NCBI RefSeq assembly: GCF_029023725.1
Contig: NZ_CP119075.1
Coordinates: 5,823,501 to 5,887,500, forward strand
Reading direction: 5' to 3'
Length of the DNA stretch: 64,000 bases
Source of the DNA: Synoicihabitans lomoniglobus
GTDB taxonomy: Bacteria; Verrucomicrobiota; Verrucomicrobiia; Opitutales; Opitutaceae
Shown here one piece after another: positions 1 to 64,000 of this stretch. Position numbers and translations under genes: made by a program. The notes below the pieces were generated by a model, which was not told where the DNA came from, made no database searches, and saw nothing but the letters and a program-made list of their open reading frames with translations. The first letter of the stretch is position 1; every line of letters begins with the position of its first letter.

Positions 1-2467
1 GCTCGATCGGGGGGAACGCTACGGCTCGCTCGAGGCCGCCTACACCCAGCACGACATCGCCGACGACGCGAGTTACCGCTTCAATGCCACCTACGGCGAC
101 GTGCTGCGCGAAAACGATCTCTCCTGGTTGGGCGAAAAGGAGATCGGCTTTCAGGTCTCGGTGAATCTCTCCGAGGACAACCGCGGCTCCGAAACGCTCA
201 CCGCCGCATGGGACCCCTCTCCCGCGCCGCTCCTGCAGGGCGACCCGGTGCTCGGCTTCGTGTTGCAACAAACCGACCTGCGCGACTTCCGCATCAAGCG
301 CGAACGCACCGGACTCAGCGGTCGCTTAGAGTTCAAGCTCAACGACTTTCACCAGTTCTACGTTGCCGCTTCGCTCAACCAGTTCGACGACGACGAGACG
401 GAGCAGGAATTCGGGCGCGCCGCCCGCACCAACGACTCCAACACCTACTCCGGCGCCCGTCGCCTCACCCCGGCCATCGTGGCCCAGCTCGGCCTCGATC
501 CGAACGATCCTTTCAATGTCGACCGCATCAACACCATCGATCCCACCCAGGGCTCGCTGACCTACGCGGAAGCCATCGCGCTCGGCGACGTGGTCTACGA
601 CCCGGCGCTCAACCAGTGGACCTATTCCAAATGGGGCGCGACGGTGAATCGCAGTTTCCGCAACACGATCACCAGCGACGAGATTCTCACCTCCCAGGTC
701 GGGGGCGAGCACCTCTTCTTCGACGCCCTCGCCGTCGATTGGAAATACTACGTCTCCGACGCCCAACAGGAGCGGGAGTCGCGCGGCATCAACCTCTCCG
801 GTGCCGGCATCCTCATGACCCCGACCTCCGGCGGCGATCCCGAGCGTCCGCTCATCGCCTCGGCCGATCCCGCCGCGCCGCTGGATCCCAACCTGTATTC
901 GATTTCCGAAGACAGCGCCTCCGGTCCCTACTACAATACCTCGCGCAGTAACGACGAGCGCAACGGCTTCGAGCTCGATGCCAAATACGACTTCGAGCTC
1001 TTCGGCCTCACCATGGTGACGGAATTCGGCACCGCCATGGACTTCCGCGACAAGGATTTTGCGGTGAACAACAACGACTACAGCAGCCCCCTCAACGCCT
1101 ACGACGACGCGCTGTATCCCGACAATCGTCTGCGGCTTTCCGATCCCATTTTCTTCGGCGACGCCCTCGACGGATTCACCGCCAACTTCGGCGATGACTA
1201 CGCCTACGGTCCCCAGTTTGACGAAGCCGCTACCCTGGCGTTCCTGCGCGATCCGGCTTCGGGTGGAGTTAACTTCGCCCAACTACCCAGTGAGTTGAAT
1301 GGCAACTTCACCGACTCGGTCACGACCGACTACGCCGCGACCGAGGACGTGCTCGCCGCCTATTTCATGCAGCACTTCGAGCTCGGTCGCTGGCAATTCA
1401 TCGCCGGCGTGCGGTGGGAGCACACTGAGAACGACTTCACCAATCTGCGTCTCGTGACGCGCACCGACGACGGTCAGTTCATCTCTCCCGCTTACTGGCG
1501 TTTCCTCGACGAGGACTTCTTCTCCGACCTCGTCACCACCTCCCGTGAATACGATCATTATCTGCCCGCGTTTCACGTGCGGCGCAACATCGGTGAGAGC
1601 CTCGTCCTGCGCGCCTCCTACACCAGCACGATTTCCCGGCCCACGTTTACCGATCTCGTGCCGCGCGAGGTTCCCGGCATCAGCGGTCCGCTCTACGGCA
1701 CCAATCTCTCGCTGCCCAACTTCGATCTGGAACCGTGGGAGTCGGATAACTTCGACGTCTCGCTCGAATACTATTTCCAACCGTTGGGCGTGTTCTCCGT
1801 CGCCGCGTTCCTCAAGGAACTCGACGGTCCGATTTACACGGAAGTGCGCCGCGAAGTCGGTCCCAACGACGAGACCCAAATCTATGCCGAGCGCTACCGC
1901 AGTGACGGCCGCAACGTCTCGCCGTTTTCCTTCACCCGCCAAGTCAATGGCGGTCAGGGCGAACTGAGTGGCTATGAAGCCTCCTTCGCTCGTCGTCTCG
2001 ACTTCCTGCCCGGTCCGCTGGAGCACTTCTCGATCAACCTCAACTACGCGGCCTTTGAGTCCGAGGTCGAGTTGGTCACCGAGGAACGTCTCGGCGAAGT
2101 CGTGCCGCTCTTCCGTCAACCCGACGAGACCGCCAACGTCTCGCTCGCCTACGAACAGGGACCGTTTTTCGCCCGGCTCAGCTTCAACCGGCGCGGCAAA
2201 TACCTGAACAGTGTGCGCGGCGGCGTGACCGTCGAGGATCTCGCCGTGCTCGGCGAAGGTCCCGACGCCCTCGACACCTACGTCGACGGCTTCGACCGCA
2301 TCGACCTCATCGCCCGTTACCGTTTTGGCGGCGGCGTGCAGCTCTTCGTCGAAGCCACCAACCTCACCAACGAACCGTTGGTCAGCTACCAGGGCACACC
2401 CGACCGCGTGGTCTCCGTGCGTTACACCAATCCCATCTACACCGGCGGCCTCAAATGGAACTTCTAA
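1..2467 (+). CDS. TonB-dependent receptor, C-terminal part (cut by window edge)
   Basis: Outer-membrane beta-barrel that would take up a large ligand using TonB energy. The reading frame is open from base 2 with no start codon, so the signal peptide and most of the plug lie outside the window; the GTG at 101 is internal. About 820 codons are visible. The sequence has typical alternating barrel strands, an extended strand with RASYTSTISRPTFTDL near two thirds, and the terminal motif IDLIARYRF...LFVEATNLTNEPL ending in Phe (GGLKWNF), as expected for BAM-targeted barrels. It is followed after 32 bases by a secreted lamin-tail protein and then a phosphoesterase, so an operon is likely. The ligand cannot be read from the sequence. 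Confidence 0.93.
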   Translation, partial: LDRGERYGSLEAAYTQHDIADDASYRFNATYGDVLRENDLSWLGEKEIGFQVSVNLSEDNRGSETLTAAWDPSPAPLLQGDPVLGFVLQQTDLRDFRIKRERTGLSGRLEFKLNDFHQFYVAASLNQFDDDETEQEFGRAARTNDSNTYSGARRLTPAIVAQLGLDPNDPFNVDRINTIDPTQGSLTYAEAIALGDVVYDPALNQWTYSKWGATVNRSFRNTITSDEILTSQVGGEHLFFDALAVDWKYYVSDAQQERESRGINLSGAGILMTPTSGGDPERPLIASADPAAPLDPNLYSISEDSASGPYYNTSRSNDERNGFELDAKYDFELFGLTMVTEFGTAMDFRDKDFAVNNNDYSSPLNAYDDALYPDNRLRLSDPIFFGDALDGFTANFGDDYAYGPQFDEAATLAFLRDPASGGVNFAQLPSELNGNFTDSVTTDYAATEDVLAAYFMQHFELGRWQFIAGVRWEHTENDFTNLRLVTRTDDGQFISPAYWRFLDEDFFSDLVTTSREYDHYLPAFHVRRNIGESLVLRASYTSTISRPTFTDLVPREVPGISGPLYGTNLSLPNFDLEPWESDNFDVSLEYYFQPLGVFSVAAFLKELDGPIYTEVRREVGPNDETQIYAERYRSDGRNVSPFSFTRQVNGGQGELSGYEASFARRLDFLPGPLEHFSINLNYAAFESEVELVTEERLGEVVPLFRQPDETANVSLAYEQGPFFARLSFNRRGKYLNSVRGGVTVEDLAVLGEGPDALDTYVDGFDRIDLIARYRFGGGVQLFVEATNLTNEPLVSYQGTPDRVVSVRYTNPIYTGGLKWNF

Positions 2468-2499
2468 ACTCCGCCTCCCAACCCTTACCGGCGCTTCCC

Positions 2500-5400
2500 A
2501 TGAATCACGCATCGACTCGCGTCCGCCGCCTTTCCCGGCTGGTCGGACTTCTTCTCCTCGGCGGCACCTGTGCCGTCTCCGGCTTTGCCCAAGGCACTCC
2601 CGTCACGGCCTTCCAGGACAGCTTTGAAACGGACGGCTCCGGCTCCCGTTACCTCGTGGAAAACGGGGCCGACAACGGCGAAGCCGACTTCTTCGCTCGT
2701 CGCCAGGAATTCTCCAACGGCACCGTGGCCTCCGGCGGCACCGTCGACGGCGACTGGGTCTTCGGTGCCCGCGACATCGACAATGCCACCAACTTCACTT
2801 CATCCGTATCCGATTTGCTGGCACAAGAGGGTCGTCTCACCTGGACCGGCATCGACATCCGCGATCTGGGCAACGTGCGCGTCGACATTGCCGTGGCCGA
2901 GGGTGGGGAAGGGTTTGAGCCCAATAACACCATGCTCGTCGCGGTCCGCATCGACGGCGGCGAATGGATCAACATCGGCGGCTTCCGCTCCACCGGCACC
3001 AACGACGCCGCCCGCTACTTTGTGGGCGATGAGAACACCCTCACCGCGAGCACCGATACGCGCCTCGTGCCGGAGTTTGCCGACTTCAGTTGGGACATGC
3101 TCTACGCCGGTTCGACCCTGGATCTGCGTTTGACCTTCAACTCCAACGCCGACGCCGAGGACTACTACATCGACAACGTGCGCGTTATCGGTGAGCGCGG
3201 GGCCAACGCTATCGCCGCCACCGTGGCCCAGCCATCCTACGTCGAACCTGCCGTGGGTGAGTCGATTGCGACCGCGATCAACCTCACGCTGTCGAGCCCG
3301 GCCCCGGCGGGCGGCTTGGCAGTCGGCATCAGTGGTTCGTTCCTTCTGGGCACGACCACCGACTTGCCGACCTCCGTCACGGTGCCGGCCGGCGCCACCA
3401 CGCTGAGCATTCCGTTCAACATCCTGCAGGATGAGCAATACACCGGCACCAAGGTGATCGAGGTCGACTTCGACGCCACCGGCTACGGCACCCGCCGTCT
3501 GCGGTTTCGCGTGGAAAACAACACCCCGCAGCCGCGCGTCGTCATGATGGAAATCATGAACATCGTGCCCGGCGTCACCGAGCTGGATCTGGTCGGTGAT
3601 TCCAACGGAGACGGTATTCGCAACGCTTCGAACGAAGCCTTTGTGGAGATCGTCAATTTCGAGGATTTCCCGGTCGACATCTCGGGTTGGACGATCTCCG
3701 ACGACCTCGGCACCCGGCACGAATTTCCCGAAGGCTCCGTCATCGGCGCCGGCCGTGCGCTCGTCGTCTTTGGCGGCGGCAACCCCACCGGCATCTTCGG
3801 TGGTGCCTCCGTGCAAACCGCGTCGTCGGGTCTGCTCGCCTTCAATAGCAATCGCCCGGAAGTCGCGACGCTGGTGGCCACACTCGGTGGATTTATCGAG
3901 ACGGTCGACTTGCTGATCGACGGTGACATTTTCCCCATCGATCCCCGCGGTGGTTCCATCCATCGCTCGACCGGCGAAATCGGCGCTCCCTTCGCGGTGC
4001 ACTCCACCATCGCCGGTTCGGAGAACCGACCCTACTCGCCGGGCACGCTGCCCAACGGCGAGCCTTACTTCGTGCCGGAAAACACCCTCAGTCTCACCAT
4101 TGATCGTCCGGCGATTCTCGAAGACGCCGGTGCCAATGCCGCCACCGCGACCGTCTCGCTCGCGAGCCCGGCTCCGGCCGAGGGCCTCACCGTCATGATC
4201 GAGAGCAACGGCTTCACAATCGCGGATGACGGCTCGATCAACCCCGACGAGATCACGGTCGCATCCACCACCGTCGAAATCGCCGGTGGCGCGTCCTCGG
4301 CGACGTTCACCATCGGCGCCTTCGATGACGAGCTGCTCGACGGTGATCGCACCGTGCGCATCGTGGTGCGCTCCGGTCCCGACATCCTGCCGGCGCTCGC
4401 GCTGCTGGAGGTGCAGGACATCGAGCCGAATCCCTTCAACGTCATTATCAGCGAGGTCATGCCCATGGTGCTCGGCACCGGCACCGACCTCAACCGCAAC
4501 GGCGTGCTCGAAGAAGTGGTCGGCGACAAATTCATCGAGCTGGTCAACATGTCCGGCTTCATCGTCGACATGTCCGGCTGGCAGATTCGCGTGAGCGAGA
4601 CCGGCAGCTTCACGCCGCCGGAAATCGTGCACACGTTCCCGGCCGGTTCTCGCCTCAACGATCAGGGCGCCGCCGTGATTTTCGGCCGCGCCACCGAAGA
4701 AACGTTCGCGGCTCGCGACACCGTCTATGGCGGCGCGCTGATCCAGACCGCCTCCAATCCCGACGGCTCGCAGCGGGCCAATGGTCTCGCCCTCCAGCGC
4801 AATCAGGACACCACCATCGAGCTCCTCAACGTCGAGGGTTTCCGCGTCGCGGAATTTGCCTACGATTCCGATCTCGGCTACCAGGCGATGTCGATCACGC
4901 GGGCGCCCGATTTGAACGGGCCGCTCACGCTGCACCTCGCGGCGACCGGCGGTGAATTCCGCACCAACTCACCCGGCAACCGGGTCGACGGTTCGGCCTA
5001 TGCCGTGGCGGGCGAAGCTCCGGCGGAAGAGGTGACCCCGGAGACCGCGCCGATCGCGGACGGACCCACCGTCGCCGCCGATCAGCCAGACCCGATCCCC
5101 GGTCGGTTCGTCAACGTCTCCACCCGCGCCTTCGTCGGCGTCGATGGCGAGCCGCTCATCACCGGTTTTGTGATCGAAGGTGAGCAATCCACTACGGTGC
5201 TCGTGCGGGCCATCGGTCCCGGCCTTGAACTTGTCGCTCCGGATTTCCCCAACGAGATCCAAGATCCGCAAGTCGCCGTCTACCGCGCCGCGGGAGCCGA
5301 CGGCCCCGTGGAAATCCTGAGCAATGACGACTGGTCCGACGGACCCAACGCCGAGTTGCTGCGGCAAAGCTTCAGCGCCACCGGCGCCTTCGCGCTGGCC

Positions 5401-5520
5401 GAAGAAAGTCGCGACGCCGCGCTGCTCCTCAACCTCGCCCCCGGGGCTTACACCGTGGTGGTCACCGCTCCCGGTCAGGCCCACGGCATCGTCCTCCTCG
5501 AAGTTTACGAACTGCGTTAA
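2500..5520 (+). CDS. Secreted lamin-tail-domain protein with Calx-beta-like modules and C-terminal Opitutaceae-type module
   Basis: Secreted modular protein of 1006 residues. I chose the ATG at 2500 because it directly precedes a positively charged n-region and the hydrophobic stretch LVGLLLLGGTCAVSGFAQ; an in-frame ATG at 2455 overlaps the upstream receptor. Order seen: a jelly-roll-like N-terminal part (about 30-240), a Calx-beta-like segment (243-343), a lamin-tail domain (about 347-510, with FVEIVNFEDFPVDISGW), a second Calx-beta-like segment (530-642), a second lamin-tail domain (647-810, with KFIELVNMSGFIVDMSGW) and a C-terminal module (868-1006) that recurs in the S41 peptidase at 23676. 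Lamin-tail domains are common in exported nucleases and phosphoesterases. Its place between a TonB receptor and a phosphoesterase suggests a shared surface role (inference); no enzymatic motif was recognised. Confidence 0.85.
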   Translation: MNHASTRVRRLSRLVGLLLLGGTCAVSGFAQGTPVTAFQDSFETDGSGSRYLVENGADNGEADFFARRQEFSNGTVASGGTVDGDWVFGARDIDNATNFTSSVSDLLAQEGRLTWTGIDIRDLGNVRVDIAVAEGGEGFEPNNTMLVAVRIDGGEWINIGGFRSTGTNDAARYFVGDENTLTASTDTRLVPEFADFSWDMLYAGSTLDLRLTFNSNADAEDYYIDNVRVIGERGANAIAATVAQPSYVEPAVGESIATAINLTLSSPAPAGGLAVGISGSFLLGTTTDLPTSVTVPAGATTLSIPFNILQDEQYTGTKVIEVDFDATGYGTRRLRFRVENNTPQPRVVMMEIMNIVPGVTELDLVGDSNGDGIRNASNEAFVEIVNFEDFPVDISGWTISDDLGTRHEFPEGSVIGAGRALVVFGGGNPTGIFGGASVQTASSGLLAFNSNRPEVATLVATLGGFIETVDLLIDGDIFPIDPRGGSIHRSTGEIGAPFAVHSTIAGSENRPYSPGTLPNGEPYFVPENTLSLTIDRPAILEDAGANAATATVSLASPAPAEGLTVMIESNGFTIADDGSINPDEITVASTTVEIAGGASSATFTIGAFDDELLDGDRTVRIVVRSGPDILPALALLEVQDIEPNPFNVIISEVMPMVLGTGTDLNRNGVLEEVVGDKFIELVNMSGFIVDMSGWQIRVSETGSFTPPEIVHTFPAGSRLNDQGAAVIFGRATEETFAARDTVYGGALIQTASNPDGSQRANGLALQRNQDTTIELLNVEGFRVAEFAYDSDLGYQAMSITRAPDLNGPLTLHLAATGGEFRTNSPGNRVDGSAYAVAGEAPAEEVTPETAPIADGPTVAADQPDPIPGRFVNVSTRAFVGVDGEPLITGFVIEGEQSTTVLVRAIGPGLELVAPDFPNEIQDPQVAVYRAAGADGPVEILSNDDWSDGPNAELLRQSFSATGAFALAEESRDAALLLNLAPGAYTVVVTAPGQAHGIVLLEVYELR

Positions 5521-5535
5521 TCGCGCCCCAGCCTG

Positions 5536-7407
5536 ATGAAAAAGTTAATCTCCCTCGCCGCGAGTTTCTGCGCGGCGGGTGCCCTCTTCGCTCACTCCGA
5601 CCACGACCACGAATCCGATCGCGACGGTGCCGCCACCAACGGCTTTCCCACCGTCACGATCGATGTGGCCGAGGGCCAAAATCCGTGGACGAGCCTCGCG
5701 CTCAACAACGATCCGGCGAACTTCCAGTTTGCCATCATCACCGACAACACGACCGGCGGCCGCCCCGGCGTGCTGGAGGATGCGTTTAAAAAACTCAACT
5801 GGCTGCAGCCCGAGTTCGTCATGTCCGTGGGTGATCTCATCCAGGGTTACAGCGAAGATCGCGCGCAGCTGAAGTTTGAGTGGGACGAGTTCGAAGGCTT
5901 CGTCAGCAAGCTGGAGATGCCGTTCTTCTACGTCGCGGGCAACCACGACTACACCAACCCGGTGATGGCCGAGGTGTGGAAAGAGCGTTTCGGCGCGAGC
6001 TACTACACGTTTGTCTACCACGACGTGTTGTTCGTCATGCTCAACTCCAACGACGCCAAACGGCCCCACGCGATGACCCAGCCGCAAGTGGATTGGTTGG
6101 CCGCGGAGTTGGCCAAGCACCCCAACCCGCGCTGGACGCTCGTCTTCACCCACACGCCGTTGTGGAACTTCGCCGAGGACCGGCAAAGCCTCTGGCCGCA
6201 GGTCGATAAACTGCTCGAAGGGCGCAAGCACACCGTCTTCGCCGGCCATCACCACCGCTACGTGAAGGACGTGCGCAACGGCCGCGCCAACTACTACACG
6301 CTCGCGACCACGGGCGGCAGCAGTCAGCTGCGGGGACCGCGGTTTGGGGAGTTCGACCACGTCATGTGGGCGACCATGACCGACGACGGACCCATCCTCA
6401 CGAACCTCGTGCTCGAAGGCATTCTGCCCGAGGATATTCGCACCGAGAAAAGCGAGGCCATGCAGCAGGCGTTGATCAACGACGACTCGCTCGTCGTGCA
6501 ACCGATCATCTTCGACGAGGATCAGTTCCCCGGCGGCCGCACCGAATTGCGCTTCACCAACGACACCGATTTGCCGGTGACGCTCGAACTGGAGGTCGTG
6601 CAGACCGCCAACGTGCGCTTCGAAGGCGAGCGCCATCAGACCCTGCTCGTGCCGCCCAACGAAGTCGCGATCTCGTCCTACCGTTTCGACGCGGCCGATC
6701 TGTCGTTCGATTCCGGCCAGATCGCCGAGCTGCGGTGGAAGCTGAGTTTCGATCACGCCGGCGAGACCTACGACTTCGCCAGTCACGAACCGATCAACGC
6801 CATCCGCACCGAACCCATTCCCGCCGCGACCATCGCGATCGACGGCGATCTGACCGACTGGGCCGCGTTGCCCTACCGCTACGATGCGGACGCGTGGGTC
6901 TACGCTCGCAACCGGGTCTGGCACGGCCGCGATGACGGAGACTTCCGCTTCGGGGTCACCGCCGATGACGACTACCTCTACGTCGGCGTCGAGGTCACCG
7001 ACAACGGCCGCTTTGCCGATGCGCATGCCCGCAACTGGGCGCAGGACAGCGTCACCATCGCGCTCGACTCGCGCCCGGCGAACATTCGCAACATCACCGG
7101 CCGCCCCGACCTCAACTATACGCTCGTGCCCGGCGACGAGCCGAATGCCGCCCGTCTACTCGGGGAGAACCGACTCCCCGAAGGCAGCCAGTGGAAAGTG
7201 CGGACCACCGCGACCGGCTACACCGCCGAAATTGCCGTGCCGGTGGCCTACCTCAGCCAGCAGGCGGGCGAGCTGTGGCGCGACGTGCGCGTCAATGTCA
7301 TGATCGCCGATCGTGACCCGGGGGAGGATGGTCGCATCGGTCTGCGCTGGCAGCCCGAATGGGGCTCCGTGCGGGCGATCCCCGGTTCCGGCACGTTCCG
7401 TCGCTGA
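5536..7407 (+). CDS. Secreted calcineurin-like metallophosphoesterase with C-terminal CBM9/DOMON-like domain
   Basis: Predicted exported phosphohydrolase of 623 residues. Signal peptide MKKLISLAASFCAAGALFA is followed by a His/Asp-rich stretch (HSDHDHESD). The metallophosphoesterase core shows the metal-ligand series: an Asp in FAIITDN, GD at D100, GNHD at 135-138, H206 in FTHTPLW and GHHH at 237-240. The first motif is DNT rather than the common DxH. Residues about 428-623 form a second domain (IDGDLTDWAALPYRYDAD, FRFGVTADDDYLYVGVEVTD) typical of CBM9-like sugar-binding modules. The gene begins 15 bases after the lamin-tail gene, so co-transcription is likely. Substrate unknown; the added domain hints at a sugar phosphate or a polysaccharide-bound substrate (inference). 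Confidence 0.9.
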   Translation: MKKLISLAASFCAAGALFAHSDHDHESDRDGAATNGFPTVTIDVAEGQNPWTSLALNNDPANFQFAIITDNTTGGRPGVLEDAFKKLNWLQPEFVMSVGDLIQGYSEDRAQLKFEWDEFEGFVSKLEMPFFYVAGNHDYTNPVMAEVWKERFGASYYTFVYHDVLFVMLNSNDAKRPHAMTQPQVDWLAAELAKHPNPRWTLVFTHTPLWNFAEDRQSLWPQVDKLLEGRKHTVFAGHHHRYVKDVRNGRANYYTLATTGGSSQLRGPRFGEFDHVMWATMTDDGPILTNLVLEGILPEDIRTEKSEAMQQALINDDSLVVQPIIFDEDQFPGGRTELRFTNDTDLPVTLELEVVQTANVRFEGERHQTLLVPPNEVAISSYRFDAADLSFDSGQIAELRWKLSFDHAGETYDFASHEPINAIRTEPIPAATIAIDGDLTDWAALPYRYDADAWVYARNRVWHGRDDGDFRFGVTADDDYLYVGVEVTDNGRFADAHARNWAQDSVTIALDSRPANIRNITGRPDLNYTLVPGDEPNAARLLGENRLPEGSQWKVRTTATGYTAEIAVPVAYLSQQAGELWRDVRVNVMIADRDPGEDGRIGLRWQPEWGSVRAIPGSGTFRR

Positions 7408-7539
7408 CGGACCCAGAACCGCTGATTTCGCGGCTTTCCGGCGACAAAGGTGCGGCATTCCCGTTACATTGTCCCGCCGGGAAGTTCTCGAGATTGAGCG
7501 CGGGCGCCATCGGTTGTGAGCTGATGGCGTTCTTGCGTT

Positions 7540-8598
7540 ATGAATGCCCAACCCACCCAACAAGACGTCGCCGCCATGGCGGGCGTGAACAAGTCCACGG
7601 TCTCGCGCGTATTGCGCGGCCGCCGCGATGTGGCCGTGGCCACGCGCCGACGCGTGCTCGATGCCGCCAAACAACTGGGTTACCGACTCGACCCTGCGTT
7701 GTCGCGCATCGCCGCCATGCGGTGGCGCAAACAGCACATGCACGCGGGCAATCGGATCGCGTTCGTCGAGTCGGAGCGTAGTGCGGATCATGAACGCTAC
7801 TGGCGTGGGGTCAGCCGTCAGGCCGACCCCCTCGGTTACGGGGTGGATCGGTTCTGTTTGGACGATTATCACAGCGTGGCCTCGGTGGGCTCCATCCTGT
7901 TGACCCGCGGCGTGAAGCTCGTGGTGCTGGCCGGTTTCCCGTCCGCGAGCGCCCTGGTTGGATTTCCGACGCAATCGTTTCTCGCCGTGCACTGTGGTCC
8001 CACGGAACCGGGATTCCCCTTCAGTTCCGTGATGATGGACCTGCCTCGGGTCCTGTCCGAAGTCTGGACGACGGTTCGAAGGGCGGGACTCGTCCGCATC
8101 GGCCTGGTGCAATACCACTACTGTGAGTCTCACTACCGCAGTCTGCAGTTGGCCGGCACCTACCGGGCCCTGCAGGCGTTGGCTTCGGACCCCGTTGTGC
8201 CCACTTTACAGATACACGATAAAGCTCCCGGGGCAGCGATGCGCGCCCAGGCCGCGGGTTGGTTGCGCGAAACCGCGCCGGACCTCATCATCGTCGGATG
8301 CGATCTCGCCTCGGAACCCTTCGTGGAATTGCGCGAACGCGGCTTGGCGATTCCGCCCCTCGTCTCGCTGGCCACGGACCCCGAAGCGACGGGAATCGCG
8401 GGCTACACCCGGGGACTCGGCGAACTCGGCGCGCTGGCGGTGCGCCAGCTGCACCTGAACTACCTCGCCGGTGAGCACGTCGCGGCGCGATCGATGAACA
8501 GCCTCGTCGAACCCACCTGGCAGGATGACCACCTCCTCAGCAGCTCAATCGCGACATGGATCGACCAACACCCCCCGCCCGAACGCCTCATCGCTTGA
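7540..8598 (+). CDS. LacI-family transcriptional regulator
   Basis: Cytoplasmic DNA-binding repressor or activator of 352 residues. The N-terminus is a LacI helix-turn-helix (TQQDVAAMAGVNKSTVSRVL, residues 6-25, then RRRVLDAAKQLGYR), followed by a periplasmic-binding-protein-like effector domain with a weakly conserved sequence. It starts 132 bases after the phosphoesterase. No TGCA-N6-TGCA motif of the kind seen near the second LacI gene was found upstream; a short palindrome TCCCGCCGGGA lies at 7472-7482. The cognate genes are not obvious; the preceding TonB receptor operon and the genes outside the window are both possible. Confidence 0.9.
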   Translation: MNAQPTQQDVAAMAGVNKSTVSRVLRGRRDVAVATRRRVLDAAKQLGYRLDPALSRIAAMRWRKQHMHAGNRIAFVESERSADHERYWRGVSRQADPLGYGVDRFCLDDYHSVASVGSILLTRGVKLVVLAGFPSASALVGFPTQSFLAVHCGPTEPGFPFSSVMMDLPRVLSEVWTTVRRAGLVRIGLVQYHYCESHYRSLQLAGTYRALQALASDPVVPTLQIHDKAPGAAMRAQAAGWLRETAPDLIIVGCDLASEPFVELRERGLAIPPLVSLATDPEATGIAGYTRGLGELGALAVRQLHLNYLAGEHVAARSMNSLVEPTWQDDHLLSSSIATWIDQHPPPERLIA

Positions 8599-8702
8599 GG
8601 GAAGAGAGAGGTGGTCGGTTTCCATCAGCCGCCGAAACAATATGCCAAGAATCAAGGATCGACCTTGTCTTCGCCCCCTCTTTTCGGGCCTTCCGGAACA
8701 AA

Positions 8703-8721
8703 GGACTGGACGATCCAGTCC
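8703..8721. repeat. Perfect 8-bp hairpin downstream of LacI gene
   Basis: GGACTGGA and TCCAGTCC flank a 3-base loop. No T-run follows on either strand, so it is not a classical terminator. The rest of 8599-8786 shows nothing else clear. Confidence 0.5.
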
Positions 8722-8786
8722 ATATACCAACGACCGCCGCGCGGTTTATCCATGTCTCATATACCGTGAACCGTTAGGCTAAGATT

Positions 8787-9236
8787 ATGCGCTTTAAATT
8801 CGTATGCTTTGTAACCGCCGTCGCCATTTTGTCCGGTTGCGCCACGCCCAGCGCATCATCAACCGCCGACGGGTCAAAAGAAGCTTCGTCGCCACCCGAT
8901 GAGGCGGTAGTGGACTTAGCTGATTGCACGTCGAAACCAGTCCCAACGCGTCAGCCGGCTCCTTTCTATCCGAGAAATCTCCGAAATGAAGGCGTTACTG
9001 GAATTGTATTTGTCCAACTGATAGTCGGCATGGACGGGCGAGTGAGTTCCGCTCGAGCCGTGCGAGCGAACCGGGAGGAATTCGCGCGTGCGGCAGAACA
9101 AGCGGTTGTGAAGTGGCTGTTTAAGCCGGGCACTGTGGATGGAAAACGGGTAGCAGTGCGCATGGAGGTTCCCGTTGGTTTCGGCATGTCCACGGAAGTT
9201 CCGAATCCGATTGGGACCAACATATTGAATAACTGA
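8787..9236 (+). CDS. Lipoprotein with TonB C-terminal domain
   Basis: A 149-residue lipoprotein: signal MRFKFVCFVTAVAILSGC with lipobox LSGC (lipidated Cys18). Residues about 55-140 match the TonB C-terminal fold, with PFYPRNLRNEGVTGIVFVQ, a central DGRVSSARAV and the end motif VKWLFKPGTVDGKRVAVRMEVPV. It lacks the transmembrane anchor and proline-rich linker of a classical TonB, so it is unlikely to transduce energy alone; stand-alone TonB_C lipoproteins are common in Verrucomicrobiota. The local base composition is less GC-rich than in the neighbours. Confidence 0.85.
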   Translation: MRFKFVCFVTAVAILSGCATPSASSTADGSKEASSPPDEAVVDLADCTSKPVPTRQPAPFYPRNLRNEGVTGIVFVQLIVGMDGRVSSARAVRANREEFARAAEQAVVKWLFKPGTVDGKRVAVRMEVPVGFGMSTEVPNPIGTNILNN

Positions 9237-9592
9237 AATAGGGCCGGTAAAGATTTGTCGCTTGAGCGGAGCATTCTCCCACTCGTGCGATTCGCGGATG
9301 CTCTTGTCTGAAGCATCCATGGATTGGGCCCGTGGCACGAAAGAGTTTTTTGGTGTGGTTCTCCCTATTCGTGGCCAACCTCAGCTTGAGCTGACTTCAG
9401 GGGGGGAGGCAGGCCTGACTTTTAGAAATCACCAACGACGTTTTAGTTCGGGCTGGCAGGTCATTTTCGAAGCACTTTTTGACAAGTAACGAGCAGTGAT
9501 GGGCGTCGACTCGCCGGGTGCCTATTTCAAGACTTCTGGCCTACCTTCGGCCCGGTGCCGTCGGCTGGAAAATTCGCCCAGACTCTCCTCTT
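9237..9592. other. Intergenic stretch without a supported gene
   Basis: About 356 bases between the TonB_C lipoprotein and the URO-D gene. Only short open frames occur, none with a recognisable protein or good ribosome binding site. Base composition is more AT-rich than the average here. No hairpin with a T-run was seen. Confidence 0.4.
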
Positions 9593-10690
9593 ATGACCAG
9601 CGATACTTTTCTCAATCTCGCTCGTTCCGGACACTGTGTGCCCATTGGCACGCATATGGTGTTGCACGAGCAACCTGATCCGGAGGCCATTGTCCTCGTT
9701 GGGGAACGTCTGGGCGGCGTCATCGCCGATACGGCCGCTCGTTTTAATACGCCCCTCGCGGTGCCGTTGATGGACCTGACGTTGGAGAAGGAAGCGTTGC
9801 TCACCGCCTGCGAAGTGCCAGCAGATGAAATCGGAAAATACCACTTCACGCAGACACCAAAGTATCCGGCGGAGGTGGCGCTGACGCCGCGCATGCAGGC
9901 GGCGTGTTCAGCGATTGGATACGTGGTGAAGCAACCCGATTTGTTTCCCGTGGGCATGTGCATCGGTCCGTATTCGCTGTTGACCAAATTGGTAAGCGAC
10001 CCGATCACGCCCGTCTACCTGATGGGCATGGGCATGACGCCGAAAGACGAGCCGGAGATCGGCGTGTTGAACGACTTACTCGCGATGGGGGAGGACGTGA
10101 TCAACCGCTACGTGGATGCGCAGATGGAGGCCGGGGCGAGGGCGGTGATCGTGTGTGAGCCGGCGGCCAACCTTGTCTATTTTTCACCCAATCAAATGGA
10201 GACTAATCCGGAACCGTTTGAGTTTTACGTGATGGCGCCCATGCGGCGTTTGGCGGCCCGACTTTCCGCCCGGGGCGTCGCGCTGGTGTTTCACGATTGC
10301 GGTGAACTCACGGACGCGATGGTGACCCGGTTTGCAACACTCGGTGCGGCGATGATGAGCCTGGGCAGCTCACGAAAGCTGGATCACGATGCGGCTTTGG
10401 TTCCCAAGGACACGGTGCTCTACGGGAACCTACCTTCGAAGAATTTCTACGCCACTCAACTCACCACGCAGGAGGTGGAGCGCCAGGGACGCGAGCTGTT
10501 GGAAGCCATGGAGGCGACCGGGCACCCGTTCATCCTGGGCACGGAGTGTGACGTGCTCAGTGTGCCCGGCAAGGAGCGGGAAATTCTTAGCAAAGTCGAC
10601 GCGCTCCTGCGCTGTGGATGCGCCGCGCACCGCTCGCCCGACCAAACGTTGCGGGCGGAGAGGGTTTCCCCGGTTACGGCGGGTGGGTAA
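9593..10690 (+). CDS. Uroporphyrinogen decarboxylase (URO-D) family protein
   Basis: A 365-residue cytoplasmic TIM-barrel protein of the URO-D superfamily, which includes heme-pathway decarboxylases and corrinoid methyltransferases (MtaA/CmuA type). The start at 9593 (MTSDTFLNLARSGHCVPIG) is preferred over an in-frame ATG at 9518, whose extension has no family character. Recognisable parts are the YPAEVALTPRMQAACSAIGY region, a central VIVCEPAAN strand end, FHDCGELTDAM and the C-terminal ILGTECDVLSVPGKE. The last motif resembles the metal-site region of methyltransferase-like members (Cys in GTECDV) rather than HemE. No methyltransferase partner or corrinoid protein is adjacent. Substrate unknown; HemE activity is unlikely. 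Confidence 0.85.
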   Translation: MTSDTFLNLARSGHCVPIGTHMVLHEQPDPEAIVLVGERLGGVIADTAARFNTPLAVPLMDLTLEKEALLTACEVPADEIGKYHFTQTPKYPAEVALTPRMQAACSAIGYVVKQPDLFPVGMCIGPYSLLTKLVSDPITPVYLMGMGMTPKDEPEIGVLNDLLAMGEDVINRYVDAQMEAGARAVIVCEPAANLVYFSPNQMETNPEPFEFYVMAPMRRLAARLSARGVALVFHDCGELTDAMVTRFATLGAAMMSLGSSRKLDHDAALVPKDTVLYGNLPSKNFYATQLTTQEVERQGRELLEAMEATGHPFILGTECDVLSVPGKEREILSKVDALLRCGCAAHRSPDQTLRAERVSPVTAGG

Positions 10691-10811
10691 ACCGAAGGAG
10701 GCTAGACCCCGGTCCGGTTCATGACGGTGCGGTGCGCTGCTTCGACGTGTGGTGGAACTGAATGCCTCCAGGCGTGATATCTCGCCGAAATCCGGTCAAA
10801 AGCATGGCGGA

Positions 10812-13769
10812 TTATTGAAGGGCGGCGTGACCAACGTGATCGGGGTTGCCGTGGAAAACAAAGTCGGCGCCGTAGGCCCCGTGGAGTCCGGCATCTTGCC
10901 AGGTTTGGCCGAGGTCGTCGCTCGTAAAGGTGCCTTGTTCAAAGGTCGAAGCCCAGAGGCGGCCCGGTTGGTGAGGATCAAATGCGAGCACGAAGATACG
11001 GCGGTTGGGGAGCCCGGCGTTGCGGTCCTGCCAAGTTTCTCCGTTGTCGGTGGAGATTCGCACGCCGGTTTCCCAACCGCCGGTGGCCATTACGGCGGGA
11101 TCGTGAGGCGCCAATGCGGCGGCGTAGAGATTGGCGGTGGTCGGATCGATGAGAGTCCACATTTGGCCGCGGTCCTGCGACTGCCAAGCGCCGTGGCCGA
11201 GCGTGCTGACGAGGAACAGGTTCGGTTGAACCGGGCTTTGCGTGATCTGCGTGACCGTGGCGGTGGGGAAGTCCAGTTTCGCCCACGTCAGGGCGGCGTC
11301 GGTGGAGACGTAGAGACCTTCTTCCATGCCGAGCAGCACGCGGCCGGGTTGGGCACGATCGGCGAGAAGGGTTCGGCTATAGAGACGGTCGAGGCCTTGC
11401 GGGGTGGGCCCCCAGCTTTGGCCGCCGTTTTCCGATCGCAGCGGACCCCACATCGTCGCGGCGTAGACCGTGTCCGGGTTGCCGGAATCGAAGGTGATGG
11501 CCCGCACGTCGGCGACCTGCCAGCCCGTCGTCTTGCGCCAGGTGACGCCGTTGTCGGCCGTGCGCACGATGCCGTCGGCTGAGGCGATGAGCTTTACCGC
11601 CGGGGTGGTGGGATGAATCGCGACACTGGCCACGCCGAGAATACGGGGCCCCGTGTTCGTCCATACGCCGGAGGGCAGGCGTTGAAAGAGACCGGCATCG
11701 GACGGCGTGGCGGTGTTGCGTTGATTTCCGGTCATGGTGGCCGCGGCGTAGAGCGTCGGACCGACGTCGTCGGGGATGGCGAGCGTCGCGGGCATTTCCG
11801 GCGCGGGCGGCTGAGTGCTGTGGTCCCACGGCACGTCGGTGAAATCGAGCTGAAGCGTCTCATCGCCGTGGCGGAGGGTGAGTTGCCGACTGCCCACCTC
11901 GGACTGGCCGAAGGGACTATCGAAGAGCGGCCAGCGGGTGGGGTCGACGGGCGTGTCGTTGATGACCGGGAGTGATCCGTATCGGGCCTCGAGACGAGTG
12001 CCGTCGAGCCCGGTAAACGTGGCCGTGGGCGTGGGATCGAGAGAAAAGGCCAACGGCAGCGCGCGCACCGTGTCCATGAATTCTGAATACGTGGAAAAAT
12101 CGCGCGTCGGCGCAACTTGCACGACGTAGCCGTTGCGGGCGGCTTCACTCACCCAGCAGCGATGACCGACGCCCCATTCATCGAAGTCACCACTGACAAG
12201 GATGCCGCCCGCACCACCGGCGAGGAAGCCGGTCCAGTCGTTGGCGCGCCACTCGCCGGCGGCGAAGGGGCGGACGCCGATGTAGACCGGGCCGCCCTGG
12301 GCGAAGATCCAACCGGAATCGTCCTCGACGGTGTTTTCCAGGTCGCGGGAGAAGAAAAGCGTGATGTGCCGGAACAGCGCGTCGGCGGGGATGTGTTGCA
12401 GCGCAATGAGAGCGGTGCCGCTTTGCATCACCTGTTCGTAGGGCGACCCGCCGGGGAGCTTGTCGGGAGAATCGTAGTCGGCTTTGGACCGGGTGATGAG
12501 GTCGGTGACGACATCAGGGTCGACCGGGAAATACATGCTGCCCTCGATGGCGGAGGCGTAGGGCTGACAACCGAAAAAGGACGGGCAGCGCATGATGGGT
12601 TTTTCGGTGCGCCAAATGAGCCCCCAGGTTTGCTGCTGAATGGGCTGCAGCAAACCGCCCTGGGAGGAGCCCAGAATGAAGTCCGGATCGACGTAGGTGG
12701 TTTTGTGGACGGCCACGGTGCGACGATCGCCGACGACGAAGGACTCGGGACCAGCGTGGCGCATACGCCAGCGCGTGCGTTTGCGCTCGAGTTCGACGTA
12801 GGGCGTGGAGCGATCGCGGGCTATGCGTTCGAGGATGGGGGGCGGCGTGTAGCCGGAGAGCGCGATGAGTTTGGCGCCACGTTCGGGCAGCTCCTCGCGA
12901 AGCTGATGGCGGGTGACCTGGCGCTCGCTGGGCTCGTAGTCTCCGAGGCCGAAGAGCATCCAACCGAGGGCGGCCGCGGCGGTGCGCGCCGGGGCCATGA
13001 TGTGTCGCGGGTAGACGCGGCTGTGGGCTCCGCCGTAGAGACCGTCGAGGGTTTCGACGGCGTAGTCGTAGAGGATGTAATCGAGCATGCGCTTGGCGCG
13101 ATCGCGGAAGGCGGGCTCGTCGGCCCAACCGGCAAGCATGGCGAGCCCGATGGCGTATTCCTCGATGTAGTTGGGAGAGTCATACTCGCCCTGACCGTGG
13201 CTGGTGGTGACGTTGATCCAGTGATTGAGGTAGTCGCGGGCCTCGGCCCGATTCTCGGCGGAAGAGCGACCATTGAACCATTGGTCGGGACCGGCCTCGG
13301 GGTAGGCTTGGGCGGCCAGGTAGAGGCTGGCGTAGGAGAGCACCCAATGGTTTTCGGTGTCGCCCCGGCTGGGCCAATAGGTGCGCCAGAGATCGGCGAT
13401 ACGGTCGCGGCTGGGTTCGTCGAGGGTGTGGCGGCCAGCCATCATGACGCTCACTGTCGGGTAGACCCAGAACATGTCGCCGGAAGGGGGGGCGCCGTCG
13501 AGACGGGCGAGGCGGGCGAGGGCGGCAGGAAGGTTTTCGCCGCGCGCGAGGCAGGCCGCGACGTCGAATTTGCTGCCTTGGGCAGGATCGCCGGGCACGA
13601 CACAGGCGACCGATTCACGCAGAATGAATTCGCGACGAGCCTGGAAACGACGCGAGATCGCGGCATCGGAAAGATCGGGATGCGGGGGAGTCTGAGGAGC
13701 GACGGACGCGGGAGGTGCCATGGGCGCGGAATCTTCAAATTTGCGCCGGGGATGGCGACGAAAATACAT
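10812..13769 (-). CDS. Two-domain protein: alpha-toroid lyase/hydrolase-like region fused to Asp-box beta-propeller
   Basis: A 985-residue protein with no signal peptide at either possible start (13769, or 13721 at MAPPASVAP). Residues about 30-420 are helical and Trp/Tyr-rich (YWPSRGDTENHWVLSYASLYLAAQ split over helices, YIEEYAIGLAMLAGW), resembling alpha/alpha-toroid enzymes such as heparinase- or alginate-lyase-like folds. Residues about 430-640 are beta-rich, like the sheet domain behind such toroids. Residues about 660-985 carry six Asp-box (BNR) repeats of the form SxDxGxxW: TADNGVTW, SENGGQSW, STDAALTW, SQDRGQMW, STDNGETW, SDDLGQTW, which indicates a propeller. Fusion of these two types is unusual. 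It converges on the URO-D gene. Catalytic identity is unproven. Confidence 0.75.
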   Translation of the reverse strand: MYFRRHPRRKFEDSAPMAPPASVAPQTPPHPDLSDAAISRRFQARREFILRESVACVVPGDPAQGSKFDVAACLARGENLPAALARLARLDGAPPSGDMFWVYPTVSVMMAGRHTLDEPSRDRIADLWRTYWPSRGDTENHWVLSYASLYLAAQAYPEAGPDQWFNGRSSAENRAEARDYLNHWINVTTSHGQGEYDSPNYIEEYAIGLAMLAGWADEPAFRDRAKRMLDYILYDYAVETLDGLYGGAHSRVYPRHIMAPARTAAAALGWMLFGLGDYEPSERQVTRHQLREELPERGAKLIALSGYTPPPILERIARDRSTPYVELERKRTRWRMRHAGPESFVVGDRRTVAVHKTTYVDPDFILGSSQGGLLQPIQQQTWGLIWRTEKPIMRCPSFFGCQPYASAIEGSMYFPVDPDVVTDLITRSKADYDSPDKLPGGSPYEQVMQSGTALIALQHIPADALFRHITLFFSRDLENTVEDDSGWIFAQGGPVYIGVRPFAAGEWRANDWTGFLAGGAGGILVSGDFDEWGVGHRCWVSEAARNGYVVQVAPTRDFSTYSEFMDTVRALPLAFSLDPTPTATFTGLDGTRLEARYGSLPVINDTPVDPTRWPLFDSPFGQSEVGSRQLTLRHGDETLQLDFTDVPWDHSTQPPAPEMPATLAIPDDVGPTLYAAATMTGNQRNTATPSDAGLFQRLPSGVWTNTGPRILGVASVAIHPTTPAVKLIASADGIVRTADNGVTWRKTTGWQVADVRAITFDSGNPDTVYAATMWGPLRSENGGQSWGPTPQGLDRLYSRTLLADRAQPGRVLLGMEEGLYVSTDAALTWAKLDFPTATVTQITQSPVQPNLFLVSTLGHGAWQSQDRGQMWTLIDPTTANLYAAALAPHDPAVMATGGWETGVRISTDNGETWQDRNAGLPNRRIFVLAFDPHQPGRLWASTFEQGTFTSDDLGQTWQDAGLHGAYGADFVFHGNPDHVGHAALQ

Positions 13770-14064
13770 GGAATGAATTCGCTAATACGCTTTATAGTAT
13801 CATGATATGAAATTTCATTGCGCGGGTTCCGGGTCGGGTAGCATTCGCTGCCTATGCCTTGAGTAGCATGACTTTCCCAGTGCGCGCGATTGTCGAGGTG
13901 ACGCGGCACGGCACTGGAAGTCGGCCGTGTTTGTGATGGCTCGGGTTCGGAGAATTTCCTTTCAAAACTGTAATGATGCCGCAGTTGACGACGAGCGGGG
14001 TTCGCATAAGTTCAGCGCTGTTCCCGCTTAGCGGGGACATTTTGGGGTAACCAAGAAAGCAAAT

Positions 14065-14094
14065 GGCCGGTCACTTAGGGGTAGGTGACCGGCC
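14065..14094. repeat. Strong 10-bp hairpin
   Basis: Perfect inverted repeat GGCCGGTCAC / GTGACCGGCC with a 10-base loop. An AT-rich run (aacttatttta) follows on the plus strand. No gene in that direction ends here. Confidence 0.6.
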
Positions 14095-14177
14095 AACTTA
14101 TTTTAGCTAAGCAGCAATGAGGGCGACTCTGGTCGGGAGGCTGGTCCGGCCCCGCGCATGACTCAGGTGCCGCAACG

Positions 14178-14207
14178 CAAAAACCCATCCCGGCGAACCG
14201 GGATGGG
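14178..14207 (-). terminator. Rho-independent terminator of the outer-membrane protein gene
   Basis: Stem CCCATCCCGG / CCGGGATGGG with tetraloop CGAA at 14184-14207, followed on the minus strand by TTTTTGCG. It lies about 38 bases after the stop codon of the gene at 14245. Confidence 0.85.
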
Positions 14208-14244
14208 GTGAGGAAGCGGGAGGTATTTCGCCCGCGAAGAGACC

Positions 14245-14937
14245 TTAGAAGCCGATGCTGATGCCGGTCGTCAGGTAGGTGTATTCGCCACCGAGGGAAT
14301 TGGCCGGGGCGCGATCCATGTCGTTGGACGAATAAGATACTCCGAGGTAGGCGTTGGCGTGATCGTTGAGTTTGGCATCCACCGTGGCCGACAGCAGCCA
14401 GTAGGTGTAGTCGCCCGCTCCGGAGGCCGACACCGAGCCGAGATTACCGGCGAGGTTCAGCGTCAACGTGTTACTGAGCTCGAAGCCGTAGCCCAGGGAG
14501 CCTTGCAGGGTGAGGGCTTCGAACTCGGTCTCGTAGTAGGCGTAGAACGTCGACGTGAGGCCGGGCAGCAGATCGCCAGTCAGGCCGACGTAGGGTTCGA
14601 ACTGTTCATCGAGCGAGGATGTTTCCGGGTAGTAGTAGTAGGTCGCACCCACGTCCATCGACCACGTGTCCGTGAGGTCGAATTTGTAGCCGGCGTAGAA
14701 GTCGAACTCGTTGGTGGTGCGGCCCGTTACCGGTTGGTTGCTCCAGATGCCGGCGTAAAAATTGTCGGCACCGAACTCGATCGAGGGTTGAATGGAATCA
14801 TCGGCGTATTTGACGCCGCGAAAGACGTAATCACTCACGTAGGGAAAATCCATCGTGATGGAATAATTCGAACTCGCGGCGGAGAGCGACGTGGCGCCGA
14901 CCGCGAGGGCGGAGATAAAGAGAAGTTTGATTTTCAT
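14245..14937 (-). CDS. Outer-membrane beta-barrel protein of the TorF / TIGR02001 type
   Basis: A 230-residue exported barrel. The ATG at 14937 begins a clean signal peptide (MKIKLLFISALAVGATSLSAA); an upstream in-frame ATG at 15024 adds 29 residues without signal character. The mature start has the family hallmark Y-VSDYVFRGV, followed by alternating aromatic strands (FYAGIWSNQPV, EFDFYAGYKFDL, SMDVGATYYYYPE) and a terminal GISIGF with C-terminal Phe. Proteins of this type are small outer-membrane barrels, mostly of unknown function. It is monocistronic, with its own terminator. Confidence 0.85.
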   Translation of the reverse strand: MKIKLLFISALAVGATSLSAASSNYSITMDFPYVSDYVFRGVKYADDSIQPSIEFGADNFYAGIWSNQPVTGRTTNEFDFYAGYKFDLTDTWSMDVGATYYYYPETSSLDEQFEPYVGLTGDLLPGLTSTFYAYYETEFEALTLQGSLGYGFELSNTLTLNLAGNLGSVSASGAGDYTYWLLSATVDAKLNDHANAYLGVSYSSNDMDRAPANSLGGEYTYLTTGISIGF

Positions 14938-15143
14938 CGGATACAACGACGTGGGAGGTTTGCAGTAGTTTCCGTGCGGCCAGATTTTTAAGGATTTTAA
15001 TTTGTAGTTAAGATCTGGATGCATGGAGCGGCGAATTGACCCAGCGGTGCTGCCTGCGGTTCCCGCGGGGGCGAAAAATTATTTTTCAAAATGGGGGCGG
15101 AAGGACGGAACAAATGCGCGGCAATGTCATTGCAATTTACTCA

Positions 15144-15174
15144 CAAAAAAACCCGCGCCGGACGGGCGCGGGTT
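15144..15174 (-). terminator. Rho-independent terminator of the ThuA-domain gene
   Basis: Stem AACCCGCGCC / GGCGCGGGTT (15150-15159 and 15165-15174) with a 5-base loop, followed on the minus strand by a T-run. It sits about 30 bases past the stop at 15203. Confidence 0.85.
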
Positions 15175-15202
15175 CGAAAGGAAGAGGAAGTAAGGGGGAG
15201 GG

Positions 15203-15976
15203 TTACTTCGCGGCGGTGAAGCCCTTGCCGGTGGCGGCCCAATAGATGCCACCGTAGACGTGGTGCAGGAAGCTGGCGTCGGAGTAGGTGGCGGGGAGGT
15301 GGCCGAAGGCGGTGTAGAAAATGCGACCGCCGTCGTATTCATGGCACCATGACATGGGATGGAAGTCGCCCATGCCCTTGCCTTGTTTGGCACCCCAGTT
15401 GGCGGCCGGAGCGTAGGTGGATTCGTCGACGGCCAGCAGGTAGTGCAGGCTGTCACTGCGGGCGGCGTCGAACTCATACCATTCCTCGGTGGCGAGGAAA
15501 CGCTTCGAGAAGCGGTCCATGCCGGGGAAGTTGTAATCGAGCACCTCGACGGTGGCGGTCTGCACGGCGGGGTGGATGTGGAACATATGGCCCATGCCCT
15601 TCGTCCACCAGTCCCAGTCGTATTCGGTGTCGGTGCCGCCGCTGTGCACGCCGGCGATGCCGCCACCGTTTTGCACGAAGCGCTCAACGGCGGCCTGTTG
15701 CTCGTCGTTGAGGATGTTGCCGGTGGAGAGCACGAAGACGATGACATCAACATCGGCCAGACCCTGGTCGGAGATCACGCCCAGGTTGTTGGGCCAAACG
15801 AGGGTAAAGTCGTGGAGTTTCGCCATTTCCTGCATGGCGGGCACGGCGGCGCTGATGGAGTCGTGATGCCAGCCATCGGTGTTGGTGATGAGCAGAGCCT
15901 TGAACTGGGCGGCGGAGGCGGAGACCACCATCGCGGCGAGGAGGGTAAATGCGGTGAGAAGGGAACGTTGTTTCAT
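15203..15976 (-). CDS. Secreted ThuA-domain protein
   Basis: A 257-residue exported protein. The chosen ATG at 15976 starts a signal peptide (MKQRSLLTAFTLLAAMVVSASAA). The mature part is one ThuA domain with a glutamine-amidotransferase-like fold: KALLITNTDGWHHDSI, VLSTGNILNDEQ, VQNGGGIAGVHSGGTDTE, GMGDFHPMSWCHEYDGGR and FYTAFGHLPATY. The family name comes from trehalose utilisation, but the chemistry of most members, including secreted forms in Verrucomicrobia and Planctomycetes, is not established. The gene is divergent from the GH9 genes across a short region holding a LacI-type operator candidate, which supports a role in carbohydrate use. Confidence 0.88.
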   Translation of the reverse strand: MKQRSLLTAFTLLAAMVVSASAAQFKALLITNTDGWHHDSISAAVPAMQEMAKLHDFTLVWPNNLGVISDQGLADVDVIVFVLSTGNILNDEQQAAVERFVQNGGGIAGVHSGGTDTEYDWDWWTKGMGHMFHIHPAVQTATVEVLDYNFPGMDRFSKRFLATEEWYEFDAARSDSLHYLLAVDESTYAPAANWGAKQGKGMGDFHPMSWCHEYDGGRIFYTAFGHLPATYSDASFLHHVYGGIYWAATGKGFTAAK

Positions 15977-16064
15977 GGGTGAGAGAAAGGTTAGATCTGG
16001 GAGCAACGAAGGGGCGAGGCCGAACCAATTCCCCGGAGTTTTACGGTATACGTTAGGCGAGCAT

Positions 16065-16078
16065 TGCATTAAATTGCG
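16065..16078. promoter_or_regulatory. LacI-type operator candidate in the ThuA / GH9 intergenic region
   Basis: TGCATTAAATTGCG, one base from TGCA-N6-TGCA. It lies 22 bases before the GH9 ATG and 88 bases before the divergent ThuA ATG. The same motif stands upstream of the sugar genes at 48.5, 53.0 and 57.3 kb. Confidence 0.55.
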
Positions 16079-16100
16079 CTGAGTTGCACAAGATTTGGTC

Positions 16101-17798
16101 ATGCGACGATACCTCATTTTCGGCCTGCTGCTGGCCGGTGGCAGTGTGGCGGGGGCGGAAGGATGGGTGAGGTGGAACCAACAGGGTTACGCCCCTCATC
16201 AGCGCAAGGTGGCGTTGGTCATGAGTGATCAACCGCTGACGGGCCAAACTTGGTCGATCGCTGGTCGCACCCATGAGTTGGGTGAATCTGTGTTGGGGGC
16301 GGGGCCCAATTCCCCGTCGGCGTTTCACTACGCCGTCGATTTTTCCTTCGTGGAACAACCCGGCGTGCATGAGCTGAGGGTGGCGGACCTCGATGCGGTG
16401 GCAGTGGTGGTGAGCGAACGTCCCTACGCGGCGCTGGCGAATCTGCCGCTGCAACATTTGCGCATGGCGCGGTCGGGCACGGATACGGTTTTGTGGCGGC
16501 AAGCTTCGCATCCCGGCGATGCTGCCACGCCGCTATACGTGCCGGAGGGGAATCCGAGCAACGGCGCGTGGCGGGCGGCGGAATCGGGCCGTCGGGTCGA
16601 TGTGCGCGGAGGCTGGTATGATGCGGGCGACCATCTGAAGTTTACGCTGACCACGGCCTATACGGTTTATCACCTGTTGTTGGCGCACGAGATTGCCCCG
16701 ACAATTTTCACCAAGGTCCATAGCACAAGTGCATTGCCCGACATCCTCGATGAAGCGAAACACGGGCTCGATTATTTGCTGAAACTCTGGCCCGACGAAG
16801 ACACGTTCATTGTGCAAGTGGGGGATGCGCGGGACCACAACCTCGGGTGGCGGTTGCCGGCCGATGATGAACTGGACGGCACGCGACCCGCCATGGCGGC
16901 CCTGGCGCAGGTGCCCATGTTTTCCACGGTGGCGGCGTTGGCCAAAGGCGCCCGCACGCTGGCCGTATTCGACGAGGCCGCGGCGGATCGCTACGCCGCC
17001 GCAGCCGTGGCGCTGTTCGAGCGTGCCCGGCGATCGGATACGATCCTCACCGCGTTCGAGCGCGATGACGTGAACGACTTTTATCGGGATGACTCGGTGA
17101 ATGACCAGCGGGCGTTGGCGGCCCTGGAGTTGGCTGCGCTCACCGGCGAACCGCGTTACGAGGATGATGCGGTGGCGCACCGTCCGGGCCGGGCGGAACA
17201 GGTGGGGTGGGCCGACTGGCATTGGCTGGCCCACCGGAATCTGGCGCTCGCCGGAAACAAGTGGGGCGCTCCGGCGTGGTGGGCGGAGATCTTCCGCTAC
17301 CAGACCTATGCCCGAAGGCAGGGACAACCCTGGGGGCAGCCGACGCGTTACGTGTGGGGCAGCCTGACGCGGTGGATCGGGGCGGCGAACGCCGGGGAGG
17401 CGGCGGCGCAATTGGCGGGCAGCCATGCGGAGCGACCGGCGTTGTTTGACGACATGCTGGACTACGTTTTCGGGCGCAACCCGTGGGGAGCGTCGTTCCT
17501 GTTTGATGAGCGTCTGCCCAATACGTTGCGGCATCTCTACAGCCCGACGGCGAAGTTGTTGGAGCGGTTTCCAGTCGGGGCGTTTTCGGCAGGTCCGGCA
17601 GGGCGTCGCACGCATGAATCGATGCGACGCTATTTCGACGTGGCCCCGACCGATCCCTTCGAGCGTTTTAATACGACCACCATGGTGTTTTACGACAATG
17701 AGCATGACTTCGTTTGCCAGGAAGCGACGATCGGCGGACAAGCCGACATCGTCCTGATGTTGGCGCTGGCGGCGGCGCGAACGGAGGTCGATCGATGA
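16101..17798 (+). CDS. Glycoside hydrolase family 9, exported endoglucanase-type
   Basis: A 565-residue exported inverting glycosidase. The ATG at 16101 starts a signal peptide (MRRYLIFGLLLAGGSVAGAEG); the frame opens six bases earlier at a TTG. Residues about 22-110 form the Ig-like N-terminal domain common in GH9 (WVRWNQQGYAPHQRKVALV). The (alpha/alpha)6 catalytic domain has GGWYDAGDH at 170-178 with the catalytic-base Asp pair D174/D177, YVWGSLTRWIGAAN, and the C-terminal YDNEHDFVCQEA with acid E534. Family members cleave beta-1,4-glucans and related glycans. It overlaps the next GH9 gene by four bases. A LacI-type operator candidate lies just upstream. Confidence 0.92.
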   Translation: MRRYLIFGLLLAGGSVAGAEGWVRWNQQGYAPHQRKVALVMSDQPLTGQTWSIAGRTHELGESVLGAGPNSPSAFHYAVDFSFVEQPGVHELRVADLDAVAVVVSERPYAALANLPLQHLRMARSGTDTVLWRQASHPGDAATPLYVPEGNPSNGAWRAAESGRRVDVRGGWYDAGDHLKFTLTTAYTVYHLLLAHEIAPTIFTKVHSTSALPDILDEAKHGLDYLLKLWPDEDTFIVQVGDARDHNLGWRLPADDELDGTRPAMAALAQVPMFSTVAALAKGARTLAVFDEAAADRYAAAAVALFERARRSDTILTAFERDDVNDFYRDDSVNDQRALAALELAALTGEPRYEDDAVAHRPGRAEQVGWADWHWLAHRNLALAGNKWGAPAWWAEIFRYQTYARRQGQPWGQPTRYVWGSLTRWIGAANAGEAAAQLAGSHAERPALFDDMLDYVFGRNPWGASFLFDERLPNTLRHLYSPTAKLLERFPVGAFSAGPAGRRTHESMRRYFDVAPTDPFERFNTTTMVFYDNEHDFVCQEATIGGQADIVLMLALAAARTEVDR

Positions 17799-19471
17799 GA
17801 GTGCTGGGCAATCATCTCGGTTACGAACCCGAGGCCGTGAAAAGGTTGTGGATCGAAGCTTCGGCCGACACGGCGTGGAAGGCAGTGAGCTTGGTGAGGT
17901 TGCCGGAAGGCAAGGTCGTTTGGACGGGTCAACCCGTGCTGGTGGGCGGCGTGCCCGGCTGGAGCCTGGGACCGTGGTGGGAAGTGGATGTCTCCCGCAT
18001 CACGCAACTCGGTCGGTATGCCCTGCGGTGGGAGTGCGCGGACGGAGCGATCGGCCAAGGCGAAGGATTCGCCATTGAGCGGGGGCTATTCGGGGCGGCG
18101 CGCGTTTCGGATCTTTTGTTTCATATCAAGAGCCAGCGATCTTCGGGAGTCTGGGACGCGGCCGATGCGCGAGCGCCCCGGCTCGATGATCGTGAATCGC
18201 GGGATGTGAGTGGCGGCTGGTTCGATGCCTCGGGTGATAACAGCAAATACCTCAGCCATCTGTCGTATGCTCAGGTGATGAACCCGCAGCAGAATCCGTT
18301 GGTGGTCTGGGTGCTGGCGCGGTCATGGCAACGCTATCGCGATGCGGGGCGCGATGACTACTTCACGGAGCGCCTGCGCGATGAAGCGTTGCACGGGGCG
18401 GATTGGCTCATGCGCATGCAGGACGAGTCCGGTTTTTTCTACACCACCGTATTTGACCGGTGGTCGAAGGATCCGGCGCAGCGGGAATTGTGCAGTTACC
18501 GCACGCAGCAAGGGCACAAAGGGGCGGATTATCAGGCCGGCTGGCGCCAAGGCGGGGGCATGGCGATCGCGGCGCTGGCGGTGGCGTCGACCCTGGGCGG
18601 GGATGGCGCGTATTCGTCGGAGGACTACCGTGCGGCGGCGTTGCGCGGATTCCACCACTTGGTCGCACACGGTCGCGATTATCTCGAGGATGGGACGGAA
18701 AACCTCATCGATCATATCTGCGCGTTGCTGGCGGCGGCGGAATTGAGGGCCGTGGCGGCCGACGATGGAGCGGTGGCGTTTGAGCTGACGGTGCGTTGGC
18801 AAGCGGTGGTGGAGGCGCGTCGTGAAACGGAGGGTCACGTCTGGTTGGCGATGGATGCAGCGGGGGAGCGTTCCTGGTTCCACGCGAGTGACGCGGGTCT
18901 GCCGGTCGTGACGCTGCAGAGAGCGGCGGAGTTGCATCCCGCGCACTCCGCGGCGGATGAAGGAACGGCCTTGGCGCGGGAGTGGATGGTGTCGCAGGTG
19001 GGATTGGCCGAGGCGGATAACAATCCGTTTGGCTACCCGCCGCACTGGGTGCAAACGCCCGGTCGGCCCGGACAACCGCAGTGGTTTTATCCGCACGACA
19101 ATCCCTCCGGTTACTGGTGGCAGGGGGAAAACGCCAAACTCGCCTCGCTGGCGGCGGCGGCGACTGAGCTGGCCCCGGCAGCGTCACAGCGCTGGTTGGA
19201 TTGGATCATGGGCGCGAACCCGTTTGATGTGTGCATGATGCAGGGACACGGGCGGAACAATCCGGCTTACGAGGACGGTTCCTTCAATGCTCCCGGCGGT
19301 GTGTGCAACGGCATCACATCGGGCTTGGCGGATGAAGCCGACATCGCGTTTCAGCCGTTGCCGCACAACAACGATCCCGCCCAACGTTGGCGTTGGGGCG
19401 AACAATGGCTGCCCCATGCGGCGTGGTTGTTGTATGCTTGGGCATTGCGAGATACCGCGCCGACGACCTGA
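17795..19471 (+). CDS. Glycoside hydrolase family 9, cytoplasmic exo-glucosaminidase-like
   Basis: A 558-residue protein without a signal peptide. The ATG at 17795 overlaps the upstream stop (ATGA), so translation is probably coupled. It has the GH9 N-terminal Ig-like domain (MRVLGNHLGYEPEAVKRLW) and an (alpha/alpha)6 domain with GGWFDASGDNSKYLSHLSY at 140-158, carrying D144 and D148, and E514 in LADEADIAF. The DASGD-NSKYLSHL variant resembles GH9 exo-beta-D-glucosaminidase-like proteins of Vibrio and Photobacterium chitin operons (from memory of the family). NagB follows 12 bases later, which fits release of glucosamine inside the cell. A cellobiosidase-like role is the alternative. Confidence 0.82.
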   Translation: MRVLGNHLGYEPEAVKRLWIEASADTAWKAVSLVRLPEGKVVWTGQPVLVGGVPGWSLGPWWEVDVSRITQLGRYALRWECADGAIGQGEGFAIERGLFGAARVSDLLFHIKSQRSSGVWDAADARAPRLDDRESRDVSGGWFDASGDNSKYLSHLSYAQVMNPQQNPLVVWVLARSWQRYRDAGRDDYFTERLRDEALHGADWLMRMQDESGFFYTTVFDRWSKDPAQRELCSYRTQQGHKGADYQAGWRQGGGMAIAALAVASTLGGDGAYSSEDYRAAALRGFHHLVAHGRDYLEDGTENLIDHICALLAAAELRAVAADDGAVAFELTVRWQAVVEARRETEGHVWLAMDAAGERSWFHASDAGLPVVTLQRAAELHPAHSAADEGTALAREWMVSQVGLAEADNNPFGYPPHWVQTPGRPGQPQWFYPHDNPSGYWWQGENAKLASLAAAATELAPAASQRWLDWIMGANPFDVCMMQGHGRNNPAYEDGSFNAPGGVCNGITSGLADEADIAFQPLPHNNDPAQRWRWGEQWLPHAAWLLYAWALRDTAPTT

Positions 19472-19483
19472 CCCCCTTTCATC

Positions 19484-20269
19484 ATGGAAATCATCATTCA
19501 GAAAACGCCGGATGCCGGCTGCCTGTTGGGCGCCAAAATCATGGCCAAGAAGGTTCGCGAAAAACCGGATGCGGTGCTCGGCCTGGCGACGGGCCGCACG
19601 CCCGAGCGATTGTATGGCGAACTGGTGCGCATGCACCGCGAGGAGGGCCTCGATTTCAGCCAAGTCACGACGTTCAACCTCGATGAGTATGTGGGGCTGT
19701 CGCCGGATCATCCGCAGTCCTACCGGCGTTTTATGAACGAGCACCTGTTCGATCACATTAACATCGATCTCGCCCGGACGCATGTGCCGGCGGGCGATGC
19801 CGCCGACCTGCAGGCGGAGTGCCGGGCCTACGAGCAGCGCATTGCGGCAGCGGGCGGCATCGATCTGCAGCTGTTGGGACTCGGCCGCAATGGTCACATC
19901 GGGTTCAACGAACCGACGGGCTCGCTGCGTTCGCGCACGTGGATCAAGATTCTGTCGGAGCAAACGTTGGAGGACAACAGCGCGGTGTTTGGCGACATGG
20001 CCGCCATGCCGCGCCACGCGATATCGATGGGCATCGGCACGATCATCGACGCGCGTCAGATCGTGTTGCTGGCCTTTGGTCCGGCCAAGGTGCGCGCAGT
20101 GATGGACATGATCGAGGGCCCGTTGGCGGCGGTCTGTCCGGGATCGGCGTTGCAGCAGCATCCCCGGGCCACCGTGGTGCTCGACGAAGCTTCAGCCGGC
20201 GGACTGCGGTATGCGGATCACTACCGCTGGGTCGATTCACACAAGCTCGCCTGGCAGCGCTACGACTGA
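19484..20269 (+). CDS. nagB: Glucosamine-6-phosphate deaminase
   Basis: Cytoplasmic isomerase/deaminase that converts glucosamine-6-phosphate to fructose-6-phosphate and ammonia, feeding amino sugars into glycolysis. At 261 residues it has the usual length. Motifs seen are LGLATGRTPERLY (phosphate binding), FNLDEY with D67/E68 (base region), and LGLGRNGHIGFNEP with H138 and E143. N136 stands where Escherichia coli NagB has Asp141, as in many Gram-positive-type NagB proteins. It follows the second GH9 gene by 12 bases, so the three genes from 16101 form an operon-like unit. No glucosamine kinase or NagA was seen in the window. Confidence 0.95.
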   Translation: MEIIIQKTPDAGCLLGAKIMAKKVREKPDAVLGLATGRTPERLYGELVRMHREEGLDFSQVTTFNLDEYVGLSPDHPQSYRRFMNEHLFDHINIDLARTHVPAGDAADLQAECRAYEQRIAAAGGIDLQLLGLGRNGHIGFNEPTGSLRSRTWIKILSEQTLEDNSAVFGDMAAMPRHAISMGIGTIIDARQIVLLAFGPAKVRAVMDMIEGPLAAVCPGSALQQHPRATVVLDEASAGGLRYADHYRWVDSHKLAWQRYD

Positions 20270-20298
20270 GAGCGGGACCGAGGTCGGGCGGCGCTGGT

Positions 20299-21717
20299 TT
20301 ATTTGAAAAAGTCCACAAGGTTGACCTTGGCCGTGCCCACGATGGGGACGCCGAGTTCGAGGGCCGGTAGGAAAATCATTTCACGCATGGCCGCGACAAC
20401 CTGGGGGGGGAGTTGGCCGGTTTGATCGAAGGCGGTCTCATCGTCGGCGTCCCGGACGCGAACGGCGTCCGCAAAAGTCGACGGCGTTTTCACGGGCGTC
20501 GCCTTGCGTCGCACTTTGGCGGCATCAACGAGTTCGGCGAGGAAAGCCTGCGCGATTTCTTCCGTTTGATGAATACTGATCACACTGCCGTCGGAATCGA
20601 TGGTGGCGACCACGGGGTGGTCGTAGGATGCGCCGGATTTGGCGGCGAGCAGGACGGCAGGCGCGAGGGTCCAGACCGGTTGGGGAGTGATGGTGTCGAG
20701 CGGATGCTCCGCGATGTGAGAAAGGAGCAGAAATTCACGGGCTTGGTCCCGGGTGAGGGCGACGTTGCGCTCCGAGCGATTGGTCGCGATTTCCTGGCCG
20801 TGCGTGTAGAGGTGAAGATTGACGTCGGAGATGGTGAACCCCGGAGCGAACCCGGTCTTGCGCACTTTGATTTTGCGGGGTTTCGGGCCGATGGCGCCGA
20901 CGTTTTGGTGGAAGGTCACGATCCCTTCCTGACCGGCCTGCATGACGTTGCCCATGACCACGAGGTAGGCGTCGGCGATGGGTTCGCGGGAGGCGATTTC
21001 GAACGTGAGTTCAAGCACGTCCTCGTCGCCTTGTCCCAAGGCGTCCTGGGTGCGTTCCTCGAAGAACGGATCACCATTCACGCCGGAGGTTTCGACGTAG
21101 GTCCGGTCGAGGTCCGTGGCCACGGCGGCGGCGGTTTCGTTGGCGGCAACGAGCAGGGCCTCGACCTCGCCAGCGGCGGGATCGATGTCGCTAAATGACA
21201 TGCCGTCCCGGCCACCGGGTTGGTAGTCGGGCAGGCTGGGATCGACGTTCTGCTCCCATTCGCGCCAAATCCGGTAGGTTTCCTCCTGGTAGGCGTAAAT
21301 CTGGCGGCGCACAGCCTGATGGCGTTGGGCGTCACTGTTCGCGAGGCGGGCAACATCAGCCTTTTCCTGTTGATAGACGGCCATCTGGTTCTGGGACTGC
21401 ATCCACTTCATCGCCTTGTCGTTGCGTAGCGAATACGTGGCGTGGCGCTGAAAGTTGGAGATGGTGACAGGGGCGCGGCTGATTTTGGTCGTGCGCGTCC
21501 AACCGAAATGAGGCACGTCGCGCAAGGGAATGCGGTCACCGTGAGCCGGGGCGACGACGACCTCGTGACGGCGGAGCGCCTCGACCGGGATCTTGGCTTC
21601 CTCTCGGGTAACGTTGAGATCAACGCCAACAAACAGGCGGTAGGGTTTGGCCTCTTCCTGAGCTATCAAGGGAAGGGCCAGAGCCCACAGGAGCGGGGTG
21701 ATGCGGGGAACCTTCAT
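20299..21717 (-). CDS. Secreted protein of unknown family, paralogue A (TonB_C-like end)
   Basis: Not recognised as a named family. A 472-residue exported protein: signal MKVPRITPLLWALALPLIAQ, then YRLFVGVDLNV and a segment with VTISNF and RNDKAMKWM. Residues about 110-240 are polar, Gln/Glu-rich and likely helical. Residues about 240-330 contain EPIADAYLVVMGNV, GIVTFHQNVGAIGPKPRKIKVRKTGFAPG and a beta-rich part. The C-terminal sequence VVAAMREMIFLPALELGVPIVG...VNLVDFF resembles the last strand region of TonB C-terminal domains. It is a tandem paralogue of the next gene upstream, with the same C-terminal half but a different middle. It converges on nagB. Confidence 0.75.
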   Translation of the reverse strand: MKVPRITPLLWALALPLIAQEEAKPYRLFVGVDLNVTREEAKIPVEALRRHEVVVAPAHGDRIPLRDVPHFGWTRTTKISRAPVTISNFQRHATYSLRNDKAMKWMQSQNQMAVYQQEKADVARLANSDAQRHQAVRRQIYAYQEETYRIWREWEQNVDPSLPDYQPGGRDGMSFSDIDPAAGEVEALLVAANETAAAVATDLDRTYVETSGVNGDPFFEERTQDALGQGDEDVLELTFEIASREPIADAYLVVMGNVMQAGQEGIVTFHQNVGAIGPKPRKIKVRKTGFAPGFTISDVNLHLYTHGQEIATNRSERNVALTRDQAREFLLLSHIAEHPLDTITPQPVWTLAPAVLLAAKSGASYDHPVVATIDSDGSVISIHQTEEIAQAFLAELVDAAKVRRKATPVKTPSTFADAVRVRDADDETAFDQTGQLPPQVVAAMREMIFLPALELGVPIVGTAKVNLVDFFK

Positions 21718-21785
21718 GACGGGGTGGGCGACCGCGGGTGGTCGGTCGTCCGAGCATAACCCCGTCTCGGGCGGGTGTTACGTCA

Positions 21786-23162
21786 TTATTTGAAATAATC
21801 GGCCAGGTTTACTTTGGCTGTGCCGGCGACCGGGGTGCCGCGGTCCAGGGCGGGCACGAAAATCATGTCGCGCATCGCGGCCACCACGTGGGCGGGCAGG
21901 CGGCCGGATTGATCGAGGGCGACGTCCGGATCTTGAGTGGTCACGCGCACGGAGTCGCCGAACGTGGCGGAGGCTTTGCCGGGGGTTGCTTTGCTGCGCA
22001 ACTCGGAGGCGTCGTGAATCGCGGCGAGATAGGCACGGGCATCGGCTTCGGATTCGTGAATGCTGAGCACGGTGCCGTCGGCATCGATGTTGACGATGAC
22101 CGGATGGTTAAACGGATTCCCGTCGGCGGCGGCGAGCAGCGCGGTGGGCGCGAGGGTCCACACGGGTGCCGGAATCGTCGTCTCCATGGCGTGTTCGGAA
22201 ATGTGGGAAAGCAGGAGAAATTCCCGGGCCTGGTCGCGCGTCAGAGGGAGGTTTTTCTCGGACAAATTGGTGCCGAGTTCCTTGCCGCGCGAATAGAGGT
22301 GGAGTTTCACCTCCTTGATCTCGTAGCCGGGGGTAAACCCGGTTTTGCGAATCTTGATCCGTCGTTTTTCGCGGCCGACGGGTCCGATATTTTGGTGAAA
22401 GGTTACCACGCCCGCCTTACCATCGTTGACGACCGATCCCATGACGACGACGTAGGCGTCGGCGATGGGGTCCGCCGAGGAGATGGAGAACGTGAGGTCC
22501 ATCGCATCGAAGTCCGGGTTGACGATGCCTTCCTGAGTGCGATCGGCATAGAACGTGGAATCCATCCCGGCGGACGTGCTGTCCATTTGCTCCTGGAGAA
22601 GGGTCAGTTCCTCCAACTGCAAGCCGTCCATCGCGGCGGTTGTCGGCGCTCCGATGATGCCGCCGTCCGTATTGGCGGAAGCGATGGCGAGCGCGGCCAC
22701 GGGCTGGAGCTCACGCTGTCGTTGGTAGAACTTCATCTCGGCAAAGGCCTGGCGCTCTTGTTGATAGGCGACCATGCCGCCCTGCGTGCTCATTTGCGCG
22801 ATGGCTTTGTCGTTTTGGATGGTGACCGCTTGGCGGGTGTCGAAGTCGGAAATAGTGATCGGCGTGCGGCCGATTTTAGTGGCGTGCGACCAAGTGAATG
22901 CCGGCACCTCCCGCAGAGGGATAATGGGGTTGTCCACCCGATTCACGACGACCTCATGGGGATGCAGGCTTTCGACACTGAGAGGTGCCGCTTCACCGTT
23001 GGGCACGAGAAGATCAACCCCGACAAACAGGCGATAGTCCTTAGGAGCGGATGCGGGGGACGCGGCGTGCGCGCGGTTTGAGAGCAGGTTCAGGACGGCG
23101 CCCAATGCCAACGCCAGCAGGAGCCCGGAAAGATGACGACGACGCGGAGGAATAACAGACAT
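21786..23162 (-). CDS. Secreted protein of unknown family, paralogue B (TonB_C-like end)
   Basis: Not recognised as a named family. I prefer the start at 23162 (MSVIPPRRRHLSGLLLALALG, a good signal peptide) over 23201. The mature protein opens with YRLFVGVDLLVPNGEA and shares long blocks with paralogue A: ITISDF, NDKAIAQM, PIADAYVVVMGSV, GVVTFHQNIGPVG, KIRKTGFTPGYE, LTRDQAREFLLLSHISEH, PVWTLAPTALLAA and the end VVAAMRDMIFVPALDRGTPVAG. The middle (about 120-220) is diverged and Gln/Met-rich. The 68-base gap to paralogue A suggests co-transcription. The TonB_C-like end could mean a role with TonB receptors or pilus-like machines (inference). Confidence 0.75.
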   Translation of the reverse strand: MSVIPPRRRHLSGLLLALALGAVLNLLSNRAHAASPASAPKDYRLFVGVDLLVPNGEAAPLSVESLHPHEVVVNRVDNPIIPLREVPAFTWSHATKIGRTPITISDFDTRQAVTIQNDKAIAQMSTQGGMVAYQQERQAFAEMKFYQRQRELQPVAALAIASANTDGGIIGAPTTAAMDGLQLEELTLLQEQMDSTSAGMDSTFYADRTQEGIVNPDFDAMDLTFSISSADPIADAYVVVMGSVVNDGKAGVVTFHQNIGPVGREKRRIKIRKTGFTPGYEIKEVKLHLYSRGKELGTNLSEKNLPLTRDQAREFLLLSHISEHAMETTIPAPVWTLAPTALLAAADGNPFNHPVIVNIDADGTVLSIHESEADARAYLAAIHDASELRSKATPGKASATFGDSVRVTTQDPDVALDQSGRLPAHVVAAMRDMIFVPALDRGTPVAGTAKVNLADYFK

Positions 23163-23348
23163 GGATGACGAAGTTTTGGGGTGAAACTTGTGCTGACGCA
23201 TCGTGCAGCGGGGGAGTAGTGAGCGGAGAGTGTGGGAAATGGTTTGCCACTCGGCAAGGACTCGAATTTCCGGATAGGTTAAAATGAATAGGCCTAAATG
23301 GGCCCCCTAATGAGTGCGGTAAGTCGATCATGGACCGCAAATTGCAAC

Positions 23349-23384
23349 TAGGGTGTTGACCCTATAATAGGTAATATACCCTAA
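23349..23384. promoter_or_regulatory. Cluster of nested palindromes between divergent genes
   Basis: TAGGGT-GTTG-ACCCTA (23349-23364), CCTATAATAGG (23361-23371) and GGTAATATACC (23370-23380) overlap in 32 bases, followed by another CCCTA. TTGACC and TATAAT-like strings occur inside. It lies just before the small membrane-protein gene and about 190 bases from paralogue B. Operator or promoter role is inferred. Confidence 0.4.
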
Positions 23385-23396
23385 TGCGGCATGCTG

Positions 23397-23603
23397 ATGA
23401 AATTTCACCACCTGGTTTTTGCGTCGATGTGGACGGACATGCCTGAAGCCCTGCGCCTCGCGCTGGTGATTTTGGGGCCGGTCTCGTTGCTGATCGCGGG
23501 CATGTTGTGGCATATCAATCGGCAACAAAATCCGATGGAGCTGGATTGGAAGCGACAGCGCCGGGAAGCGGGCAAGAACCGACGGTCGCGCTCCCAGCGC
23601 TGA
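23397..23603 (+). CDS. Small single-span membrane protein
   Basis: A 68-residue predicted protein. It could start at 23391 (MLMKFHH) or 23397 (MKFHHLVFASMW). One hydrophobic segment (ALRLALVILGPVSLLIAGMLW, about 20-40) is followed by a strongly basic cytoplasmic tail (KRQRREAGKNRRSRSQR). No family is recognised. Support is the clean N-terminal membrane segment, the positive-inside tail and an upstream region rich in promoter-like palindromes. It could still be a chance frame. Confidence 0.5.
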   Translation: MKFHHLVFASMWTDMPEALRLALVILGPVSLLIAGMLWHINRQQNPMELDWKRQRREAGKNRRSRSQR

Positions 23604-23675
23604 GTCGAAGGAACCGTGGCTGCGCCGACGGAGTGAAGGACTGCGGAGCGGTCGCGGGGTTGGGGAGATAATCCC

Positions 23676-26135
23676 ATGATCACCCCGCTTCCGATCACTT
23701 GTCGTTCCCTGGTCCCCATGTTCCATCGAGAGGGGCGATCATTGGTGCAATGGGCGCTGGCCCTGGTGTTGGGAACCGCGATTCACGCAGCGGTCGAATA
23801 TCCGACGTTTACGCGATCGCAGCTTGAGGCGGATTTTGATCAGTTCAGGTCCGTGATCGAGCGGCGGCATCCGTTGCTTTACGCGGACCGGGAGGAACTG
23901 GCGACCGCTTATCCGGCGCAGCGTGCTTTGTTGCGCGAGGGTATGAGTGAAATCGAGTTCATGCGCGTATTGGCTCCGTTGTTACGAGCGCTCAACTGCG
24001 GGCATTCGTCGTTGTCGTTGGCGGCGTCGACGGAGAACGCGACGATGGCGGATCGGCGTTACGTGCCGTTTGATCCCCGCATCATCGACGATCGGTTGTG
24101 GGTGGTGAACGCGCCCGGGGATTCGCCCCTGACGTTCGGGGCGGAGATCGTCGCGATCAACGGCCGTGCGTGGGCGCAAATCCGCGCGTTGCTTTATGAT
24201 CGACTGCCCGCCGACGGGCAAAACATCACCCGCAAGCGTCACTATCTGAACTACGATTTCGCCCGCGCTTACAACTTGGCGGTGGAGGACATGGACACCT
24301 ACACCGTGACCTACGTGGCGCCGGGGTCGTCCGTCCCCGTATCCGTGACGCTCGACGGTTTGTCGCCTGCGGCGTGGAGTGACTTGCCGGGCGTTTGGTG
24401 GGCGGCGGATCTGGAGGTGGGCCTGGGCGAATTTCGCGATGACCACGCCTACCTCTACATCAAGACCTTCAATTTTTACGACCCGGCGGGGCGGGCTCGA
24501 TTCCGGGATTTCGTGGATGCTTTTTTCGCCGAACTGACGGAGCGTGGAGTCTCCAAGCTGGTGCTGGATGTGCGCGGTAACGGCGGGGGCGACCCTTATA
24601 TGGGCGCGCATTTGTTGTCGTATTTTCTGAAGGCCGCGGTGCCGTATTTTGCTCCCGACTCCGCGCTCTATCCGGACCTGAAGTCCCCGGTGTTGCCGCA
24701 GACGCATCGATTCCCGGGTGACCTTGTCACGCTGATCGACGGAGGGGTTTTTTCGACCAACGGGCATTTTGTTTCGCTGCTCAAGTATCACGGGATCGGC
24801 ACGCTGGTGGGGGAGGAGACCGGTGGTTCGTTTGCCACGACATCGAATAATCTGACCACGTCGCTGGGGCACACCGGATTGCGTTTCAGCTATGCCACCG
24901 ATGTATTCACGACCGCCGTCGCGGGACTCACCCCCGGCCGCGGGATCATGCCGGATATCGTGTCGTATGCGCGGCTGGAAGACATGGCGGTGGGGCATGA
25001 TCCGCAACTGGCGACCGCGTTGCGCGCGCTCGATGGGGGCGGGGCGCCGCCGTTGATTGGGGCGGAACCCGCGACGCAGTCGGCCACGCCCGGGCAGAAC
25101 GTCAGCCTGCTGGTGCGGGTCGATGGCACGGGACCCATGACGTATCGTTGGCGCAAAGACGGCGTGTATCTGGATGACGGTTACGGCCCGCTGTTCACGT
25201 TGTCCCCCTTCCTGGCGGCGGATGCGGGACGCTATGACGTGTTGGTGCAAAACGCGACCGGGCGCGTGACCAGTGCGGCGGCGGTTCTGACGCTGGGCGA
25301 CGCAACCGGTGAGGAACCCGCGCGTTTGGCCAATCTGTCCTCCCGGTCGGTGCTCGCACCGGGAGACGATGTGACGATCTCGGGCTTCGTGATCAGCGGT
25401 GACTTACCGCGGGAAGTATTGATTCGAGGAGTGGGGCCCGGTTTGAACACCCTGGGAGTGACGAACGCGCTGCGACGTCCCGAGCTGTCGCTTTATCGAG
25501 GCCGGGAATGGATCGCGGCGAACACGGATTGGCGAACCGGCGAACGGGAAAAGTTGCGGTTGCTGGCGGCTCGTCTGGGAGCGTTTACGTTGCGCGAAGA
25601 CGCAGCGGATTGCGCGATGGTGGTGCGCCTGGAGCCGGGACTTTATTCAGTCCATTTGCGCGATGCGGACCGGGTTGGCGGGGTAGGGCTGGTGGAGGTT
25701 TACGACACGGAACCGGAGGCCGTCGGTGAGTCGGAACTGATCAATCTGTCCACCCAAGCGCGAGTGGCAGGGGACGAGGCTACCCTGGTTTCGGGGTTGG
25801 TCATCCCGGGCACGGCTTCGCACACCGTGTTGCTGCGCGCGATCGGCCCGGGACTGACGGCTTATGGCACCGGGGATGCACTGTCCCGGCCCCGACTCGC
25901 TTTGTTGGCCGGGGCCCAAACCTTGTTGGTCAACACTGGCTGGGAAACGGGAAACGCGCGGGCGGATGTGGTGTCTGCGGCGGCGTGGGCCGGGGCGTTT
26001 CCTCTCGCCCCCGGGAGTGCGGATGCGGCGCTGCTGGTGACATTGCCACCCGGGGTTTACACGATCGAGGCCCAGGCGGCGGATGGTGGGACGGGCCGGG
26101 TGTTGGCCGAGGTCTATTCCATCAAGCGCGAGTAG
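23676..26135 (+). CDS. Exported S41-family serine peptidase with Ig-like domain and two C-terminal Opitutaceae-type modules
   Basis: An 819-residue secreted protein. GGGAG lies about eight bases before the ATG at 23676; a second ATG at 23718 starts closer to the hydrophobic segment (WALALVLGTAIHAAV). Residues about 40-450 are an S41 (tail-specific-type) peptidase: LLRALNCGHSSLSL, a PDZ-like part with GAEIVAINGRAW, KLVLDVRGNGGG and DGGVFSTNGHF, where S360 is the expected nucleophile, then GEETGGSF. An Ig-like domain follows (about 455-545, YRWRKDGVYLDD). Two tandem modules at about 548-670 and 686-818 share NLS, GFV/GLV, RAIGPGL-like and PGxY...EVY motifs with the end of the protein at 2500. 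Its 3' end overlaps the opposite gene by 22 bases. Confidence 0.88.
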   Translation: MITPLPITCRSLVPMFHREGRSLVQWALALVLGTAIHAAVEYPTFTRSQLEADFDQFRSVIERRHPLLYADREELATAYPAQRALLREGMSEIEFMRVLAPLLRALNCGHSSLSLAASTENATMADRRYVPFDPRIIDDRLWVVNAPGDSPLTFGAEIVAINGRAWAQIRALLYDRLPADGQNITRKRHYLNYDFARAYNLAVEDMDTYTVTYVAPGSSVPVSVTLDGLSPAAWSDLPGVWWAADLEVGLGEFRDDHAYLYIKTFNFYDPAGRARFRDFVDAFFAELTERGVSKLVLDVRGNGGGDPYMGAHLLSYFLKAAVPYFAPDSALYPDLKSPVLPQTHRFPGDLVTLIDGGVFSTNGHFVSLLKYHGIGTLVGEETGGSFATTSNNLTTSLGHTGLRFSYATDVFTTAVAGLTPGRGIMPDIVSYARLEDMAVGHDPQLATALRALDGGGAPPLIGAEPATQSATPGQNVSLLVRVDGTGPMTYRWRKDGVYLDDGYGPLFTLSPFLAADAGRYDVLVQNATGRVTSAAAVLTLGDATGEEPARLANLSSRSVLAPGDDVTISGFVISGDLPREVLIRGVGPGLNTLGVTNALRRPELSLYRGREWIAANTDWRTGEREKLRLLAARLGAFTLREDAADCAMVVRLEPGLYSVHLRDADRVGGVGLVEVYDTEPEAVGESELINLSTQARVAGDEATLVSGLVIPGTASHTVLLRAIGPGLTAYGTGDALSRPRLALLAGAQTLLVNTGWETGNARADVVSAAAWAGAFPLAPGSADAALLVTLPPGVYTIEAQAADGGTGRVLAEVYSIKRE

Positions 26136-26890
26136 ACTTGCCCGTCGATCGAGAGCGCGCCGTCGCCGGTGATGGTGTAGCCGGTGTCGTTCTTGGTCAG
26201 AACCATTACCGTGGTGTCACGTTTGGCATAGCGGTAAGTCGTCTCGCTGAGAACATCGAGGTGACCGGGATCATCGGTCACGAGTTGAATCAACATGATC
26301 CCATCGTTCAGTTCGAAGAGCACGGAACCGATTTCCACGCCATCGCCGTAGAGACCGTTGAGTTCGCGGTGGAGGGTGCTGATTTCGCTCGGGTCGCTGA
26401 TCATGGTCCAGCCCTCCGGCACGGTTTGGCGCAGTCGCAGAAACAGCAGGACGGCTAAAACCGCGAGAAGCGCTCCCAGGAAGACCAGTTGTTTTTTGGC
26501 CTTGTTAGCCTGGGCGGGGACCGGCTCGACCGGGGGCGGGGTTTCGCTGGTCGTTTCCGGCGTGGCCGCGGGGGGAGGGTTGTCCAACAGGAAAGTCAGG
26601 ATGGACTCGGGCGTGCCTTGTTCGGCGGTGTGACTCGCTTCGGGCACGCGGACATACAACAGGTTCTGGGCGGAACGTGAGACGATGATCACGGTGCCGT
26701 GATATTCGAGACGCATCCGGGGCGTGTGGTCCACCAATCGCACGGAGGGGATGGCGGCGAATGCCTGCAGTCGGGCAAGGACATCGTCAGCATCGACGGC
26801 GGATGCCGTGTCGCTCGCGTGGCGCTCCACGCGGGCTCCGTCGATCGTCAAGTCAGTGACGCTGATGTCTATCTTGGCGGTGCGGCTCAT
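26114..26890 (-). CDS. Single-pass membrane protein of unknown function, partner of the pseudopilin
   Basis: A 258-residue protein not recognised as a family. The N-terminal about 110 residues are a soluble domain (MSRTAKIDISVTDLTIDG), followed by a proline/Thr-rich linker (NPPPAATPETTSETPPPVEP), one transmembrane helix (QLVFLGALLAVLAVLLFLRL, about 137-156) and an extracytoplasmic beta-rich domain (WTMISDPSEISTLHRELNG ... LSIDGQVYSRLME). It overlaps the upstream pseudopilin stop by four bases (ATGA), so the two are translationally coupled. This suggests a role in a type II secretion- or pilus-like device (inference). Confidence 0.75.
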   Translation of the reverse strand: MSRTAKIDISVTDLTIDGARVERHASDTASAVDADDVLARLQAFAAIPSVRLVDHTPRMRLEYHGTVIIVSRSAQNLLYVRVPEASHTAEQGTPESILTFLLDNPPPAATPETTSETPPPVEPVPAQANKAKKQLVFLGALLAVLAVLLFLRLRQTVPEGWTMISDPSEISTLHRELNGLYGDGVEIGSVLFELNDGIMLIQLVTDDPGHLDVLSETTYRYAKRDTTVMVLTKNDTGYTITGDGALSIDGQVYSRLME

Positions 26891-27381
26891 CCGGACTTGT
26901 TTTCCAGCAGGTAAAAAAGGCGCACGCCACCGTAGAGACGAATCTGTCCGGTGCTGAGGTCACCGTCGTCGAACCACTCGTCGAGTTGCTGATATTGGTC
27001 GTGGCGGAGGTTGCTGCGGTTCAGACCGATGGCGCCTTGGTGGGGGAGGGCGCGACCGCTCGGGGTGTCGGCGCTATCCCAATCGTAGTATCCGCCGATG
27101 GGGCTCGGCGAGGTCCAGCGGGTGCGATCCATGAAACCGTCCATTTCCGCCGGAAAAGCGGGGCTGCTGGTTTGATCGGCGGGATATTTTCCGCGTTCGA
27201 GGGCATGACGGGAGAGCGACTCCGCATACACCCGCATATCATTGAAATAGGTCGTAGCCTGAGCTTTCAGCGTGATGCGTTGATAAGCCGGAGCCAGCAT
27301 GGCCATGAAGATCGCAATCATCGTAACGACGATGATGATTTCGATGAGGGTAAACCCACCGGTTTCGCTACGTTTCGGCAT
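26887..27381 (-). CDS. Type IV pilin-like pseudopilin
   Basis: A 164-residue prepilin. The ATG at 27381 gives the short leader MPKRSETGG followed by FTLIE: cleavage after G9, mature Phe1 and Glu5, then a 20-residue hydrophobic helix (IIIVVTMIAIFMAMLAPAYQ). The C-terminal globular part contains DMRVYAESLSRHALERGKYP and a GGYYDWDSA motif like those of GspG-related pseudopilins in Verrucomicrobia. It is the first gene of a two-gene unit. No assembly ATPase or prepilin peptidase is in the window, so it must use machinery encoded elsewhere. Confidence 0.9.
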   Translation of the reverse strand: MPKRSETGGFTLIEIIIVVTMIAIFMAMLAPAYQRITLKAQATTYFNDMRVYAESLSRHALERGKYPADQTSSPAFPAEMDGFMDRTRWTSPSPIGGYYDWDSADTPSGRALPHQGAIGLNRSNLRHDQYQQLDEWFDDGDLSTGQIRLYGGVRLFYLLENKSG

Positions 27382-27536
27382 CGAGATTAAGGTAATACGG
27401 GGCGATTCTGCGCACGCCAATCGCAAAGATGAGGCCGACGCTTCGCCCTTTTCGGGATAAATTTCAGATTTGTGAAACTCCGCTTCATCACGCGGGGTGT
27501 ATGGCGGTAGATGGCGATTTTGTGCATATTCCCCCA

Positions 27537-27548
27537 TGAACCGGTTCA
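27537..27548. promoter_or_regulatory. Perfect 12-bp palindrome before the ABC operon
   Basis: TGAACCGGTTCA ends six bases before the first ATG (27555), so a bound protein could block ribosome access or the transcript start. Regulatory role inferred. Confidence 0.35.
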
Positions 27549-27554
27549 GCGCTT

Positions 27555-28496
27555 ATGATTAAACCGATCATTGAAACTCAGGGTCTGAGTAAGACTTACG
27601 GTTCCCAGCGGGCATTGGACGACGTAACGGTGTCGCTGCCTCCCGGCACGATCGGACTGCTTGGGCCCAACGGCGCCGGCAAGACGACGTTTCTCAAGTG
27701 TTTGCTCAACCTGGAGGCCCCCACGGCCGGCACGGCACAGGTGCTCGGTCGCAGCATCACGGTGAACAGTCGCGAATCTCGGGAACGGGTCGGCTACGGT
27801 CCGGAGCGCGATTGCCACATCCCCGGCATGGCGGGTTGTGAATACGTGACCTACTGCGGACAACTTTCCGGGATGACGTTTCATGCCGCGCGACAACGGG
27901 CGCATGAGATGCTCGATCTCGTCGGCATGGGGCAGGAGCGCTACCGCTCGATCGACACGTATTCCACGGGTATGCGGCAACGGGCCAAGCTGGCGCAGGC
28001 GTTGGTTCACGACCCGGAGGTCCTCATCCTCGACGAGCCGACCAACGGTCTCGATCCGAGTGGGCGCGAATATATTCTCCGGTTGATCGGTTCGTTATGG
28101 CGGGAGTTCGGCATCAGCGTCATCATCTCCTCGCACCTCCTGCACGACATCGAACGCATCTGTGACCGCGTGCTCATCATCGCCAACGGTCGCATCGTCG
28201 AGCACGAGACGATGGCCGCCCTGCAGGCCCGCCGCCGACGGGTGGTGGAACTCGCGCCGAGTGGCGCCGTCGCGCGTTACACGAGTGTATTGACCGAGGC
28301 CGGCTTCACGGTGGAAGCCCTGTCCAACGGCCGTCTGCGGATTGAAAGCACGGAGGACAGCGTGGACTGGCTGCTGCGTCTGATGCGCGATCACGACCTG
28401 CCGCCGGCGGATTTGTTTTCCAGTCCCGATGCCCTGCAAGGGTTGTTTCTGCAGGCGCTGGAGGCTTCGGGCATCAAGGGAGGGGATGCGTTGTGA
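27555..28496 (+). CDS. ABC transporter ATP-binding protein (first cassette)
   Basis: A 313-residue cytoplasmic ATPase of the ABC-2 export type. Walker A GPNGAGKTT at 37-45, signature YSTGMRQR, Walker B LILDEPTNGLDPSG and the switch HLLHDIERICDRV are intact. A C-terminal extension of about 90 residues follows, as in CcmA/NatA-like proteins. It starts a tightly packed operon: the next gene starts on a GTG overlapping this stop. The substrate is unknown. Confidence 0.93.
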   Translation: MIKPIIETQGLSKTYGSQRALDDVTVSLPPGTIGLLGPNGAGKTTFLKCLLNLEAPTAGTAQVLGRSITVNSRESRERVGYGPERDCHIPGMAGCEYVTYCGQLSGMTFHAARQRAHEMLDLVGMGQERYRSIDTYSTGMRQRAKLAQALVHDPEVLILDEPTNGLDPSGREYILRLIGSLWREFGISVIISSHLLHDIERICDRVLIIANGRIVEHETMAALQARRRRVVELAPSGAVARYTSVLTEAGFTVEALSNGRLRIESTEDSVDWLLRLMRDHDLPPADLFSSPDALQGLFLQALEASGIKGGDAL

Positions 28497-29485
28497 AGCA
28501 ACCCGTGCTCGATTTCAACCGGTGGGAGGGACCGCGCCACGGCGTCGGGGCCCGGCGATGGGTGATCGCGTCCACCGGGTTGCGGCAGTTGTTTAAAATC
28601 CGTTTTTTCAAGCTCCTGCTGGTGCTGGCGTGGACGGCGGGGGTGCTCGTCGCGCTCGCGGGTTTCGTATTCACGCAGACGCTGTCCGAGACCGGGTGGC
28701 TGGCGGCGCTCGCGTCCAATGCCGGGCCACGCGGCATGGCGGTGATGCAGGCGATCAGCGCGATGCTGTTGCTGTATCCCGACATCCTCGTGGCGGGCAT
28801 GTTCAAGTGCATCTTCTGGGCGCATTCGCAGGTCGGGCTCATGCTCTGCCTCGTGGCCCTGGCCATCGTCGTGCCGCAATTGATCACCCGGGACCGGGCG
28901 AGCCAGGCGCTGACCATCTACCTGTCGCGACCGCTGACCTCCCGGGATTATTTGCTGGGCAAGTTTGGCATCATCATCGGTGTGCTGGTGCTGTTGTGGA
29001 CGGGGCCGTTGATTGCGGGTTGGTTGCTCAGCCTGCTCTTCGCGCCGGACATGGTGTTTGTGCAATATTCGTTCGGCGCGCTCGGCGATGCGTTGATTTT
29101 CAACGCGATCGGATTGGTCGTGCTCGCGGCCATCGCGTTTGGGGTGTCGTCGATGGCCAAGACCGCCGCCGCCGGCCGTTTGTGGTGGATCGGTTTGTGG
29201 GTCGTGGTGGGCGGTATCGCGAACCACCCGGGTCTGCCGGGGTGGGTGCGTCACCTGAGTTTCACCTATGATTTGAAAATGGTGCGCGACGAAGTGTTTG
29301 CCATCGGTGAGGTGCTGACTTCGGCGGCCGATGTGCTGCCGCTGCTGAGCAGAGAGCTGGCGGCGGAAACGCGGGAGACGGCGACGTTCCTCGGCACGGA
29401 CGACCTCACCGGAGTCATAACCGGCCTGGTCATTCTGGTCGTCGGTTCACTGTTGTTTTTCTTACGGAGGATCAAACCGGAATGA
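28493..29485 (+). CDS. ABC-2 type transporter permease (first)
   Basis: A 330-residue polytopic inner-membrane protein. The start is GTG in a GTGA overlap with the ATPase stop. About six hydrophobic spans are visible (FKLLLVLAWTAGVLVALAGF, VGLMLCLVALAIVVPQL, GIIIGVLVLLWTGPLIAGWL, ALIFNAIGLVVLAAIAFGV, LWWIGLWVVVGGIA, GVITGLVILVVGSLLFFL). The segment QLITRDRASQALTIYLSRPLTSRDYLLGK is the cytoplasmic coupling-loop pattern of ABC-2 permeases. It forms a transporter with the flanking ATPases. It overlaps the next gene by four bases. Confidence 0.88.
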   Translation: MKQPVLDFNRWEGPRHGVGARRWVIASTGLRQLFKIRFFKLLLVLAWTAGVLVALAGFVFTQTLSETGWLAALASNAGPRGMAVMQAISAMLLLYPDILVAGMFKCIFWAHSQVGLMLCLVALAIVVPQLITRDRASQALTIYLSRPLTSRDYLLGKFGIIIGVLVLLWTGPLIAGWLLSLLFAPDMVFVQYSFGALGDALIFNAIGLVVLAAIAFGVSSMAKTAAAGRLWWIGLWVVVGGIANHPGLPGWVRHLSFTYDLKMVRDEVFAIGEVLTSAADVLPLLSRELAAETRETATFLGTDDLTGVITGLVILVVGSLLFFLRRIKPE

Positions 29486-30474
29486 GCGCTATCGTCGAAG
29501 CAACCAACCTGAGCCGGTTTTACGGCATCGTGCTGGGTCTCAACAATGTGACCTTCAAGATTCAACCGGGCATCACCGGCGTGGTGGGGCCGAACGGCGC
29601 GGGCAAGACCACGCTTTTTCGCCTGCTCACCGGACAGATCAAACCGAGCTCGGGCACGTTGTCGGTGTTCGGTTCCTCGCCATGGTCCGACCGCAATGTG
29701 CGCGCCCAAATCGCCTATTGTCCGGAGGACGAAGCCGTGCCGGCCAACATCAAACCGCAGGACTGGCTCATCGCGCTCGGCATGATTTCCGGGCTGTCGG
29801 CCAGCGATGCCAAAACCCGGGCGAAGGCCGCGTTGCAACGCGTCAACCTCGCGCCGGCGCATTGGAACAAATCCGTGCACGCCTATTCCAAGGGCATGAA
29901 GCAACGCGTGAAACTCGCCCAGTGTCTGATGCATGAGCCGCGTCTCATCATCCTGGACGAGCCCATGAACGGCCTCGACCCCATGGGACGCGAGGAGATG
30001 GCCAACGTGTTGCGCGACCTCGCGGCCCACGGCACCAGCGTGGTGATTTCGAGCCACATTTTGCAGGACCTCGAAGCGCTGTGTCGCGAGTTCATTCTTT
30101 TGCGCTGGGGGCGCCTGCCCAAGTCCAGCAATGCGACTGCCAATGCCCGCGCGTCGGCCGCCCCCGCCAACGGCGCGGCCGATCCCGCCAACCCGACGGC
30201 CCCCGTCGCGCCAGCGCCGCGGCATTGGCCGGGGGAGACGACCGTGCGGTGCGAAGATCCGGCGCGTCTGGCCCGGTTCTTTTTCGAGCGGGATCTGCTG
30301 CGCGGCTGCGACCTCGACGAAGAGACCTCGACGTTGGTGGCGCGGTGGCGCGACCCGGCGGCTTTTTATGAAAAGTTCAACCAGCACCTGCTCGACAGCG
30401 GTGTGCCCATCCACGAAGTGAGCGCAAAAGGATCGCAACTCGAGCGCGCCATCGAACCGCCTCCGCTGCCATGA
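29482..30474 (+). CDS. ABC transporter ATP-binding protein (second cassette)
   Basis: A 330-residue ATPase with Walker A GPNGAGKTT (36-44), signature YSKGMKQR, Walker B IILDEPMNGLDPMG and switch SSHILQDLEALCREF. After the core there is an Ala/Pro-rich linker (about 214-247) and a C-terminal domain (CEDPARLARFFFERDLLRGC) that probably contacts the permease or regulates it. It overlaps both neighbours by four bases. The two cassettes differ enough to suggest a heteromeric exporter or two exporters made together. Confidence 0.93.
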   Translation: MSAIVEATNLSRFYGIVLGLNNVTFKIQPGITGVVGPNGAGKTTLFRLLTGQIKPSSGTLSVFGSSPWSDRNVRAQIAYCPEDEAVPANIKPQDWLIALGMISGLSASDAKTRAKAALQRVNLAPAHWNKSVHAYSKGMKQRVKLAQCLMHEPRLIILDEPMNGLDPMGREEMANVLRDLAAHGTSVVISSHILQDLEALCREFILLRWGRLPKSSNATANARASAAPANGAADPANPTAPVAPAPRHWPGETTVRCEDPARLARFFFERDLLRGCDLDEETSTLVARWRDPAAFYEKFNQHLLDSGVPIHEVSAKGSQLERAIEPPPLP

Positions 30475-31265
30475 ACGCTGAATCCACTGCCTCGCTCTCC
30501 TCGCTGCCCCGGGTGACGCCTCGTTTGGCCCCGGCGCTCGGCGGTATCTGGCGACTCACCTGGCGCCGCGTCTTTGCCCCCCGCCGGGCCCTGGGGTCGG
30601 GCCTGTTACTGGTGATCTTGGGCCTGTTGACCTACCTGTTTGCGGCGCGTCCGGAGGATCACGATTACTTCGAGTGGGTCTATGGTTTCATGCTCCTGCT
30701 AGTGACGCCAATCGTCGCGTTTCTGGCCGGCGCCGGCGCTGTGCGCGAGGACTTGAAATCGGGCGCGGTCGACTACGTCATGACGCGGTCGGTATCGCGT
30801 CCGGCGTATGTAATATTTAAATACGTGGCGCAGGTGATCTGCAACCTGATCGCGGGCTGGGCGCTGGTGGCGTTTCTGCTGGCGGTGGGCGGTTTCGCCG
30901 GACAGGGCGGACTGATGTCCGAGCTTTCCCGGTTGCTCGTGGTGGTGACGGGCGCGATCACGGCGTTCACCGCGCTGGGCTTTTTCTGTGGCACGCTGAC
31001 GAGCCGCTACATGGTGCTCGGTTTGTTTTACGCCGGCGTCATCGAGGCGGGGCTGGGCAACATCCCCATCCAGATCAATGCGCTCTCGATCGCACGTCAC
31101 CTGCGCGTCTTTCTCGAAGGCATGGGCTACCGGGCCCTGACGTTCACCGGCGAAACGTGGTCGGCCGCCGGCCTGTTGGCCGTGATCAGCTTGGGACTGG
31201 TCGGCGTGGCCACGTTGGTGTTCAGCCGACAGGAATTCATCGGGAGCAAAGAAAAAGATGCGTAA
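30471..31265 (+). CDS. ABC-2 type transporter permease (second)
   Basis: A 264-residue membrane protein with about six spans, including GSGLLLVILGLLTYLFAA, VYGFMLLLVTPIVAFLAGAG, LVAFLLAVGGFAGQG, VVVTGAITAFTALGFFCGTL and LLAVISLGLVGVATLVF. The loop REDLKSGAVDYVMTRSVSRPAYVIFKY fits the ABC-2 coupling pattern and resembles that of the first permease. It ends the four-gene exporter block with consecutive start/stop overlaps. Cargo is not predictable. Confidence 0.88.
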   Translation: MNAESTASLSSLPRVTPRLAPALGGIWRLTWRRVFAPRRALGSGLLLVILGLLTYLFAARPEDHDYFEWVYGFMLLLVTPIVAFLAGAGAVREDLKSGAVDYVMTRSVSRPAYVIFKYVAQVICNLIAGWALVAFLLAVGGFAGQGGLMSELSRLLVVVTGAITAFTALGFFCGTLTSRYMVLGLFYAGVIEAGLGNIPIQINALSIARHLRVFLEGMGYRALTFTGETWSAAGLLAVISLGLVGVATLVFSRQEFIGSKEKDA

Positions 31266-31333
31266 TTTGTGAAACCCCGCCCGGACGCCCGGTGAATAGA
31301 GGACAGACAAACAATCCAACCCATTTTAAGATC

Positions 31334-32767
31334 ATGAAAATTCTCTCAACCCTCTTCCTTCCCGGCCTGGCTCTGCTGACCGCCACCGCGCCGGGACTGC
31401 GGGCCGACTTCAATCCCGCCATGGTGCCGGCCGACTCCAAGTGGGTGGCCTACGCCGACTTCGACGCGTTGCGCGAAACCGAGCTCGGCAAGATCCTCCT
31501 GCAACGTCTCCCGGTTTCGATCGATGTGGGCGAGGACGGCGGCAGCGTGAAGCCCGACCTCAATAAAATCATGACCACGATCGGCTCGGTCACGGCCTTT
31601 GGCGACAGCCTCTCCGGCCAGCACGCCGAGATGAACGGAGCCATGATCATCCAAGGCACCAGCGATCTGCGCAAAATTGCCGAAGGTCTCGTCGCGCACA
31701 TGACGCTCACCAATCCCGACCAGTTCCGCGAGCTTCCCGACCTGCCGTTCGAGGCCTATCAAGTGCACGGTGAAATTGTGGTCGGTTTCCCGACGGAACC
31801 GATCGTCGTGGTCGGCCGTTCGCCCGCCAAACTCACGGAAGCGTTGGCGGTCTATCGTGGCCGGGGCGCGTCGCTTAAGGGGGGCAATCACGCGCTCTCT
31901 TCGCTGCTGCCCACGAAATCGGGCTACTACCTTTACGGGGCGACGCTGGTTCCTTCGGAGCACTTGGAGGAAAACGCCAAATCTCCCCAGGCGCGAATTC
32001 TACAGATGACTCAGGCCGCCGCCGTAAGCGTGAGCGAGAACGAAGACCTGGCCACCGTGCAGGCGACCCTCGTCGCGGGGAGCTCCGACGTGGCCGACAA
32101 ATTGATCAAGATCCTCAACGGTCTCACCGCGATGTTGTCCCTCGCCGAGACCAACGACGCCGACGTCGCCACGTTGCTCAACTCTCTCCAAGTCGGCCGC
32201 GACGGCCGACAGGTCACCGCCGAGCTCTCTTACTCCACCGCCCGACTGGTGGCGCTGATGGATCAGCACGTGAATAACGCGGTTGAATCACACCCCCAGC
32301 GCGACACTGAGTCCGCCGCAGCTCCGGCGCGCCAGCTCGACGTGGAAGGCGACCTGCTCGCGACGTGGACCGCCGATGCCGACCTCGGCGCCGATGGTCC
32401 CAGCGCCAACAACTTTGCCATCTTCACCAGCGAGCCTGTCCCGCTCCGGGCCGGCGAACGCCTGATCGTTACCAGTGCGCGGGAGCGCGGTGAGCACGCC
32501 CGCATTGATTATCTCGAGTTGATTCCCGTTGATAATCCTGGAGGCAAACAACGTCTGGAAGGGGAATACCTGCGACTGAACAACTATCGCATCGAGGCCT
32601 CCAGCGCGGCGTCGGGCGGTGAACTCATCCGCATCGACGATGGTCGCGGCACCGCCGAACTCCGCGTTCCCGGCCCGGCGGGCAGCTACCGGATCCGCGT
32701 CTGCTACATCGACGAAAACGACGGCACCGCGACCTTTCACCTCAGCACGGTCTCGCCCGAACAGTGA
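31334..32767 (+). CDS. Secreted protein of unknown function downstream of the ABC exporter
   Basis: A 477-residue exported protein. The ATG at 31334 begins a signal peptide (MKILSTLFLPGLALLTATAPGLRA); the frame is open upstream but without family character. The N-terminal two thirds (NPAMVPADSKWVAYADFDALRETELGK and later YSTARLVALMDQHVNNA) resembles verrucomicrobial and planctomycetal secreted proteins that describe no known reaction. The C-terminal about 130 residues are a beta-sandwich-like domain (ERLIVTSARERGEHARIDYLEL, GSYRIRVCYIDENDGTATF). It lies 68 bases after the exporter and 24 bases before the sigma factor gene, so it may be part of the same transcript or the sigma target. Confidence 0.78.
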   Translation: MKILSTLFLPGLALLTATAPGLRADFNPAMVPADSKWVAYADFDALRETELGKILLQRLPVSIDVGEDGGSVKPDLNKIMTTIGSVTAFGDSLSGQHAEMNGAMIIQGTSDLRKIAEGLVAHMTLTNPDQFRELPDLPFEAYQVHGEIVVGFPTEPIVVVGRSPAKLTEALAVYRGRGASLKGGNHALSSLLPTKSGYYLYGATLVPSEHLEENAKSPQARILQMTQAAAVSVSENEDLATVQATLVAGSSDVADKLIKILNGLTAMLSLAETNDADVATLLNSLQVGRDGRQVTAELSYSTARLVALMDQHVNNAVESHPQRDTESAAAPARQLDVEGDLLATWTADADLGADGPSANNFAIFTSEPVPLRAGERLIVTSARERGEHARIDYLELIPVDNPGGKQRLEGEYLRLNNYRIEASSAASGGELIRIDDGRGTAELRVPGPAGSYRIRVCYIDENDGTATFHLSTVSPEQ

Positions 32768-32791
32768 CCCACGCCCGTTTTCCCGTCCGGC

Positions 32792-33379
32792 ATGAACTCC
32801 GCCACCGCCAGCTCCGCCCCCCGGGCGATCGATGATTCCGACATGAGTCAGTCGATTGAAGCCGAACTGGTGCGAGAAACGCTCGCCGGCAGCTCCTCGG
32901 CCGCTCGCGAACTGGTGCGTCTGTTTCATCGCCCCATCTTCAACTACATCAACCGGATGGTGGGGCAGTCACAGGACGCCGAGGACCTGACCCAGGAGAC
33001 CTTCGTGAAAGCGTTTCGTTCGCTCGACCGGGTCGATACCAGCCGCCCGCTGGTCAACTGGCTCTTCACCATCGCCCGTCGCACCGCGCTCAATCACTTT
33101 CGCTCGCGCAAAAACTTCGTCGAGTTACCGCCCGAGGCCGCCGCCGAAGGGCCCGGTCCGCGCCAACAAACGGAACGCAAGGAACGGGTGGAAAATCTCT
33201 GGGCCAAAGCGCGTCGCATCCTCAATCCCGCCGAATATGAAGCCCTCTGGCTGCGCTTTGGCGAAGACCTCACCATGGAAGAAGCGGCCCACGCCACCGG
33301 CCGCTCCATCCCGAGTATTAAAACCCTGATTTATCGCGCCCGCCAGCGTATGCTCACGGCCAAGGAATCCCTGCTATGA
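32792..33379 (+). CDS. ECF-family RNA polymerase sigma factor
   Basis: A 195-residue cytoplasmic sigma-70 family factor. Region 2 runs from SAARELVRLFHRPIFNYINRM through QDAEDLTQETFVKAF to WLFTIARRTALNHFRSRK; region 4 is LNPAEYEALWLRFGEDLTMEEAAHATGRSIPSIKTLIYRARQRM. The two are separated by a short linker, and regions 1 and 3 are absent. It overlaps the anti-sigma gene by four bases (ATGA). Alternative start at the MSQSIEAELV methionine (32843). Its targets may include the preceding secreted protein and exporter (inference). Confidence 0.95.
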   Translation: MNSATASSAPRAIDDSDMSQSIEAELVRETLAGSSSAARELVRLFHRPIFNYINRMVGQSQDAEDLTQETFVKAFRSLDRVDTSRPLVNWLFTIARRTALNHFRSRKNFVELPPEAAAEGPGPRQQTERKERVENLWAKARRILNPAEYEALWLRFGEDLTMEEAAHATGRSIPSIKTLIYRARQRMLTAKESLL

Positions 33380-34041
33380 ACGCTCCCTCATCCTCCCCCG
33401 ACTCCTCGCCTTCCTTCGTTTGCCGCAGCGTGCGCTGGTGGAGCGCGCGACAGGATGCCGATGCCGGCGGGGCGGCCCCGACGGCGGGGTGGACGTCGCG
33501 TCACGTCGCGAATTGCCCCGATTGCCTGAACTACTTTTCCGCCGTGAGTCAGCTCCAAACGGGGCTGCGCCAGGAGGCGCAAGACCTTGCGACCGCCGTC
33601 GATGAGGCCGACATCCCCCTGGGATTGGAGGATCGCATCTGGGCGGCGGTGAAGCCCGAAGTGGTGCCACGCGCGCCCCGGGTGCGTCGGTCCCTCGTCA
33701 GCCAATGGCTTAAGCTCGAGGTGGGGGCCTTGGCCGCGATCGCCGTGGCGGCTGTGGTGTGGTTTGGCTGGGGTCGGGTTTCGCCGTCCGCCCCCGTTCA
33801 AGTCCCGGCCCCCGTGGTCGCCGACTTTGACCAGGCGGATTTACAAGAACTCGCCGCCAGTCTCGCCTCGTTGCCGCAACGCGTGTTGGCGCCCTCGGCC
33901 GAGGCCACCGTGGCGGCCGGATCGACCGGAGCCTTGGAAACGGAGCTGTCCGCCCTCGGCAGCGACACCCGCGCAGTGTGGGAGTTTCTGGAGCGCAGCT
34001 TCCTGCCCAGCAAGGGCCCGGACGAAGTGGTCAGCTCTTAG
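33376..34041 (+). CDS. Membrane-anchored anti-sigma factor with zinc-binding motif
   Basis: A 221-residue protein coupled to the ECF sigma gene by ATGA. The N-terminal H43-x3-C47-x2-C50 (RHVANCPDCLNYF) is the ZAS zinc-site pattern of anti-sigma factors. One transmembrane helix (about 113-131, VGALAAIAVAAVVWFGWG) is followed by an extracytoplasmic domain of about 90 residues (ADLQELAASLASLP, VWEFLERSFLPSKG). The expected role is to hold the sigma factor until an envelope signal acts. It overlaps the opposite glycosyltransferase gene by four bases. Confidence 0.85.
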   Translation: MNAPSSSPDSSPSFVCRSVRWWSARQDADAGGAAPTAGWTSRHVANCPDCLNYFSAVSQLQTGLRQEAQDLATAVDEADIPLGLEDRIWAAVKPEVVPRAPRVRRSLVSQWLKLEVGALAAIAVAAVVWFGWGRVSPSAPVQVPAPVVADFDQADLQELAASLASLPQRVLAPSAEATVAAGSTGALETELSALGSDTRAVWEFLERSFLPSKGPDEVVSS

Positions 34042-35537
34042 GGAATCAGCTCCCAGATCTTGATCACGCCGAAGCTGGCGCGTTCACGCCACGGTCCGCT
34101 CCAGCCGGTGCGAGCGGTTGTGTCTTCCGAGCCGAAACTCATGGCGTAAAGCGGACGCCCCTCGCGATTCGCGGTCTCGCGCAACAGCTGCGCGGCCTCC
34201 GGCGTGAGGCGATCCCAGCGCACGATGGCGCGGTCCGTGTAGTAGCTCAGCGCGCCACTGGTTTGCACCGCCAGCACGATCGCTTCGGCGGGCGTGTGGG
34301 CGTTGATCCAAGCCGCCGCATCGAAATAGATGCGTTCGCCGCGCTTCATGATGGTGGCGTAGTGACGATTCGCCGCCACGCCCTGCCAAGTCAGCGTGGC
34401 CCCGAGTAGCACGAGTGGAATCGCGACCCGCGCCATCACGGATTGACGCGCTGCCAACACGCGCTGGCCTACCAACATCGCGCCGACAATCAGGGCCGGA
34501 TAACCCGGCAGGATGAAGCGCAGATACCACCAGTTGCCGGTCGAGTAGGAATAGCACGCATACAGGGCGATGAACGCTGCGGGCCAAACGACGAGCAGTG
34601 CCCGATCACGACCCGACACGTGGCGCAGCCAGGGCAGTCCGAGCACGGATAGCGCCACCCACGGCGACAGATGCAGGGCGGTGCCGCGCGCAAAATGCGC
34701 CAGCGTCGCCGGTGCGAGCGACAGGCTGAAAAAGGCACTCACATCGCCGTATCCGGACGCCAGCACGTTCCCGTAGAGCGCGTGGTTGTGCCAACCCAAA
34801 TACACCGCTCCCGGCAGCCCGGCCAAACCAAACGCGAGCCACCGCGCCGGTCGTTTGCCGAGCAGCAGGGCCAGCGGAGCCAACAGCAGCACGTTGGTCG
34901 GACGCACCAGCACGGCCACGGCAAACGCGATACCGCTGAGCGCGGCTCCTGTCGTCGCGGCGGTGCCGTCGCGCCACCGCCAAGCGCACACCACGGCGGC
35001 GAGCCCCCAGACCATTGCCGCGACATCGCTCATGGGCTGGGTCGACATGTAGATGAACAGCGGGCTCGCCCACAGCACGGCCACGGCCGCCAACGCCCAT
35101 GTCCACCGCAGGCCCACGATCCGGCCAAGTGCGAGCATCAGCCCGGCGGCCGCGCCGGCCAGCACCACATTCACGGCGACCGTGGCCCAATCCAGGCCCA
35201 CGAACCACGCGCCCACGACCAGGTGCAGCGGGTAACCCACCGGGTAAGTTGGTGCCAGTGTGCGGGTGGCGGGATCGATGACCAGCCCGAGCGGTTCCTG
35301 CGCGGTCGCGAGCCAGCGGTGATCGTCGGCGGACACGATGGCAGGGACCTCGAAATGATCCTGCCCCGCCAGAAGCAAACGCGCATGGTTGAGGTAGCCT
35401 GACGCGTCCGCGTTGCTCGCGTAGGGAGCAGTGTATTTGCGAATAAAATACAGGTAACCCGCCGCGACCAGCATCGTCGCCCCGATGATGACTGCGCGCC
35501 GGAGACGGGAAGCGCGAGCAGCGGGGGCGAGAGGCAT
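34038..35537 (-). CDS. GT-C type membrane glycosyltransferase (GT39/PMT_2-like)
   Basis: A 499-residue polytopic inner-membrane protein with roughly ten spans (AVIIGATMLVAAGYLYF, LDWATVAVNVVLAGAAAGLMLA, WTWALAAVAVLWASPLFIYM, and others). The first extracytoplasmic loop contains YASNADASGYLNHARLLL, the position where GT-C enzymes carry the acidic catalytic residue, and YPVGYPL follows. A C-terminal soluble domain carries IYFDAAAWINAHTPAEAIVL, as in PMT_2 proteins. It would transfer a sugar from a polyprenyl-phosphate donor to a protein or lipid outside the membrane. Acceptor unknown. Confidence 0.8.
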   Translation of the reverse strand: MPLAPAARASRLRRAVIIGATMLVAAGYLYFIRKYTAPYASNADASGYLNHARLLLAGQDHFEVPAIVSADDHRWLATAQEPLGLVIDPATRTLAPTYPVGYPLHLVVGAWFVGLDWATVAVNVVLAGAAAGLMLALGRIVGLRWTWALAAVAVLWASPLFIYMSTQPMSDVAAMVWGLAAVVCAWRWRDGTAATTGAALSGIAFAVAVLVRPTNVLLLAPLALLLGKRPARWLAFGLAGLPGAVYLGWHNHALYGNVLASGYGDVSAFFSLSLAPATLAHFARGTALHLSPWVALSVLGLPWLRHVSGRDRALLVVWPAAFIALYACYSYSTGNWWYLRFILPGYPALIVGAMLVGQRVLAARQSVMARVAIPLVLLGATLTWQGVAANRHYATIMKRGERIYFDAAAWINAHTPAEAIVLAVQTSGALSYYTDRAIVRWDRLTPEAAQLLRETANREGRPLYAMSFGSEDTTARTGWSGPWRERASFGVIKIWELIP

Positions 35538-35558
35538 GGACGGAAACGAGGGGTGGGA

Positions 35559-35870
35559 TCAGTGATCCGCCGAGGCCAACGGACGGAGGATCTTGGCTTC
35601 CACCACGAACGGGCCGAACGGGACCAAGGCACCGATCCAGATGAGCACGGTGCGTTTGAACGGCCAGTTGTCCTCTTCAATCTGCGCATGCAGCGCCGCC
35701 GCGAGCAGCGCGAGAAAGAGCACGCCGTGCGCCATGCCCACGATGCGCACGGCCTCGGGGTGGCCGGCGAAATATTTGAGAGGCATGGCGATGAACAGGA
35801 GCAACACGAAGGACCAGCCTTCGCATAATCCAATCAAACGCACGCGACCAAGAGCAGTGGATAATGACAT
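35559..35870 (-). CDS. DUF3817 membrane protein
   Basis: A 103-residue membrane protein with three or four spans. The N-terminal RLIGLCEGWSFVLLLFIAMPLKYF, the central VRIVGMAHGVLFLALLAAALHA and the end IGALVPFGPFVVEAKIL match the DUF3817 pattern (family function unknown). It sits 21 bases upstream of the GT-C gene in the same direction, so co-transcription is likely. Confidence 0.88.
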   Translation of the reverse strand: MSLSTALGRVRLIGLCEGWSFVLLLFIAMPLKYFAGHPEAVRIVGMAHGVLFLALLAAALHAQIEEDNWPFKRTVLIWIGALVPFGPFVVEAKILRPLASADH

Positions 35871-35915
35871 GACGGGCGCACTAAGGAGGCCGGATGGCTT
35901 CGTGGCAATCGCTCC

Positions 35916-36341
35916 CTAGTCGGGATCGTTTTCCCACAACCGCGGGGTGGCAAATTCCAGGCTGTTGCCCGCCGGATCGCGGAAGTAGACCGAGCGGGCA
36001 CCGTTGGGCCACGATTGTTCGTGCTCGATGGCCACGCCATGGGCGATGAGTCGATCGCGCCAGCCATCAAGGTCCTCGCGTTCGACCGCCCAGCAGACGT
36101 GTTCGACCCCGCGACTACCGTGACAAGGGATGCCGTCGGGGTCGCAGACCTCGGTCGCGTCGGGGTTGAAAATCAGCACCATGCCGGTGTCACAGTGGAG
36201 AAACACGTGCCGACCCTCGGCGCGTGAATGCAATTTCAGCTCCAGCACGCCCGTGTAGAAGTCATGGGCGGCATCCAAATCCTCGGCATAGAGGCAGGTT
36301 TCGAGCACACGGAGCGGAGAAGAATGCGGCATGGCATTCAC
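35916..36341 (-). CDS. VOC-superfamily (glyoxalase/bleomycin-resistance-like) protein
   Basis: A 141-residue cytoplasmic metalloenzyme-like protein with paired beta-alpha-beta-beta-beta modules. LETCLYAEDLDAAHDFYTGVLEL is the first module; the second has GVEHVCWAVEREDLDGWRDRL and ends YFRDPAGNSLEFA, the usual last metal-ligand strand with Glu. Possible metal ligands include the His in HVFLHC and HVCW and the terminal Glu. Substrate unknown. The start could be three codons downstream at MPHSSPLRV. Confidence 0.9.
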   Translation of the reverse strand: MNAMPHSSPLRVLETCLYAEDLDAAHDFYTGVLELKLHSRAEGRHVFLHCDTGMVLIFNPDATEVCDPDGIPCHGSRGVEHVCWAVEREDLDGWRDRLIAHGVAIEHEQSWPNGARSVYFRDPAGNSLEFATPRLWENDPD

Positions 36342-36433
36342 GCTGGCGTTCGCCCGCGCGCGTGCAAGCGTGCGAGGCCGGCTCGACTTGCTCGTCAGCC
36401 GCGTTCCTGCGGTGACGGGGGCGAATCAAAAGG

Positions 36434-36940
36434 TTACCGCATTTCTCCCGTCATGAGCGGGGTTTGCTTGATGTCGGAGGGCCAGTATTGGCCTCGCGGT
36501 TGGCTGACGACGAGGGATTCGCTGACCAAGACGCGTTGATCGCGCCCGTGACCGGCGGTCTCATCCCACACCGTGACTTTGAAATCCAGACCGACCTGCT
36601 GGCCGTCGATACGATAGGCATGCGATGCCTCGGCATCGATCGTCAGGGTGTGAACGGCTTGATGGTCGCTGCCGTCGAGGAAGATTTTCACGGTATGGCG
36701 ACCGGGCTCGAGCGGCACGGCAGGTGCGGCCGCCTGGCCCACACGCCGATCATCGACGGACTGCAATCGAATCGTGGTATTGAGGGCGGTGTCGAAAGCG
36801 GCTGGTCGCACGTGCAAACTCGCGGTGGATGACGTGAACGTCATCGAGTGGGTGGGGCTGGACGTGTAGGTGCCGCAACCGGTGCTAAGCCCCAAGGCGA
36901 CTACCGAAAAAGCGCTGAGAATAAGGCGATTGGTTTTCAT
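36434..36940 (-). CDS. Putative lipoprotein of unknown function
   Basis: A 168-residue exported protein with a lipobox: MKTNRLILSAFSVVALGLSTGC, Cys22 as lipidation site. The mature part includes VPLEPGRHTVKIFLDGSDHQ and LTIDAEASHAYRIDGQQ, which resemble PEGA-like or carboxypeptidase-regulatory-like surface segments. No enzyme motif was seen. It is preceded by the related-sized secreted gene at 36994 in the same direction. Confidence 0.78.
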   Translation of the reverse strand: MKTNRLILSAFSVVALGLSTGCGTYTSSPTHSMTFTSSTASLHVRPAAFDTALNTTIRLQSVDDRRVGQAAAPAVPLEPGRHTVKIFLDGSDHQAVHTLTIDAEASHAYRIDGQQVGLDFKVTVWDETAGHGRDQRVLVSESLVVSQPRGQYWPSDIKQTPLMTGEMR

Positions 36941-36993
36941 GGGATGCAGGGGGGCGGGCAGGTTTGGTGTTATTCGGTGGGACAGCGGGCCGT

Positions 36994-37569
36994 TTACCAG
37001 AAACTGCCCAACGTGCCGCCTTCGGTGGATTTCCCCGGCGCGGTCACACCGGGAAGTGATGAGCCCGCGTGGCTGCGGGCCAACGACCGGGACGGGGGCA
37101 CCTGATCAAAAACGTCGGCCACCAAGGTGCGCGCGGCGTCTGCGCCGGAATCGTTCCATACGAGGAACCGGTAGCGTTTCCCCTCGCGCAACACGTTCAA
37201 TCGGTAGTGACGTTCACCGTCCCCGGGAAGGGAAATAAGGGTGCTGGCGCGGTGGTGTTTGCGGCCCAGCGTAGCCATGAGGAGATGGTTGCCGCCGATC
37301 AGCGTGAAGGCCAAACCGGAGGCGGACGACCCGGGTTCCAGATTGGTGAACGCCACCGCTGTCGTTTGCAGACCGGATGCTGCGTGGTGACAGGCGACCA
37401 AGGCGATGTCGTCGGTCTGCAGCGGGAGGAAATCGGGCGAGGGCGAAGCTTTTTGGGCGGGCGCGGACTCAACCGGCATGGGCTGAGTGACTTCGAAAAT
37501 TTCGGTCTGGGCGCAGGTGACACCTGCCATGCCCAACAACGCGAGCGCGGTGGCGTGGGGTATTTTCAT
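36994..37569 (-). CDS. Small secreted protein of unknown function
   Basis: A 191-residue exported protein. The ATG at 37569 gives MKIPHATALALLGMAGVTCAQ; the frame extends 34 codons upstream but with no coding character. The mature part is beta-rich (LVACHHAASGLQTTAVAFTNLE, ERHYRLNVLREGKRYRFLVWND) with a disordered Ser/Gly C-terminus. No family was recognised. It lies 68 bases downstream of the HPr-like gene in the same direction. Confidence 0.7.
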   Translation of the reverse strand: MKIPHATALALLGMAGVTCAQTEIFEVTQPMPVESAPAQKASPSPDFLPLQTDDIALVACHHAASGLQTTAVAFTNLEPGSSASGLAFTLIGGNHLLMATLGRKHHRASTLISLPGDGERHYRLNVLREGKRYRFLVWNDSGADAARTLVADVFDQVPPSRSLARSHAGSSLPGVTAPGKSTEGGTLGSFW

Positions 37570-37637
37570 CGAGGTATACCCTGTGGGAAACGAACGCCGC
37601 GAAACTGTTCCGCCTCGGCGGCAGTTGCCCGGTCGGT

Positions 37638-37907
37638 TCAGGGCCGGGTGGAGGGATCCGACTCGAAGCACGCGGCCACCGCGTGCAGCGCCTCGCGCTC
37701 ATCTTCACCCTGGATTTCGATGCGAACCTCGGTGTTGAGCGTGGCGCAGAGCACCACGAGTCCGAGAATGCTGGTCGCCTCCGACATGCGGGAGCCGACC
37801 CGGACGTGAATGCTGGACCGGAAACGTTGGGCCGCCCGAACGATGGTGGCGGCGGGCAGGAGGTGCAGCCCCTGTGGCCACGGCACTCGAACAATTTTGG
37901 TTTTCAT
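37638..37907 (-). CDS. HPr-like phosphocarrier protein lacking Arg17
   Basis: An 89-residue cytoplasmic protein with the HPr fold. His15 (QGLHLLPAA) and Ser46 (SEATSILGL) fall at exactly the canonical positions for phosphorylation by EI and by HPr kinase. The usual Arg17, which stabilises phospho-His15, is Leu (GLHLLP rather than GLHARP). The helix AATIVRAAQRF and the segment EALHAVAACFES are typical. No EI, HPr kinase or PTS permease is in the window. It may be regulatory, acting through Ser46 more than in sugar phosphotransfer (inference). Confidence 0.85.
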   Translation of the reverse strand: MKTKIVRVPWPQGLHLLPAATIVRAAQRFRSSIHVRVGSRMSEATSILGLVVLCATLNTEVRIEIQGEDEREALHAVAACFESDPSTRP

Positions 37908-38118
37908 AATGCGTGAAGGTTCCCGCAGTCGGACCCGCCGCGAAAGTCGAGGTTCACCGCGCGCGCCAGAAAAACCGCCCCGCGACTGAGGTATTAGAAA
38001 ACGTATTCAATTTCTCGGCGATGGGCTGTCGCGTAACGAGGACGAAACCAGGTTCTGAGACCGCGCCCTTGTGATGGAGGCGGTGAATCCCGTGTCTCAA
38101 TTTCCAGACTTGCGCCCG

Positions 38119-38784
38119 CTAGGGTTTGCGCCTGAAGAGGCGTGGGTTCGATCGCACGAAGGCGACGATCCATTGCTCGAGAAACGAGTGGGAACCCCAG
38201 TTTTTGAGGTATCCGAATCCGAGGATCGAAATGACGGCGGCACCGATCGTATCGACGATCAGATCCCACATCGTGTCGGTCAAACCCGAGGGGTCACCGA
38301 ACATTTCCTTCTGCATGTCCAGGCCGAAAAACAGATCCATGCCATACTCGAAGATTTCCCAAACTGCTCCCATGCCGACCGCGAACATGAACGCAAACAA
38401 CGCGACGAATCCCGGCGTCATATGGACATCGATCTCTTCCTTCTCGTTGAGCACGTAGACGAGGAGAAAGCCGACGATCCCGAGCAGAAAACCCGAGGCG
38501 GTGTGCAGGGAAATATCCCACCACCAGAACCGCCCGTAGTAGCCGCGCACTTCTCCGAGAAAAAGAGAGGCAAATACGAAGACCGTGGCCATGCATTCGA
38601 ATTCCGGCGGGATGAACACCCGGAAACGTTTGCCAAGTAGCACCGGGAGGAAGGTGAGAAATATGATCGCGCACGTCGTGGCGAGCGTCAGCCACTGTCG
38701 TTCGTAGACGGCCAGCCCGGCGCCGATGACCAGCACGGTTTGCAGCGCGATCGTCAGCCGTTTGTGAATGGTTCGCTGAGGCAT
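38119..38784 (-). CDS. DUF2238-like (YjdF-type) membrane protein
   Basis: A 221-residue polytopic inner-membrane protein. The ATG at 38784 (MPQRTIHKRLTIALQTVLVIGAGLAVY) is chosen over a long upstream extension of low-complexity basic residues. About six spans are visible; the core GYYGRFWWWDISLHTASGFLLGIVGFLLVY matches the DUF2238 pattern, with further spans TPGFVALFAFMFAVGMGAVWEIFEYGMD. The conserved acidic residues in the core region suggest transport or a membrane enzyme, but no function is established. Confidence 0.85.
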   Translation of the reverse strand: MPQRTIHKRLTIALQTVLVIGAGLAVYERQWLTLATTCAIIFLTFLPVLLGKRFRVFIPPEFECMATVFVFASLFLGEVRGYYGRFWWWDISLHTASGFLLGIVGFLLVYVLNEKEEIDVHMTPGFVALFAFMFAVGMGAVWEIFEYGMDLFFGLDMQKEMFGDPSGLTDTMWDLIVDTIGAAVISILGFGYLKNWGSHSFLEQWIVAFVRSNPRLFRRKP

Positions 38785-39097
38785 CGTGGTGAGCACGCCG
38801 GATGCCGCCGCGGGACGCAACCGGAAGCGCCGCAAGTGACCATGGAAAAATGTTCCTGTTTCCCACCGGGCAGACCGTTGACGTGCCGGCTGAGACTCCG
38901 GGGCGGCGGGCGGAGAAATCGTCACGGCGGTCGGTCTCAATGGGCGGACTGTCTGAAAAGCCGCAGGGTTCTCGAGCGGGGGCAGTGATGGTTGTTTGGT
39001 CCTCCGACTTCGCCTGTGACGTTTGCTGCTCTTGGCCGAGGCCGTTTTTACCCAACCCCAGGAAGCCGCCGGCTTCCGCCAACCCCGAAATAACTCC
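38785..39097. other. Divergent intergenic region with a hairpin next to the PL11 start
   Basis: About 313 bases between the DUF2238 gene (minus) and the PL11 lyase (plus); both promoters should lie here. A 7-bp hairpin GGAAGCC-GCC-GGCTTCC (39061-39077) lies 21 bases before the lyase ATG and could affect translation. No TGCA-N6-TGCA motif was found. Confidence 0.45.
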
Positions 39098-42000
39098 ATG
39101 AAAACTCGAGTCATTGGGCTCGGTTCGATGCTGATCCTCAGCGCGGCACTAGTGCGCGCGGAAGAAGTCAGCCTCCTGCCCGAAGCCGTTTCCCGTATTT
39201 ACATCCAGGGCGTCGCGGGCGCCCCGTCCGTCAGCAATGCCACGCCCGAGGGCACTGAGATCTACACGCGATCGCTCGACAATGTCACCGGTGCCGCGGT
39301 GCGCGGTTACGTGCATTACCTGAAATTCGATCTTTCAGCGCTCGCCAATCCCAGCTTTCAGGCCGCGACCCTTACACTCAACCGCGTGGGCGGTGACGGT
39401 CTGTCCACTGGTCGCGTGGCGATCTACGGTCTGCTCGATCTACCGGGCAACACCGCGCAGGATTGGGACCCCGTCTCGTTTGTCTCCGGCGACGAAACCG
39501 ACTTCGCCATGTATTACGATGCCAGCGGCATCAGTGGGTCGGTCGCGATCAATCTCGCCAACGTGGTTGATTTCTCCGCCGACGAATCCATCAGCGGCAA
39601 TCGCGTCACACTCAACCCGGCGGCCCTTACTGCGTTCCTTCAGAATCGGGCGGACCAGGGAGGGAAAGCCACCCTGCTGTTGACCATGCCGGCGCAGGGC
39701 AACAACACCAACAAGTCTGTCAGCTACGCTTCCTTCACGCATGCCGACGCGAGCCTGCGGCCCACCCTGGAGTTGACCTACTTCGACGCGAGCCTGCCGT
39801 CGCCCCCGGACAATCTGCGCGCCGCCGACATCACGTTCTCAGCCGATCCGGTTTTGGAATTGGCGTGGGACGCCGTCCCCGATGCCTTGACTTACGGTCT
39901 CTACCGTCAGGCTCCCGGCGAGAGCGAGCTCACCCTTGTCGCCCAGCAACTCGGGACGGTCTTCGTCGATACGTCGGTCGCGTTGTTGGAAACGTATTAC
40001 TACGCGGTGGCCGTCACGACCGGCGCGGGCGAATCCATTCTGTCGCCGGAGATCGAGGTGACGATCGCCGATCCCGCCGCCCCTCGTCCCGCGCAACCGG
40101 TTGACTTGACCGTCGCCACAGCCGAGCCCGCCAGTATCCAACTGGCTTGGACGCCCTCCGCCGCCACGATTTTCTATCGGGTTTATCGGTCGACCGAGCC
40201 CGATCGCAACTTTGCGGAGATCGGGCAGGTCACCTCGCCCGGTTTCACCGACGCGGGGGACGTGGCCGGATATGCGACTTACTACTATTCCGTGATCGCC
40301 GTGGGCGCCGGTGGGCTCTCCGCGATCAGCGACCCGTTGGAGGTGGATCCCCGCTACGCAGATGGCGGCCATGCGCCGCGCCGCCCAAGTCGCGTCGCCG
40401 TGGCGATCCGCGATCCACATGCCGTTTCGTTGACCTGGGATGCCTCGGCCCGGGCCGAGGCCTATTACGTCTACCGGTCGACGCAGCGTGATGGGGATTT
40501 TCGCCGCGTGGCCGTGGTGACGGGCACCAACTGCAGGGATGACCGGGCGATCTTCCCCGAGCATGATTACTATTACCAAGTCACGGCGGTGGGTGCCCAC
40601 GGCATGTCCCGCGCCTCGCGGGCGGAAAAAGCCGAGGCGGTGGTCACGCTTCGTCGTGAAATGGAAGATCTCGATCGAGGACTGGTCGCCGTGGATACGC
40701 CACAAGGCGTATTCGTCAGCTGGCGCTGGCTCGGCACCGATGATCCCGACGTGCGGTTCAACCTCTTTCGCAACGGCCGCAAGCTCAACCATCGACCGCT
40801 TGATGGCGCGACCAACTTCCTCGATGCCGACGGCAACAGCAGCGACCGGTATCGGGTGCGCGCAGTGGGGCAAGGTCGTGACCGCGACCGGTCGAGGAAG
40901 CGTTCCCCTGGTCGATCCGAAAGCACCAGAGTGCTGGAGCAAAATTACCTGCCGATTCCCCTGCAAGTGCCGGCGGGCGGTGTGACCCCCTCCGGTGAGG
41001 CCTACACGTATGCGGCCAACGACGTCAGTGTGGCTGATCTCGACGGAGATACCGACTACGACTTCGTGGTCAAATGGGATCCGAGCAACTCCAAGGACAA
41101 TTCCCAAAGCGGCTACACCGGTCCGGTCTACCTCGATGCCTACACCATCGAGGGCGAACGCCTCTGGCGGATCGATCTCGGTCGCAACATTCGCGCCGGG
41201 GCCCACTACACCCAATTCATGGTCTATGATTTTGACGGTGATGGTCGGGCTGAACTGATCTGCAAGACCGCCGACGGCACGACCGATGCCGCCGGCACGG
41301 TGATTGGAGATGGAGCCGCTGACTGGCGTAACGATGCCGGTTACATCCTGGAGGGCCCTGAGTTTCTCACGGTCTTCGACGGACGCAGCGGCACGATCAT
41401 CGATACCGTGGATTATGTGGCCCCGCGTGGCGCCGTCACCGACTGGGGAGATTCCTACGGCAATCGCGTTGATCGGTTCCTCGCCGGGGTGGCTTACTTC
41501 GATGGCGAACGCCCGAGCTACTTCACCTGCCGCGGGCAATACCGCGGGCAAGGCGGCACCGACGGGCGCACCGTGATCGCGGCCTACGATCTCGTCGATG
41601 ACCAGCTGGTGGAGCGATGGGTGCTCGATTCCTGGGAAGACGGTCGGGAATGGGCCGGTCAAGGCCATCACAGTCTCGCCGTCGGCGACGCTGACGGTGA
41701 TGGCAAGGACGAGATCATGTATGGCGGCATGGTCGTCAACGACGACGGGAACGGGCTCTACAGCACCGAGCTCGGCACCGGCGATGCGCTGCACTTCGGT
41801 GATCTCGATCCCACCCGGCCGGGTCGGGAGCTGTTTGCCGCGAAGGAAGAGTCCGGCGGCGTTGAATACCGTGATGCCGCTTCCGGGGCTCAGCTCTGGT
41901 TCTGGGATAATGGTCGCGACACCGGTCGCGGTTTGTCCGCCGACATCAATCCGAACTACCCCGGCGAAGAGGTTTGGGGCGCCGCCAACGTCAACGTGTG

Positions 42001-42469
42001 GAGCGCCCAAGGCGACGTGATCGGGATCGATCGCCCTTCGATCAACTTTGCGACGTGGTGGGACGGTGATCTCCAGCGCGAACTCACCGACGGGATCAGC
42101 GTGCGCAAGTGGGACTACGTCAACGAGAACGAGGTCACGGTAATGTTGGCCGAAGGATGTGCCTCCAACAATGGCACCAAGGCCAACAGCTGTCTACAGG
42201 CCGATCTGCTCGGTGACTGGCGGGAGGAAGTCGTGTTCCGCACCGAGGACAGCTCGGAGCTCCGCATCTACACGACCACCGATCTGACGACGCATCGGAT
42301 TCCCACGCTGATGCACGATCCGATCTATCGCCTTAGTGTGGCGTGGCAGAATAATGGATACAACCAGCCTCCGCATCCGTCGTTCTTCATCGGTCACAAC
42401 ATGCCGACGCCTCCGCAACCGCGTATTACGGTCGATTGCGAGCGGCCTCGTCGTGGCCACCGTCACTGA
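39098..42469 (+). CDS. Rhamnogalacturonan lyase, polysaccharide lyase family 11, with DNRLRE and FN3 modules
   Basis: A 1123-residue exported enzyme that cleaves the rhamnogalacturonan I backbone of pectin by beta-elimination. Signal MKTRVIGLGSMLILSAALVRAEE. Residues about 25-230 form a DNRLRE-type surface domain (YLKFDLSALANPSFQAATL, VSYASFTHADASLRPTLEL). Three fibronectin-III domains follow (about 240-520; YRVYRSTEPDRNFAEIG, YYVYRSTQRDGDFRRV). The catalytic part (about 525-1120) is a PL11 eight-bladed propeller: MEDLDRGLVAV, DVSVADLDGDTDYDFVVKWDPSNSKDN, YDFDGDGRAELICKTADGT, VGDADGDGKDEIMYGG and FRTEDSSELRIYTTT. The Asp/Gly-rich loops bind calcium. An own terminator follows. Confidence 0.93.
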   Translation: MKTRVIGLGSMLILSAALVRAEEVSLLPEAVSRIYIQGVAGAPSVSNATPEGTEIYTRSLDNVTGAAVRGYVHYLKFDLSALANPSFQAATLTLNRVGGDGLSTGRVAIYGLLDLPGNTAQDWDPVSFVSGDETDFAMYYDASGISGSVAINLANVVDFSADESISGNRVTLNPAALTAFLQNRADQGGKATLLLTMPAQGNNTNKSVSYASFTHADASLRPTLELTYFDASLPSPPDNLRAADITFSADPVLELAWDAVPDALTYGLYRQAPGESELTLVAQQLGTVFVDTSVALLETYYYAVAVTTGAGESILSPEIEVTIADPAAPRPAQPVDLTVATAEPASIQLAWTPSAATIFYRVYRSTEPDRNFAEIGQVTSPGFTDAGDVAGYATYYYSVIAVGAGGLSAISDPLEVDPRYADGGHAPRRPSRVAVAIRDPHAVSLTWDASARAEAYYVYRSTQRDGDFRRVAVVTGTNCRDDRAIFPEHDYYYQVTAVGAHGMSRASRAEKAEAVVTLRREMEDLDRGLVAVDTPQGVFVSWRWLGTDDPDVRFNLFRNGRKLNHRPLDGATNFLDADGNSSDRYRVRAVGQGRDRDRSRKRSPGRSESTRVLEQNYLPIPLQVPAGGVTPSGEAYTYAANDVSVADLDGDTDYDFVVKWDPSNSKDNSQSGYTGPVYLDAYTIEGERLWRIDLGRNIRAGAHYTQFMVYDFDGDGRAELICKTADGTTDAAGTVIGDGAADWRNDAGYILEGPEFLTVFDGRSGTIIDTVDYVAPRGAVTDWGDSYGNRVDRFLAGVAYFDGERPSYFTCRGQYRGQGGTDGRTVIAAYDLVDDQLVERWVLDSWEDGREWAGQGHHSLAVGDADGDGKDEIMYGGMVVNDDGNGLYSTELGTGDALHFGDLDPTRPGRELFAAKEESGGVEYRDAASGAQLWFWDNGRDTGRGLSADINPNYPGEEVWGAANVNVWSAQGDVIGIDRPSINFATWWDGDLQRELTDGISVRKWDYVNENEVTVMLAEGCASNNGTKANSCLQADLLGDWREEVVFRTEDSSELRIYTTTDLTTHRIPTLMHDPIYRLSVAWQNNGYNQPPHPSFFIGHNMPTPPQPRITVDCERPRRGHRH

Positions 42470-42502
42470 GGTTCCTGGGGAAACTTAGTCGGTCTTGCGG
42501 AC

Positions 42503-42535
42503 CGGCCGTCGCTCCAAGCGGCGGCCGTTTTTTTT
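42503..42535 (+). terminator. Rho-independent terminator of the PL11 gene
   Basis: Stem CGGCCGTCGCT / AGCGGCGGCCG (one G-T pair) with a 3-base loop, followed by eight T. It lies 33 bases after the stop. Confidence 0.92.
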
Positions 42536-42538
42536 GCC

Positions 42539-42568
42539 GCCGTCTCGCGGTTATAGTCGCGAGACGGC
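42539..42568. repeat. Perfect 11-bp hairpin directly after the terminator
   Basis: GCCGTCTCGCG / CGCGAGACGGC with an 8-base loop. No T-run on either strand. It lies between the PL11 terminator and the stop of the opposite gene at 42618, and may act as a second barrier or part of the epimerase terminator. Confidence 0.6.
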
Positions 42569-42617
42569 GTGGTGAGGGCGCAGAATGCTTCCCGGGATGC
42601 CTAATCGAAAGGCTGGC

Positions 42618-43484
42618 CTAAAAAAAATGCTCCTGTTTCCAGCCCAGCAGATCTTTGGCGCGCTGGTTGGAGATGAGCGATTTGCGGCCGGAGAAGTCGG
42701 CGCGGAGGTCGGTCACGTTGGGCAGAAAGCGGGAGATCAGTTCCTGCGATGGCAGCGGTGAAGATGAATCGTCGGAAGCGATGATGATCGGCTCGCAACC
42801 GAGGTTGTCACCCTCGATACCGAGGCGGCAGGCGGAGGCGAGGTCGCGGGAGTCGATATACGACCAGAAGATGCGAAGCCGGTCCTCGGGGTGTTCGGCC
42901 GCGCGGGCTTTGATGCTCTCGTAGTCCTCGGGGCACACCACGTTGCCGATGCGATAGGAAAGGATCTGCGTGCCGTCGCGGCGGTGGAACATGGCGGCGG
43001 TCGCTTCGTTGACGACCTTGGTCAGACCATAGGTGTCGGCGGGAAGCTGGGGGTGCGCTTCATCGATCGGCAGGTAAACGGGATCGAACAACTCGTCGGC
43101 AAAGCAAAAACCGTAGGACGATTCGGAGGAGGCGATGACGGCTTTTTTGATGCCAAGCAGGCCACACGCTTCGAGCACGTTGTAGGTCGTGTTGGTATTG
43201 ATGCGCCACACTTCCTGGTTGGCGTGCATCTGGGGACGCGGGATGGCCGCCATGTGAACGATGCCGTCGTAGGGGGCGCGGTTGCCGGTGGCGTGCGGGC
43301 CGAGGGCGTCGATGGTCTGGCCCAAATCGGTAAGATCGGCGGTGAGGTGGTGGCACGCGAGTTCCGCGGCGGGGGAGCGGGTGTCGACACTGGTGACATC
43401 GTAGCCCTGTTCGATGAAGTGCTTCAGGATCCAGTGACCGGCTTTGCCGGCGCCGCCGGTGATGAGAACGCGTTTTTTAGACAT
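42618..43484 (-). CDS. NAD-dependent epimerase/dehydratase family protein
   Basis: A 288-residue cytoplasmic extended short-chain dehydrogenase. The N-terminal Rossmann motif is LITGGAGKAGHWI (GGxGxxG), followed by SVDTRSPAAE and HMAAIPRP. The catalytic triad is visible as SSESSYG with the YGLTK motif (Tyr and Lys, in DTYGLTKVV). Proteins of this type act on nucleotide sugars or on sugar acids such as uronates (uronate dehydrogenase-like). Its neighbour, the pectin lyase, and the aldo/keto reductase downstream support a role in sugar-acid metabolism (inference). Confidence 0.88.
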   Translation of the reverse strand: MSKKRVLITGGAGKAGHWILKHFIEQGYDVTSVDTRSPAAELACHHLTADLTDLGQTIDALGPHATGNRAPYDGIVHMAAIPRPQMHANQEVWRINTNTTYNVLEACGLLGIKKAVIASSESSYGFCFADELFDPVYLPIDEAHPQLPADTYGLTKVVNEATAAMFHRRDGTQILSYRIGNVVCPEDYESIKARAAEHPEDRLRIFWSYIDSRDLASACRLGIEGDNLGCEPIIIASDDSSSPLPSQELISRFLPNVTDLRADFSGRKSLISNQRAKDLLGWKQEHFF

Positions 43485-43503
43485 AAGAATTAGGGAGTAG
43501 AGT

Positions 43504-43653
43504 AACCACGAAACACACTAAATACACGAAAGGAGTTGGTGGATTCGAGAGAGCCGTAAAAGGGACGAAGCTTTTCGGGGGGGCAGCGAGGCATTTCGCC
43601 AGAATTTCCCCGGGCCAAGGGGCCCTTTCGTGTGATTCGTGTATTTCGTGGTT
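43504..43653. mobile_element. 150-bp imperfect inverted-repeat element
   Basis: Two 29-base arms (43504-43532 and 43625-43653) are near-perfect inverted copies: the left arm begins AACCACGAAACACACTAAAT and the right arm ends GTGTATTTCGTGGTT. The right arm abuts the stop codon of the aldo/keto reductase. Sequences with cacgaaa/ttcgtg arms are common in Verrucomicrobia and environmental genomes, which suggests a dispersed non-coding element (from memory). Frames inside it are artefacts. Confidence 0.65.
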
Positions 43654-44606
43654 CAGTCCTGGCGGCCGGATTCGATGTAGGTGATATCGGCGGGAGTGAG
43701 GGTGTAGTCCATGGCGCCGATGAAGCCATCCACTTGCTCCGCCGCACGGGCACCGACGATACAGGCCGTGATCGCATTTTGGCGGCGACACCAGGCGATG
43801 GCGGTGGCGCCGGCGGATTGGCCGTGACGCGCGCCGACTTCCCGGAGCCGGTCGGCAATGGCGAGGTGCGTGGTGAGCTTGGGCTCTTGGAAGTTGGGGT
43901 TGTTTTTGCGCCAATCGTCGGCGGCCAGTCCGGCGAGGCGCTCGCGCGTCATCGCTCCGGTGAAGAGACCGGAGCCCATGGGCGAGTAGTTGATCACGCC
44001 GATCTGGTTGGCCTCGCAGTAGGGCAACGCGTCGGCCTCGACGTCGCGGGCGAGCAGAGAGTAGGGCGGCTGGAGGGAGGTGAGTTCGGCGATCTCGCCG
44101 GCCTCGGTCATTTCCTCGACGTTGAAATTGGAGGCGCCGATGTAGCGGACTTTGCCCTCGTCCTTGAGCTTGGCCATGGCGGCCCAACCTTCGAGGGTGC
44201 CGGCCATGTCATCGTCGGGCCAGTGCATCTGGTAGAGGTCGATGACATCCGTTTTAAGACGCCGCAGGCTGGCCTCGACCTCGGCGCGAATGGATTTCTC
44301 GGTGTAGGCGTAGTCGACGTTGCCGGTGGCGTCCCAGACCATGGAACACTTGGTGAAGACGTAGGGGCGGTCTCCTTTCCATTCCGCGAGAGCGCGGGCG
44401 ACGACTTCCTCGGAATGGCCGAGACCGTAAATGGCCGCCGTATCGATCCAGTTGATACCGAGTTCAAGGGCGCGGTGGATGGCGGCCACCGAGGCGTCGT
44501 CGTCCTGGGCGCCCCAGCCGAATTTCCACGGTCCGCCGGCGGCCCAGGCACCGAAGCCGAGGGGAGTGAGATGCAAGTCAGACGAGCCGAGGGTTCGAAG
44601 TTTCAT
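43653..44606 (-). CDS. Aldo/keto reductase
   Basis: A 317-residue cytoplasmic NADPH-dependent oxidoreductase with a TIM barrel. The ATG at 44606 (MKLRTLGSSDLHLTPLGFGAW) is the usual family start; the upstream extension is non-coding in character. Active-site residues are in INWIDTAAIYGLGHSEEVVA (Asp and Tyr), FTKCSM (Lys), and IDLYQMHWPD (His). NADPH-binding patterns are NQIGVINYSPMGSG and VGARAAEQVD. It would reduce an aldehyde or ketose. It is transcribed toward the epimerase gene across the inverted-repeat element. Confidence 0.93.
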   Translation of the reverse strand: MKLRTLGSSDLHLTPLGFGAWAAGGPWKFGWGAQDDDASVAAIHRALELGINWIDTAAIYGLGHSEEVVARALAEWKGDRPYVFTKCSMVWDATGNVDYAYTEKSIRAEVEASLRRLKTDVIDLYQMHWPDDDMAGTLEGWAAMAKLKDEGKVRYIGASNFNVEEMTEAGEIAELTSLQPPYSLLARDVEADALPYCEANQIGVINYSPMGSGLFTGAMTRERLAGLAADDWRKNNPNFQEPKLTTHLAIADRLREVGARHGQSAGATAIAWCRRQNAITACIVGARAAEQVDGFIGAMDYTLTPADITYIESGRQD

Positions 44607-44898
44607 GATGACGACAGTCAACCCAGTCTCGGACCCGGAGCAAAGAATGGCGGCGGTTTGACGGGCTGACCGTTGAGCGAGGTCGGGGCGCGATGGTGTC
44701 CGGTGTTGGTGGTGGAATGGCGGCGCGAGGTAAGGCCGACCGGCGAATTTACATATTTTTTTATGTCCGGTGGCCCTTTGGGAGACGACACTTCGCATCT
44801 GAGGTTAACTGCGGTTGGCTGTTTCCGATCACATCGGCGCGTTCCGATGGGTGAGGCGGGGGCAACCGTCGGTCCTAATATCTATCACTCGACATCCC

Positions 44899-45558
44899 AT
44901 GGAATACACGCAATCGCCCTTCAAGTCTCCTGATAGTTTAAGTCCGCTGGTATTGGCTCCCCGACCGGGAATAGGCCGGGGACTGTTTTTCGATGCTGAG
45001 ACAGGCTGCACCTACGTCTACATGGACGGCGCATTACGATTGGTGCCGGACGGGCAGACGGGACGGCAGTTGTTTCGTGGTTACGGCGACCGTATTCCTT
45101 TCAATCGATTCGACGGTTTGAGCCAGGCGCCCCATCCGATCGGTCCCGCTTTGATGAACGACGCAAAATTGGTCGTGCGGGAGAACAACGACGCCATGGG
45201 AACGATGCTGACCGACCGGATGCCGTGGGACGAGCACACCGTCGTCCTTCGGCGCGTGATCAATCCGGAGCAGATGGCGGACTTCGAATTCGATTGGAAG
45301 AAGACGACCGTGTTGGAGACCGACGGGGTGATGGGAGTTCCCCTCGCGATCACCTCGGATGACAACGTAAAGGCGGCCGAGACTTTGGCGGGCTTGGAGG
45401 CCATCCATCGTCATGTGGTGCTGAACGCGGAACTGAATCCGTATTTCCAGTCGCGGTGGTCGGCCTACGCCGGCGATTCAAAGTCCGACGTGTTGGCGCG
45501 ACTCGAATCCCAGTTGGCGGCGGCGCGAGTTGCGGTCGACGCTTTGCCCCGGAGCTGA
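44899..45558 (+). CDS. Conserved-looking protein of unknown function
   Basis: A 219-residue soluble protein, no signal or membrane segment. I chose the ATG at 44899 (MEYTQSPFKSPDSLSPLVL) because upstream codons look non-coding. Visible blocks: GLFFDAETGCTYVYMDGALRLVPDGQTG, MGTMLTDRMPWDEHTVVLRRV, FDWKKTTVLETDGVM and a C-terminal helix (SDVLARLESQLAAARVAVDAL). No family was recognised. An AT-rich promoter-like stretch lies at 44746-44766. Confidence 0.6.
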   Translation: MEYTQSPFKSPDSLSPLVLAPRPGIGRGLFFDAETGCTYVYMDGALRLVPDGQTGRQLFRGYGDRIPFNRFDGLSQAPHPIGPALMNDAKLVVRENNDAMGTMLTDRMPWDEHTVVLRRVINPEQMADFEFDWKKTTVLETDGVMGVPLAITSDDNVKAAETLAGLEAIHRHVVLNAELNPYFQSRWSAYAGDSKSDVLARLESQLAAARVAVDALPRS

Positions 45559-45560
45559 AA

Positions 45561-45998
45561 TCACGCCGGACTGTCGTCCGGTGGTGGGGACGCTGCCATC
45601 GGCTCACGGCGGTTTTCCAAGGCCGAGAGTCGTTCGTTCACGTCACGGTGAAACTGGGCGCGGGATTCGGCGAGTTGCTTGAATTCCTCGTTAAGGAAAT
45701 TGCGCAGTTCCGTGAAACGGGAGGCTTCGGCCTGGTCGGCGAGCCGCCGTTGTTTTTGCAATTCTTCCGCGCTGATCCCGGCTTGAATGAGAGCGGATTT
45801 ACGCAAGTGATTCGCATAGGTCGTCATCAACACATACGTGCCGAGGGTCAGCGCGAGCATGACCATGCCGAGCGGAATCTCGATGGTGCTAAACCCGAAT
45901 GATAGCGGCGTGGGGGTGATGAACACGTTCCAGTTCAATATCACGAAAACGGTGACGAGGGCCGTCACGACCGACATAACAAGGGTGCGAGGTTTCAT
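45561..45998 (-). CDS. LapA-domain-like membrane protein with coiled-coil tail
   Basis: A 145-residue inner-membrane protein. The start at 45998 (MKPRTLVMSVVTALVTVFVILNW) is preferred over 46022. Two transmembrane helices are separated by a short hairpin (NVFITPTPLSFGFSTIEIPLGMVMLALTLGTYVLM), as in LapA-domain (DUF1049-like) proteins. A long charged helix follows (SAEELQKQRRLADQAEASRFTELRNFLNEEFKQLAESR), probably a coiled coil. Role unknown; LapA proteins are linked to lipopolysaccharide assembly. It converges on the gene at 44899. Confidence 0.75.
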   Translation of the reverse strand: MKPRTLVMSVVTALVTVFVILNWNVFITPTPLSFGFSTIEIPLGMVMLALTLGTYVLMTTYANHLRKSALIQAGISAEELQKQRRLADQAEASRFTELRNFLNEEFKQLAESRAQFHRDVNERLSALENRREPMAASPPPDDSPA

Positions 45999-46247
45999 GC
46001 TGCGGGAGGAGGTGAGTAACACGAAGGGTGTGGAGTGTTTCTATCTCGTGGCCGCGGACAGCACAAGAACGGTTGCGGGATTCGTGTGCAGTCCATGGGG
46101 CCCGAAATGACTGGAATGAATGGGGGAGTCCGCGCCGGTGTTCTCACGGGGTCATTGATTTGTTTGAGGAGTCACGGATGGGAACGCACGCACCGGATGC
46201 GTGGCATAATGTGGTGGATTGAGAATAGCGCGGATGATTGAGCGTTC

Positions 46248-46263
46248 CCCCGGATATCCGGGG
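46248..46263. promoter_or_regulatory. Perfect 16-bp palindrome before the PEP-CTERM gene
   Basis: CCCCGGATATCCGGGG ends 26 bases upstream of the ATG at 46290. It could be an operator or form a hairpin in the leader; no T-run follows. Confidence 0.45.
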
Positions 46264-46289
46264 CGGTCGCCCGCGGTTAGCATGCAGGA

Positions 46290-47846
46290 ATGCGATTCAT
46301 CATATCGGTATGCGTGGGCGTGTCCGCTGCTTCGTTTTTGCCGGGTCAGGAATTCTCCCTGTGGGCGACTCACGGCGCGGCAATTTCGTATGACAGCAAT
46401 ACGGGAGTGCTGACCGCGATCACGGGTAACGACTCGAACTACCATTGGAACAAATCGAGTTGGGCGGGACGCACCGGTTTGAAGGCGTTTGCGACGACGG
46501 GCGCTTTCAACGGGCAAACGGTGGACGCGGCGTTCGACAGTCTGACCTGGACCAATGTCGCGGGGGACTCCGGCGATGCCTATTTCAACATCATGGTGCA
46601 GGATGCCGAGGGGCACCGGGCCATACTGGCGCCGCGCTACTACGGGACCAATGTCAACGCGGTGGAGGCCTCGGGTTTTGTGACCGACAATACTCAAAAC
46701 TGGTATTCCATTTTCGAGGCGGAAGCGGGTTGGTCGGGCACTGGCGCCACGGGCTTCGGGGCGGCGACCTGGGACGACATCAAGGACCTCACGATTGCAA
46801 ACGGTCCGTTTGCCGAGTTCCCCGACACCTTGACCGGGGCGGCGACAGGACAGGGGGATGAGATTTACGCCGTAAGCAACTGGGCGAGTTGGGCGTCGGA
46901 CTACGGTTCGGCCGGAGCCCAATCGCACGGGGTGTTGATCACCTTTGGTCAGTCGACCGGCACGACTCCGGTCGTGACGCAAATTGGAGGTATTGAGATC
47001 AATGATACGCCGGTTACATTTGCGGCCAACGGCAATCAGGCGGTGGTCGCGCCCACGGCGGGCAGCGCCGCCTTCACTACGCTCACGGCGGATGCGCGCA
47101 CCACGGTGGCCGTGGCGGAGTCGGCCACATTGGACAGTCTGACGGCCACGGGAGGGGTGGGCACGACCCGGGTGGTGTGGGCCGATGACGCCGTGGTGAC
47201 GCTGGCGGACGCGGGCACCGCCAGCGTGGGCTCCGGCGCGGAATTCACCGGCACTGGCCGGATCGTGGGCGGATTGACGGTGGCTTCGGGCGGAACACTG
47301 AGCGGAGATATTGCCGTGAGTGGCACCACCACGATTGCATCCGGCGGAGTGTTTGCCCCCGGCTTCTCGCCGGGTGCGATTTACAGCAGCGGAGACCTGT
47401 TAATCGCCGATGGCGGGAAACTGATCTTTGAGCTCGGTGGGCTCACGGCCGCGACGGGTTCCTTCACCGACCCGACGACGGGGCAATTTGATCAGCTTTT
47501 CTATGGCGGGGCGGTGACGATCGGCGCGGGCGCGATCCTGCAACTGACGGACTACAACGACTTCGAGGTGGCGGCCGGCGAGACGTTCAATCTCCTTTAC
47601 GCGGCGGGCGGGATCACGATCGATCCCGGGGTCGTGCTGACGAGCGTGGGAGGTCTGACCGCATTTGATTTCACCGTGCAGGTGCAGCCAGGACTCGCGT
47701 TCAATGGCGACGGCGGGAGCTACGACGTGTTGCAGATTACGGCGGTGTCGGCGGTGCCGGAGCCAGCCACGGCAGGCGCGATCTGCGGGCTCGCGGGCGT
47801 GATGTTGGCAGGGGGGCGGCGTCGTCGCCGCGTGCTCAGTCTCTGA
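46290..47846 (+). CDS. PEP-CTERM exosortase-substrate protein with autotransporter-like repeats
   Basis: A 518-residue secreted protein. The start MRFIISVCVGVSAASFLPG is a short signal peptide. Residues about 25-220 are a globular domain (ISYDSNTGVLTAITGNDSNYHWNKSSW). Residues about 225-400 are Ala/Thr/Gly-rich beta-helix-like repeats (SVGSGAEFTGTGRIVGGLTVASGG). The C-terminus has the exosortase tripartite signal: VPEPATA, then a short hydrophobic helix (GAICGLAGVMLAGG), then RRRRR. An exosortase would cleave at the PEP motif and release or anchor it. Exosortase itself is not in the window. Confidence 0.9.
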   Translation: MRFIISVCVGVSAASFLPGQEFSLWATHGAAISYDSNTGVLTAITGNDSNYHWNKSSWAGRTGLKAFATTGAFNGQTVDAAFDSLTWTNVAGDSGDAYFNIMVQDAEGHRAILAPRYYGTNVNAVEASGFVTDNTQNWYSIFEAEAGWSGTGATGFGAATWDDIKDLTIANGPFAEFPDTLTGAATGQGDEIYAVSNWASWASDYGSAGAQSHGVLITFGQSTGTTPVVTQIGGIEINDTPVTFAANGNQAVVAPTAGSAAFTTLTADARTTVAVAESATLDSLTATGGVGTTRVVWADDAVVTLADAGTASVGSGAEFTGTGRIVGGLTVASGGTLSGDIAVSGTTTIASGGVFAPGFSPGAIYSSGDLLIADGGKLIFELGGLTAATGSFTDPTTGQFDQLFYGGAVTIGAGAILQLTDYNDFEVAAGETFNLLYAAGGITIDPGVVLTSVGGLTAFDFTVQVQPGLAFNGDGGSYDVLQITAVSAVPEPATAGAICGLAGVMLAGGRRRRRVLSL

Positions 47847-48378
47847 ACCCGCCGAGTTCGCGTTTGTCGCGCTCGATGTCGATGAGACTCACGCCGCGAA
47901 ATGTCAGGGTGAGGGTTTCGATGCTTTGGGTGCGTTGTTGATTTTGCACGGGTTCATCGAGCCAGCGTAAAATACCGGTAATCGGGTCGTAGTAGGGGAC
48001 CTTTTCCATGACGGCGACGACGGTCTTATAATGCGGGGTGTGTTCGATGCGGTAGGTCCAGGTTTCGCGCATGCCGTTGGAATTGTTGCCGGAGATCGAG
48101 GCCAGCGGTTCTCCCAACCATTCCAGCACCTGAGGTTTGTGCATGCCGATGCGGAGGTGGTCGGCCCGTTTGGCCAGAACGAGGGCGGGGGTTTTGCTCG
48201 GTTGAGGTTCGGACGCCGGGCTTTGGCACCCCGTGCTCAGCCCGCCAAGCGCGAGGGCGGCCGCGGCCGCAAAAATACGGCGCAGACCGTCTCCCGATGA
48301 CAGTCGTTTTACGGGGCCTCCGGGGCTTGGTGACAGGGCCGGGAAACTGGGGCGGGAGGGGAGGGTTGAAGAGGTCAT
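47836..48378 (-). CDS. Putative lipoprotein with BamE/SmpA-like fold
   Basis: A 180-residue predicted protein. A hydrophobic segment with lipobox (RIFAAAAALALGGLSTGCQS, Cys51) lies unusually far from the N-terminus; a start inside the leader is likely but no closer ATG was seen. The mature part (HLRIGMHKPQVLEWLGEP, RETWTYRIEH, YYDPITGILRWLDEP) fits the BamE/SmpA pattern: a small alpha/beta lipoprotein, G-M...EV...LG-P. Related proteins help assemble outer-membrane barrels or sense the envelope. Its 3' end overlaps the PEP-CTERM gene by 11 bases. Confidence 0.68.
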   Translation of the reverse strand: MTSSTLPSRPSFPALSPSPGGPVKRLSSGDGLRRIFAAAAALALGGLSTGCQSPASEPQPSKTPALVLAKRADHLRIGMHKPQVLEWLGEPLASISGNNSNGMRETWTYRIEHTPHYKTVVAVMEKVPYYDPITGILRWLDEPVQNQQRTQSIETLTLTFRGVSLIDIERDKRELGGFRD

Positions 48379-48514
48379 AGCGAGGGTGGGAGGAATGACG
48401 AGTCGTTGAGAATAAACCCCGAAAACCGCTGCACCTACGGCAATTTTTTGCAGCCGATGCCTCGCTGGAAATGAGACTCACCGCGACGGATGGCGCGGTT
48501 TTGAACACATGAAG

Positions 48515-48528
48515 TGCATAAAATTGCA
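48515..48528. promoter_or_regulatory. LacI-type operator candidate upstream of the TonB receptor (distal copy)
   Basis: TGCATAAAATTGCA, identical to the site in the glycosidase/LacI intergenic region at 53063. It is 85 bases before the receptor start. Confidence 0.7.
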
Positions 48529-48546
48529 TTGACGGAACCAGAGTAA

Positions 48547-48560
48547 TGCACATTTATGCA
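48547..48560. promoter_or_regulatory. LacI-type operator candidate upstream of the TonB receptor (proximal copy)
   Basis: TGCACATTTATGCA, again TGCA-N6-TGCA. Its start is 32 bases, about three helical turns, from the distal copy, so two dimers could bind on the same DNA face. Confidence 0.65.
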
Positions 48561-48612
48561 ACAAACGGCAACCCCGCAGGCCTGCGCCTCGCCGTTCAAC
48601 CCTGAAAACGCC

Positions 48613-51501
48613 ATGACTTATCCTGCCCTTCCTCGCCGCGCGTTTGCGTTGGCCAGTTTGTTATTCGTCCCGCTGCTATCTGCACAGGTGACCACGTCCG
48701 AAGCTGCCAACTCCGACGTCGAAGATGATGTGATCGAACTCAACCCGTTCACCGTAGACTCCACCTTAGACAAAGGTTATCGGGCCACCAACTCGATCTC
48801 CGGTTCGCGCATCAGCACGGCCATCAAGGAAATCCCGATGCCCATCGAGGTCATCACGGAGGACTTCCTCAAGGACGTGGGCGCGACCGATTTGCGCCAA
48901 AGCCTGCGTTACAGTGCGGGCGTCGTGCTGCAGTCGCAAAACACGCAGGGCGTGAACAGCTTTTATGGCCCGGGTGGGGTGAACAACCCCGAGAGTGTGA
49001 CGGCCGACAAGAACCAGACCACGATCAAACTGCGCGGCTACGTGACCGACGTCGTGCTGCGCGACGGTTTTCGGCGGCAGAGTGCCACTGACTCGATCAA
49101 CATCGGCCGTATCGAGGTCGTGCGGGGACCGGCGGCGTTGCTATACGGTATCGGAAACTTCGGTGGCATCGTAAACTACATGCCCAAGACGCCGTCCACG
49201 GAAGCGTCCACCGATCTTGCGGTGAGCGTTGGCACCGACGGTTTCCTGCGCGGCACGTTTGATACGACGGGACCTTTGGGCGAGCGCTGGGACGCGGCCT
49301 ACCGGGTTTCCGGTGCCGCCCAAAAGACCGGCAACTACACCGAGCTCTACGACGAGGATCACATTTTCGTGGCCCCGAGTTTCAGTTTCAAACCCACCGA
49401 GAAAACCGACGTGTTGGTGGATCTTGAATACGGCGAGCAAACTGAGACCGGCGTGGGTTTCCTCAGCGTGCGCGCCCGTTCCGACATCAACGGTGTCGAC
49501 CAGGCCGACCGTTTGCAGAGTTCCGGCTTTGTGCAGTTTGCGGGCAAGGATCCCCGCACGTTCCGTTGGTCCGGCCCCGATACCTATCGCGAGACCGAGC
49601 AATACAATGTGCGCTTCCAGGTGTCGCAGGAAATTTTTGAGAATCTCAATCTGCTCGCCGGTTACAACACGTCCCAGGTCATCTACAACGGCCGCGATGT
49701 AAACGGCGCCATGGAGCAAAACATCGGCCCGGTGGCGCTGCGCGACACCATCCGCGTCGTGCCGATCGACTCGGCCAACGGCAGCAGCGAGTTCATCGAA
49801 ACCGAGACGCCCAACACGATCTTCAAATACAATTGGGCCGACAACTACGAGCAGGCTCAGCGCGAGCAGGCCCGGGTGGAACTGAACTACCAGTTCGATA
49901 TTCTCGAAGACAGTAAATGGCTCGGTATCGACAGCAGTCTGCTCGTCGGCCGCTCCTACGAAAAGGCCGAGAAACTCACCCGCCTCACGCGCACCCGCGA
50001 CACGTTCTTCAACTACAAGAACCCGACCGACACGTCCTACATCCGCTTCGGCACCCAAGGTGACGGCACCGCCGATGTCGACATGGTGCGCATCAACCAC
50101 ATCGATTCCACGGGTCGCAACACCGGCGACTATGCCGTGTATCAGGGCAAGCTGCTCGACAATCGACTCTCCATCGTCGCCGGCATGCGTCGCGACCGTA
50201 ACGACTTCGGGGTCGAGCAGGACACGTTCTATCCGACCATGGACAGCACATCTTCGCGTCGTCCGGTGCAAAAGGAGGACACCTCTCAGTTCGGCGCGAC
50301 TTTCCGCCTCCTGCCGCAGGTCAGTATCTACGGTCTCAAGTCCGAAGGTCTGCAGCCCAACTTCGACGGTTTGCGCGATGCCTCCGGCGATCCGCTCGGC
50401 CCCGTCAGCGCCCGCAGCGAAGAGATCGGCCTCAAGGTCGACTTCATGGACGGCAAGATTTCCGGCACCATCAGCAGCTTTAAGATCGAGCGCAAAGGTG
50501 TGCCGTTCGGCCAATGGTGGATGCCCACGCTCAAGGGCAACTTCGATACCAGCCGTCCCATCATTTACAACGTCGGCAACTTCAGTCCGGCGTCCGCGCC
50601 CGGCGGCTCCAACGGTGGCAACGGAGCGGCTGACGCTGCCATCGCCGAATGGAATGCCGGCGTGAGTTCCGGGGCGATTTATCAGCACGACGAAGGCGGC
50701 ACCACCAGCTGGTATGTGAACGCCTCCGAGGCCACTGGTGCGGCTTACCTCGACCAGGTGTTCAACCTCACCAAGACGACCATGCCGGGCTGGGCCGGTT
50801 GGCTCTACACCGAGGACGGCCACACCAACAACAGCTTCAACGACATCGGCAACGCCGACGGTTGGCAGGCCTACGTCCAGCAGGAAGACGAGTCGAAGGG
50901 CTGGGATGCCCAGATCCTCTTCACCCCGACGGACAACTTCCAGTTCCTCGTGTCCTACGCGCACGTCGAACGCGAGATCACCAACCCCGGTCGCTTCGTC
51001 GATTACCCCGTGCCCGACAATCGCTGGGCCGTCTGGTATTTCCCCGATGGCAACTGGGGTCTCACCGGCTACTCGCTCGATGAAGTCTACACCGACCCGA
51101 CGCGCACGTCCACCTGGACCGGCATCGGCTGGGGTGCGGGCGAATCACGCGATGACACGCCCGATCACGCCATCAGCAGCTGGGCCAACTACTCCTTCAA
51201 TGACGGACCGCTCGCCGGACTCTCCATCGGTCTCGGTGGCCAATGGGAATCCGAGCGCGAATACTTCTCCGGCATCACGGTGGCCGGGCAAAAGCAGACC
51301 GACGGCAACGGCGACCTCATTGTGCTCAAGCACAAGTCCCGGCTGAACCTCGACCTCATGGCCCGCTACGAATTCTCGCTGCGTGATCACGACGCCTACG
51401 TGCAGCTCAACATCAACAACCTCCTCAACGACGAAGATCTCTACGGTCTCATCTACGCGCCCGGCATGTCCGGTCGCATGGAGTTTGGCTATCGTTTCTA
51501 A
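48613..51501 (+). CDS. TonB-dependent receptor
   Basis: A 962-residue outer-membrane receptor. The ATG at 48613 begins a signal peptide (MTYPALPRRAFALASLLFVPLLSA); another in-frame ATG at 48556 lies inside the operator. A short N-terminal stretch (VIELNPFTVDSTLDKGY) precedes the plug (SISGSRISTAIKEIPMPIEVITEDFL, DLRQSLRYSAGV, IKLRGYVTDVVLRDGF, RIEVVRGPAALLYG). The 22-stranded barrel ends LNINNLLNDED...GRMEFGYRF. The plug type recalls siderophore-type receptors, but the LacI-type operators, glycosidase, symporter and regulator nearby favour uptake of an oligosaccharide. It has its own terminator. Confidence 0.95.
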   Translation: MTYPALPRRAFALASLLFVPLLSAQVTTSEAANSDVEDDVIELNPFTVDSTLDKGYRATNSISGSRISTAIKEIPMPIEVITEDFLKDVGATDLRQSLRYSAGVVLQSQNTQGVNSFYGPGGVNNPESVTADKNQTTIKLRGYVTDVVLRDGFRRQSATDSINIGRIEVVRGPAALLYGIGNFGGIVNYMPKTPSTEASTDLAVSVGTDGFLRGTFDTTGPLGERWDAAYRVSGAAQKTGNYTELYDEDHIFVAPSFSFKPTEKTDVLVDLEYGEQTETGVGFLSVRARSDINGVDQADRLQSSGFVQFAGKDPRTFRWSGPDTYRETEQYNVRFQVSQEIFENLNLLAGYNTSQVIYNGRDVNGAMEQNIGPVALRDTIRVVPIDSANGSSEFIETETPNTIFKYNWADNYEQAQREQARVELNYQFDILEDSKWLGIDSSLLVGRSYEKAEKLTRLTRTRDTFFNYKNPTDTSYIRFGTQGDGTADVDMVRINHIDSTGRNTGDYAVYQGKLLDNRLSIVAGMRRDRNDFGVEQDTFYPTMDSTSSRRPVQKEDTSQFGATFRLLPQVSIYGLKSEGLQPNFDGLRDASGDPLGPVSARSEEIGLKVDFMDGKISGTISSFKIERKGVPFGQWWMPTLKGNFDTSRPIIYNVGNFSPASAPGGSNGGNGAADAAIAEWNAGVSSGAIYQHDEGGTTSWYVNASEATGAAYLDQVFNLTKTTMPGWAGWLYTEDGHTNNSFNDIGNADGWQAYVQQEDESKGWDAQILFTPTDNFQFLVSYAHVEREITNPGRFVDYPVPDNRWAVWYFPDGNWGLTGYSLDEVYTDPTRTSTWTGIGWGAGESRDDTPDHAISSWANYSFNDGPLAGLSIGLGGQWESEREYFSGITVAGQKQTDGNGDLIVLKHKSRLNLDLMARYEFSLRDHDAYVQLNINNLLNDEDLYGLIYAPGMSGRMEFGYRF

Positions 51502-51532
51502 GCGGACTAAGCGCTTCATTGCATAGGTGTTC

Positions 51533-51565
51533 AACGCCCGCCCGGTTCGCCGGAGCGGGCGTTTT
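51533..51565 (+). terminator. Rho-independent terminator of the TonB receptor gene
   Basis: Outer stem AACGCCCGC / GCGGGCGTT with an inner CCGG-TTCG-CCGG stem-loop and one bulged A, ending in TTTT. It lies 31 bases after the stop. Confidence 0.85.
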
Positions 51566-51702
51566 ACGTTGAAAGGCGCCGTCGCCGCCACACCTACGGC
51601 GCGACGACGCGTGAAGGGACGGAGCGTCCGCCAGCAGGTCGGCTGCGTGGAGATGCGGACCCGGGTCCGAAGGCGGGAAAACGGGAACGGCTGCGCCCGC
51701 CG

Positions 51703-51726
51703 GTAGGCCGCGAGCTCGCTCGCGCT
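51703..51726. repeat. Solitary REP element
   Basis: One 24-base copy in the same form as the right halves of the paired REP units at 54.3-55.9 kb (begins GTAGGCCGCGAGC, ends CGCGCT). It lies 12 bases beyond the stop of the glycosidase gene. Confidence 0.75.
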
Positions 51727-51737
51727 CTCCGCCCCAC

Positions 51738-53018
51738 CTACTCGACCTTGAACGGGAAGTTTCCCGCCGCGCCGCCGCCGTGGCCGTCGCGCACGTAGAG
51801 GAATACTCGATACGCGCCGGGCTCCGCCGGCAGCCGCAAATCGACCGTGGCTCCGTTTTGCTTCACCACGCAGCCGGCAATGACGGGAGGTCGTTCCTCC
51901 GGATCGCCCCCAAACTTGCGATCATGCGTTTCGGCCACGACCTGCCAGTCAAATTGCAACTCCGCTCCGGCCGGAGCGGTCACGTCGGCCGTCACCGTGT
52001 GCTGGGATCCGACCGCGATGGTTTTTTCCCGAAAGTCCGCCTGTAAGCCATGAATGACCGGACTGGGGTGGATGGGTTCAACGCCGGTCCAGGATCGGAC
52101 CATCGCGTCGATCGACGGCGTCTTCTCTCCGCTGGGCAGAAACATGCTGAACCACGTGGCGGTGGTCTCCTGTTTCTGTCCCCATAAAAAGCAGAACGTC
52201 CCGAGACACAGCTGGCGTTTCGCGGCGATCATAGCCCGATGGGCGTTGGCGTAAGTCGCGGCTTTTTCGGCCGAGGTGGGCTCGATCGGTGCGCCCCAGG
52301 ACGTGGTCTCAATCTCCCAGTGGCCGACCGGCCCGAATTCCGTGATCAGGTAAGGACGCTCCCAACCTTGGGCGGCCAAGGCGTCGTCCACGCCTTCGGC
52401 TCCACCGTAAATATTGATGCCGAGTAAATCCATCGCGGAGTAATGGGGCATCATGGCCCGCACCTTGTCGTTGTAGGTGCCGGCGAGAATGGTGCACACC
52501 GGATGGTCCGGGTCCGCCGCTTTGACGAGGCGGGCGAGCACCTCGAGTTCGCGCCAGATGCGCGGATCGCTGCCGTCCTCCTCCATCTCATTGCCGAGGC
52601 CCCACATGAGCACGGCCGCATGATCTTTGTAACGCCGCACCGTCGTGAGGATGCGTTCGCGTTGGCGTTGCAAGGCCGCCTCGTCGCCGTAGTCAAAACC
52701 ATGACGGGGATGATCGACCCACAATCCCACCAGCACGCACAAGCCGAGACGGGCGGCGCGATCGAGCAGCGGTTCGCCGGATGCGTCCGGACCGAGTTGT
52801 TCCACGCCCCAGGTGCGGATCGTATTGCCGCCCGACTCGCGCAACACCTCGAGTTGCTCGTAACCGCCGGCCCCGCGAATCACATAGGGCTCGCCATTGC
52901 GTCGCAGCTGCCAGGTGCCGTCGGAAGCCTGTTCCAGTGTCACGCGGGCCGGGTCGGCCGAGAGCGATAATGGCAGGGAGGCCAAGCCCAGTGCGCAACC
53001 AAGTCCCAATCGATTCAT
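51738..53018 (-). CDS. Exported clan GH-A glycosidase (GH2 TIM-barrel-like)
   Basis: A 426-residue exported retaining glycosidase. The ATG at 53018 starts a signal peptide (MNRLGLGCALGLASLPLSLSA); the frame runs upstream through the intergenic region but that part has no protein character. The TIM barrel has NEPYVIRGAGGYE-like strand 1, GGNTIRTWG, E144 in WGLGNEME as acid/base and E227 in LITEFGP as nucleophile. A C-terminal beta domain follows (about 330-426; AYRVFLYVRDGHG). It lacks the N-terminal sandwich domains of full GH2 enzymes. Substrate unknown, probably a beta-linked glycan. It is divergent from the LacI gene and shares the operator at 53063. Confidence 0.85.
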   Translation of the reverse strand: MNRLGLGCALGLASLPLSLSADPARVTLEQASDGTWQLRRNGEPYVIRGAGGYEQLEVLRESGGNTIRTWGVEQLGPDASGEPLLDRAARLGLCVLVGLWVDHPRHGFDYGDEAALQRQRERILTTVRRYKDHAAVLMWGLGNEMEEDGSDPRIWRELEVLARLVKAADPDHPVCTILAGTYNDKVRAMMPHYSAMDLLGINIYGGAEGVDDALAAQGWERPYLITEFGPVGHWEIETTSWGAPIEPTSAEKAATYANAHRAMIAAKRQLCLGTFCFLWGQKQETTATWFSMFLPSGEKTPSIDAMVRSWTGVEPIHPSPVIHGLQADFREKTIAVGSQHTVTADVTAPAGAELQFDWQVVAETHDRKFGGDPEERPPVIAGCVVKQNGATVDLRLPAEPGAYRVFLYVRDGHGGGAAGNFPFKVE

Positions 53019-53062
53019 GGCTGATGAAAAGACGGTGGGGCAGAGGGAGCAAGTGCAATAGA

Positions 53063-53076
53063 TGCATAAAATTGCA
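53063..53076. promoter_or_regulatory. LacI-type operator candidate in the glycosidase / LacI intergenic region
   Basis: TGCATAAAATTGCA, identical to the site at 48515. More TGCA half-sites at 53054-53057 and 53085-53088 flank it at odd spacings. It lies 45 bases upstream of the glycosidase start and 109 bases upstream of the LacI start. Confidence 0.7.
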
Positions 53077-53184
53077 TAAAAGATTGCATTGAGATACCTA
53101 CGACTTACGCGTTGAGCTGTAAGGTGAAGCCCGTTTCGTTGAGCCGACCGGCTCGTTTTTGTTTCACTGTATTCGTTTCTCCCC

Positions 53185-54246
53185 ATGGCCAAGATCAACC
53201 AGCAGTATATCGCCAAGGAACTTCAGATCTCGCGGGCGACGGTTTCACGCTGTTTCACGAACCACCCCGGCATTAATCCCAAGACTCGGGCCAAGGTCTT
53301 CGCGCTGGCTTCGCGCATGGGTTATGCGCATACGGAGAAGCGCACTCCCGCGGTGCACCAGCGCACGCGCCGGGCGTTGGCTTTCGGGGTGCTGGTGTGT
53401 GTGGATCTGCCCAATTTTGATCGCACCGGATACGGCAATCCCGGGCAGGAGTTGCTCAATGGACTCTCCGAGGTGGCGCGGGTGCAAGGCGTGCGACTCG
53501 ACCTACATTTTGTGCGACCCGAGGACCTGCACATCGACGGCCCGTCCTATGAAGAAATCGTGTCGGACGGTCGTCGCCTCTGGGACGGCGTGGTCCTCAT
53601 TTATCCGTTCCCGCAGAGTGTGGTCGACGAGTTAAAGGCCACGTTTCCGGTGGTGTCGTTGGTCGAGCAATACGGCCGCACGCCGCTGGACTGCGTCGAT
53701 GTGGATCACCACCGGGGCATCGAGCGCCTGGTCGAGCATCTGCACTCGCAAGGCCATCGCCGCATTGGGTTTTTTACGTGGCGCTACCCGGTCGAAGCGA
53801 CCTGGGCGCTACGCCGGTATGGTGCGTTTGTGGAGATGATGACCGCGCGGGGATTGGAGATTGATCCGCAGGACGCGATTAATGTCAGCCCGCGCGACTC
53901 CCTGGCGTTGCCCGACGCGCACGCGCGGGTGCGGGAGCGCACTGCCCAAGGCGTGACGGCGTGGATTTGCGCAGCGGATCACCAGGCCTTTGATCTTATG
54001 CTCGATCTCAAAGCGGCGGGACTGCGCGTGCCGACCGACGTCTCCATTGTGGGATTCGACGGACTGCAACCTCCGCAAGGAGCCGACAAACTCACCACGA
54101 TTGAAATCCCCTTTCACCAGATCGGGGTGACCGGCGGGAAACGCCTACTGGATTTGATCAACAAGCGTTTCGATTCCGAGCAACACATCCTCCTCAACTG
54201 CGACCTCCGCGACGGCGACACCGTGGCCGCCCCGGCCAAAGCGTAA
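53185..54246 (+). CDS. LacI-family transcriptional regulator, likely regulator of the TGCA-N6-TGCA regulon
   Basis: A 353-residue cytoplasmic DNA-binding regulator. The N-terminal helix-turn-helix is YIAKELQISRATVSRCFTNH with KTRAKVFALASRMGY. The sugar-binding domain contains DLPNFDRTGYGNPGQELLNGL, VDVDHHRGIERLVEHLHSQGHRRIGF, ICAADHQAFDLML and PTDVSIVGFDGL. It is divergent from the glycosidase, with a perfect operator candidate between them, so autoregulation is likely. Its last 30 codons recur in diverged form at 54351. A REP unit begins six bases after its stop codon. Confidence 0.93.
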   Translation: MAKINQQYIAKELQISRATVSRCFTNHPGINPKTRAKVFALASRMGYAHTEKRTPAVHQRTRRALAFGVLVCVDLPNFDRTGYGNPGQELLNGLSEVARVQGVRLDLHFVRPEDLHIDGPSYEEIVSDGRRLWDGVVLIYPFPQSVVDELKATFPVVSLVEQYGRTPLDCVDVDHHRGIERLVEHLHSQGHRRIGFFTWRYPVEATWALRRYGAFVEMMTARGLEIDPQDAINVSPRDSLALPDAHARVRERTAQGVTAWICAADHQAFDLMLDLKAAGLRVPTDVSIVGFDGLQPPQGADKLTTIEIPFHQIGVTGGKRLLDLINKRFDSEQHILLNCDLRDGDTVAAPAKA

Positions 54247-54252
54247 GGCGAA

Positions 54253-54352
54253 AGCGCGAGCAAGCTCGCAGCCTACCGAAACGCCCCGGCGCGCTGCCGA
54301 CACACCTGATTCGTTCACACCACCCACCGTAGGCCGCGAGCTCGCTCGCGCT
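54253..54352. repeat. Paired inverted REP unit 1
   Basis: Left half 54253-54276 (begins AGCGCGAGCAAGC) and right half 54329-54352 (ends CTCGCTCGCGCT) are inverted relative to each other, with a 52-base spacer containing CGCCCCGGCGCGC. Units of this layout are called BIMEs when associated with RAYT transposases. Confidence 0.85.
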
Positions 54353-54443
54353 GGTCAACAAGCGCTTCGATTCCGAGCAGCACGTCCTCATCAACTGCGA
54401 TCTCCGCGACGATGACTCCGTGGCGGCACCGGCCAAAGCGTAA
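54351..54443 (+). pseudogene. Captured 3' end of a second LacI-type regulator gene
   Basis: Thirty codons and a TAA, in the frame starting at CTG 54351, encode LVNKRFDSEQHVLINCDLRD followed by DDSVAAPAKA. This matches the end of the LacI gene at 53185 (IQ replaced by conservative changes: I/V, L/I, G/D, T/S). No upstream part of the gene is present. Most differences are synonymous or conservative, so the fragment probably derives from a functional paralogue rather than from decay of a local copy. It lies between REP units 1 and 2. Confidence 0.8.
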
Positions 54444-54449
54444 GGTGAA

Positions 54450-54550
54450 AGCGCGAGCAAGCTCGCGGCCTACGAAAACGCCCCGACGCGCTTGCCGGCA
54501 CGCCTGATTCGTTCACACCACCCACCGTAGGCCGCGAGCTCGCTCGCGCT
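54450..54550. repeat. Paired inverted REP unit 2
   Basis: Halves at 54450-54473 and 54527-54550 with a 53-base spacer. The unit begins six bases after the captured LacI stop, just as unit 1 begins six bases after the true LacI stop. Confidence 0.85.
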
Positions 54551-54556
54551 TTTCCG

Positions 54557-55093
54557 TCACCCTCCGGAGGTTTGTCCGCGATCAAGCCAATGGGGTCGCA
54601 CGGATGAGTCGTCGGCCGGGGGCCATGCAAACCATGTCGTTTCTTCCGGGCCGATCCACACCTGCGGGTAGTCTTTGGCGGCAGCGACGAGTCTGCCCCG
54701 GACGGGATTTGTGACCAGATAGGTCAGCGCCGCGGAGATGTGATCAGCGGGCCTCAGGCGGTGATCGAAGTAGTTGGATTGCCATGACAGACCGGCCGCG
54801 GCGAGCTCGCGGCGGGTTTTGGATTTAAGTCGGGCGACCGTGCGGGAGAGCGAGAGCGATCCGGTGATGGTCGCGAGTAGATGCAGGTGATCGGGCATGA
54901 TGACGGCACCGCGAACGTGCCAATGACGATCGTGTTCGATGGCTCCGGTTTCGGCGCGGATTGATGCGGCGATGGTCGGTGTGTTCAGGCCCCGGTTGCG
55001 GTGGTTGGTGCAGAGCGTCAGGAAGTAGGTCGCGCCGGAAATCGAGACTCGTTTTCGCCGCAAAGCTCCGTCTCCTCGCCCCGGCGTATGCAT
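54557..55093 (-). CDS. REP-associated tyrosine transposase (RAYT), copy 1
   Basis: A 178-residue Y1-type (IS200-like) transposase domain protein that would nick and mobilise REP hairpins. The ATG at 55093 (MHTPGRGDGALRRKRVSISGATYFLTL) is chosen because translation further upstream runs through a REP. The HUH motif is MPDHLHLL with H69 and H71; the catalytic Tyr is probably Y125 in LTYLVTNPVRG. Other family features are NYFDHRLRP and the C-terminal WFAWPPAD. It is flanked by REP units on both sides. About 91% identical to copy 2. Confidence 0.9.
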   Translation of the reverse strand: MHTPGRGDGALRRKRVSISGATYFLTLCTNHRNRGLNTPTIAASIRAETGAIEHDRHWHVRGAVIMPDHLHLLATITGSLSLSRTVARLKSKTRRELAAAGLSWQSNYFDHRLRPADHISAALTYLVTNPVRGRLVAAAKDYPQVWIGPEETTWFAWPPADDSSVRPHWLDRGQTSGG

Positions 55094-55117
55094 AACGAGA
55101 CGGTGCGGCAGGGCGAA

Positions 55118-55224
55118 AGCGCGAGCAAGCTCGCAGCCTACAAAACGCCCCGGCGCGCATGCCGGCACACCTGCGTCTTTCACACCGCCCACCACCCACC
55201 GTAGGCCGCGAGCTTGCTCGCGCT
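55118..55224. repeat. Paired inverted REP unit 3, between the two RAYT genes
   Basis: Halves at 55118-55141 and 55201-55224 with a 59-base spacer. The right half has T in place of C in CGAGCTTGCTCG. It lies just upstream of RAYT copy 1. Confidence 0.85.
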
Positions 55225-55245
55225 CTTCCGCTACCCTCCGGAGGT

Positions 55246-55767
55246 TTATCCGCGGTCAAGCCAATGGGGTCGCGCGAGCGCGTCATCGGCCGGGGGCCAT
55301 GCAAACCATGTCGTTTCTTCCGGGCCGATCCACACGTGCGGATAGTCTTTGGTGGCAGCGACGAGTCCGCCCCGGACAGGATTCATGACCAGGTAGGAAA
55401 GCGCCGCGGAGACGTGATCATCGGGCCTCAGGCGGTGATCAAAGTAGTTGGATTTCCACGACAGACCGGCGGCGGCGAGCTCGCAGCGGGTTTTGGATTT
55501 GAGTCGGGCGACGGTGCGGGAGAGCGAGCGTGACCCCGTGATAACCGCGAGTAGATGCAGGTGATCGGGCATGATGACGGCACCGCGAACGTGCCAATGA
55601 CGATCGTGTTCGATGGCTCCGGTTTCGGCGCGGATTGATGCGGCGATGGTCGGTGTGTTCAGGCCCCGGTTGCGGTGGTTGGTGCAGAGCGTCAGGAAGT
55701 AGGTCGCGCCGGAAATCGAGACTCGGTTTCGCCGCAAAGCTCCGGCACCTCGCCCCGGCGTATGCAT
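55246..55767 (-). CDS. REP-associated tyrosine transposase (RAYT), copy 2
   Basis: A 173-residue paralogue of copy 1 in the same orientation. The ATG at 55767 (MHTPGRGAGALRRNRVSISGATYF) matches copy 1. HUH motif H69/H71, probable catalytic Y125 in LSYLVMNPVRG. It ends at WLDRG and lacks the short QTSGG tail of copy 1. Two of about sixteen substitutions lie before residue 75; the rest are in the C-terminal half. Both copies look intact. Confidence 0.9.
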   Translation of the reverse strand: MHTPGRGAGALRRNRVSISGATYFLTLCTNHRNRGLNTPTIAASIRAETGAIEHDRHWHVRGAVIMPDHLHLLAVITGSRSLSRTVARLKSKTRCELAAAGLSWKSNYFDHRLRPDDHVSAALSYLVMNPVRGGLVAATKDYPHVWIGPEETTWFAWPPADDALARPHWLDRG

Positions 55768-55791
55768 AACGAGACGGTGCGGCAGGGCGAA

Positions 55792-55890
55792 AGCGCGAGC
55801 AAGCTCGCAGCCTACCGAAACGCCCCGGCGCGCTGCCGACACACCTGCGTCGTTCACCCACCCGCCGTAGGCCGCGAGCTCGCTCGCGCT
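55792..55890. repeat. Paired inverted REP unit 4
   Basis: Halves at 55792-55815 and 55867-55890 with a 51-base spacer. It lies just upstream of RAYT copy 2 and six bases from the stop of the symporter gene. Confidence 0.85.
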
Positions 55891-55896
55891 CTCCGG

Positions 55897-57279
55897 TCAG
55901 GTGGACTCCGCCGTGGCCAGGTCTTGTTCCATTTGGGCGACGTCGCTTTCGCGCAGGGGGTAGAACCAGATGGCGATCACGCCGCCGATGGCGAATGCCG
56001 CGGGTAGGATCGTGAAGAGGAGGCGCACGCCGAGGAGGCTGCTTTCGGTCTGAATATCATTGGCCACAAAGCCGTAGTAGGCGAGCACGATGCCAGGCAC
56101 GCCGCCGCCGATGGTAAGCCCCATTTTCTGGGCAAACTGGGCGGACGAGAACACCAGGGCGGTGGAGCGATGTCCCAGTTTCCACATGCCGTAATCCGCG
56201 GCGTCGGCAAACATGGCCCAGACCAACGCGGGCGTGGGGCCGATGATGAACGTGCCCAGAATATTCACCACCAACATGAGCACCGTGGCCTCCGGCGGGA
56301 TGAAGAAGAACGACGCCATCGCCAGGGCATTGGCGGCGGAGAGCCAGATCATCAACGACCGCTTGCCCGCGAAACGGGTGAACAGGGGCGTGCACGCCAC
56401 GCCGGCAATGAGTGCGAGTGTGCCACTGGTCATGAACACGGTGGTGAGGTCGAAAACGCCGAACCACGGCGTGCCGTCATCGCCGACGTAGTATTTGAAA
56501 TAGTGGACCGTGACCGCGCCGCGAATGGCGACGTTGGCCAGGGTGAGCACACCGGCGATGGACAGGATGACCCAAGGTCGATTGCGCACGAGCAATCCGA
56601 GTTCCTTGCGCAGGTCCGGCTTCTGACTGGGCGGAGGCTGCACGCGCTCGCGGGTGGTGAGAAAGGTGAAGACGAACAGTCCCACCGCAACCACCGCAAA
56701 GATCGCCATGGTGGCTTGGAAGCCCGCCGCCTCGTTGCCCTCGCCGAACTTGGCGATCAACGGTCGGGCCGCCGCCACGATGAGAAATTGCCCGGCAAAC
56801 GCGCACACAAATCGGAAGGTCGAAAGCGAGGTGCGCTCCTGCGATGACGGCGTAATCACCCCGAGCATCGCAGAGTAGGGGATGTTGATCGCGGTGTAGA
56901 CCAGCATCATGAGGATGTAGGTGATGTAGGCGTAGATGAGTTTGCCGGACGCGCTCAGGTCGGGGTTGGCAAACAACAGATAGCCCGCGATGCCGAAGGG
57001 CACCGCCATCCACAGCAAGTAGGGGCGATATTTACCCCAGCGCGTTTGCGTGCGATCGGCCAGCGCTCCCATGAGCGGATCGCTCACCGCATCGAAAAAA
57101 CGAGCGACGATAAACAGCGTGCCGGCGGCGCCGGCGGCCAAACCAAATACGTCCGTGTAGTAGTAAAACAGGAAGACGTTGATGGTGTGAAAAACGAAAT
57201 TCGACGCCGTATCGCCGAGGCCGTAGCCAAATTTTTCACGAAACGACAGAGGGGCCGGGGTGGGGGCGGAAACGGACAT
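55897..57279 (-). CDS. GPH-type (glycoside-pentoside-hexuronide) cation symporter
   Basis: A 460-residue inner-membrane transporter of the major facilitator superfamily with 12 predicted spans. Typical GPH features: FREKFGYGLGDTASNFVF at the N-terminus, VARFFDAVSDPLMGALADRTQTRWGKYRPYLLW (loop 2-3, conserved D-P and G-x-x-R-P), INIPYSAMLGVITPSSQERTSL and FADAADYGMWKLGHRSTALVFS. The members import sugars or glycosides with H+ or Na+. An operator candidate lies 82 bases upstream. It is probably the inner-membrane partner of the TonB receptor at 48613. Confidence 0.93.
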   Translation of the reverse strand: MSVSAPTPAPLSFREKFGYGLGDTASNFVFHTINVFLFYYYTDVFGLAAGAAGTLFIVARFFDAVSDPLMGALADRTQTRWGKYRPYLLWMAVPFGIAGYLLFANPDLSASGKLIYAYITYILMMLVYTAINIPYSAMLGVITPSSQERTSLSTFRFVCAFAGQFLIVAAARPLIAKFGEGNEAAGFQATMAIFAVVAVGLFVFTFLTTRERVQPPPSQKPDLRKELGLLVRNRPWVILSIAGVLTLANVAIRGAVTVHYFKYYVGDDGTPWFGVFDLTTVFMTSGTLALIAGVACTPLFTRFAGKRSLMIWLSAANALAMASFFFIPPEATVLMLVVNILGTFIIGPTPALVWAMFADAADYGMWKLGHRSTALVFSSAQFAQKMGLTIGGGVPGIVLAYYGFVANDIQTESSLLGVRLLFTILPAAFAIGGVIAIWFYPLRESDVAQMEQDLATAEST

Positions 57280-57360
57280 GGGGCGAAGATCGAACGACGA
57301 TGCGGGGTGGGGCGGAGTGTCCGGAAGCTGGGGAGGCGGGGAGGCGAGTGCAAATTCAAT

Positions 57361-57374
57361 TGCATTAAATTACA
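57361..57374. promoter_or_regulatory. LacI-type operator candidate upstream of the symporter
   Basis: TGCATTAAATTACA, one mismatch from TGCA-N6-TGCA. An additional TGCA half-site is at 57349-57352. Confidence 0.55.
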
Positions 57375-57520
57375 TTACTGCCGTTCGACTGCATCGCGCG
57401 TGGTAGGATCGGACGCGTTCGTGAGGGCTTCGTGCCTGGGGTTGGCATCGGAGCGGAGCCGTTTCCCGGATGTGGGCAGTGGGGGCAAATCCAGGCTGCC
57501 GGGTAGGCGTCTCGTTCACG

Positions 57521-58297
57521 TTACGGGATGATTTGAGCGAGGCCGGCATCGGCCAGTCGCTGCCGCAATTCGGCCACGCAACGCCGACTGGCGGCGATCT
57601 CGGGCAATGGCGGTTGGAACGCGAAGCGCACGTCTTCGCCTTCGCCGCGCACGATCGCACGCACATGTTGCAGGTTGATCAACGACTGACGATGCACTCG
57701 GGCGAAGATCGAGGCGGGCAATGTGTTTTCCCAGGACTTGAGCGTGCGCAGGGTGAGGTGCTGGGAGCCGTCGGCCAACTGGATCTCGGTGTAGTTTTCA
57801 CAACTGCGGATCGAGACGATGGCGCGGATTTCAATAAAGCGGGTGGTGTGGCCGGTTTTAACGAAGATGCGGTCTTCGACGGTGAATGGCGGGGCGTTTT
57901 CGCGGTCCGACTCCGGTCCCCTCCCGGCCGGGGCGGTCGGCTCGGCGGGGTCGAGCCGATACAGGCTCGCGGAGAGACGTTCGGCGGTCACGGGTTTGAG
58001 GAGATAGTCGAGGGCATTGACGTCGAAGGCGCGGACCGCGTAGCGATCGAAGGCGGTCACGAAGATCACCCGGGCGTGGGGAGGAATGTGTTCGAGCAGG
58101 TCGAAGCCGGTGCCGCCGCGCAGTTGAATGTCCAGAAAGACGAGATCGTAGTCCGTGGCCGCCAGGCGTTCGCGCGCCTCGTTGAGGGTGCCGGCCTCTC
58201 CGACAATGGTGATGTCCGCATGCGCTTGCAGCAGGCGGCGCAGTTCGATTCGCGCGAGTGGTTCGTCGTCAATGAGCAAGGCGTGGCGGGAAGGCAT
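57521..58297 (-). CDS. LytTR-family response regulator
   Basis: A 258-residue cytoplasmic regulator. Receiver domain with acidic pair D10/D11, phosphoacceptor D56 (VFLDIQLRGG), T81 (FVTAFDRYA) and K101 (DYLLKPV). After a linker, residues about 145-255 form a LytTR DNA-binding domain (DRIFVKTGHTTRFIEIRAIVSI, VHRQSLINLQHV). It lies 44 bases downstream of the sensor kinase gene, so the two form a two-component pair. Targets may include the symporter operon next to it (inference). Confidence 0.93.
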   Translation of the reverse strand: MPSRHALLIDDEPLARIELRRLLQAHADITIVGEAGTLNEARERLAATDYDLVFLDIQLRGGTGFDLLEHIPPHARVIFVTAFDRYAVRAFDVNALDYLLKPVTAERLSASLYRLDPAEPTAPAGRGPESDRENAPPFTVEDRIFVKTGHTTRFIEIRAIVSIRSCENYTEIQLADGSQHLTLRTLKSWENTLPASIFARVHRQSLINLQHVRAIVRGEGEDVRFAFQPPLPEIAASRRCVAELRQRLADAGLAQIIP

Positions 58298-58341
58298 GAG
58301 GAAGTGAAAATGTAAAAAAGGTGGAGACGGAAATCTGACGA

Positions 58342-61300
58342 TCAGGCGGTCGGCGGCGGCGATGGATCACGGTGGCAACGAGGAAGCATCACGGTGATGA
58401 TGACCCAACCGGCGGTGGTCGCGTGGGTCATGCGGGCGTCGTCGCCGTAGTGGCGACGCAGGCGTTGGCGCAGGTTGGCCAAGCCGATTCGGGTCGAGTC
58501 GGTGAACGGATTTTCGTCCGGCTCGACCCACGCGCCGGTGTTGGCGACCGCGCAGGTCAGCACGTCGTTTTCGAGGACGATGCTGAGTTTGACCTCGAGT
58601 TGGTCGGGGGAAGTGCGGCCGCCGTATTTGATGGCGTTTTCGAGCAGCGGCAGAAGGAGATTTTGCGGGAGTTCGCAGGCCGCGGCGGCGGGTGAAACCT
58701 CCAGGTGAATCTGCAAGCCGTCCTGCCATCGAACCTGTTCGATATCGAGATAGTTGCGCGCCATGGCGACCTCATCGGCGACCGAAACCATCTCGTCATT
58801 GCTGCGATTGAGTGTGCGGCGGCAGAATTCGGCGAGTTTGGTGACCATCTCGCCGGCGGTCTCGGGCGCGGAGTAGACGAGGGCGCGGATGGAGTTGAGC
58901 GAATTGAAGAGGAAGTGCGGGTTGAGCTGGTAGCGCAGCAGTTCCAGACGGGCGGTTTCGGCGGACAAACGAGCGGCGAGGGTGGCATCGTGTTCGAGGG
59001 CGTGCAGGCGTTCGAGGGCGGCCGCCTTGTTGGCGAGTTCGGCCGTGCGTGCCGCCACCACCTGTTCGAGTTGGGTGCGTTGGGCTTCGAGACGCAGGGT
59101 CCGCCAGCGCACGATGAGGTAGACGCTGCCGAGGGCGACGAGCCCATAGGCAACCTTGGCGGCGGGCGTGAGCCACCACGGCGCGAGCACGGTGAAGGCC
59201 AATCTGGCCGGAGTGCTCCAATGGTGGTCGGCGGTGCGTCCGCGCGCCTCGAAAACGTAGTCCCCGGGAGGGAGATTGGTGAAGGTGCGCTCGCCGGTGG
59301 GGTTGGCTTCGAGTTCACCGCCGCTGAAACCGATCAATTGGGAAACGTGGTAACCATCGTGCTCGCCGGACAGACCGGGGGTGCCAAAGCGGAAACGCAC
59401 GGAGTTGTGTTCGGGAGCGATGTCGAGCGACTCCGCGATGTGGCCTCCCGACGCCAGCGTGCGCCCGCTCGTGGTGGTGAGGGAATGCAGCACCGTGGCC
59501 CCGACCTGGGCCCCGGGATGTAGTTGCCGCGCGGTGACATTGATGCGAATCAGGGCGGACTCGCCACAGATCCAGAGCACTTCCTCCCCGTCGACCATTT
59601 CGCAAACGAGCTCGCGCACCGAGCCGATGCGATCGAGATCGGCCAGTTGCAGCGGATGCCATGTGCCGTCCATCCAACGACCGATCTGATGAAACGATTC
59701 GTCCGCGCTGCCGATGGCCCCTTTGACATCAAACCACACGCCTCCGGTGGGCGACGGTGCGGCGTGATGGGTGCACCAGGTGCCGTCGACAAAGCGCGGC
59801 CCGAAGGCCGGTTCGGGGACAAAGCGATCAGTGGCGGCATCGTGGCGATACAATCCGTAGGACGTGAAAAACAGTGGCGCCCCGTCGATGATTTCGACCA
59901 GGGTTCGGTCGGTGGTGGAGGGCAGCCCGTGTGCGGCCGTGTAGTGCACGGGGACGGGGTCGGGCAGCGTGGCGTCGGCCGCGATGGTGGTAGCGAGCGG
60001 TCCGTAGTCCAAGCGCCACACGCCTTGGTTTGACGAACCGATCCAGAGCGTGCCGTTGGCATCTTCACAGAGGGAATCGAACTCGCCGCGCGGTGCCTCC
60101 ACGTTGTGGTCCAGAATCCAGCTCGCGCCGTCGCGTCGCCACCAGGCGATGCCGGTGAGGTGGAGGGCGACGGCGCGGTGGGGGAGGAGCCGGGGGATGA
60201 GAATGTCGTCGATGTTGCTGGGACTTTGCAGGTCGAACACCTCTCCGTCGCGCACCCACCACAGGCTGCGCACGCCGCCGGCCAGCACGCCGTCGGCGAG
60301 GGGGAGAAAGTCATTGAGGTTGTCGTCGATCTCGGCCCAGGGACGGAAAGCGGGGTTCGCAAACGGACCTTCGCCGGGCTGCATCTGCATGGCGCCGTTG
60401 GAGGTGGCAAAAACCGGCTCGTCGGCGAGGCGAATGACGGACTCGGTGCCGTTGTGATCGAGCCCGTTGGCCGGCGAGAATCGCGTGATGCCCGGCGATA
60501 GGTCGAGCCGCACGATGCCTTGTTCGGTGCCGCACCACACGATGCCGTTGCCCACGGGTTCGACGCAGATGACCGTGTCGGAGGGCAGGCCGTTGTCGGC
60601 GTTGAGGTGGAGCAATGGTCGCAACTCGGCATCGGTGATGAGCAGTCCGTTGCCGAGCGTGGGCAGGAGCAGTCGGCCGTCGGCGAGGCGGGCGATGCCG
60701 AACAGGCGGGACCGCTTGATGAAAGCGGCCACGTCACCGGGCACCTCGGAGGTGGTTTGGCCGTCGAAGCGCAGGAGACCTTTGCGACCGGCGGCGGCCC
60801 ACCACGCATCGCGGCCATTGGGGACCAACCCGGACAGGAGGATTTGGCGGGCGGGGTCGGGTTGGCCGGGCACAGGATCCCAAGTGCCGTCCTCGTTGGG
60901 CATCATCCAGCCGTCGCTCCGGCAGACGACGAGACGACCTTGCCAGGGCATCATGAGCGTGACGAAGCGCTCGTGCATTGGCCAAACCTTCAGGACGCCA
61001 TCGTGCCAGCGAAAGAGATAGGCATCGGTTTGGAAATAGACGCCATCGGGCATGGCGTAGGCGCGGCGGAAGTCGCCTGTCTGGGTGATGTCGGCAGGCA
61101 GGTGCGGCCGGAGCGATTCGAATTTCAATTCCCCCGTGGCGCTGGGTTTGAGATACCCGAATTCATTCACTCCGCCGAGCCACACGGTGCCCGCCGAGTC
61201 GATGTCCATGGCCCGGATATGGACGCCGCCGGGCACGGGAATGTTGCGCCAAGCGATCCCGTCGAATGCCAGCACTTGGCCGCGACAGCCAAAATACATC

Positions 61301-61506
61301 ACCCCGTCGGGACCGCGTTTGGCCGTCCAAACTTGATTGTGTCCGCCGTAGTCGCGCGGGCTGAAGCTGCGCATGGCGGGGAAGCCGCGTTCCTCCAATC
61401 GCGGTGGCGATGCGACGGGACCGTCCTGGGCGAACCCCAACCCTACGCCGGCACACAATCCGCCGAGCAACAACCAAGAGCGGGGGACGAGAAGCGGGGC
61501 ACGCAT
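58342..61506 (-). CDS. LytS-type sensor histidine kinase with periplasmic two-component-regulator propeller
   Basis: A 1054-residue inner-membrane sensor. The ATG at 61506 gives the signal peptide MRAPLLVPRSWLLLGGLCAG. Residues about 40-690 are Reg_prop/ligand-sensing propeller repeats (GVNEFGYLKP, GTLWIGSSNQGVWRL), followed by a Y_Y_Y-type beta-sandwich (about 690-765; TFTNLPPGDYVFEARGRT), one transmembrane helix (about 775-797), a coiled-coil and the His_kinase domain with H864 in LNPHFLFNSLNSIR and ATPase motif LLPLLENAIKYG. It would sense a periplasmic glycan-like ligand, as in hybrid two-component systems of Bacteroidetes, though kinase and regulator are separate here. Confidence 0.92.
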   Translation of the reverse strand: MRAPLLVPRSWLLLGGLCAGVGLGFAQDGPVASPPRLEERGFPAMRSFSPRDYGGHNQVWTAKRGPDGVMYFGCRGQVLAFDGIAWRNIPVPGGVHIRAMDIDSAGTVWLGGVNEFGYLKPSATGELKFESLRPHLPADITQTGDFRRAYAMPDGVYFQTDAYLFRWHDGVLKVWPMHERFVTLMMPWQGRLVVCRSDGWMMPNEDGTWDPVPGQPDPARQILLSGLVPNGRDAWWAAAGRKGLLRFDGQTTSEVPGDVAAFIKRSRLFGIARLADGRLLLPTLGNGLLITDAELRPLLHLNADNGLPSDTVICVEPVGNGIVWCGTEQGIVRLDLSPGITRFSPANGLDHNGTESVIRLADEPVFATSNGAMQMQPGEGPFANPAFRPWAEIDDNLNDFLPLADGVLAGGVRSLWWVRDGEVFDLQSPSNIDDILIPRLLPHRAVALHLTGIAWWRRDGASWILDHNVEAPRGEFDSLCEDANGTLWIGSSNQGVWRLDYGPLATTIAADATLPDPVPVHYTAAHGLPSTTDRTLVEIIDGAPLFFTSYGLYRHDAATDRFVPEPAFGPRFVDGTWCTHHAAPSPTGGVWFDVKGAIGSADESFHQIGRWMDGTWHPLQLADLDRIGSVRELVCEMVDGEEVLWICGESALIRINVTARQLHPGAQVGATVLHSLTTTSGRTLASGGHIAESLDIAPEHNSVRFRFGTPGLSGEHDGYHVSQLIGFSGGELEANPTGERTFTNLPPGDYVFEARGRTADHHWSTPARLAFTVLAPWWLTPAAKVAYGLVALGSVYLIVRWRTLRLEAQRTQLEQVVAARTAELANKAAALERLHALEHDATLAARLSAETARLELLRYQLNPHFLFNSLNSIRALVYSAPETAGEMVTKLAEFCRRTLNRSNDEMVSVADEVAMARNYLDIEQVRWQDGLQIHLEVSPAAAACELPQNLLLPLLENAIKYGGRTSPDQLEVKLSIVLENDVLTCAVANTGAWVEPDENPFTDSTRIGLANLRQRLRRHYGDDARMTHATTAGWVIITVMLPRCHRDPSPPPTA

Positions 61507-61594
61507 GACAGTCAGGCAAAGCCAAAGCGTCGCATGGGGCCAGCCCACGAAACGTTTGCGGCGGTAGGAGAACGATAAAGCGGAGCGACGGAGA

Positions 61595-62668
61595 TTAATC
61601 GGGTGGCAGCAGCACGAACCCTTCCTGGGTTTGGCCACGTTGTCCCACCACCGCGATGTGGCCGGAAGTGTTGATCGCCACGGCATCGATCAGCGTGCCA
61701 CGGTAGTGGGAGTCGGTGAGATCGGCCAGGCGTTCGAGCCCGTGCCGGGGCGTCCAACGGACGGCGGTCGTCGCGCCACCGGTCTTGCGAATGGAGCCCA
61801 CGATGACGGCATGATCGTTGATGGCATGGGGAATGAAGTTCTCCGCGGGCGACACGCCGAGATCCACCAGATGACCATCGACCCACATGACGGCCTGGCG
61901 TTGGCCGAAGCTGTTTTCGCGGTAGCCGATCACGGTGCCGTCCGGGGAAAAGCCCGTGGCCACGGTCGAGCACTGCGGGGGGGCTTCGAGGGGGATGAAA
62001 ACGTCGTCGTGCCACAGCCACGCCTTTTGGCGGGGGGAGGCCTGTGAGAGGGCGGTGACATTGACCAAGACCACCCCGTCATCGTTCACGCCGATTGCAT
62101 CGCTCATGCCTCCCTCGGGCAGGGTCAGGAAGCGGGGGCGCTTTGATGCGTCGACGACGAAGGCGCGATAGATCAGCAGCGGGGCGGCCGGGAAAAGGGT
62201 TTTGCCCACGACCATGCCGTCGCGGTTGATCCCTTGGGTGAAACTCACCGATTCCGGCCAGAAGGTTTCGCCAAAGTTGCCCAAGTGCGAGGCCCAGGCC
62301 CGACGATTTTCGAGCGGATGGCCGACCGTGCCGGCGACCAGACCGTTGGAACTTATTGCCTGGTAGGGCATGGCTTCCCGGGCGCTGACCAACCCGGGTT
62401 CGATGAGTCCGGCCGCCGTGCGGCGCACGCCTTCCGCGGTCCAGGTCGCACCTTCGAAACGCAGCGGGCTGATGAGGTTTCCGATGACATCACCGACATC
62501 ATTGAGTCCGGACGGGCGATAGTTGAGGCCGGGCCGGGCCGTGATGGGCGTCGTGCAGCGATAGCGGGTGCTTTTCTTCCGCGTGCGGGCGAAGGGTGGA
62601 TGGGACGGAACGGCGGTGGTCGAGGGCGCAAAAAACGGCGCGTTCGAAGTCAGCATCAAAGGGCGCAT
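61595..62668 (-). CDS. HAF-repeat protein of unknown function
   Basis: A 357-residue protein with five to six HAF-type repeats, each containing a -AxAINxxGxVVGxxxx-like kernel: SGLNDVGDVIGNL, YQAISSNGLVAGT, QGINRDGMVVGKT, IGVNDDGVVLVN, HAINDHAVIVGS and VAINTSGHIAVVG. It has no clear signal peptide at this start. HAF proteins are mostly extracellular with unknown function. It precedes the sensor kinase by 88 bases in the same direction. Confidence 0.8.
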   Translation of the reverse strand: MRPLMLTSNAPFFAPSTTAVPSHPPFARTRKKSTRYRCTTPITARPGLNYRPSGLNDVGDVIGNLISPLRFEGATWTAEGVRRTAAGLIEPGLVSAREAMPYQAISSNGLVAGTVGHPLENRRAWASHLGNFGETFWPESVSFTQGINRDGMVVGKTLFPAAPLLIYRAFVVDASKRPRFLTLPEGGMSDAIGVNDDGVVLVNVTALSQASPRQKAWLWHDDVFIPLEAPPQCSTVATGFSPDGTVIGYRENSFGQRQAVMWVDGHLVDLGVSPAENFIPHAINDHAVIVGSIRKTGGATTAVRWTPRHGLERLADLTDSHYRGTLIDAVAINTSGHIAVVGQRGQTQEGFVLLPPD

Positions 62669-62828
62669 GGGGGAGGGGCGGGAGGTGGCGTGGTCGAGGT
62701 GAGCGGAGCCGATGAAGGCACCACGCGACCGCGCGGCAAAAGCCGATTGACCAGCGGCGCTCGGTCGCTGACGGGCGGTAGGGACGGTCTGCCAAACGTC
62801 CGCGGCGGATGCTGACGCCGGGAACGCT

Positions 62829-64000
62829 CTACCGGTGGGCGGGGGCCGACGGATTCAGCACGTCCTTCACGGTTTGGACGAGGGCGGGACCGGCAAACGG
62901 CTTGGTGAGGGTCGCGTTGGGTTGCTCTTGATTATCCTGCTGCCAGTTCTGCGGGGCGTCCGGGTGGCCACTGATCGCAATGATCGGCAACTGCGGGCGC
63001 ATGCGTTTGAGCACGTTGACCAGGATGTCGCCACTCATGTGCGGCATGTGCACGTCCGTGATGACCAGGGCGATGTCGTTTTCGACCAGATTGATGGTGG
63101 CGAGGGCTTCGACGCCATCGGCCGCGAGCATGATGTCGTAACCCCGGGCGCCGAGGGTCTCCCGAATCACATCGCGCACGGAAGGTTCGTCGTCGACCAC
63201 CAGAATACGTTCGCCGTGACCGGGCTCCTCGTCGTCGCCCGCGAGATGCGTGAGGCCCTCGCAGTCGGGCAACCGGTCGATGGTGGGCAGATGCACGCTG
63301 AACGTGGTGCCTTCGCCGGGGCGGCTGCGCACATCGACGAATCCGCCGTGGGCGATGATCAGACTGCGCACGGTGGAGAGACCGAGGCCGGTGCCGTGTC
63401 CGTCGGCCTTGGTGGTGTAAAACGGGGCCCAGATCTGATCGAGCTGCTCGGGCGGGATGCCGGTGCCCGTATCGCGAATCGTGATACGCACCCAATCGCG
63501 GCGACTGCGGGAAATGGGTTGATGGGCGGGCGGGTTCTTCACCACTGCATTGGTCGCCTTGATGTGCAGCTCGCCGCCGTCGGGCATGGCGTCCCGCGCG
63601 TTCACACACAAGTTGAGCAGCAACTGGTGCAATTGCGTGGGGTTCGCGTGCACCGTGCGCAAGTTGGAGGAAATGTCGTCGTGCAGGCTGATATTGCGGG
63701 GGAAGGTCTCCTGCACGACCAGCACGAGCTCGCGCAACACATGGCGGGGATCGATCGGGCCGCGATCGGAGTCGTCCCCGTGGGCGAAGCCCAGGATCTG
63801 GCGCACGATGCGGGCGCCGCGCTCCGCGGAGGTCTGCAGAATGTCGACCATGCGACGTTCGCGATCGCTTTTGGCCGAAGGGCGCAACAGCGAACCCGCG
63901 ATCAGGATCGGCGCGAGGATGTTGTTGAGATCGTGGGCGATGCCGGCGGACAGCAGTCCCAGGTTTTCGAGGCGTTGACCGTGTTGCAACTGCGACTCAC
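62829..64000 (-). CDS. Hybrid sensor histidine kinase / response regulator, C-terminal part (cut by window edge)
   Basis: The frame remains open to the right edge, so the N-terminal sensory part is outside the window (an internal TTG at 63989 is not the start). Visible order: HisKA with the phospho-His in LLSAGIAHDLNNILAP, HATPase_c with N-box LLNLCVNARDAMPDGG, G-box TIRDTGTGIPPE and GHGTGLGLSTV, then a receiver domain (about the last 130 residues) with VVDDEPSVRD, phosphoacceptor Asp in LVITDVHMPHMSG and Lys in LTKPFAG. The receiver could be a phosphate sink or act on another partner. The signal is not visible here. Confidence 0.93.
   Translation of the reverse strand, partial: ESQLQHGQRLENLGLLSAGIAHDLNNILAPILIAGSLLRPSAKSDRERRMVDILQTSAERGARIVRQILGFAHGDDSDRGPIDPRHVLRELVLVVQETFPRNISLHDDISSNLRTVHANPTQLHQLLLNLCVNARDAMPDGGELHIKATNAVVKNPPAHQPISRSRRDWVRITIRDTGTGIPPEQLDQIWAPFYTTKADGHGTGLGLSTVRSLIIAHGGFVDVRSRPGEGTTFSVHLPTIDRLPDCEGLTHLAGDDEEPGHGERILVVDDEPSVRDVIRETLGARGYDIMLAADGVEALATINLVENDIALVITDVHMPHMSGDILVNVLKRMRPQLPIIAISGHPDAPQNWQQDNQEQPNATLTKPFAGPALVQTVKDVLNPSAPAHR

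Follow-up and report, generated by a model that had tools for sequence, protein, structure and literature searches.

The LacI-family protein encoded at 53185-54246 quite probably binds the sites described here as its operators. Judging from their sequence, these appear to consist of head-to-tail repeats through which the protein would repress a beta-1,3-glucan regulon until an inducer arrives. They lie in a window of 64,000 nucleotides, the whole stretch of DNA that was analysed (genome positions 5823501-5887500; the genome comprises 5,926,369 bases in one contig). A preliminary description of this DNA had listed five sites of the pattern TGCA-N6-TGCA. All five are present, and in the gene context given for them: before a TonB receptor, in the gap between a glycosidase gene and lacI, before a GPH symporter and in the gap between ThuA and GH9 genes. 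The features discussed below are the following:

15203..15976, minus strand: ThuA-domain protein (PF06283)
16065..16088, plus strand: weaker ThuA/GH9 site, TTGCATTAAA-TTGCGCTGAG-TTGCAC
16101..17798, plus strand: GH9 glycoside hydrolase a (PF00759)
17714..19471, plus strand: GH9 glycoside hydrolase b (PF00759), start uncertain
48515..48528, plus strand: predicted operator 1 of the receptor promoter, GTGCATAAAATTGCAT with flanks, followed by a -35-like TTGACG hexamer
48547..48560, minus strand: predicted operator 2 of the receptor promoter, 32 bp beyond operator 1, minus-strand sequence TTGCATAAATGTGCAT
48613..51501, plus strand: TonB-dependent outer-membrane receptor (PF07715), start corrected from 48556
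51738..53018, minus strand: GH158-type glycoside hydrolase (beta-1,3-glucanase family; phmmer to PDB)
53063..53088, plus strand: predicted lacI/GH158 intergenic operator, TGCA at 53063, 53073 (N6) and 53085 (N8) in a single orientation
53185..54246, plus strand: LacI-family regulator, the proposed binder, without a recognisable hinge helix
55897..57279, minus strand: GPH (MFS_2) sugar:cation symporter (PF13347; TIGR00792 above cut-off)
57349..57374, plus strand: predicted symporter operator, TGCA-N8-TGCA-N6-TACA, given as 57361 in the preliminary description

Occurrence of the sites in the window and the genome

Exact TGCA-N6-TGCA occurs in the window at 48515, 48547 and 53063 (three places against 0.88 expected; 3 of 100 shuffles reach three), and the sites at 16065 and 57361 are one-mismatch forms. 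As a class, one-mismatch forms show no excess over chance in the window, with 16 seen and 21.6 expected. Across the genome, the bare pattern is found at 31 exact places, 28 of them outside the window. Of these 28 we examined 15; each is covered by an open frame of at least 215 residues and is thus probably inside a gene, although long chance frames are common in G+C-rich DNA. When the surroundings of three outside-window sites were compared with the window proteins, no match was found. Thus, plain TGCA-N6-TGCA proves little and is not diagnostic alone.

The genome-wide scan proposed in the preliminary description therefore has a divided outcome: the bare pattern fails as a marker, whereas matches to the shared core TTGCATTAAATTGCAT with up to two mismatches are confined to the window (four in 5.93 Mb, at 16065, 48515, 53063 and 57361). 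With up to three mismatches, the core has five matches in the window against 0.18 expected (reached in 0 of 100 shuffles). In the entire genome this threshold gives nine matches, including those five, against eight for the reversed control, which is near chance. Since the consensus was built from the window sites themselves, the independent evidence is conservation in relatives.

Conservation among relatives

A search of 57 genomes for LacI homologs (E up to 1e-20) was positive in 20, the window's own included. Of the seven other genomes in the genus, six are among these 20, and the remaining one, G006, has a completeness of 69%. Exact TGCA-N6-TGCA is present in all seven lacI promoters of the genus (window included). 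We also inspected the upstream regions (at most 300 bp) of 28 other homologs, each either from outside the genus or a second, distant copy inside it (17 from the related-loci search and 11 from the LacI homolog search; some, such as L089-L091, are closely related to each other). The exact site occurs in 15 of these 28 regions against 0.154 expected from shuffles, and every alternative spacer from 0 to 15 in at most one. The set of 28 leaves out L087 and L088 (duplicates of the genus loci L042 and L043), L095 and L106 (5′-truncated gene), L023/L045 (same record as L097) and the distant L033, L035, L036 and L038.

The 13 homologs without an exact site in the upstream region are L047, L049, L053, L054, L055 (the second copy, in G002), L058, L097 (whose upstream region has only 213 bp), L099, L101, L102, L103, L104 and L107. 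Four of the 13 are VSR(S/A)L proteins, and for four others (L047, L049, L099 and L101) an exact site lies in another part of the locus. Sites with an AT-rich centre occur in 27 of the 57 genomes, some of which have no LacI match (seven sites in G051 and four in G044, for example).

Within the genus, the receptor, lacI and symporter promoters keep the site blocks amid diverged DNA. The block GATGCATAAAATTGCAT-(A/T/G)AAAAAT-TGCATTGAG is nearly unchanged in all seven lacI promoters, and both the N6 and the N8 spacing are found in all seven (window included in each count). In the receptor promoter, blocks like GTGCATAAAATTGCATTGAC and TGCACATCTATGCAAC are kept in six of six aligned genomes (the window and five relatives), the centre base of the operator 1 block being changed in one of them. 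The spacing of 32 between the two operators is likewise common to the window and the five relatives. These operators bracket the TTGACG element, and a pattern search in the window and G005 found them oppositely oriented. The longest reading frame of the receptor begins at 48556, inside the second site; the start is likely the ATG at 48613, after which an apparent signal peptide follows (judged by eye). The NCBIfam matches of the receptor are siderophore-receptor-like, every one under its cut-off.

The symporter site is found at the equivalent place in six of six aligned relatives, exact in five and with one mismatch (TGTA) in G002. Blocks like TGCAATTTTATGCAATT are kept in seven of seven aligned symporter promoters, the first TGCA being TGTA in the window and in G002. 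The symporter sites point away from the gene.

The site at 16065 is a weaker case. It is present, as the preliminary description had it, but it is not conserved: the gap between GH9a and ThuA in G001, G003 and G007 holds no exact or near-consensus site, and G002, G004, G005 and G006 gave no GH9a match at the threshold used. In G001, G003, G004, G005 and G007 the ThuA gene lies directly beside the symporter gene, with the site between them, and in G001, G003 and G007 GH9a adjoins ThuA. In the window, the ThuA-GH9 group is about 41 kb from the symporter. This separation, set against the arrangement in the relatives, explains most of the impression of a "distributed" regulon, a term that overstated the case. 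A span of 9 kb holds four of the five sites; the remaining one, about 32 kb off, stands beside genes that belong to the same cluster in relatives.

It can be added that a near-perfect site, GTGCATTAAATTGCAT, lies at L080:4780 in G046 amid genes that by eye look like sulfatases and not glucanases. PSCyt/PSD1 (DUF1549/DUF1553) and DUF1501 genes were seen near the receptor operator or lacI at L043:503-5678, L075:301-1824 and L094:4755-9425.

Orientation of the half-sites

As TGCA is its own reverse complement, direct and inverted repeats of it look alike, and the flanks decide between them. We compared the flanks in 57 exact sites judged linked to regulon loci. Under direct symmetry they agree at 2.54 of 6 positions against a null of 2.04 (sd 0.15), and under inverted symmetry at 1.28 against 2.12 (sd 0.18), which is below chance. 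The oriented consensus of the 57 sites is (G/T)TGCA-TAAAAT-TGCA-T, and a central CG occurs in none of them. Among 25 distant sites, both the direct excess (0.0024 of null values at or above) and the inverted deficit (0.0002) hold. The inverted deficit persists (0.007) in a reduced set of 13 sites from the genus, where the direct excess becomes marginal (0.053). These sequences are related, so the p-values overstate independence. Other exact sites of the same loci were excluded from the 57, for example L047:19045, L049:2025 and 3793, L052:12094, L071:362, L074:4986, L075:16, L092:7959 and 8358, L103:15974 and those in L078-L084.

A cleaner test of orientation comes from pattern counts in eight whole genomes of the genus, since these need no choice of sites. 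KTGCAY-W4-KTGCAY occurs at 16 places, against one for the reversed control. The inverted forms were found at one place (inward; G004:C78, also among the 16) and two places (outward), whereas strand counting alone would give direct, inward and outward forms in the ratio 2:1:1.

Additionally, several sites contain a third half-site, in some cases imperfect, which sits poorly with a single palindrome. The lacI operator has three half-sites at 10 and 12 bp; the symporter operator likewise has three, spaced 12 and 10 bp and ending in TACA; and the site at 16065 has three at an exact 10-bp period, the central one imperfect. Taken together, the half-sites are probably (G/T)TGCA(T/C) units arranged head to tail with a 10-bp period, and the earlier reading of TGCA-N6-TGCA as a palindrome, with which the flanks disagree, was probably wrong. 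The palindromic operator with a central CG, characteristic of the LacI family though not universal in it, was not found. In sequence, the sites fit the CytR type, that is direct-repeat TTGCAT half-sites with variable spacing.

The regulator

The protein encoded at 53185-54246 has a LacI-type helix-turn-helix (PF00356, 26.7 bits and so slightly short of the cut-off of 27) with the recognition helix TVSRCF, and a periplasmic-binding-protein-like effector domain (PF13377, E 2.9e-24). Its AlphaFold model has a mean pLDDT of 85.4 and N-terminal helices at 6-13, 17-24 and 32-45, and a fold search with the model returned CcpA, PurR and LacI among the first matches.

The stretch after the helix-turn-helix reads MGY-AHTEKRTPAVHQRTRRALA-FGV and lacks the conserved Ala and Leu of the hinge helix, a pair that is characteristic of the LacI family but not universal. 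Counting from the conserved GY, in what we take to be the register of the canonical hinge, an Ala followed three positions later by a hydrophobic residue occurs in 0 of 39 regulators, and A..L within the next 14 residues likewise in 0 of 39. The model shows no helix at 46-65, with pLDDT below 50 at 50-61, although AlphaFold may miss a hinge helix that is induced by DNA. The 39 regulators include the four distant proteins L033, L035, L036 and L038, and L037 represents the same gene as L055.

Presence of the site follows the recognition helix. Of the regulators with a VSR(C/S)F helix, 22 of 31 have a site upstream of their own gene, against none of eight with VSR(S/A)L (Fisher 0.0004; the sequences are not independent). 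That the site tracks lacI across genera, and this helix within the family, supports the suggestion that the LacI protein at 53185 is the likely binder.

GTGCAC was seen upstream in five of the eight VSR(S/A)L cases (L033, L037, L038, L054 and L107), as if the same half-site were used in another layout. It also occurs upstream of five of the 31 VSR(C/S)F regulators, in three of them within the N6 site.

Genes adjoining the sites and the glycan

The product of 51738..53018 is GH158-type by near full-length homology: phmmer aligned residues 31-426 of 426 with PDB 9oro, which is named GH158 (E 1.9e-95). It also matched 6pal, listed as an uncharacterized protein (E 8.3e-65). Members of GH158 act on beta-1,3-glucan, and GH30 enzymes debranch laminarin, as described in PMC7157763.

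There are 22 AT-centre sites in the genus, 10 of them outside the lacI locus. Three of the 10 adjoin GH16 laminarinase-type genes, one of whose products matches the laminarinase 3iln (E 3.2e-84); in G001 the GH16-linked site and the beginning of the longest reading frame overlap. One each adjoins a GH55-like protein (E 1.9e-11 to the beta-1,3-glucanase 5m5z), a GH72-like protein and a receptor ortholog. The other four showed no tie to a glucan enzyme or receptor or lie at contig ends, one of which reads like the end of the contig with the receptor ortholog. Outside the genus, the place of GH158, divergent from lacI, is taken by GH30 in L093, where the site and the start of the longest GH30 frame overlap, and by GH16 in L094.

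In the window's own genome we found no GH16 members and, in a search that had no positive control, no GH55-like members. The PDB relatives of GH9a are endoglucanases, a xyloglucanase and others, and the GH9 and ThuA genes alone are no pointer to beta-1,3-glucan. The sites nevertheless look like marks of a beta-1,3-glucan (laminarin-type) regulon, with the enzyme activities suggested by homology; mixed-linkage glucan is a possible alternative substrate. The preliminary description had proposed that the genes serve the uptake and degradation of a single glycan under common control. This idea gains support, and through GH158, GH16, GH55-like, GH72-like and GH30 proteins the glycan can now be named as beta-1,3-glucan.

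Proposed mechanism and alternatives

We propose that each operator consists of (G/T)TGCA(T/C) repeated head to tail at one DNA turn (10 bp) with an AT-rich spacer. In the absence of inducer, a LacI dimer would sit on the receptor, lacI/GH158 and symporter promoters and block transcription. At the receptor promoter it would do so through two opposed operators 32 bp (three turns) apart around the -35-like TTGACG. GH158 would free a beta-1,3-glucan oligosaccharide, the receptor and the symporter would import it, and the repressor would presumably be released. The dimer might grip a direct repeat through a flexible linker. Binding, the inducer, this grip and the direction of control are what we infer; repression rather than activation seems most likely, because the operators bracket TTGACG at the receptor promoter and sit in the region shared by lacI and GH158.

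A less radical reading, which we consider unlikely, is that of an ordinary LacI operator: a dimer in the usual LacI geometry would recognise TGCA-N6-TGCA by inverted symmetry, and DNA shape alone would account for the asymmetry of the AT-rich centre. LacI-family motifs are described as palindromes (PMC4052901), TGCA itself is palindromic so that the core fits either arrangement, and in several relatives the outer flanks of the symporter site are symmetric, (A)TTGCA..TGCAAT. However, inverted flank symmetry is under chance, inverted forms occupy one and two places against 16 direct ones in the eight genomes, and a central CG is absent from all 57 sites. A single palindrome would also leave the third half-sites (N8 or N6) of the lacI, symporter and GH9 sites unexplained.

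Direct repeats could also be read by another regulator, for example an AraC-type protein with its two helix-turn-helix motifs, the LacI protein being a passenger. A 10-bp head-to-tail spacing is AraC-like, and LacI served as bait for most of the loci. Yet no AraC domain was detected in the 27 proteins (7 + 10 + 10) scanned from eight site-bearing loci, and the site stays within the lacI promoter across genera despite different neighbours and follows the LacI recognition helix; we regard this explanation as very improbable. Still harder to credit is that the cluster is controlled through these sites by the gene pair at 57521-61686, a LytTR response regulator with a Y_Y_Y-type sensor kinase. The pair adjoins the symporter site, and LytTR proteins are binders of direct repeats, but neither gene has a match of at least 80 bits in 18 neighbourhoods of relatives or in 21 related loci. 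Equally implausible is that TAAAAT and TTGCAT are core promoter parts and the pattern incidental. TAAAAT does resemble the -10 hexamer consensus, and bare TGCA-N6-TGCA occurs at 31 genomic places; against this stand the spacer-specific enrichment upstream of lacI homologs and the restriction of matches with up to two mismatches to the window. We rejected TAAAAT as a -10 element, as the symporter sites face the wrong way. Chance was rejected on the TTGCATTAAATTGCAT counts, the spacer enrichment and the conserved blocks; the one-mismatch count alone would not reject it.

Comparison with known systems

Returning to head-to-tail operators of the LacI protein, this mode of recognition is, to our knowledge, otherwise known only from CytR, a LacI-family regulator of enterobacteria and vibrios, which is the nearest known parallel for the window operators. 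According to PMC3454398, the CytR half-site is an octamer, GTTGCATT, that contains TTGCAT and occurs at variable spacing, and direct-repeat operators are conserved at cytR and cdd. Like the window sites, CytR operators thus have TTGCAT-type half-sites, variable spacing and, in part, direct repeats. They differ in period, which is 9 bp in the direct repeats of CytR (1-bp spacer) and 10 bp in the window-type sites. Furthermore, CytR acts together with CRP on nucleoside genes, whereas the window regulon probably concerns beta-1,3-glucan. CytR is the second-best NCBIfam match of the window regulator, but a score of 75.5 bits against a cut-off of 436 (NF008269) speaks against orthology.

With the classical LacI, GalR, PurR and CcpA repressors the window regulator shares the N-terminal helix-turn-helix and sugar-binding core, as well as a site in its own promoter and a local sugar regulon. 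In contrast, those repressors usually have the hinge Ala/Leu and the central CG, and the window branch is without both. In PMC4052901, operators of LacI-family factors are palindromes, 1173 of 1251 even ones have a central CG pair, and exceptions to the CG are listed. PMC2978694 reports that the hinge Leu inserts into the central CG, that exceptions are rare and that the hinge position is Leu in 82%. A literature search for the hinge helix paired with the central CpG found no paper.

The beta-1,3-glucan locus 1,3GUL of Bacteroides uniformis, as described in PMC7157763, uses GH158, GH16_3 and a TonB-dependent transporter for laminarin, and the window shares GH158 and the TonB receptor with it. 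The regulator of the Bacteroides locus is a hybrid two-component one, and SusD-like surface proteins are part of that locus, whereas the window has LacI and a GPH symporter.

We put at about even the chance that this Verrucomicrobiota branch of LacI proteins has lost the hinge helix together with the palindromic central-CG operator, reads two or three head-to-tail TTGCAT-type half-sites one turn apart, and runs laminarin use. Laminarin is a major algal storage sugar, and the control of its use in Verrucomicrobiota seems little described. A literature search on Verrucomicrobia, laminarin and LacI returned papers, PMC12915301 included, none of which concerns control of laminarin use as far as titles and the beginnings of abstracts indicate; further searches brought up no paper on LacI operators of Verrucomicrobia. 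The conserved operator would allow beta-1,3-glucan genes to be recognised in these genomes, and the paired absence of the hinge signature and the palindromic CG-centred operator offers a natural test of DNA recognition by LacI proteins.

Other features of the window

The LytTR regulator and Reg_prop/Y_Y_Y sensor kinase (57521-61686) beside the symporter operator might form a second, lineage-particular layer of control. Between lacI and the symporter gene (54246-55897) lie two tandem Y1/IS200-like transposase frames of the REP-associated type, with REP-like GCGAGCAAGCTCGC repeats recognised by eye, and a partial copy of the lacI 3′ end was noticed in the same way near 54345-54446. Finally, the region 39023-42469 encodes a rhamnogalacturonan lyase family 11 protein, which is a separate, pectin-degrading function.
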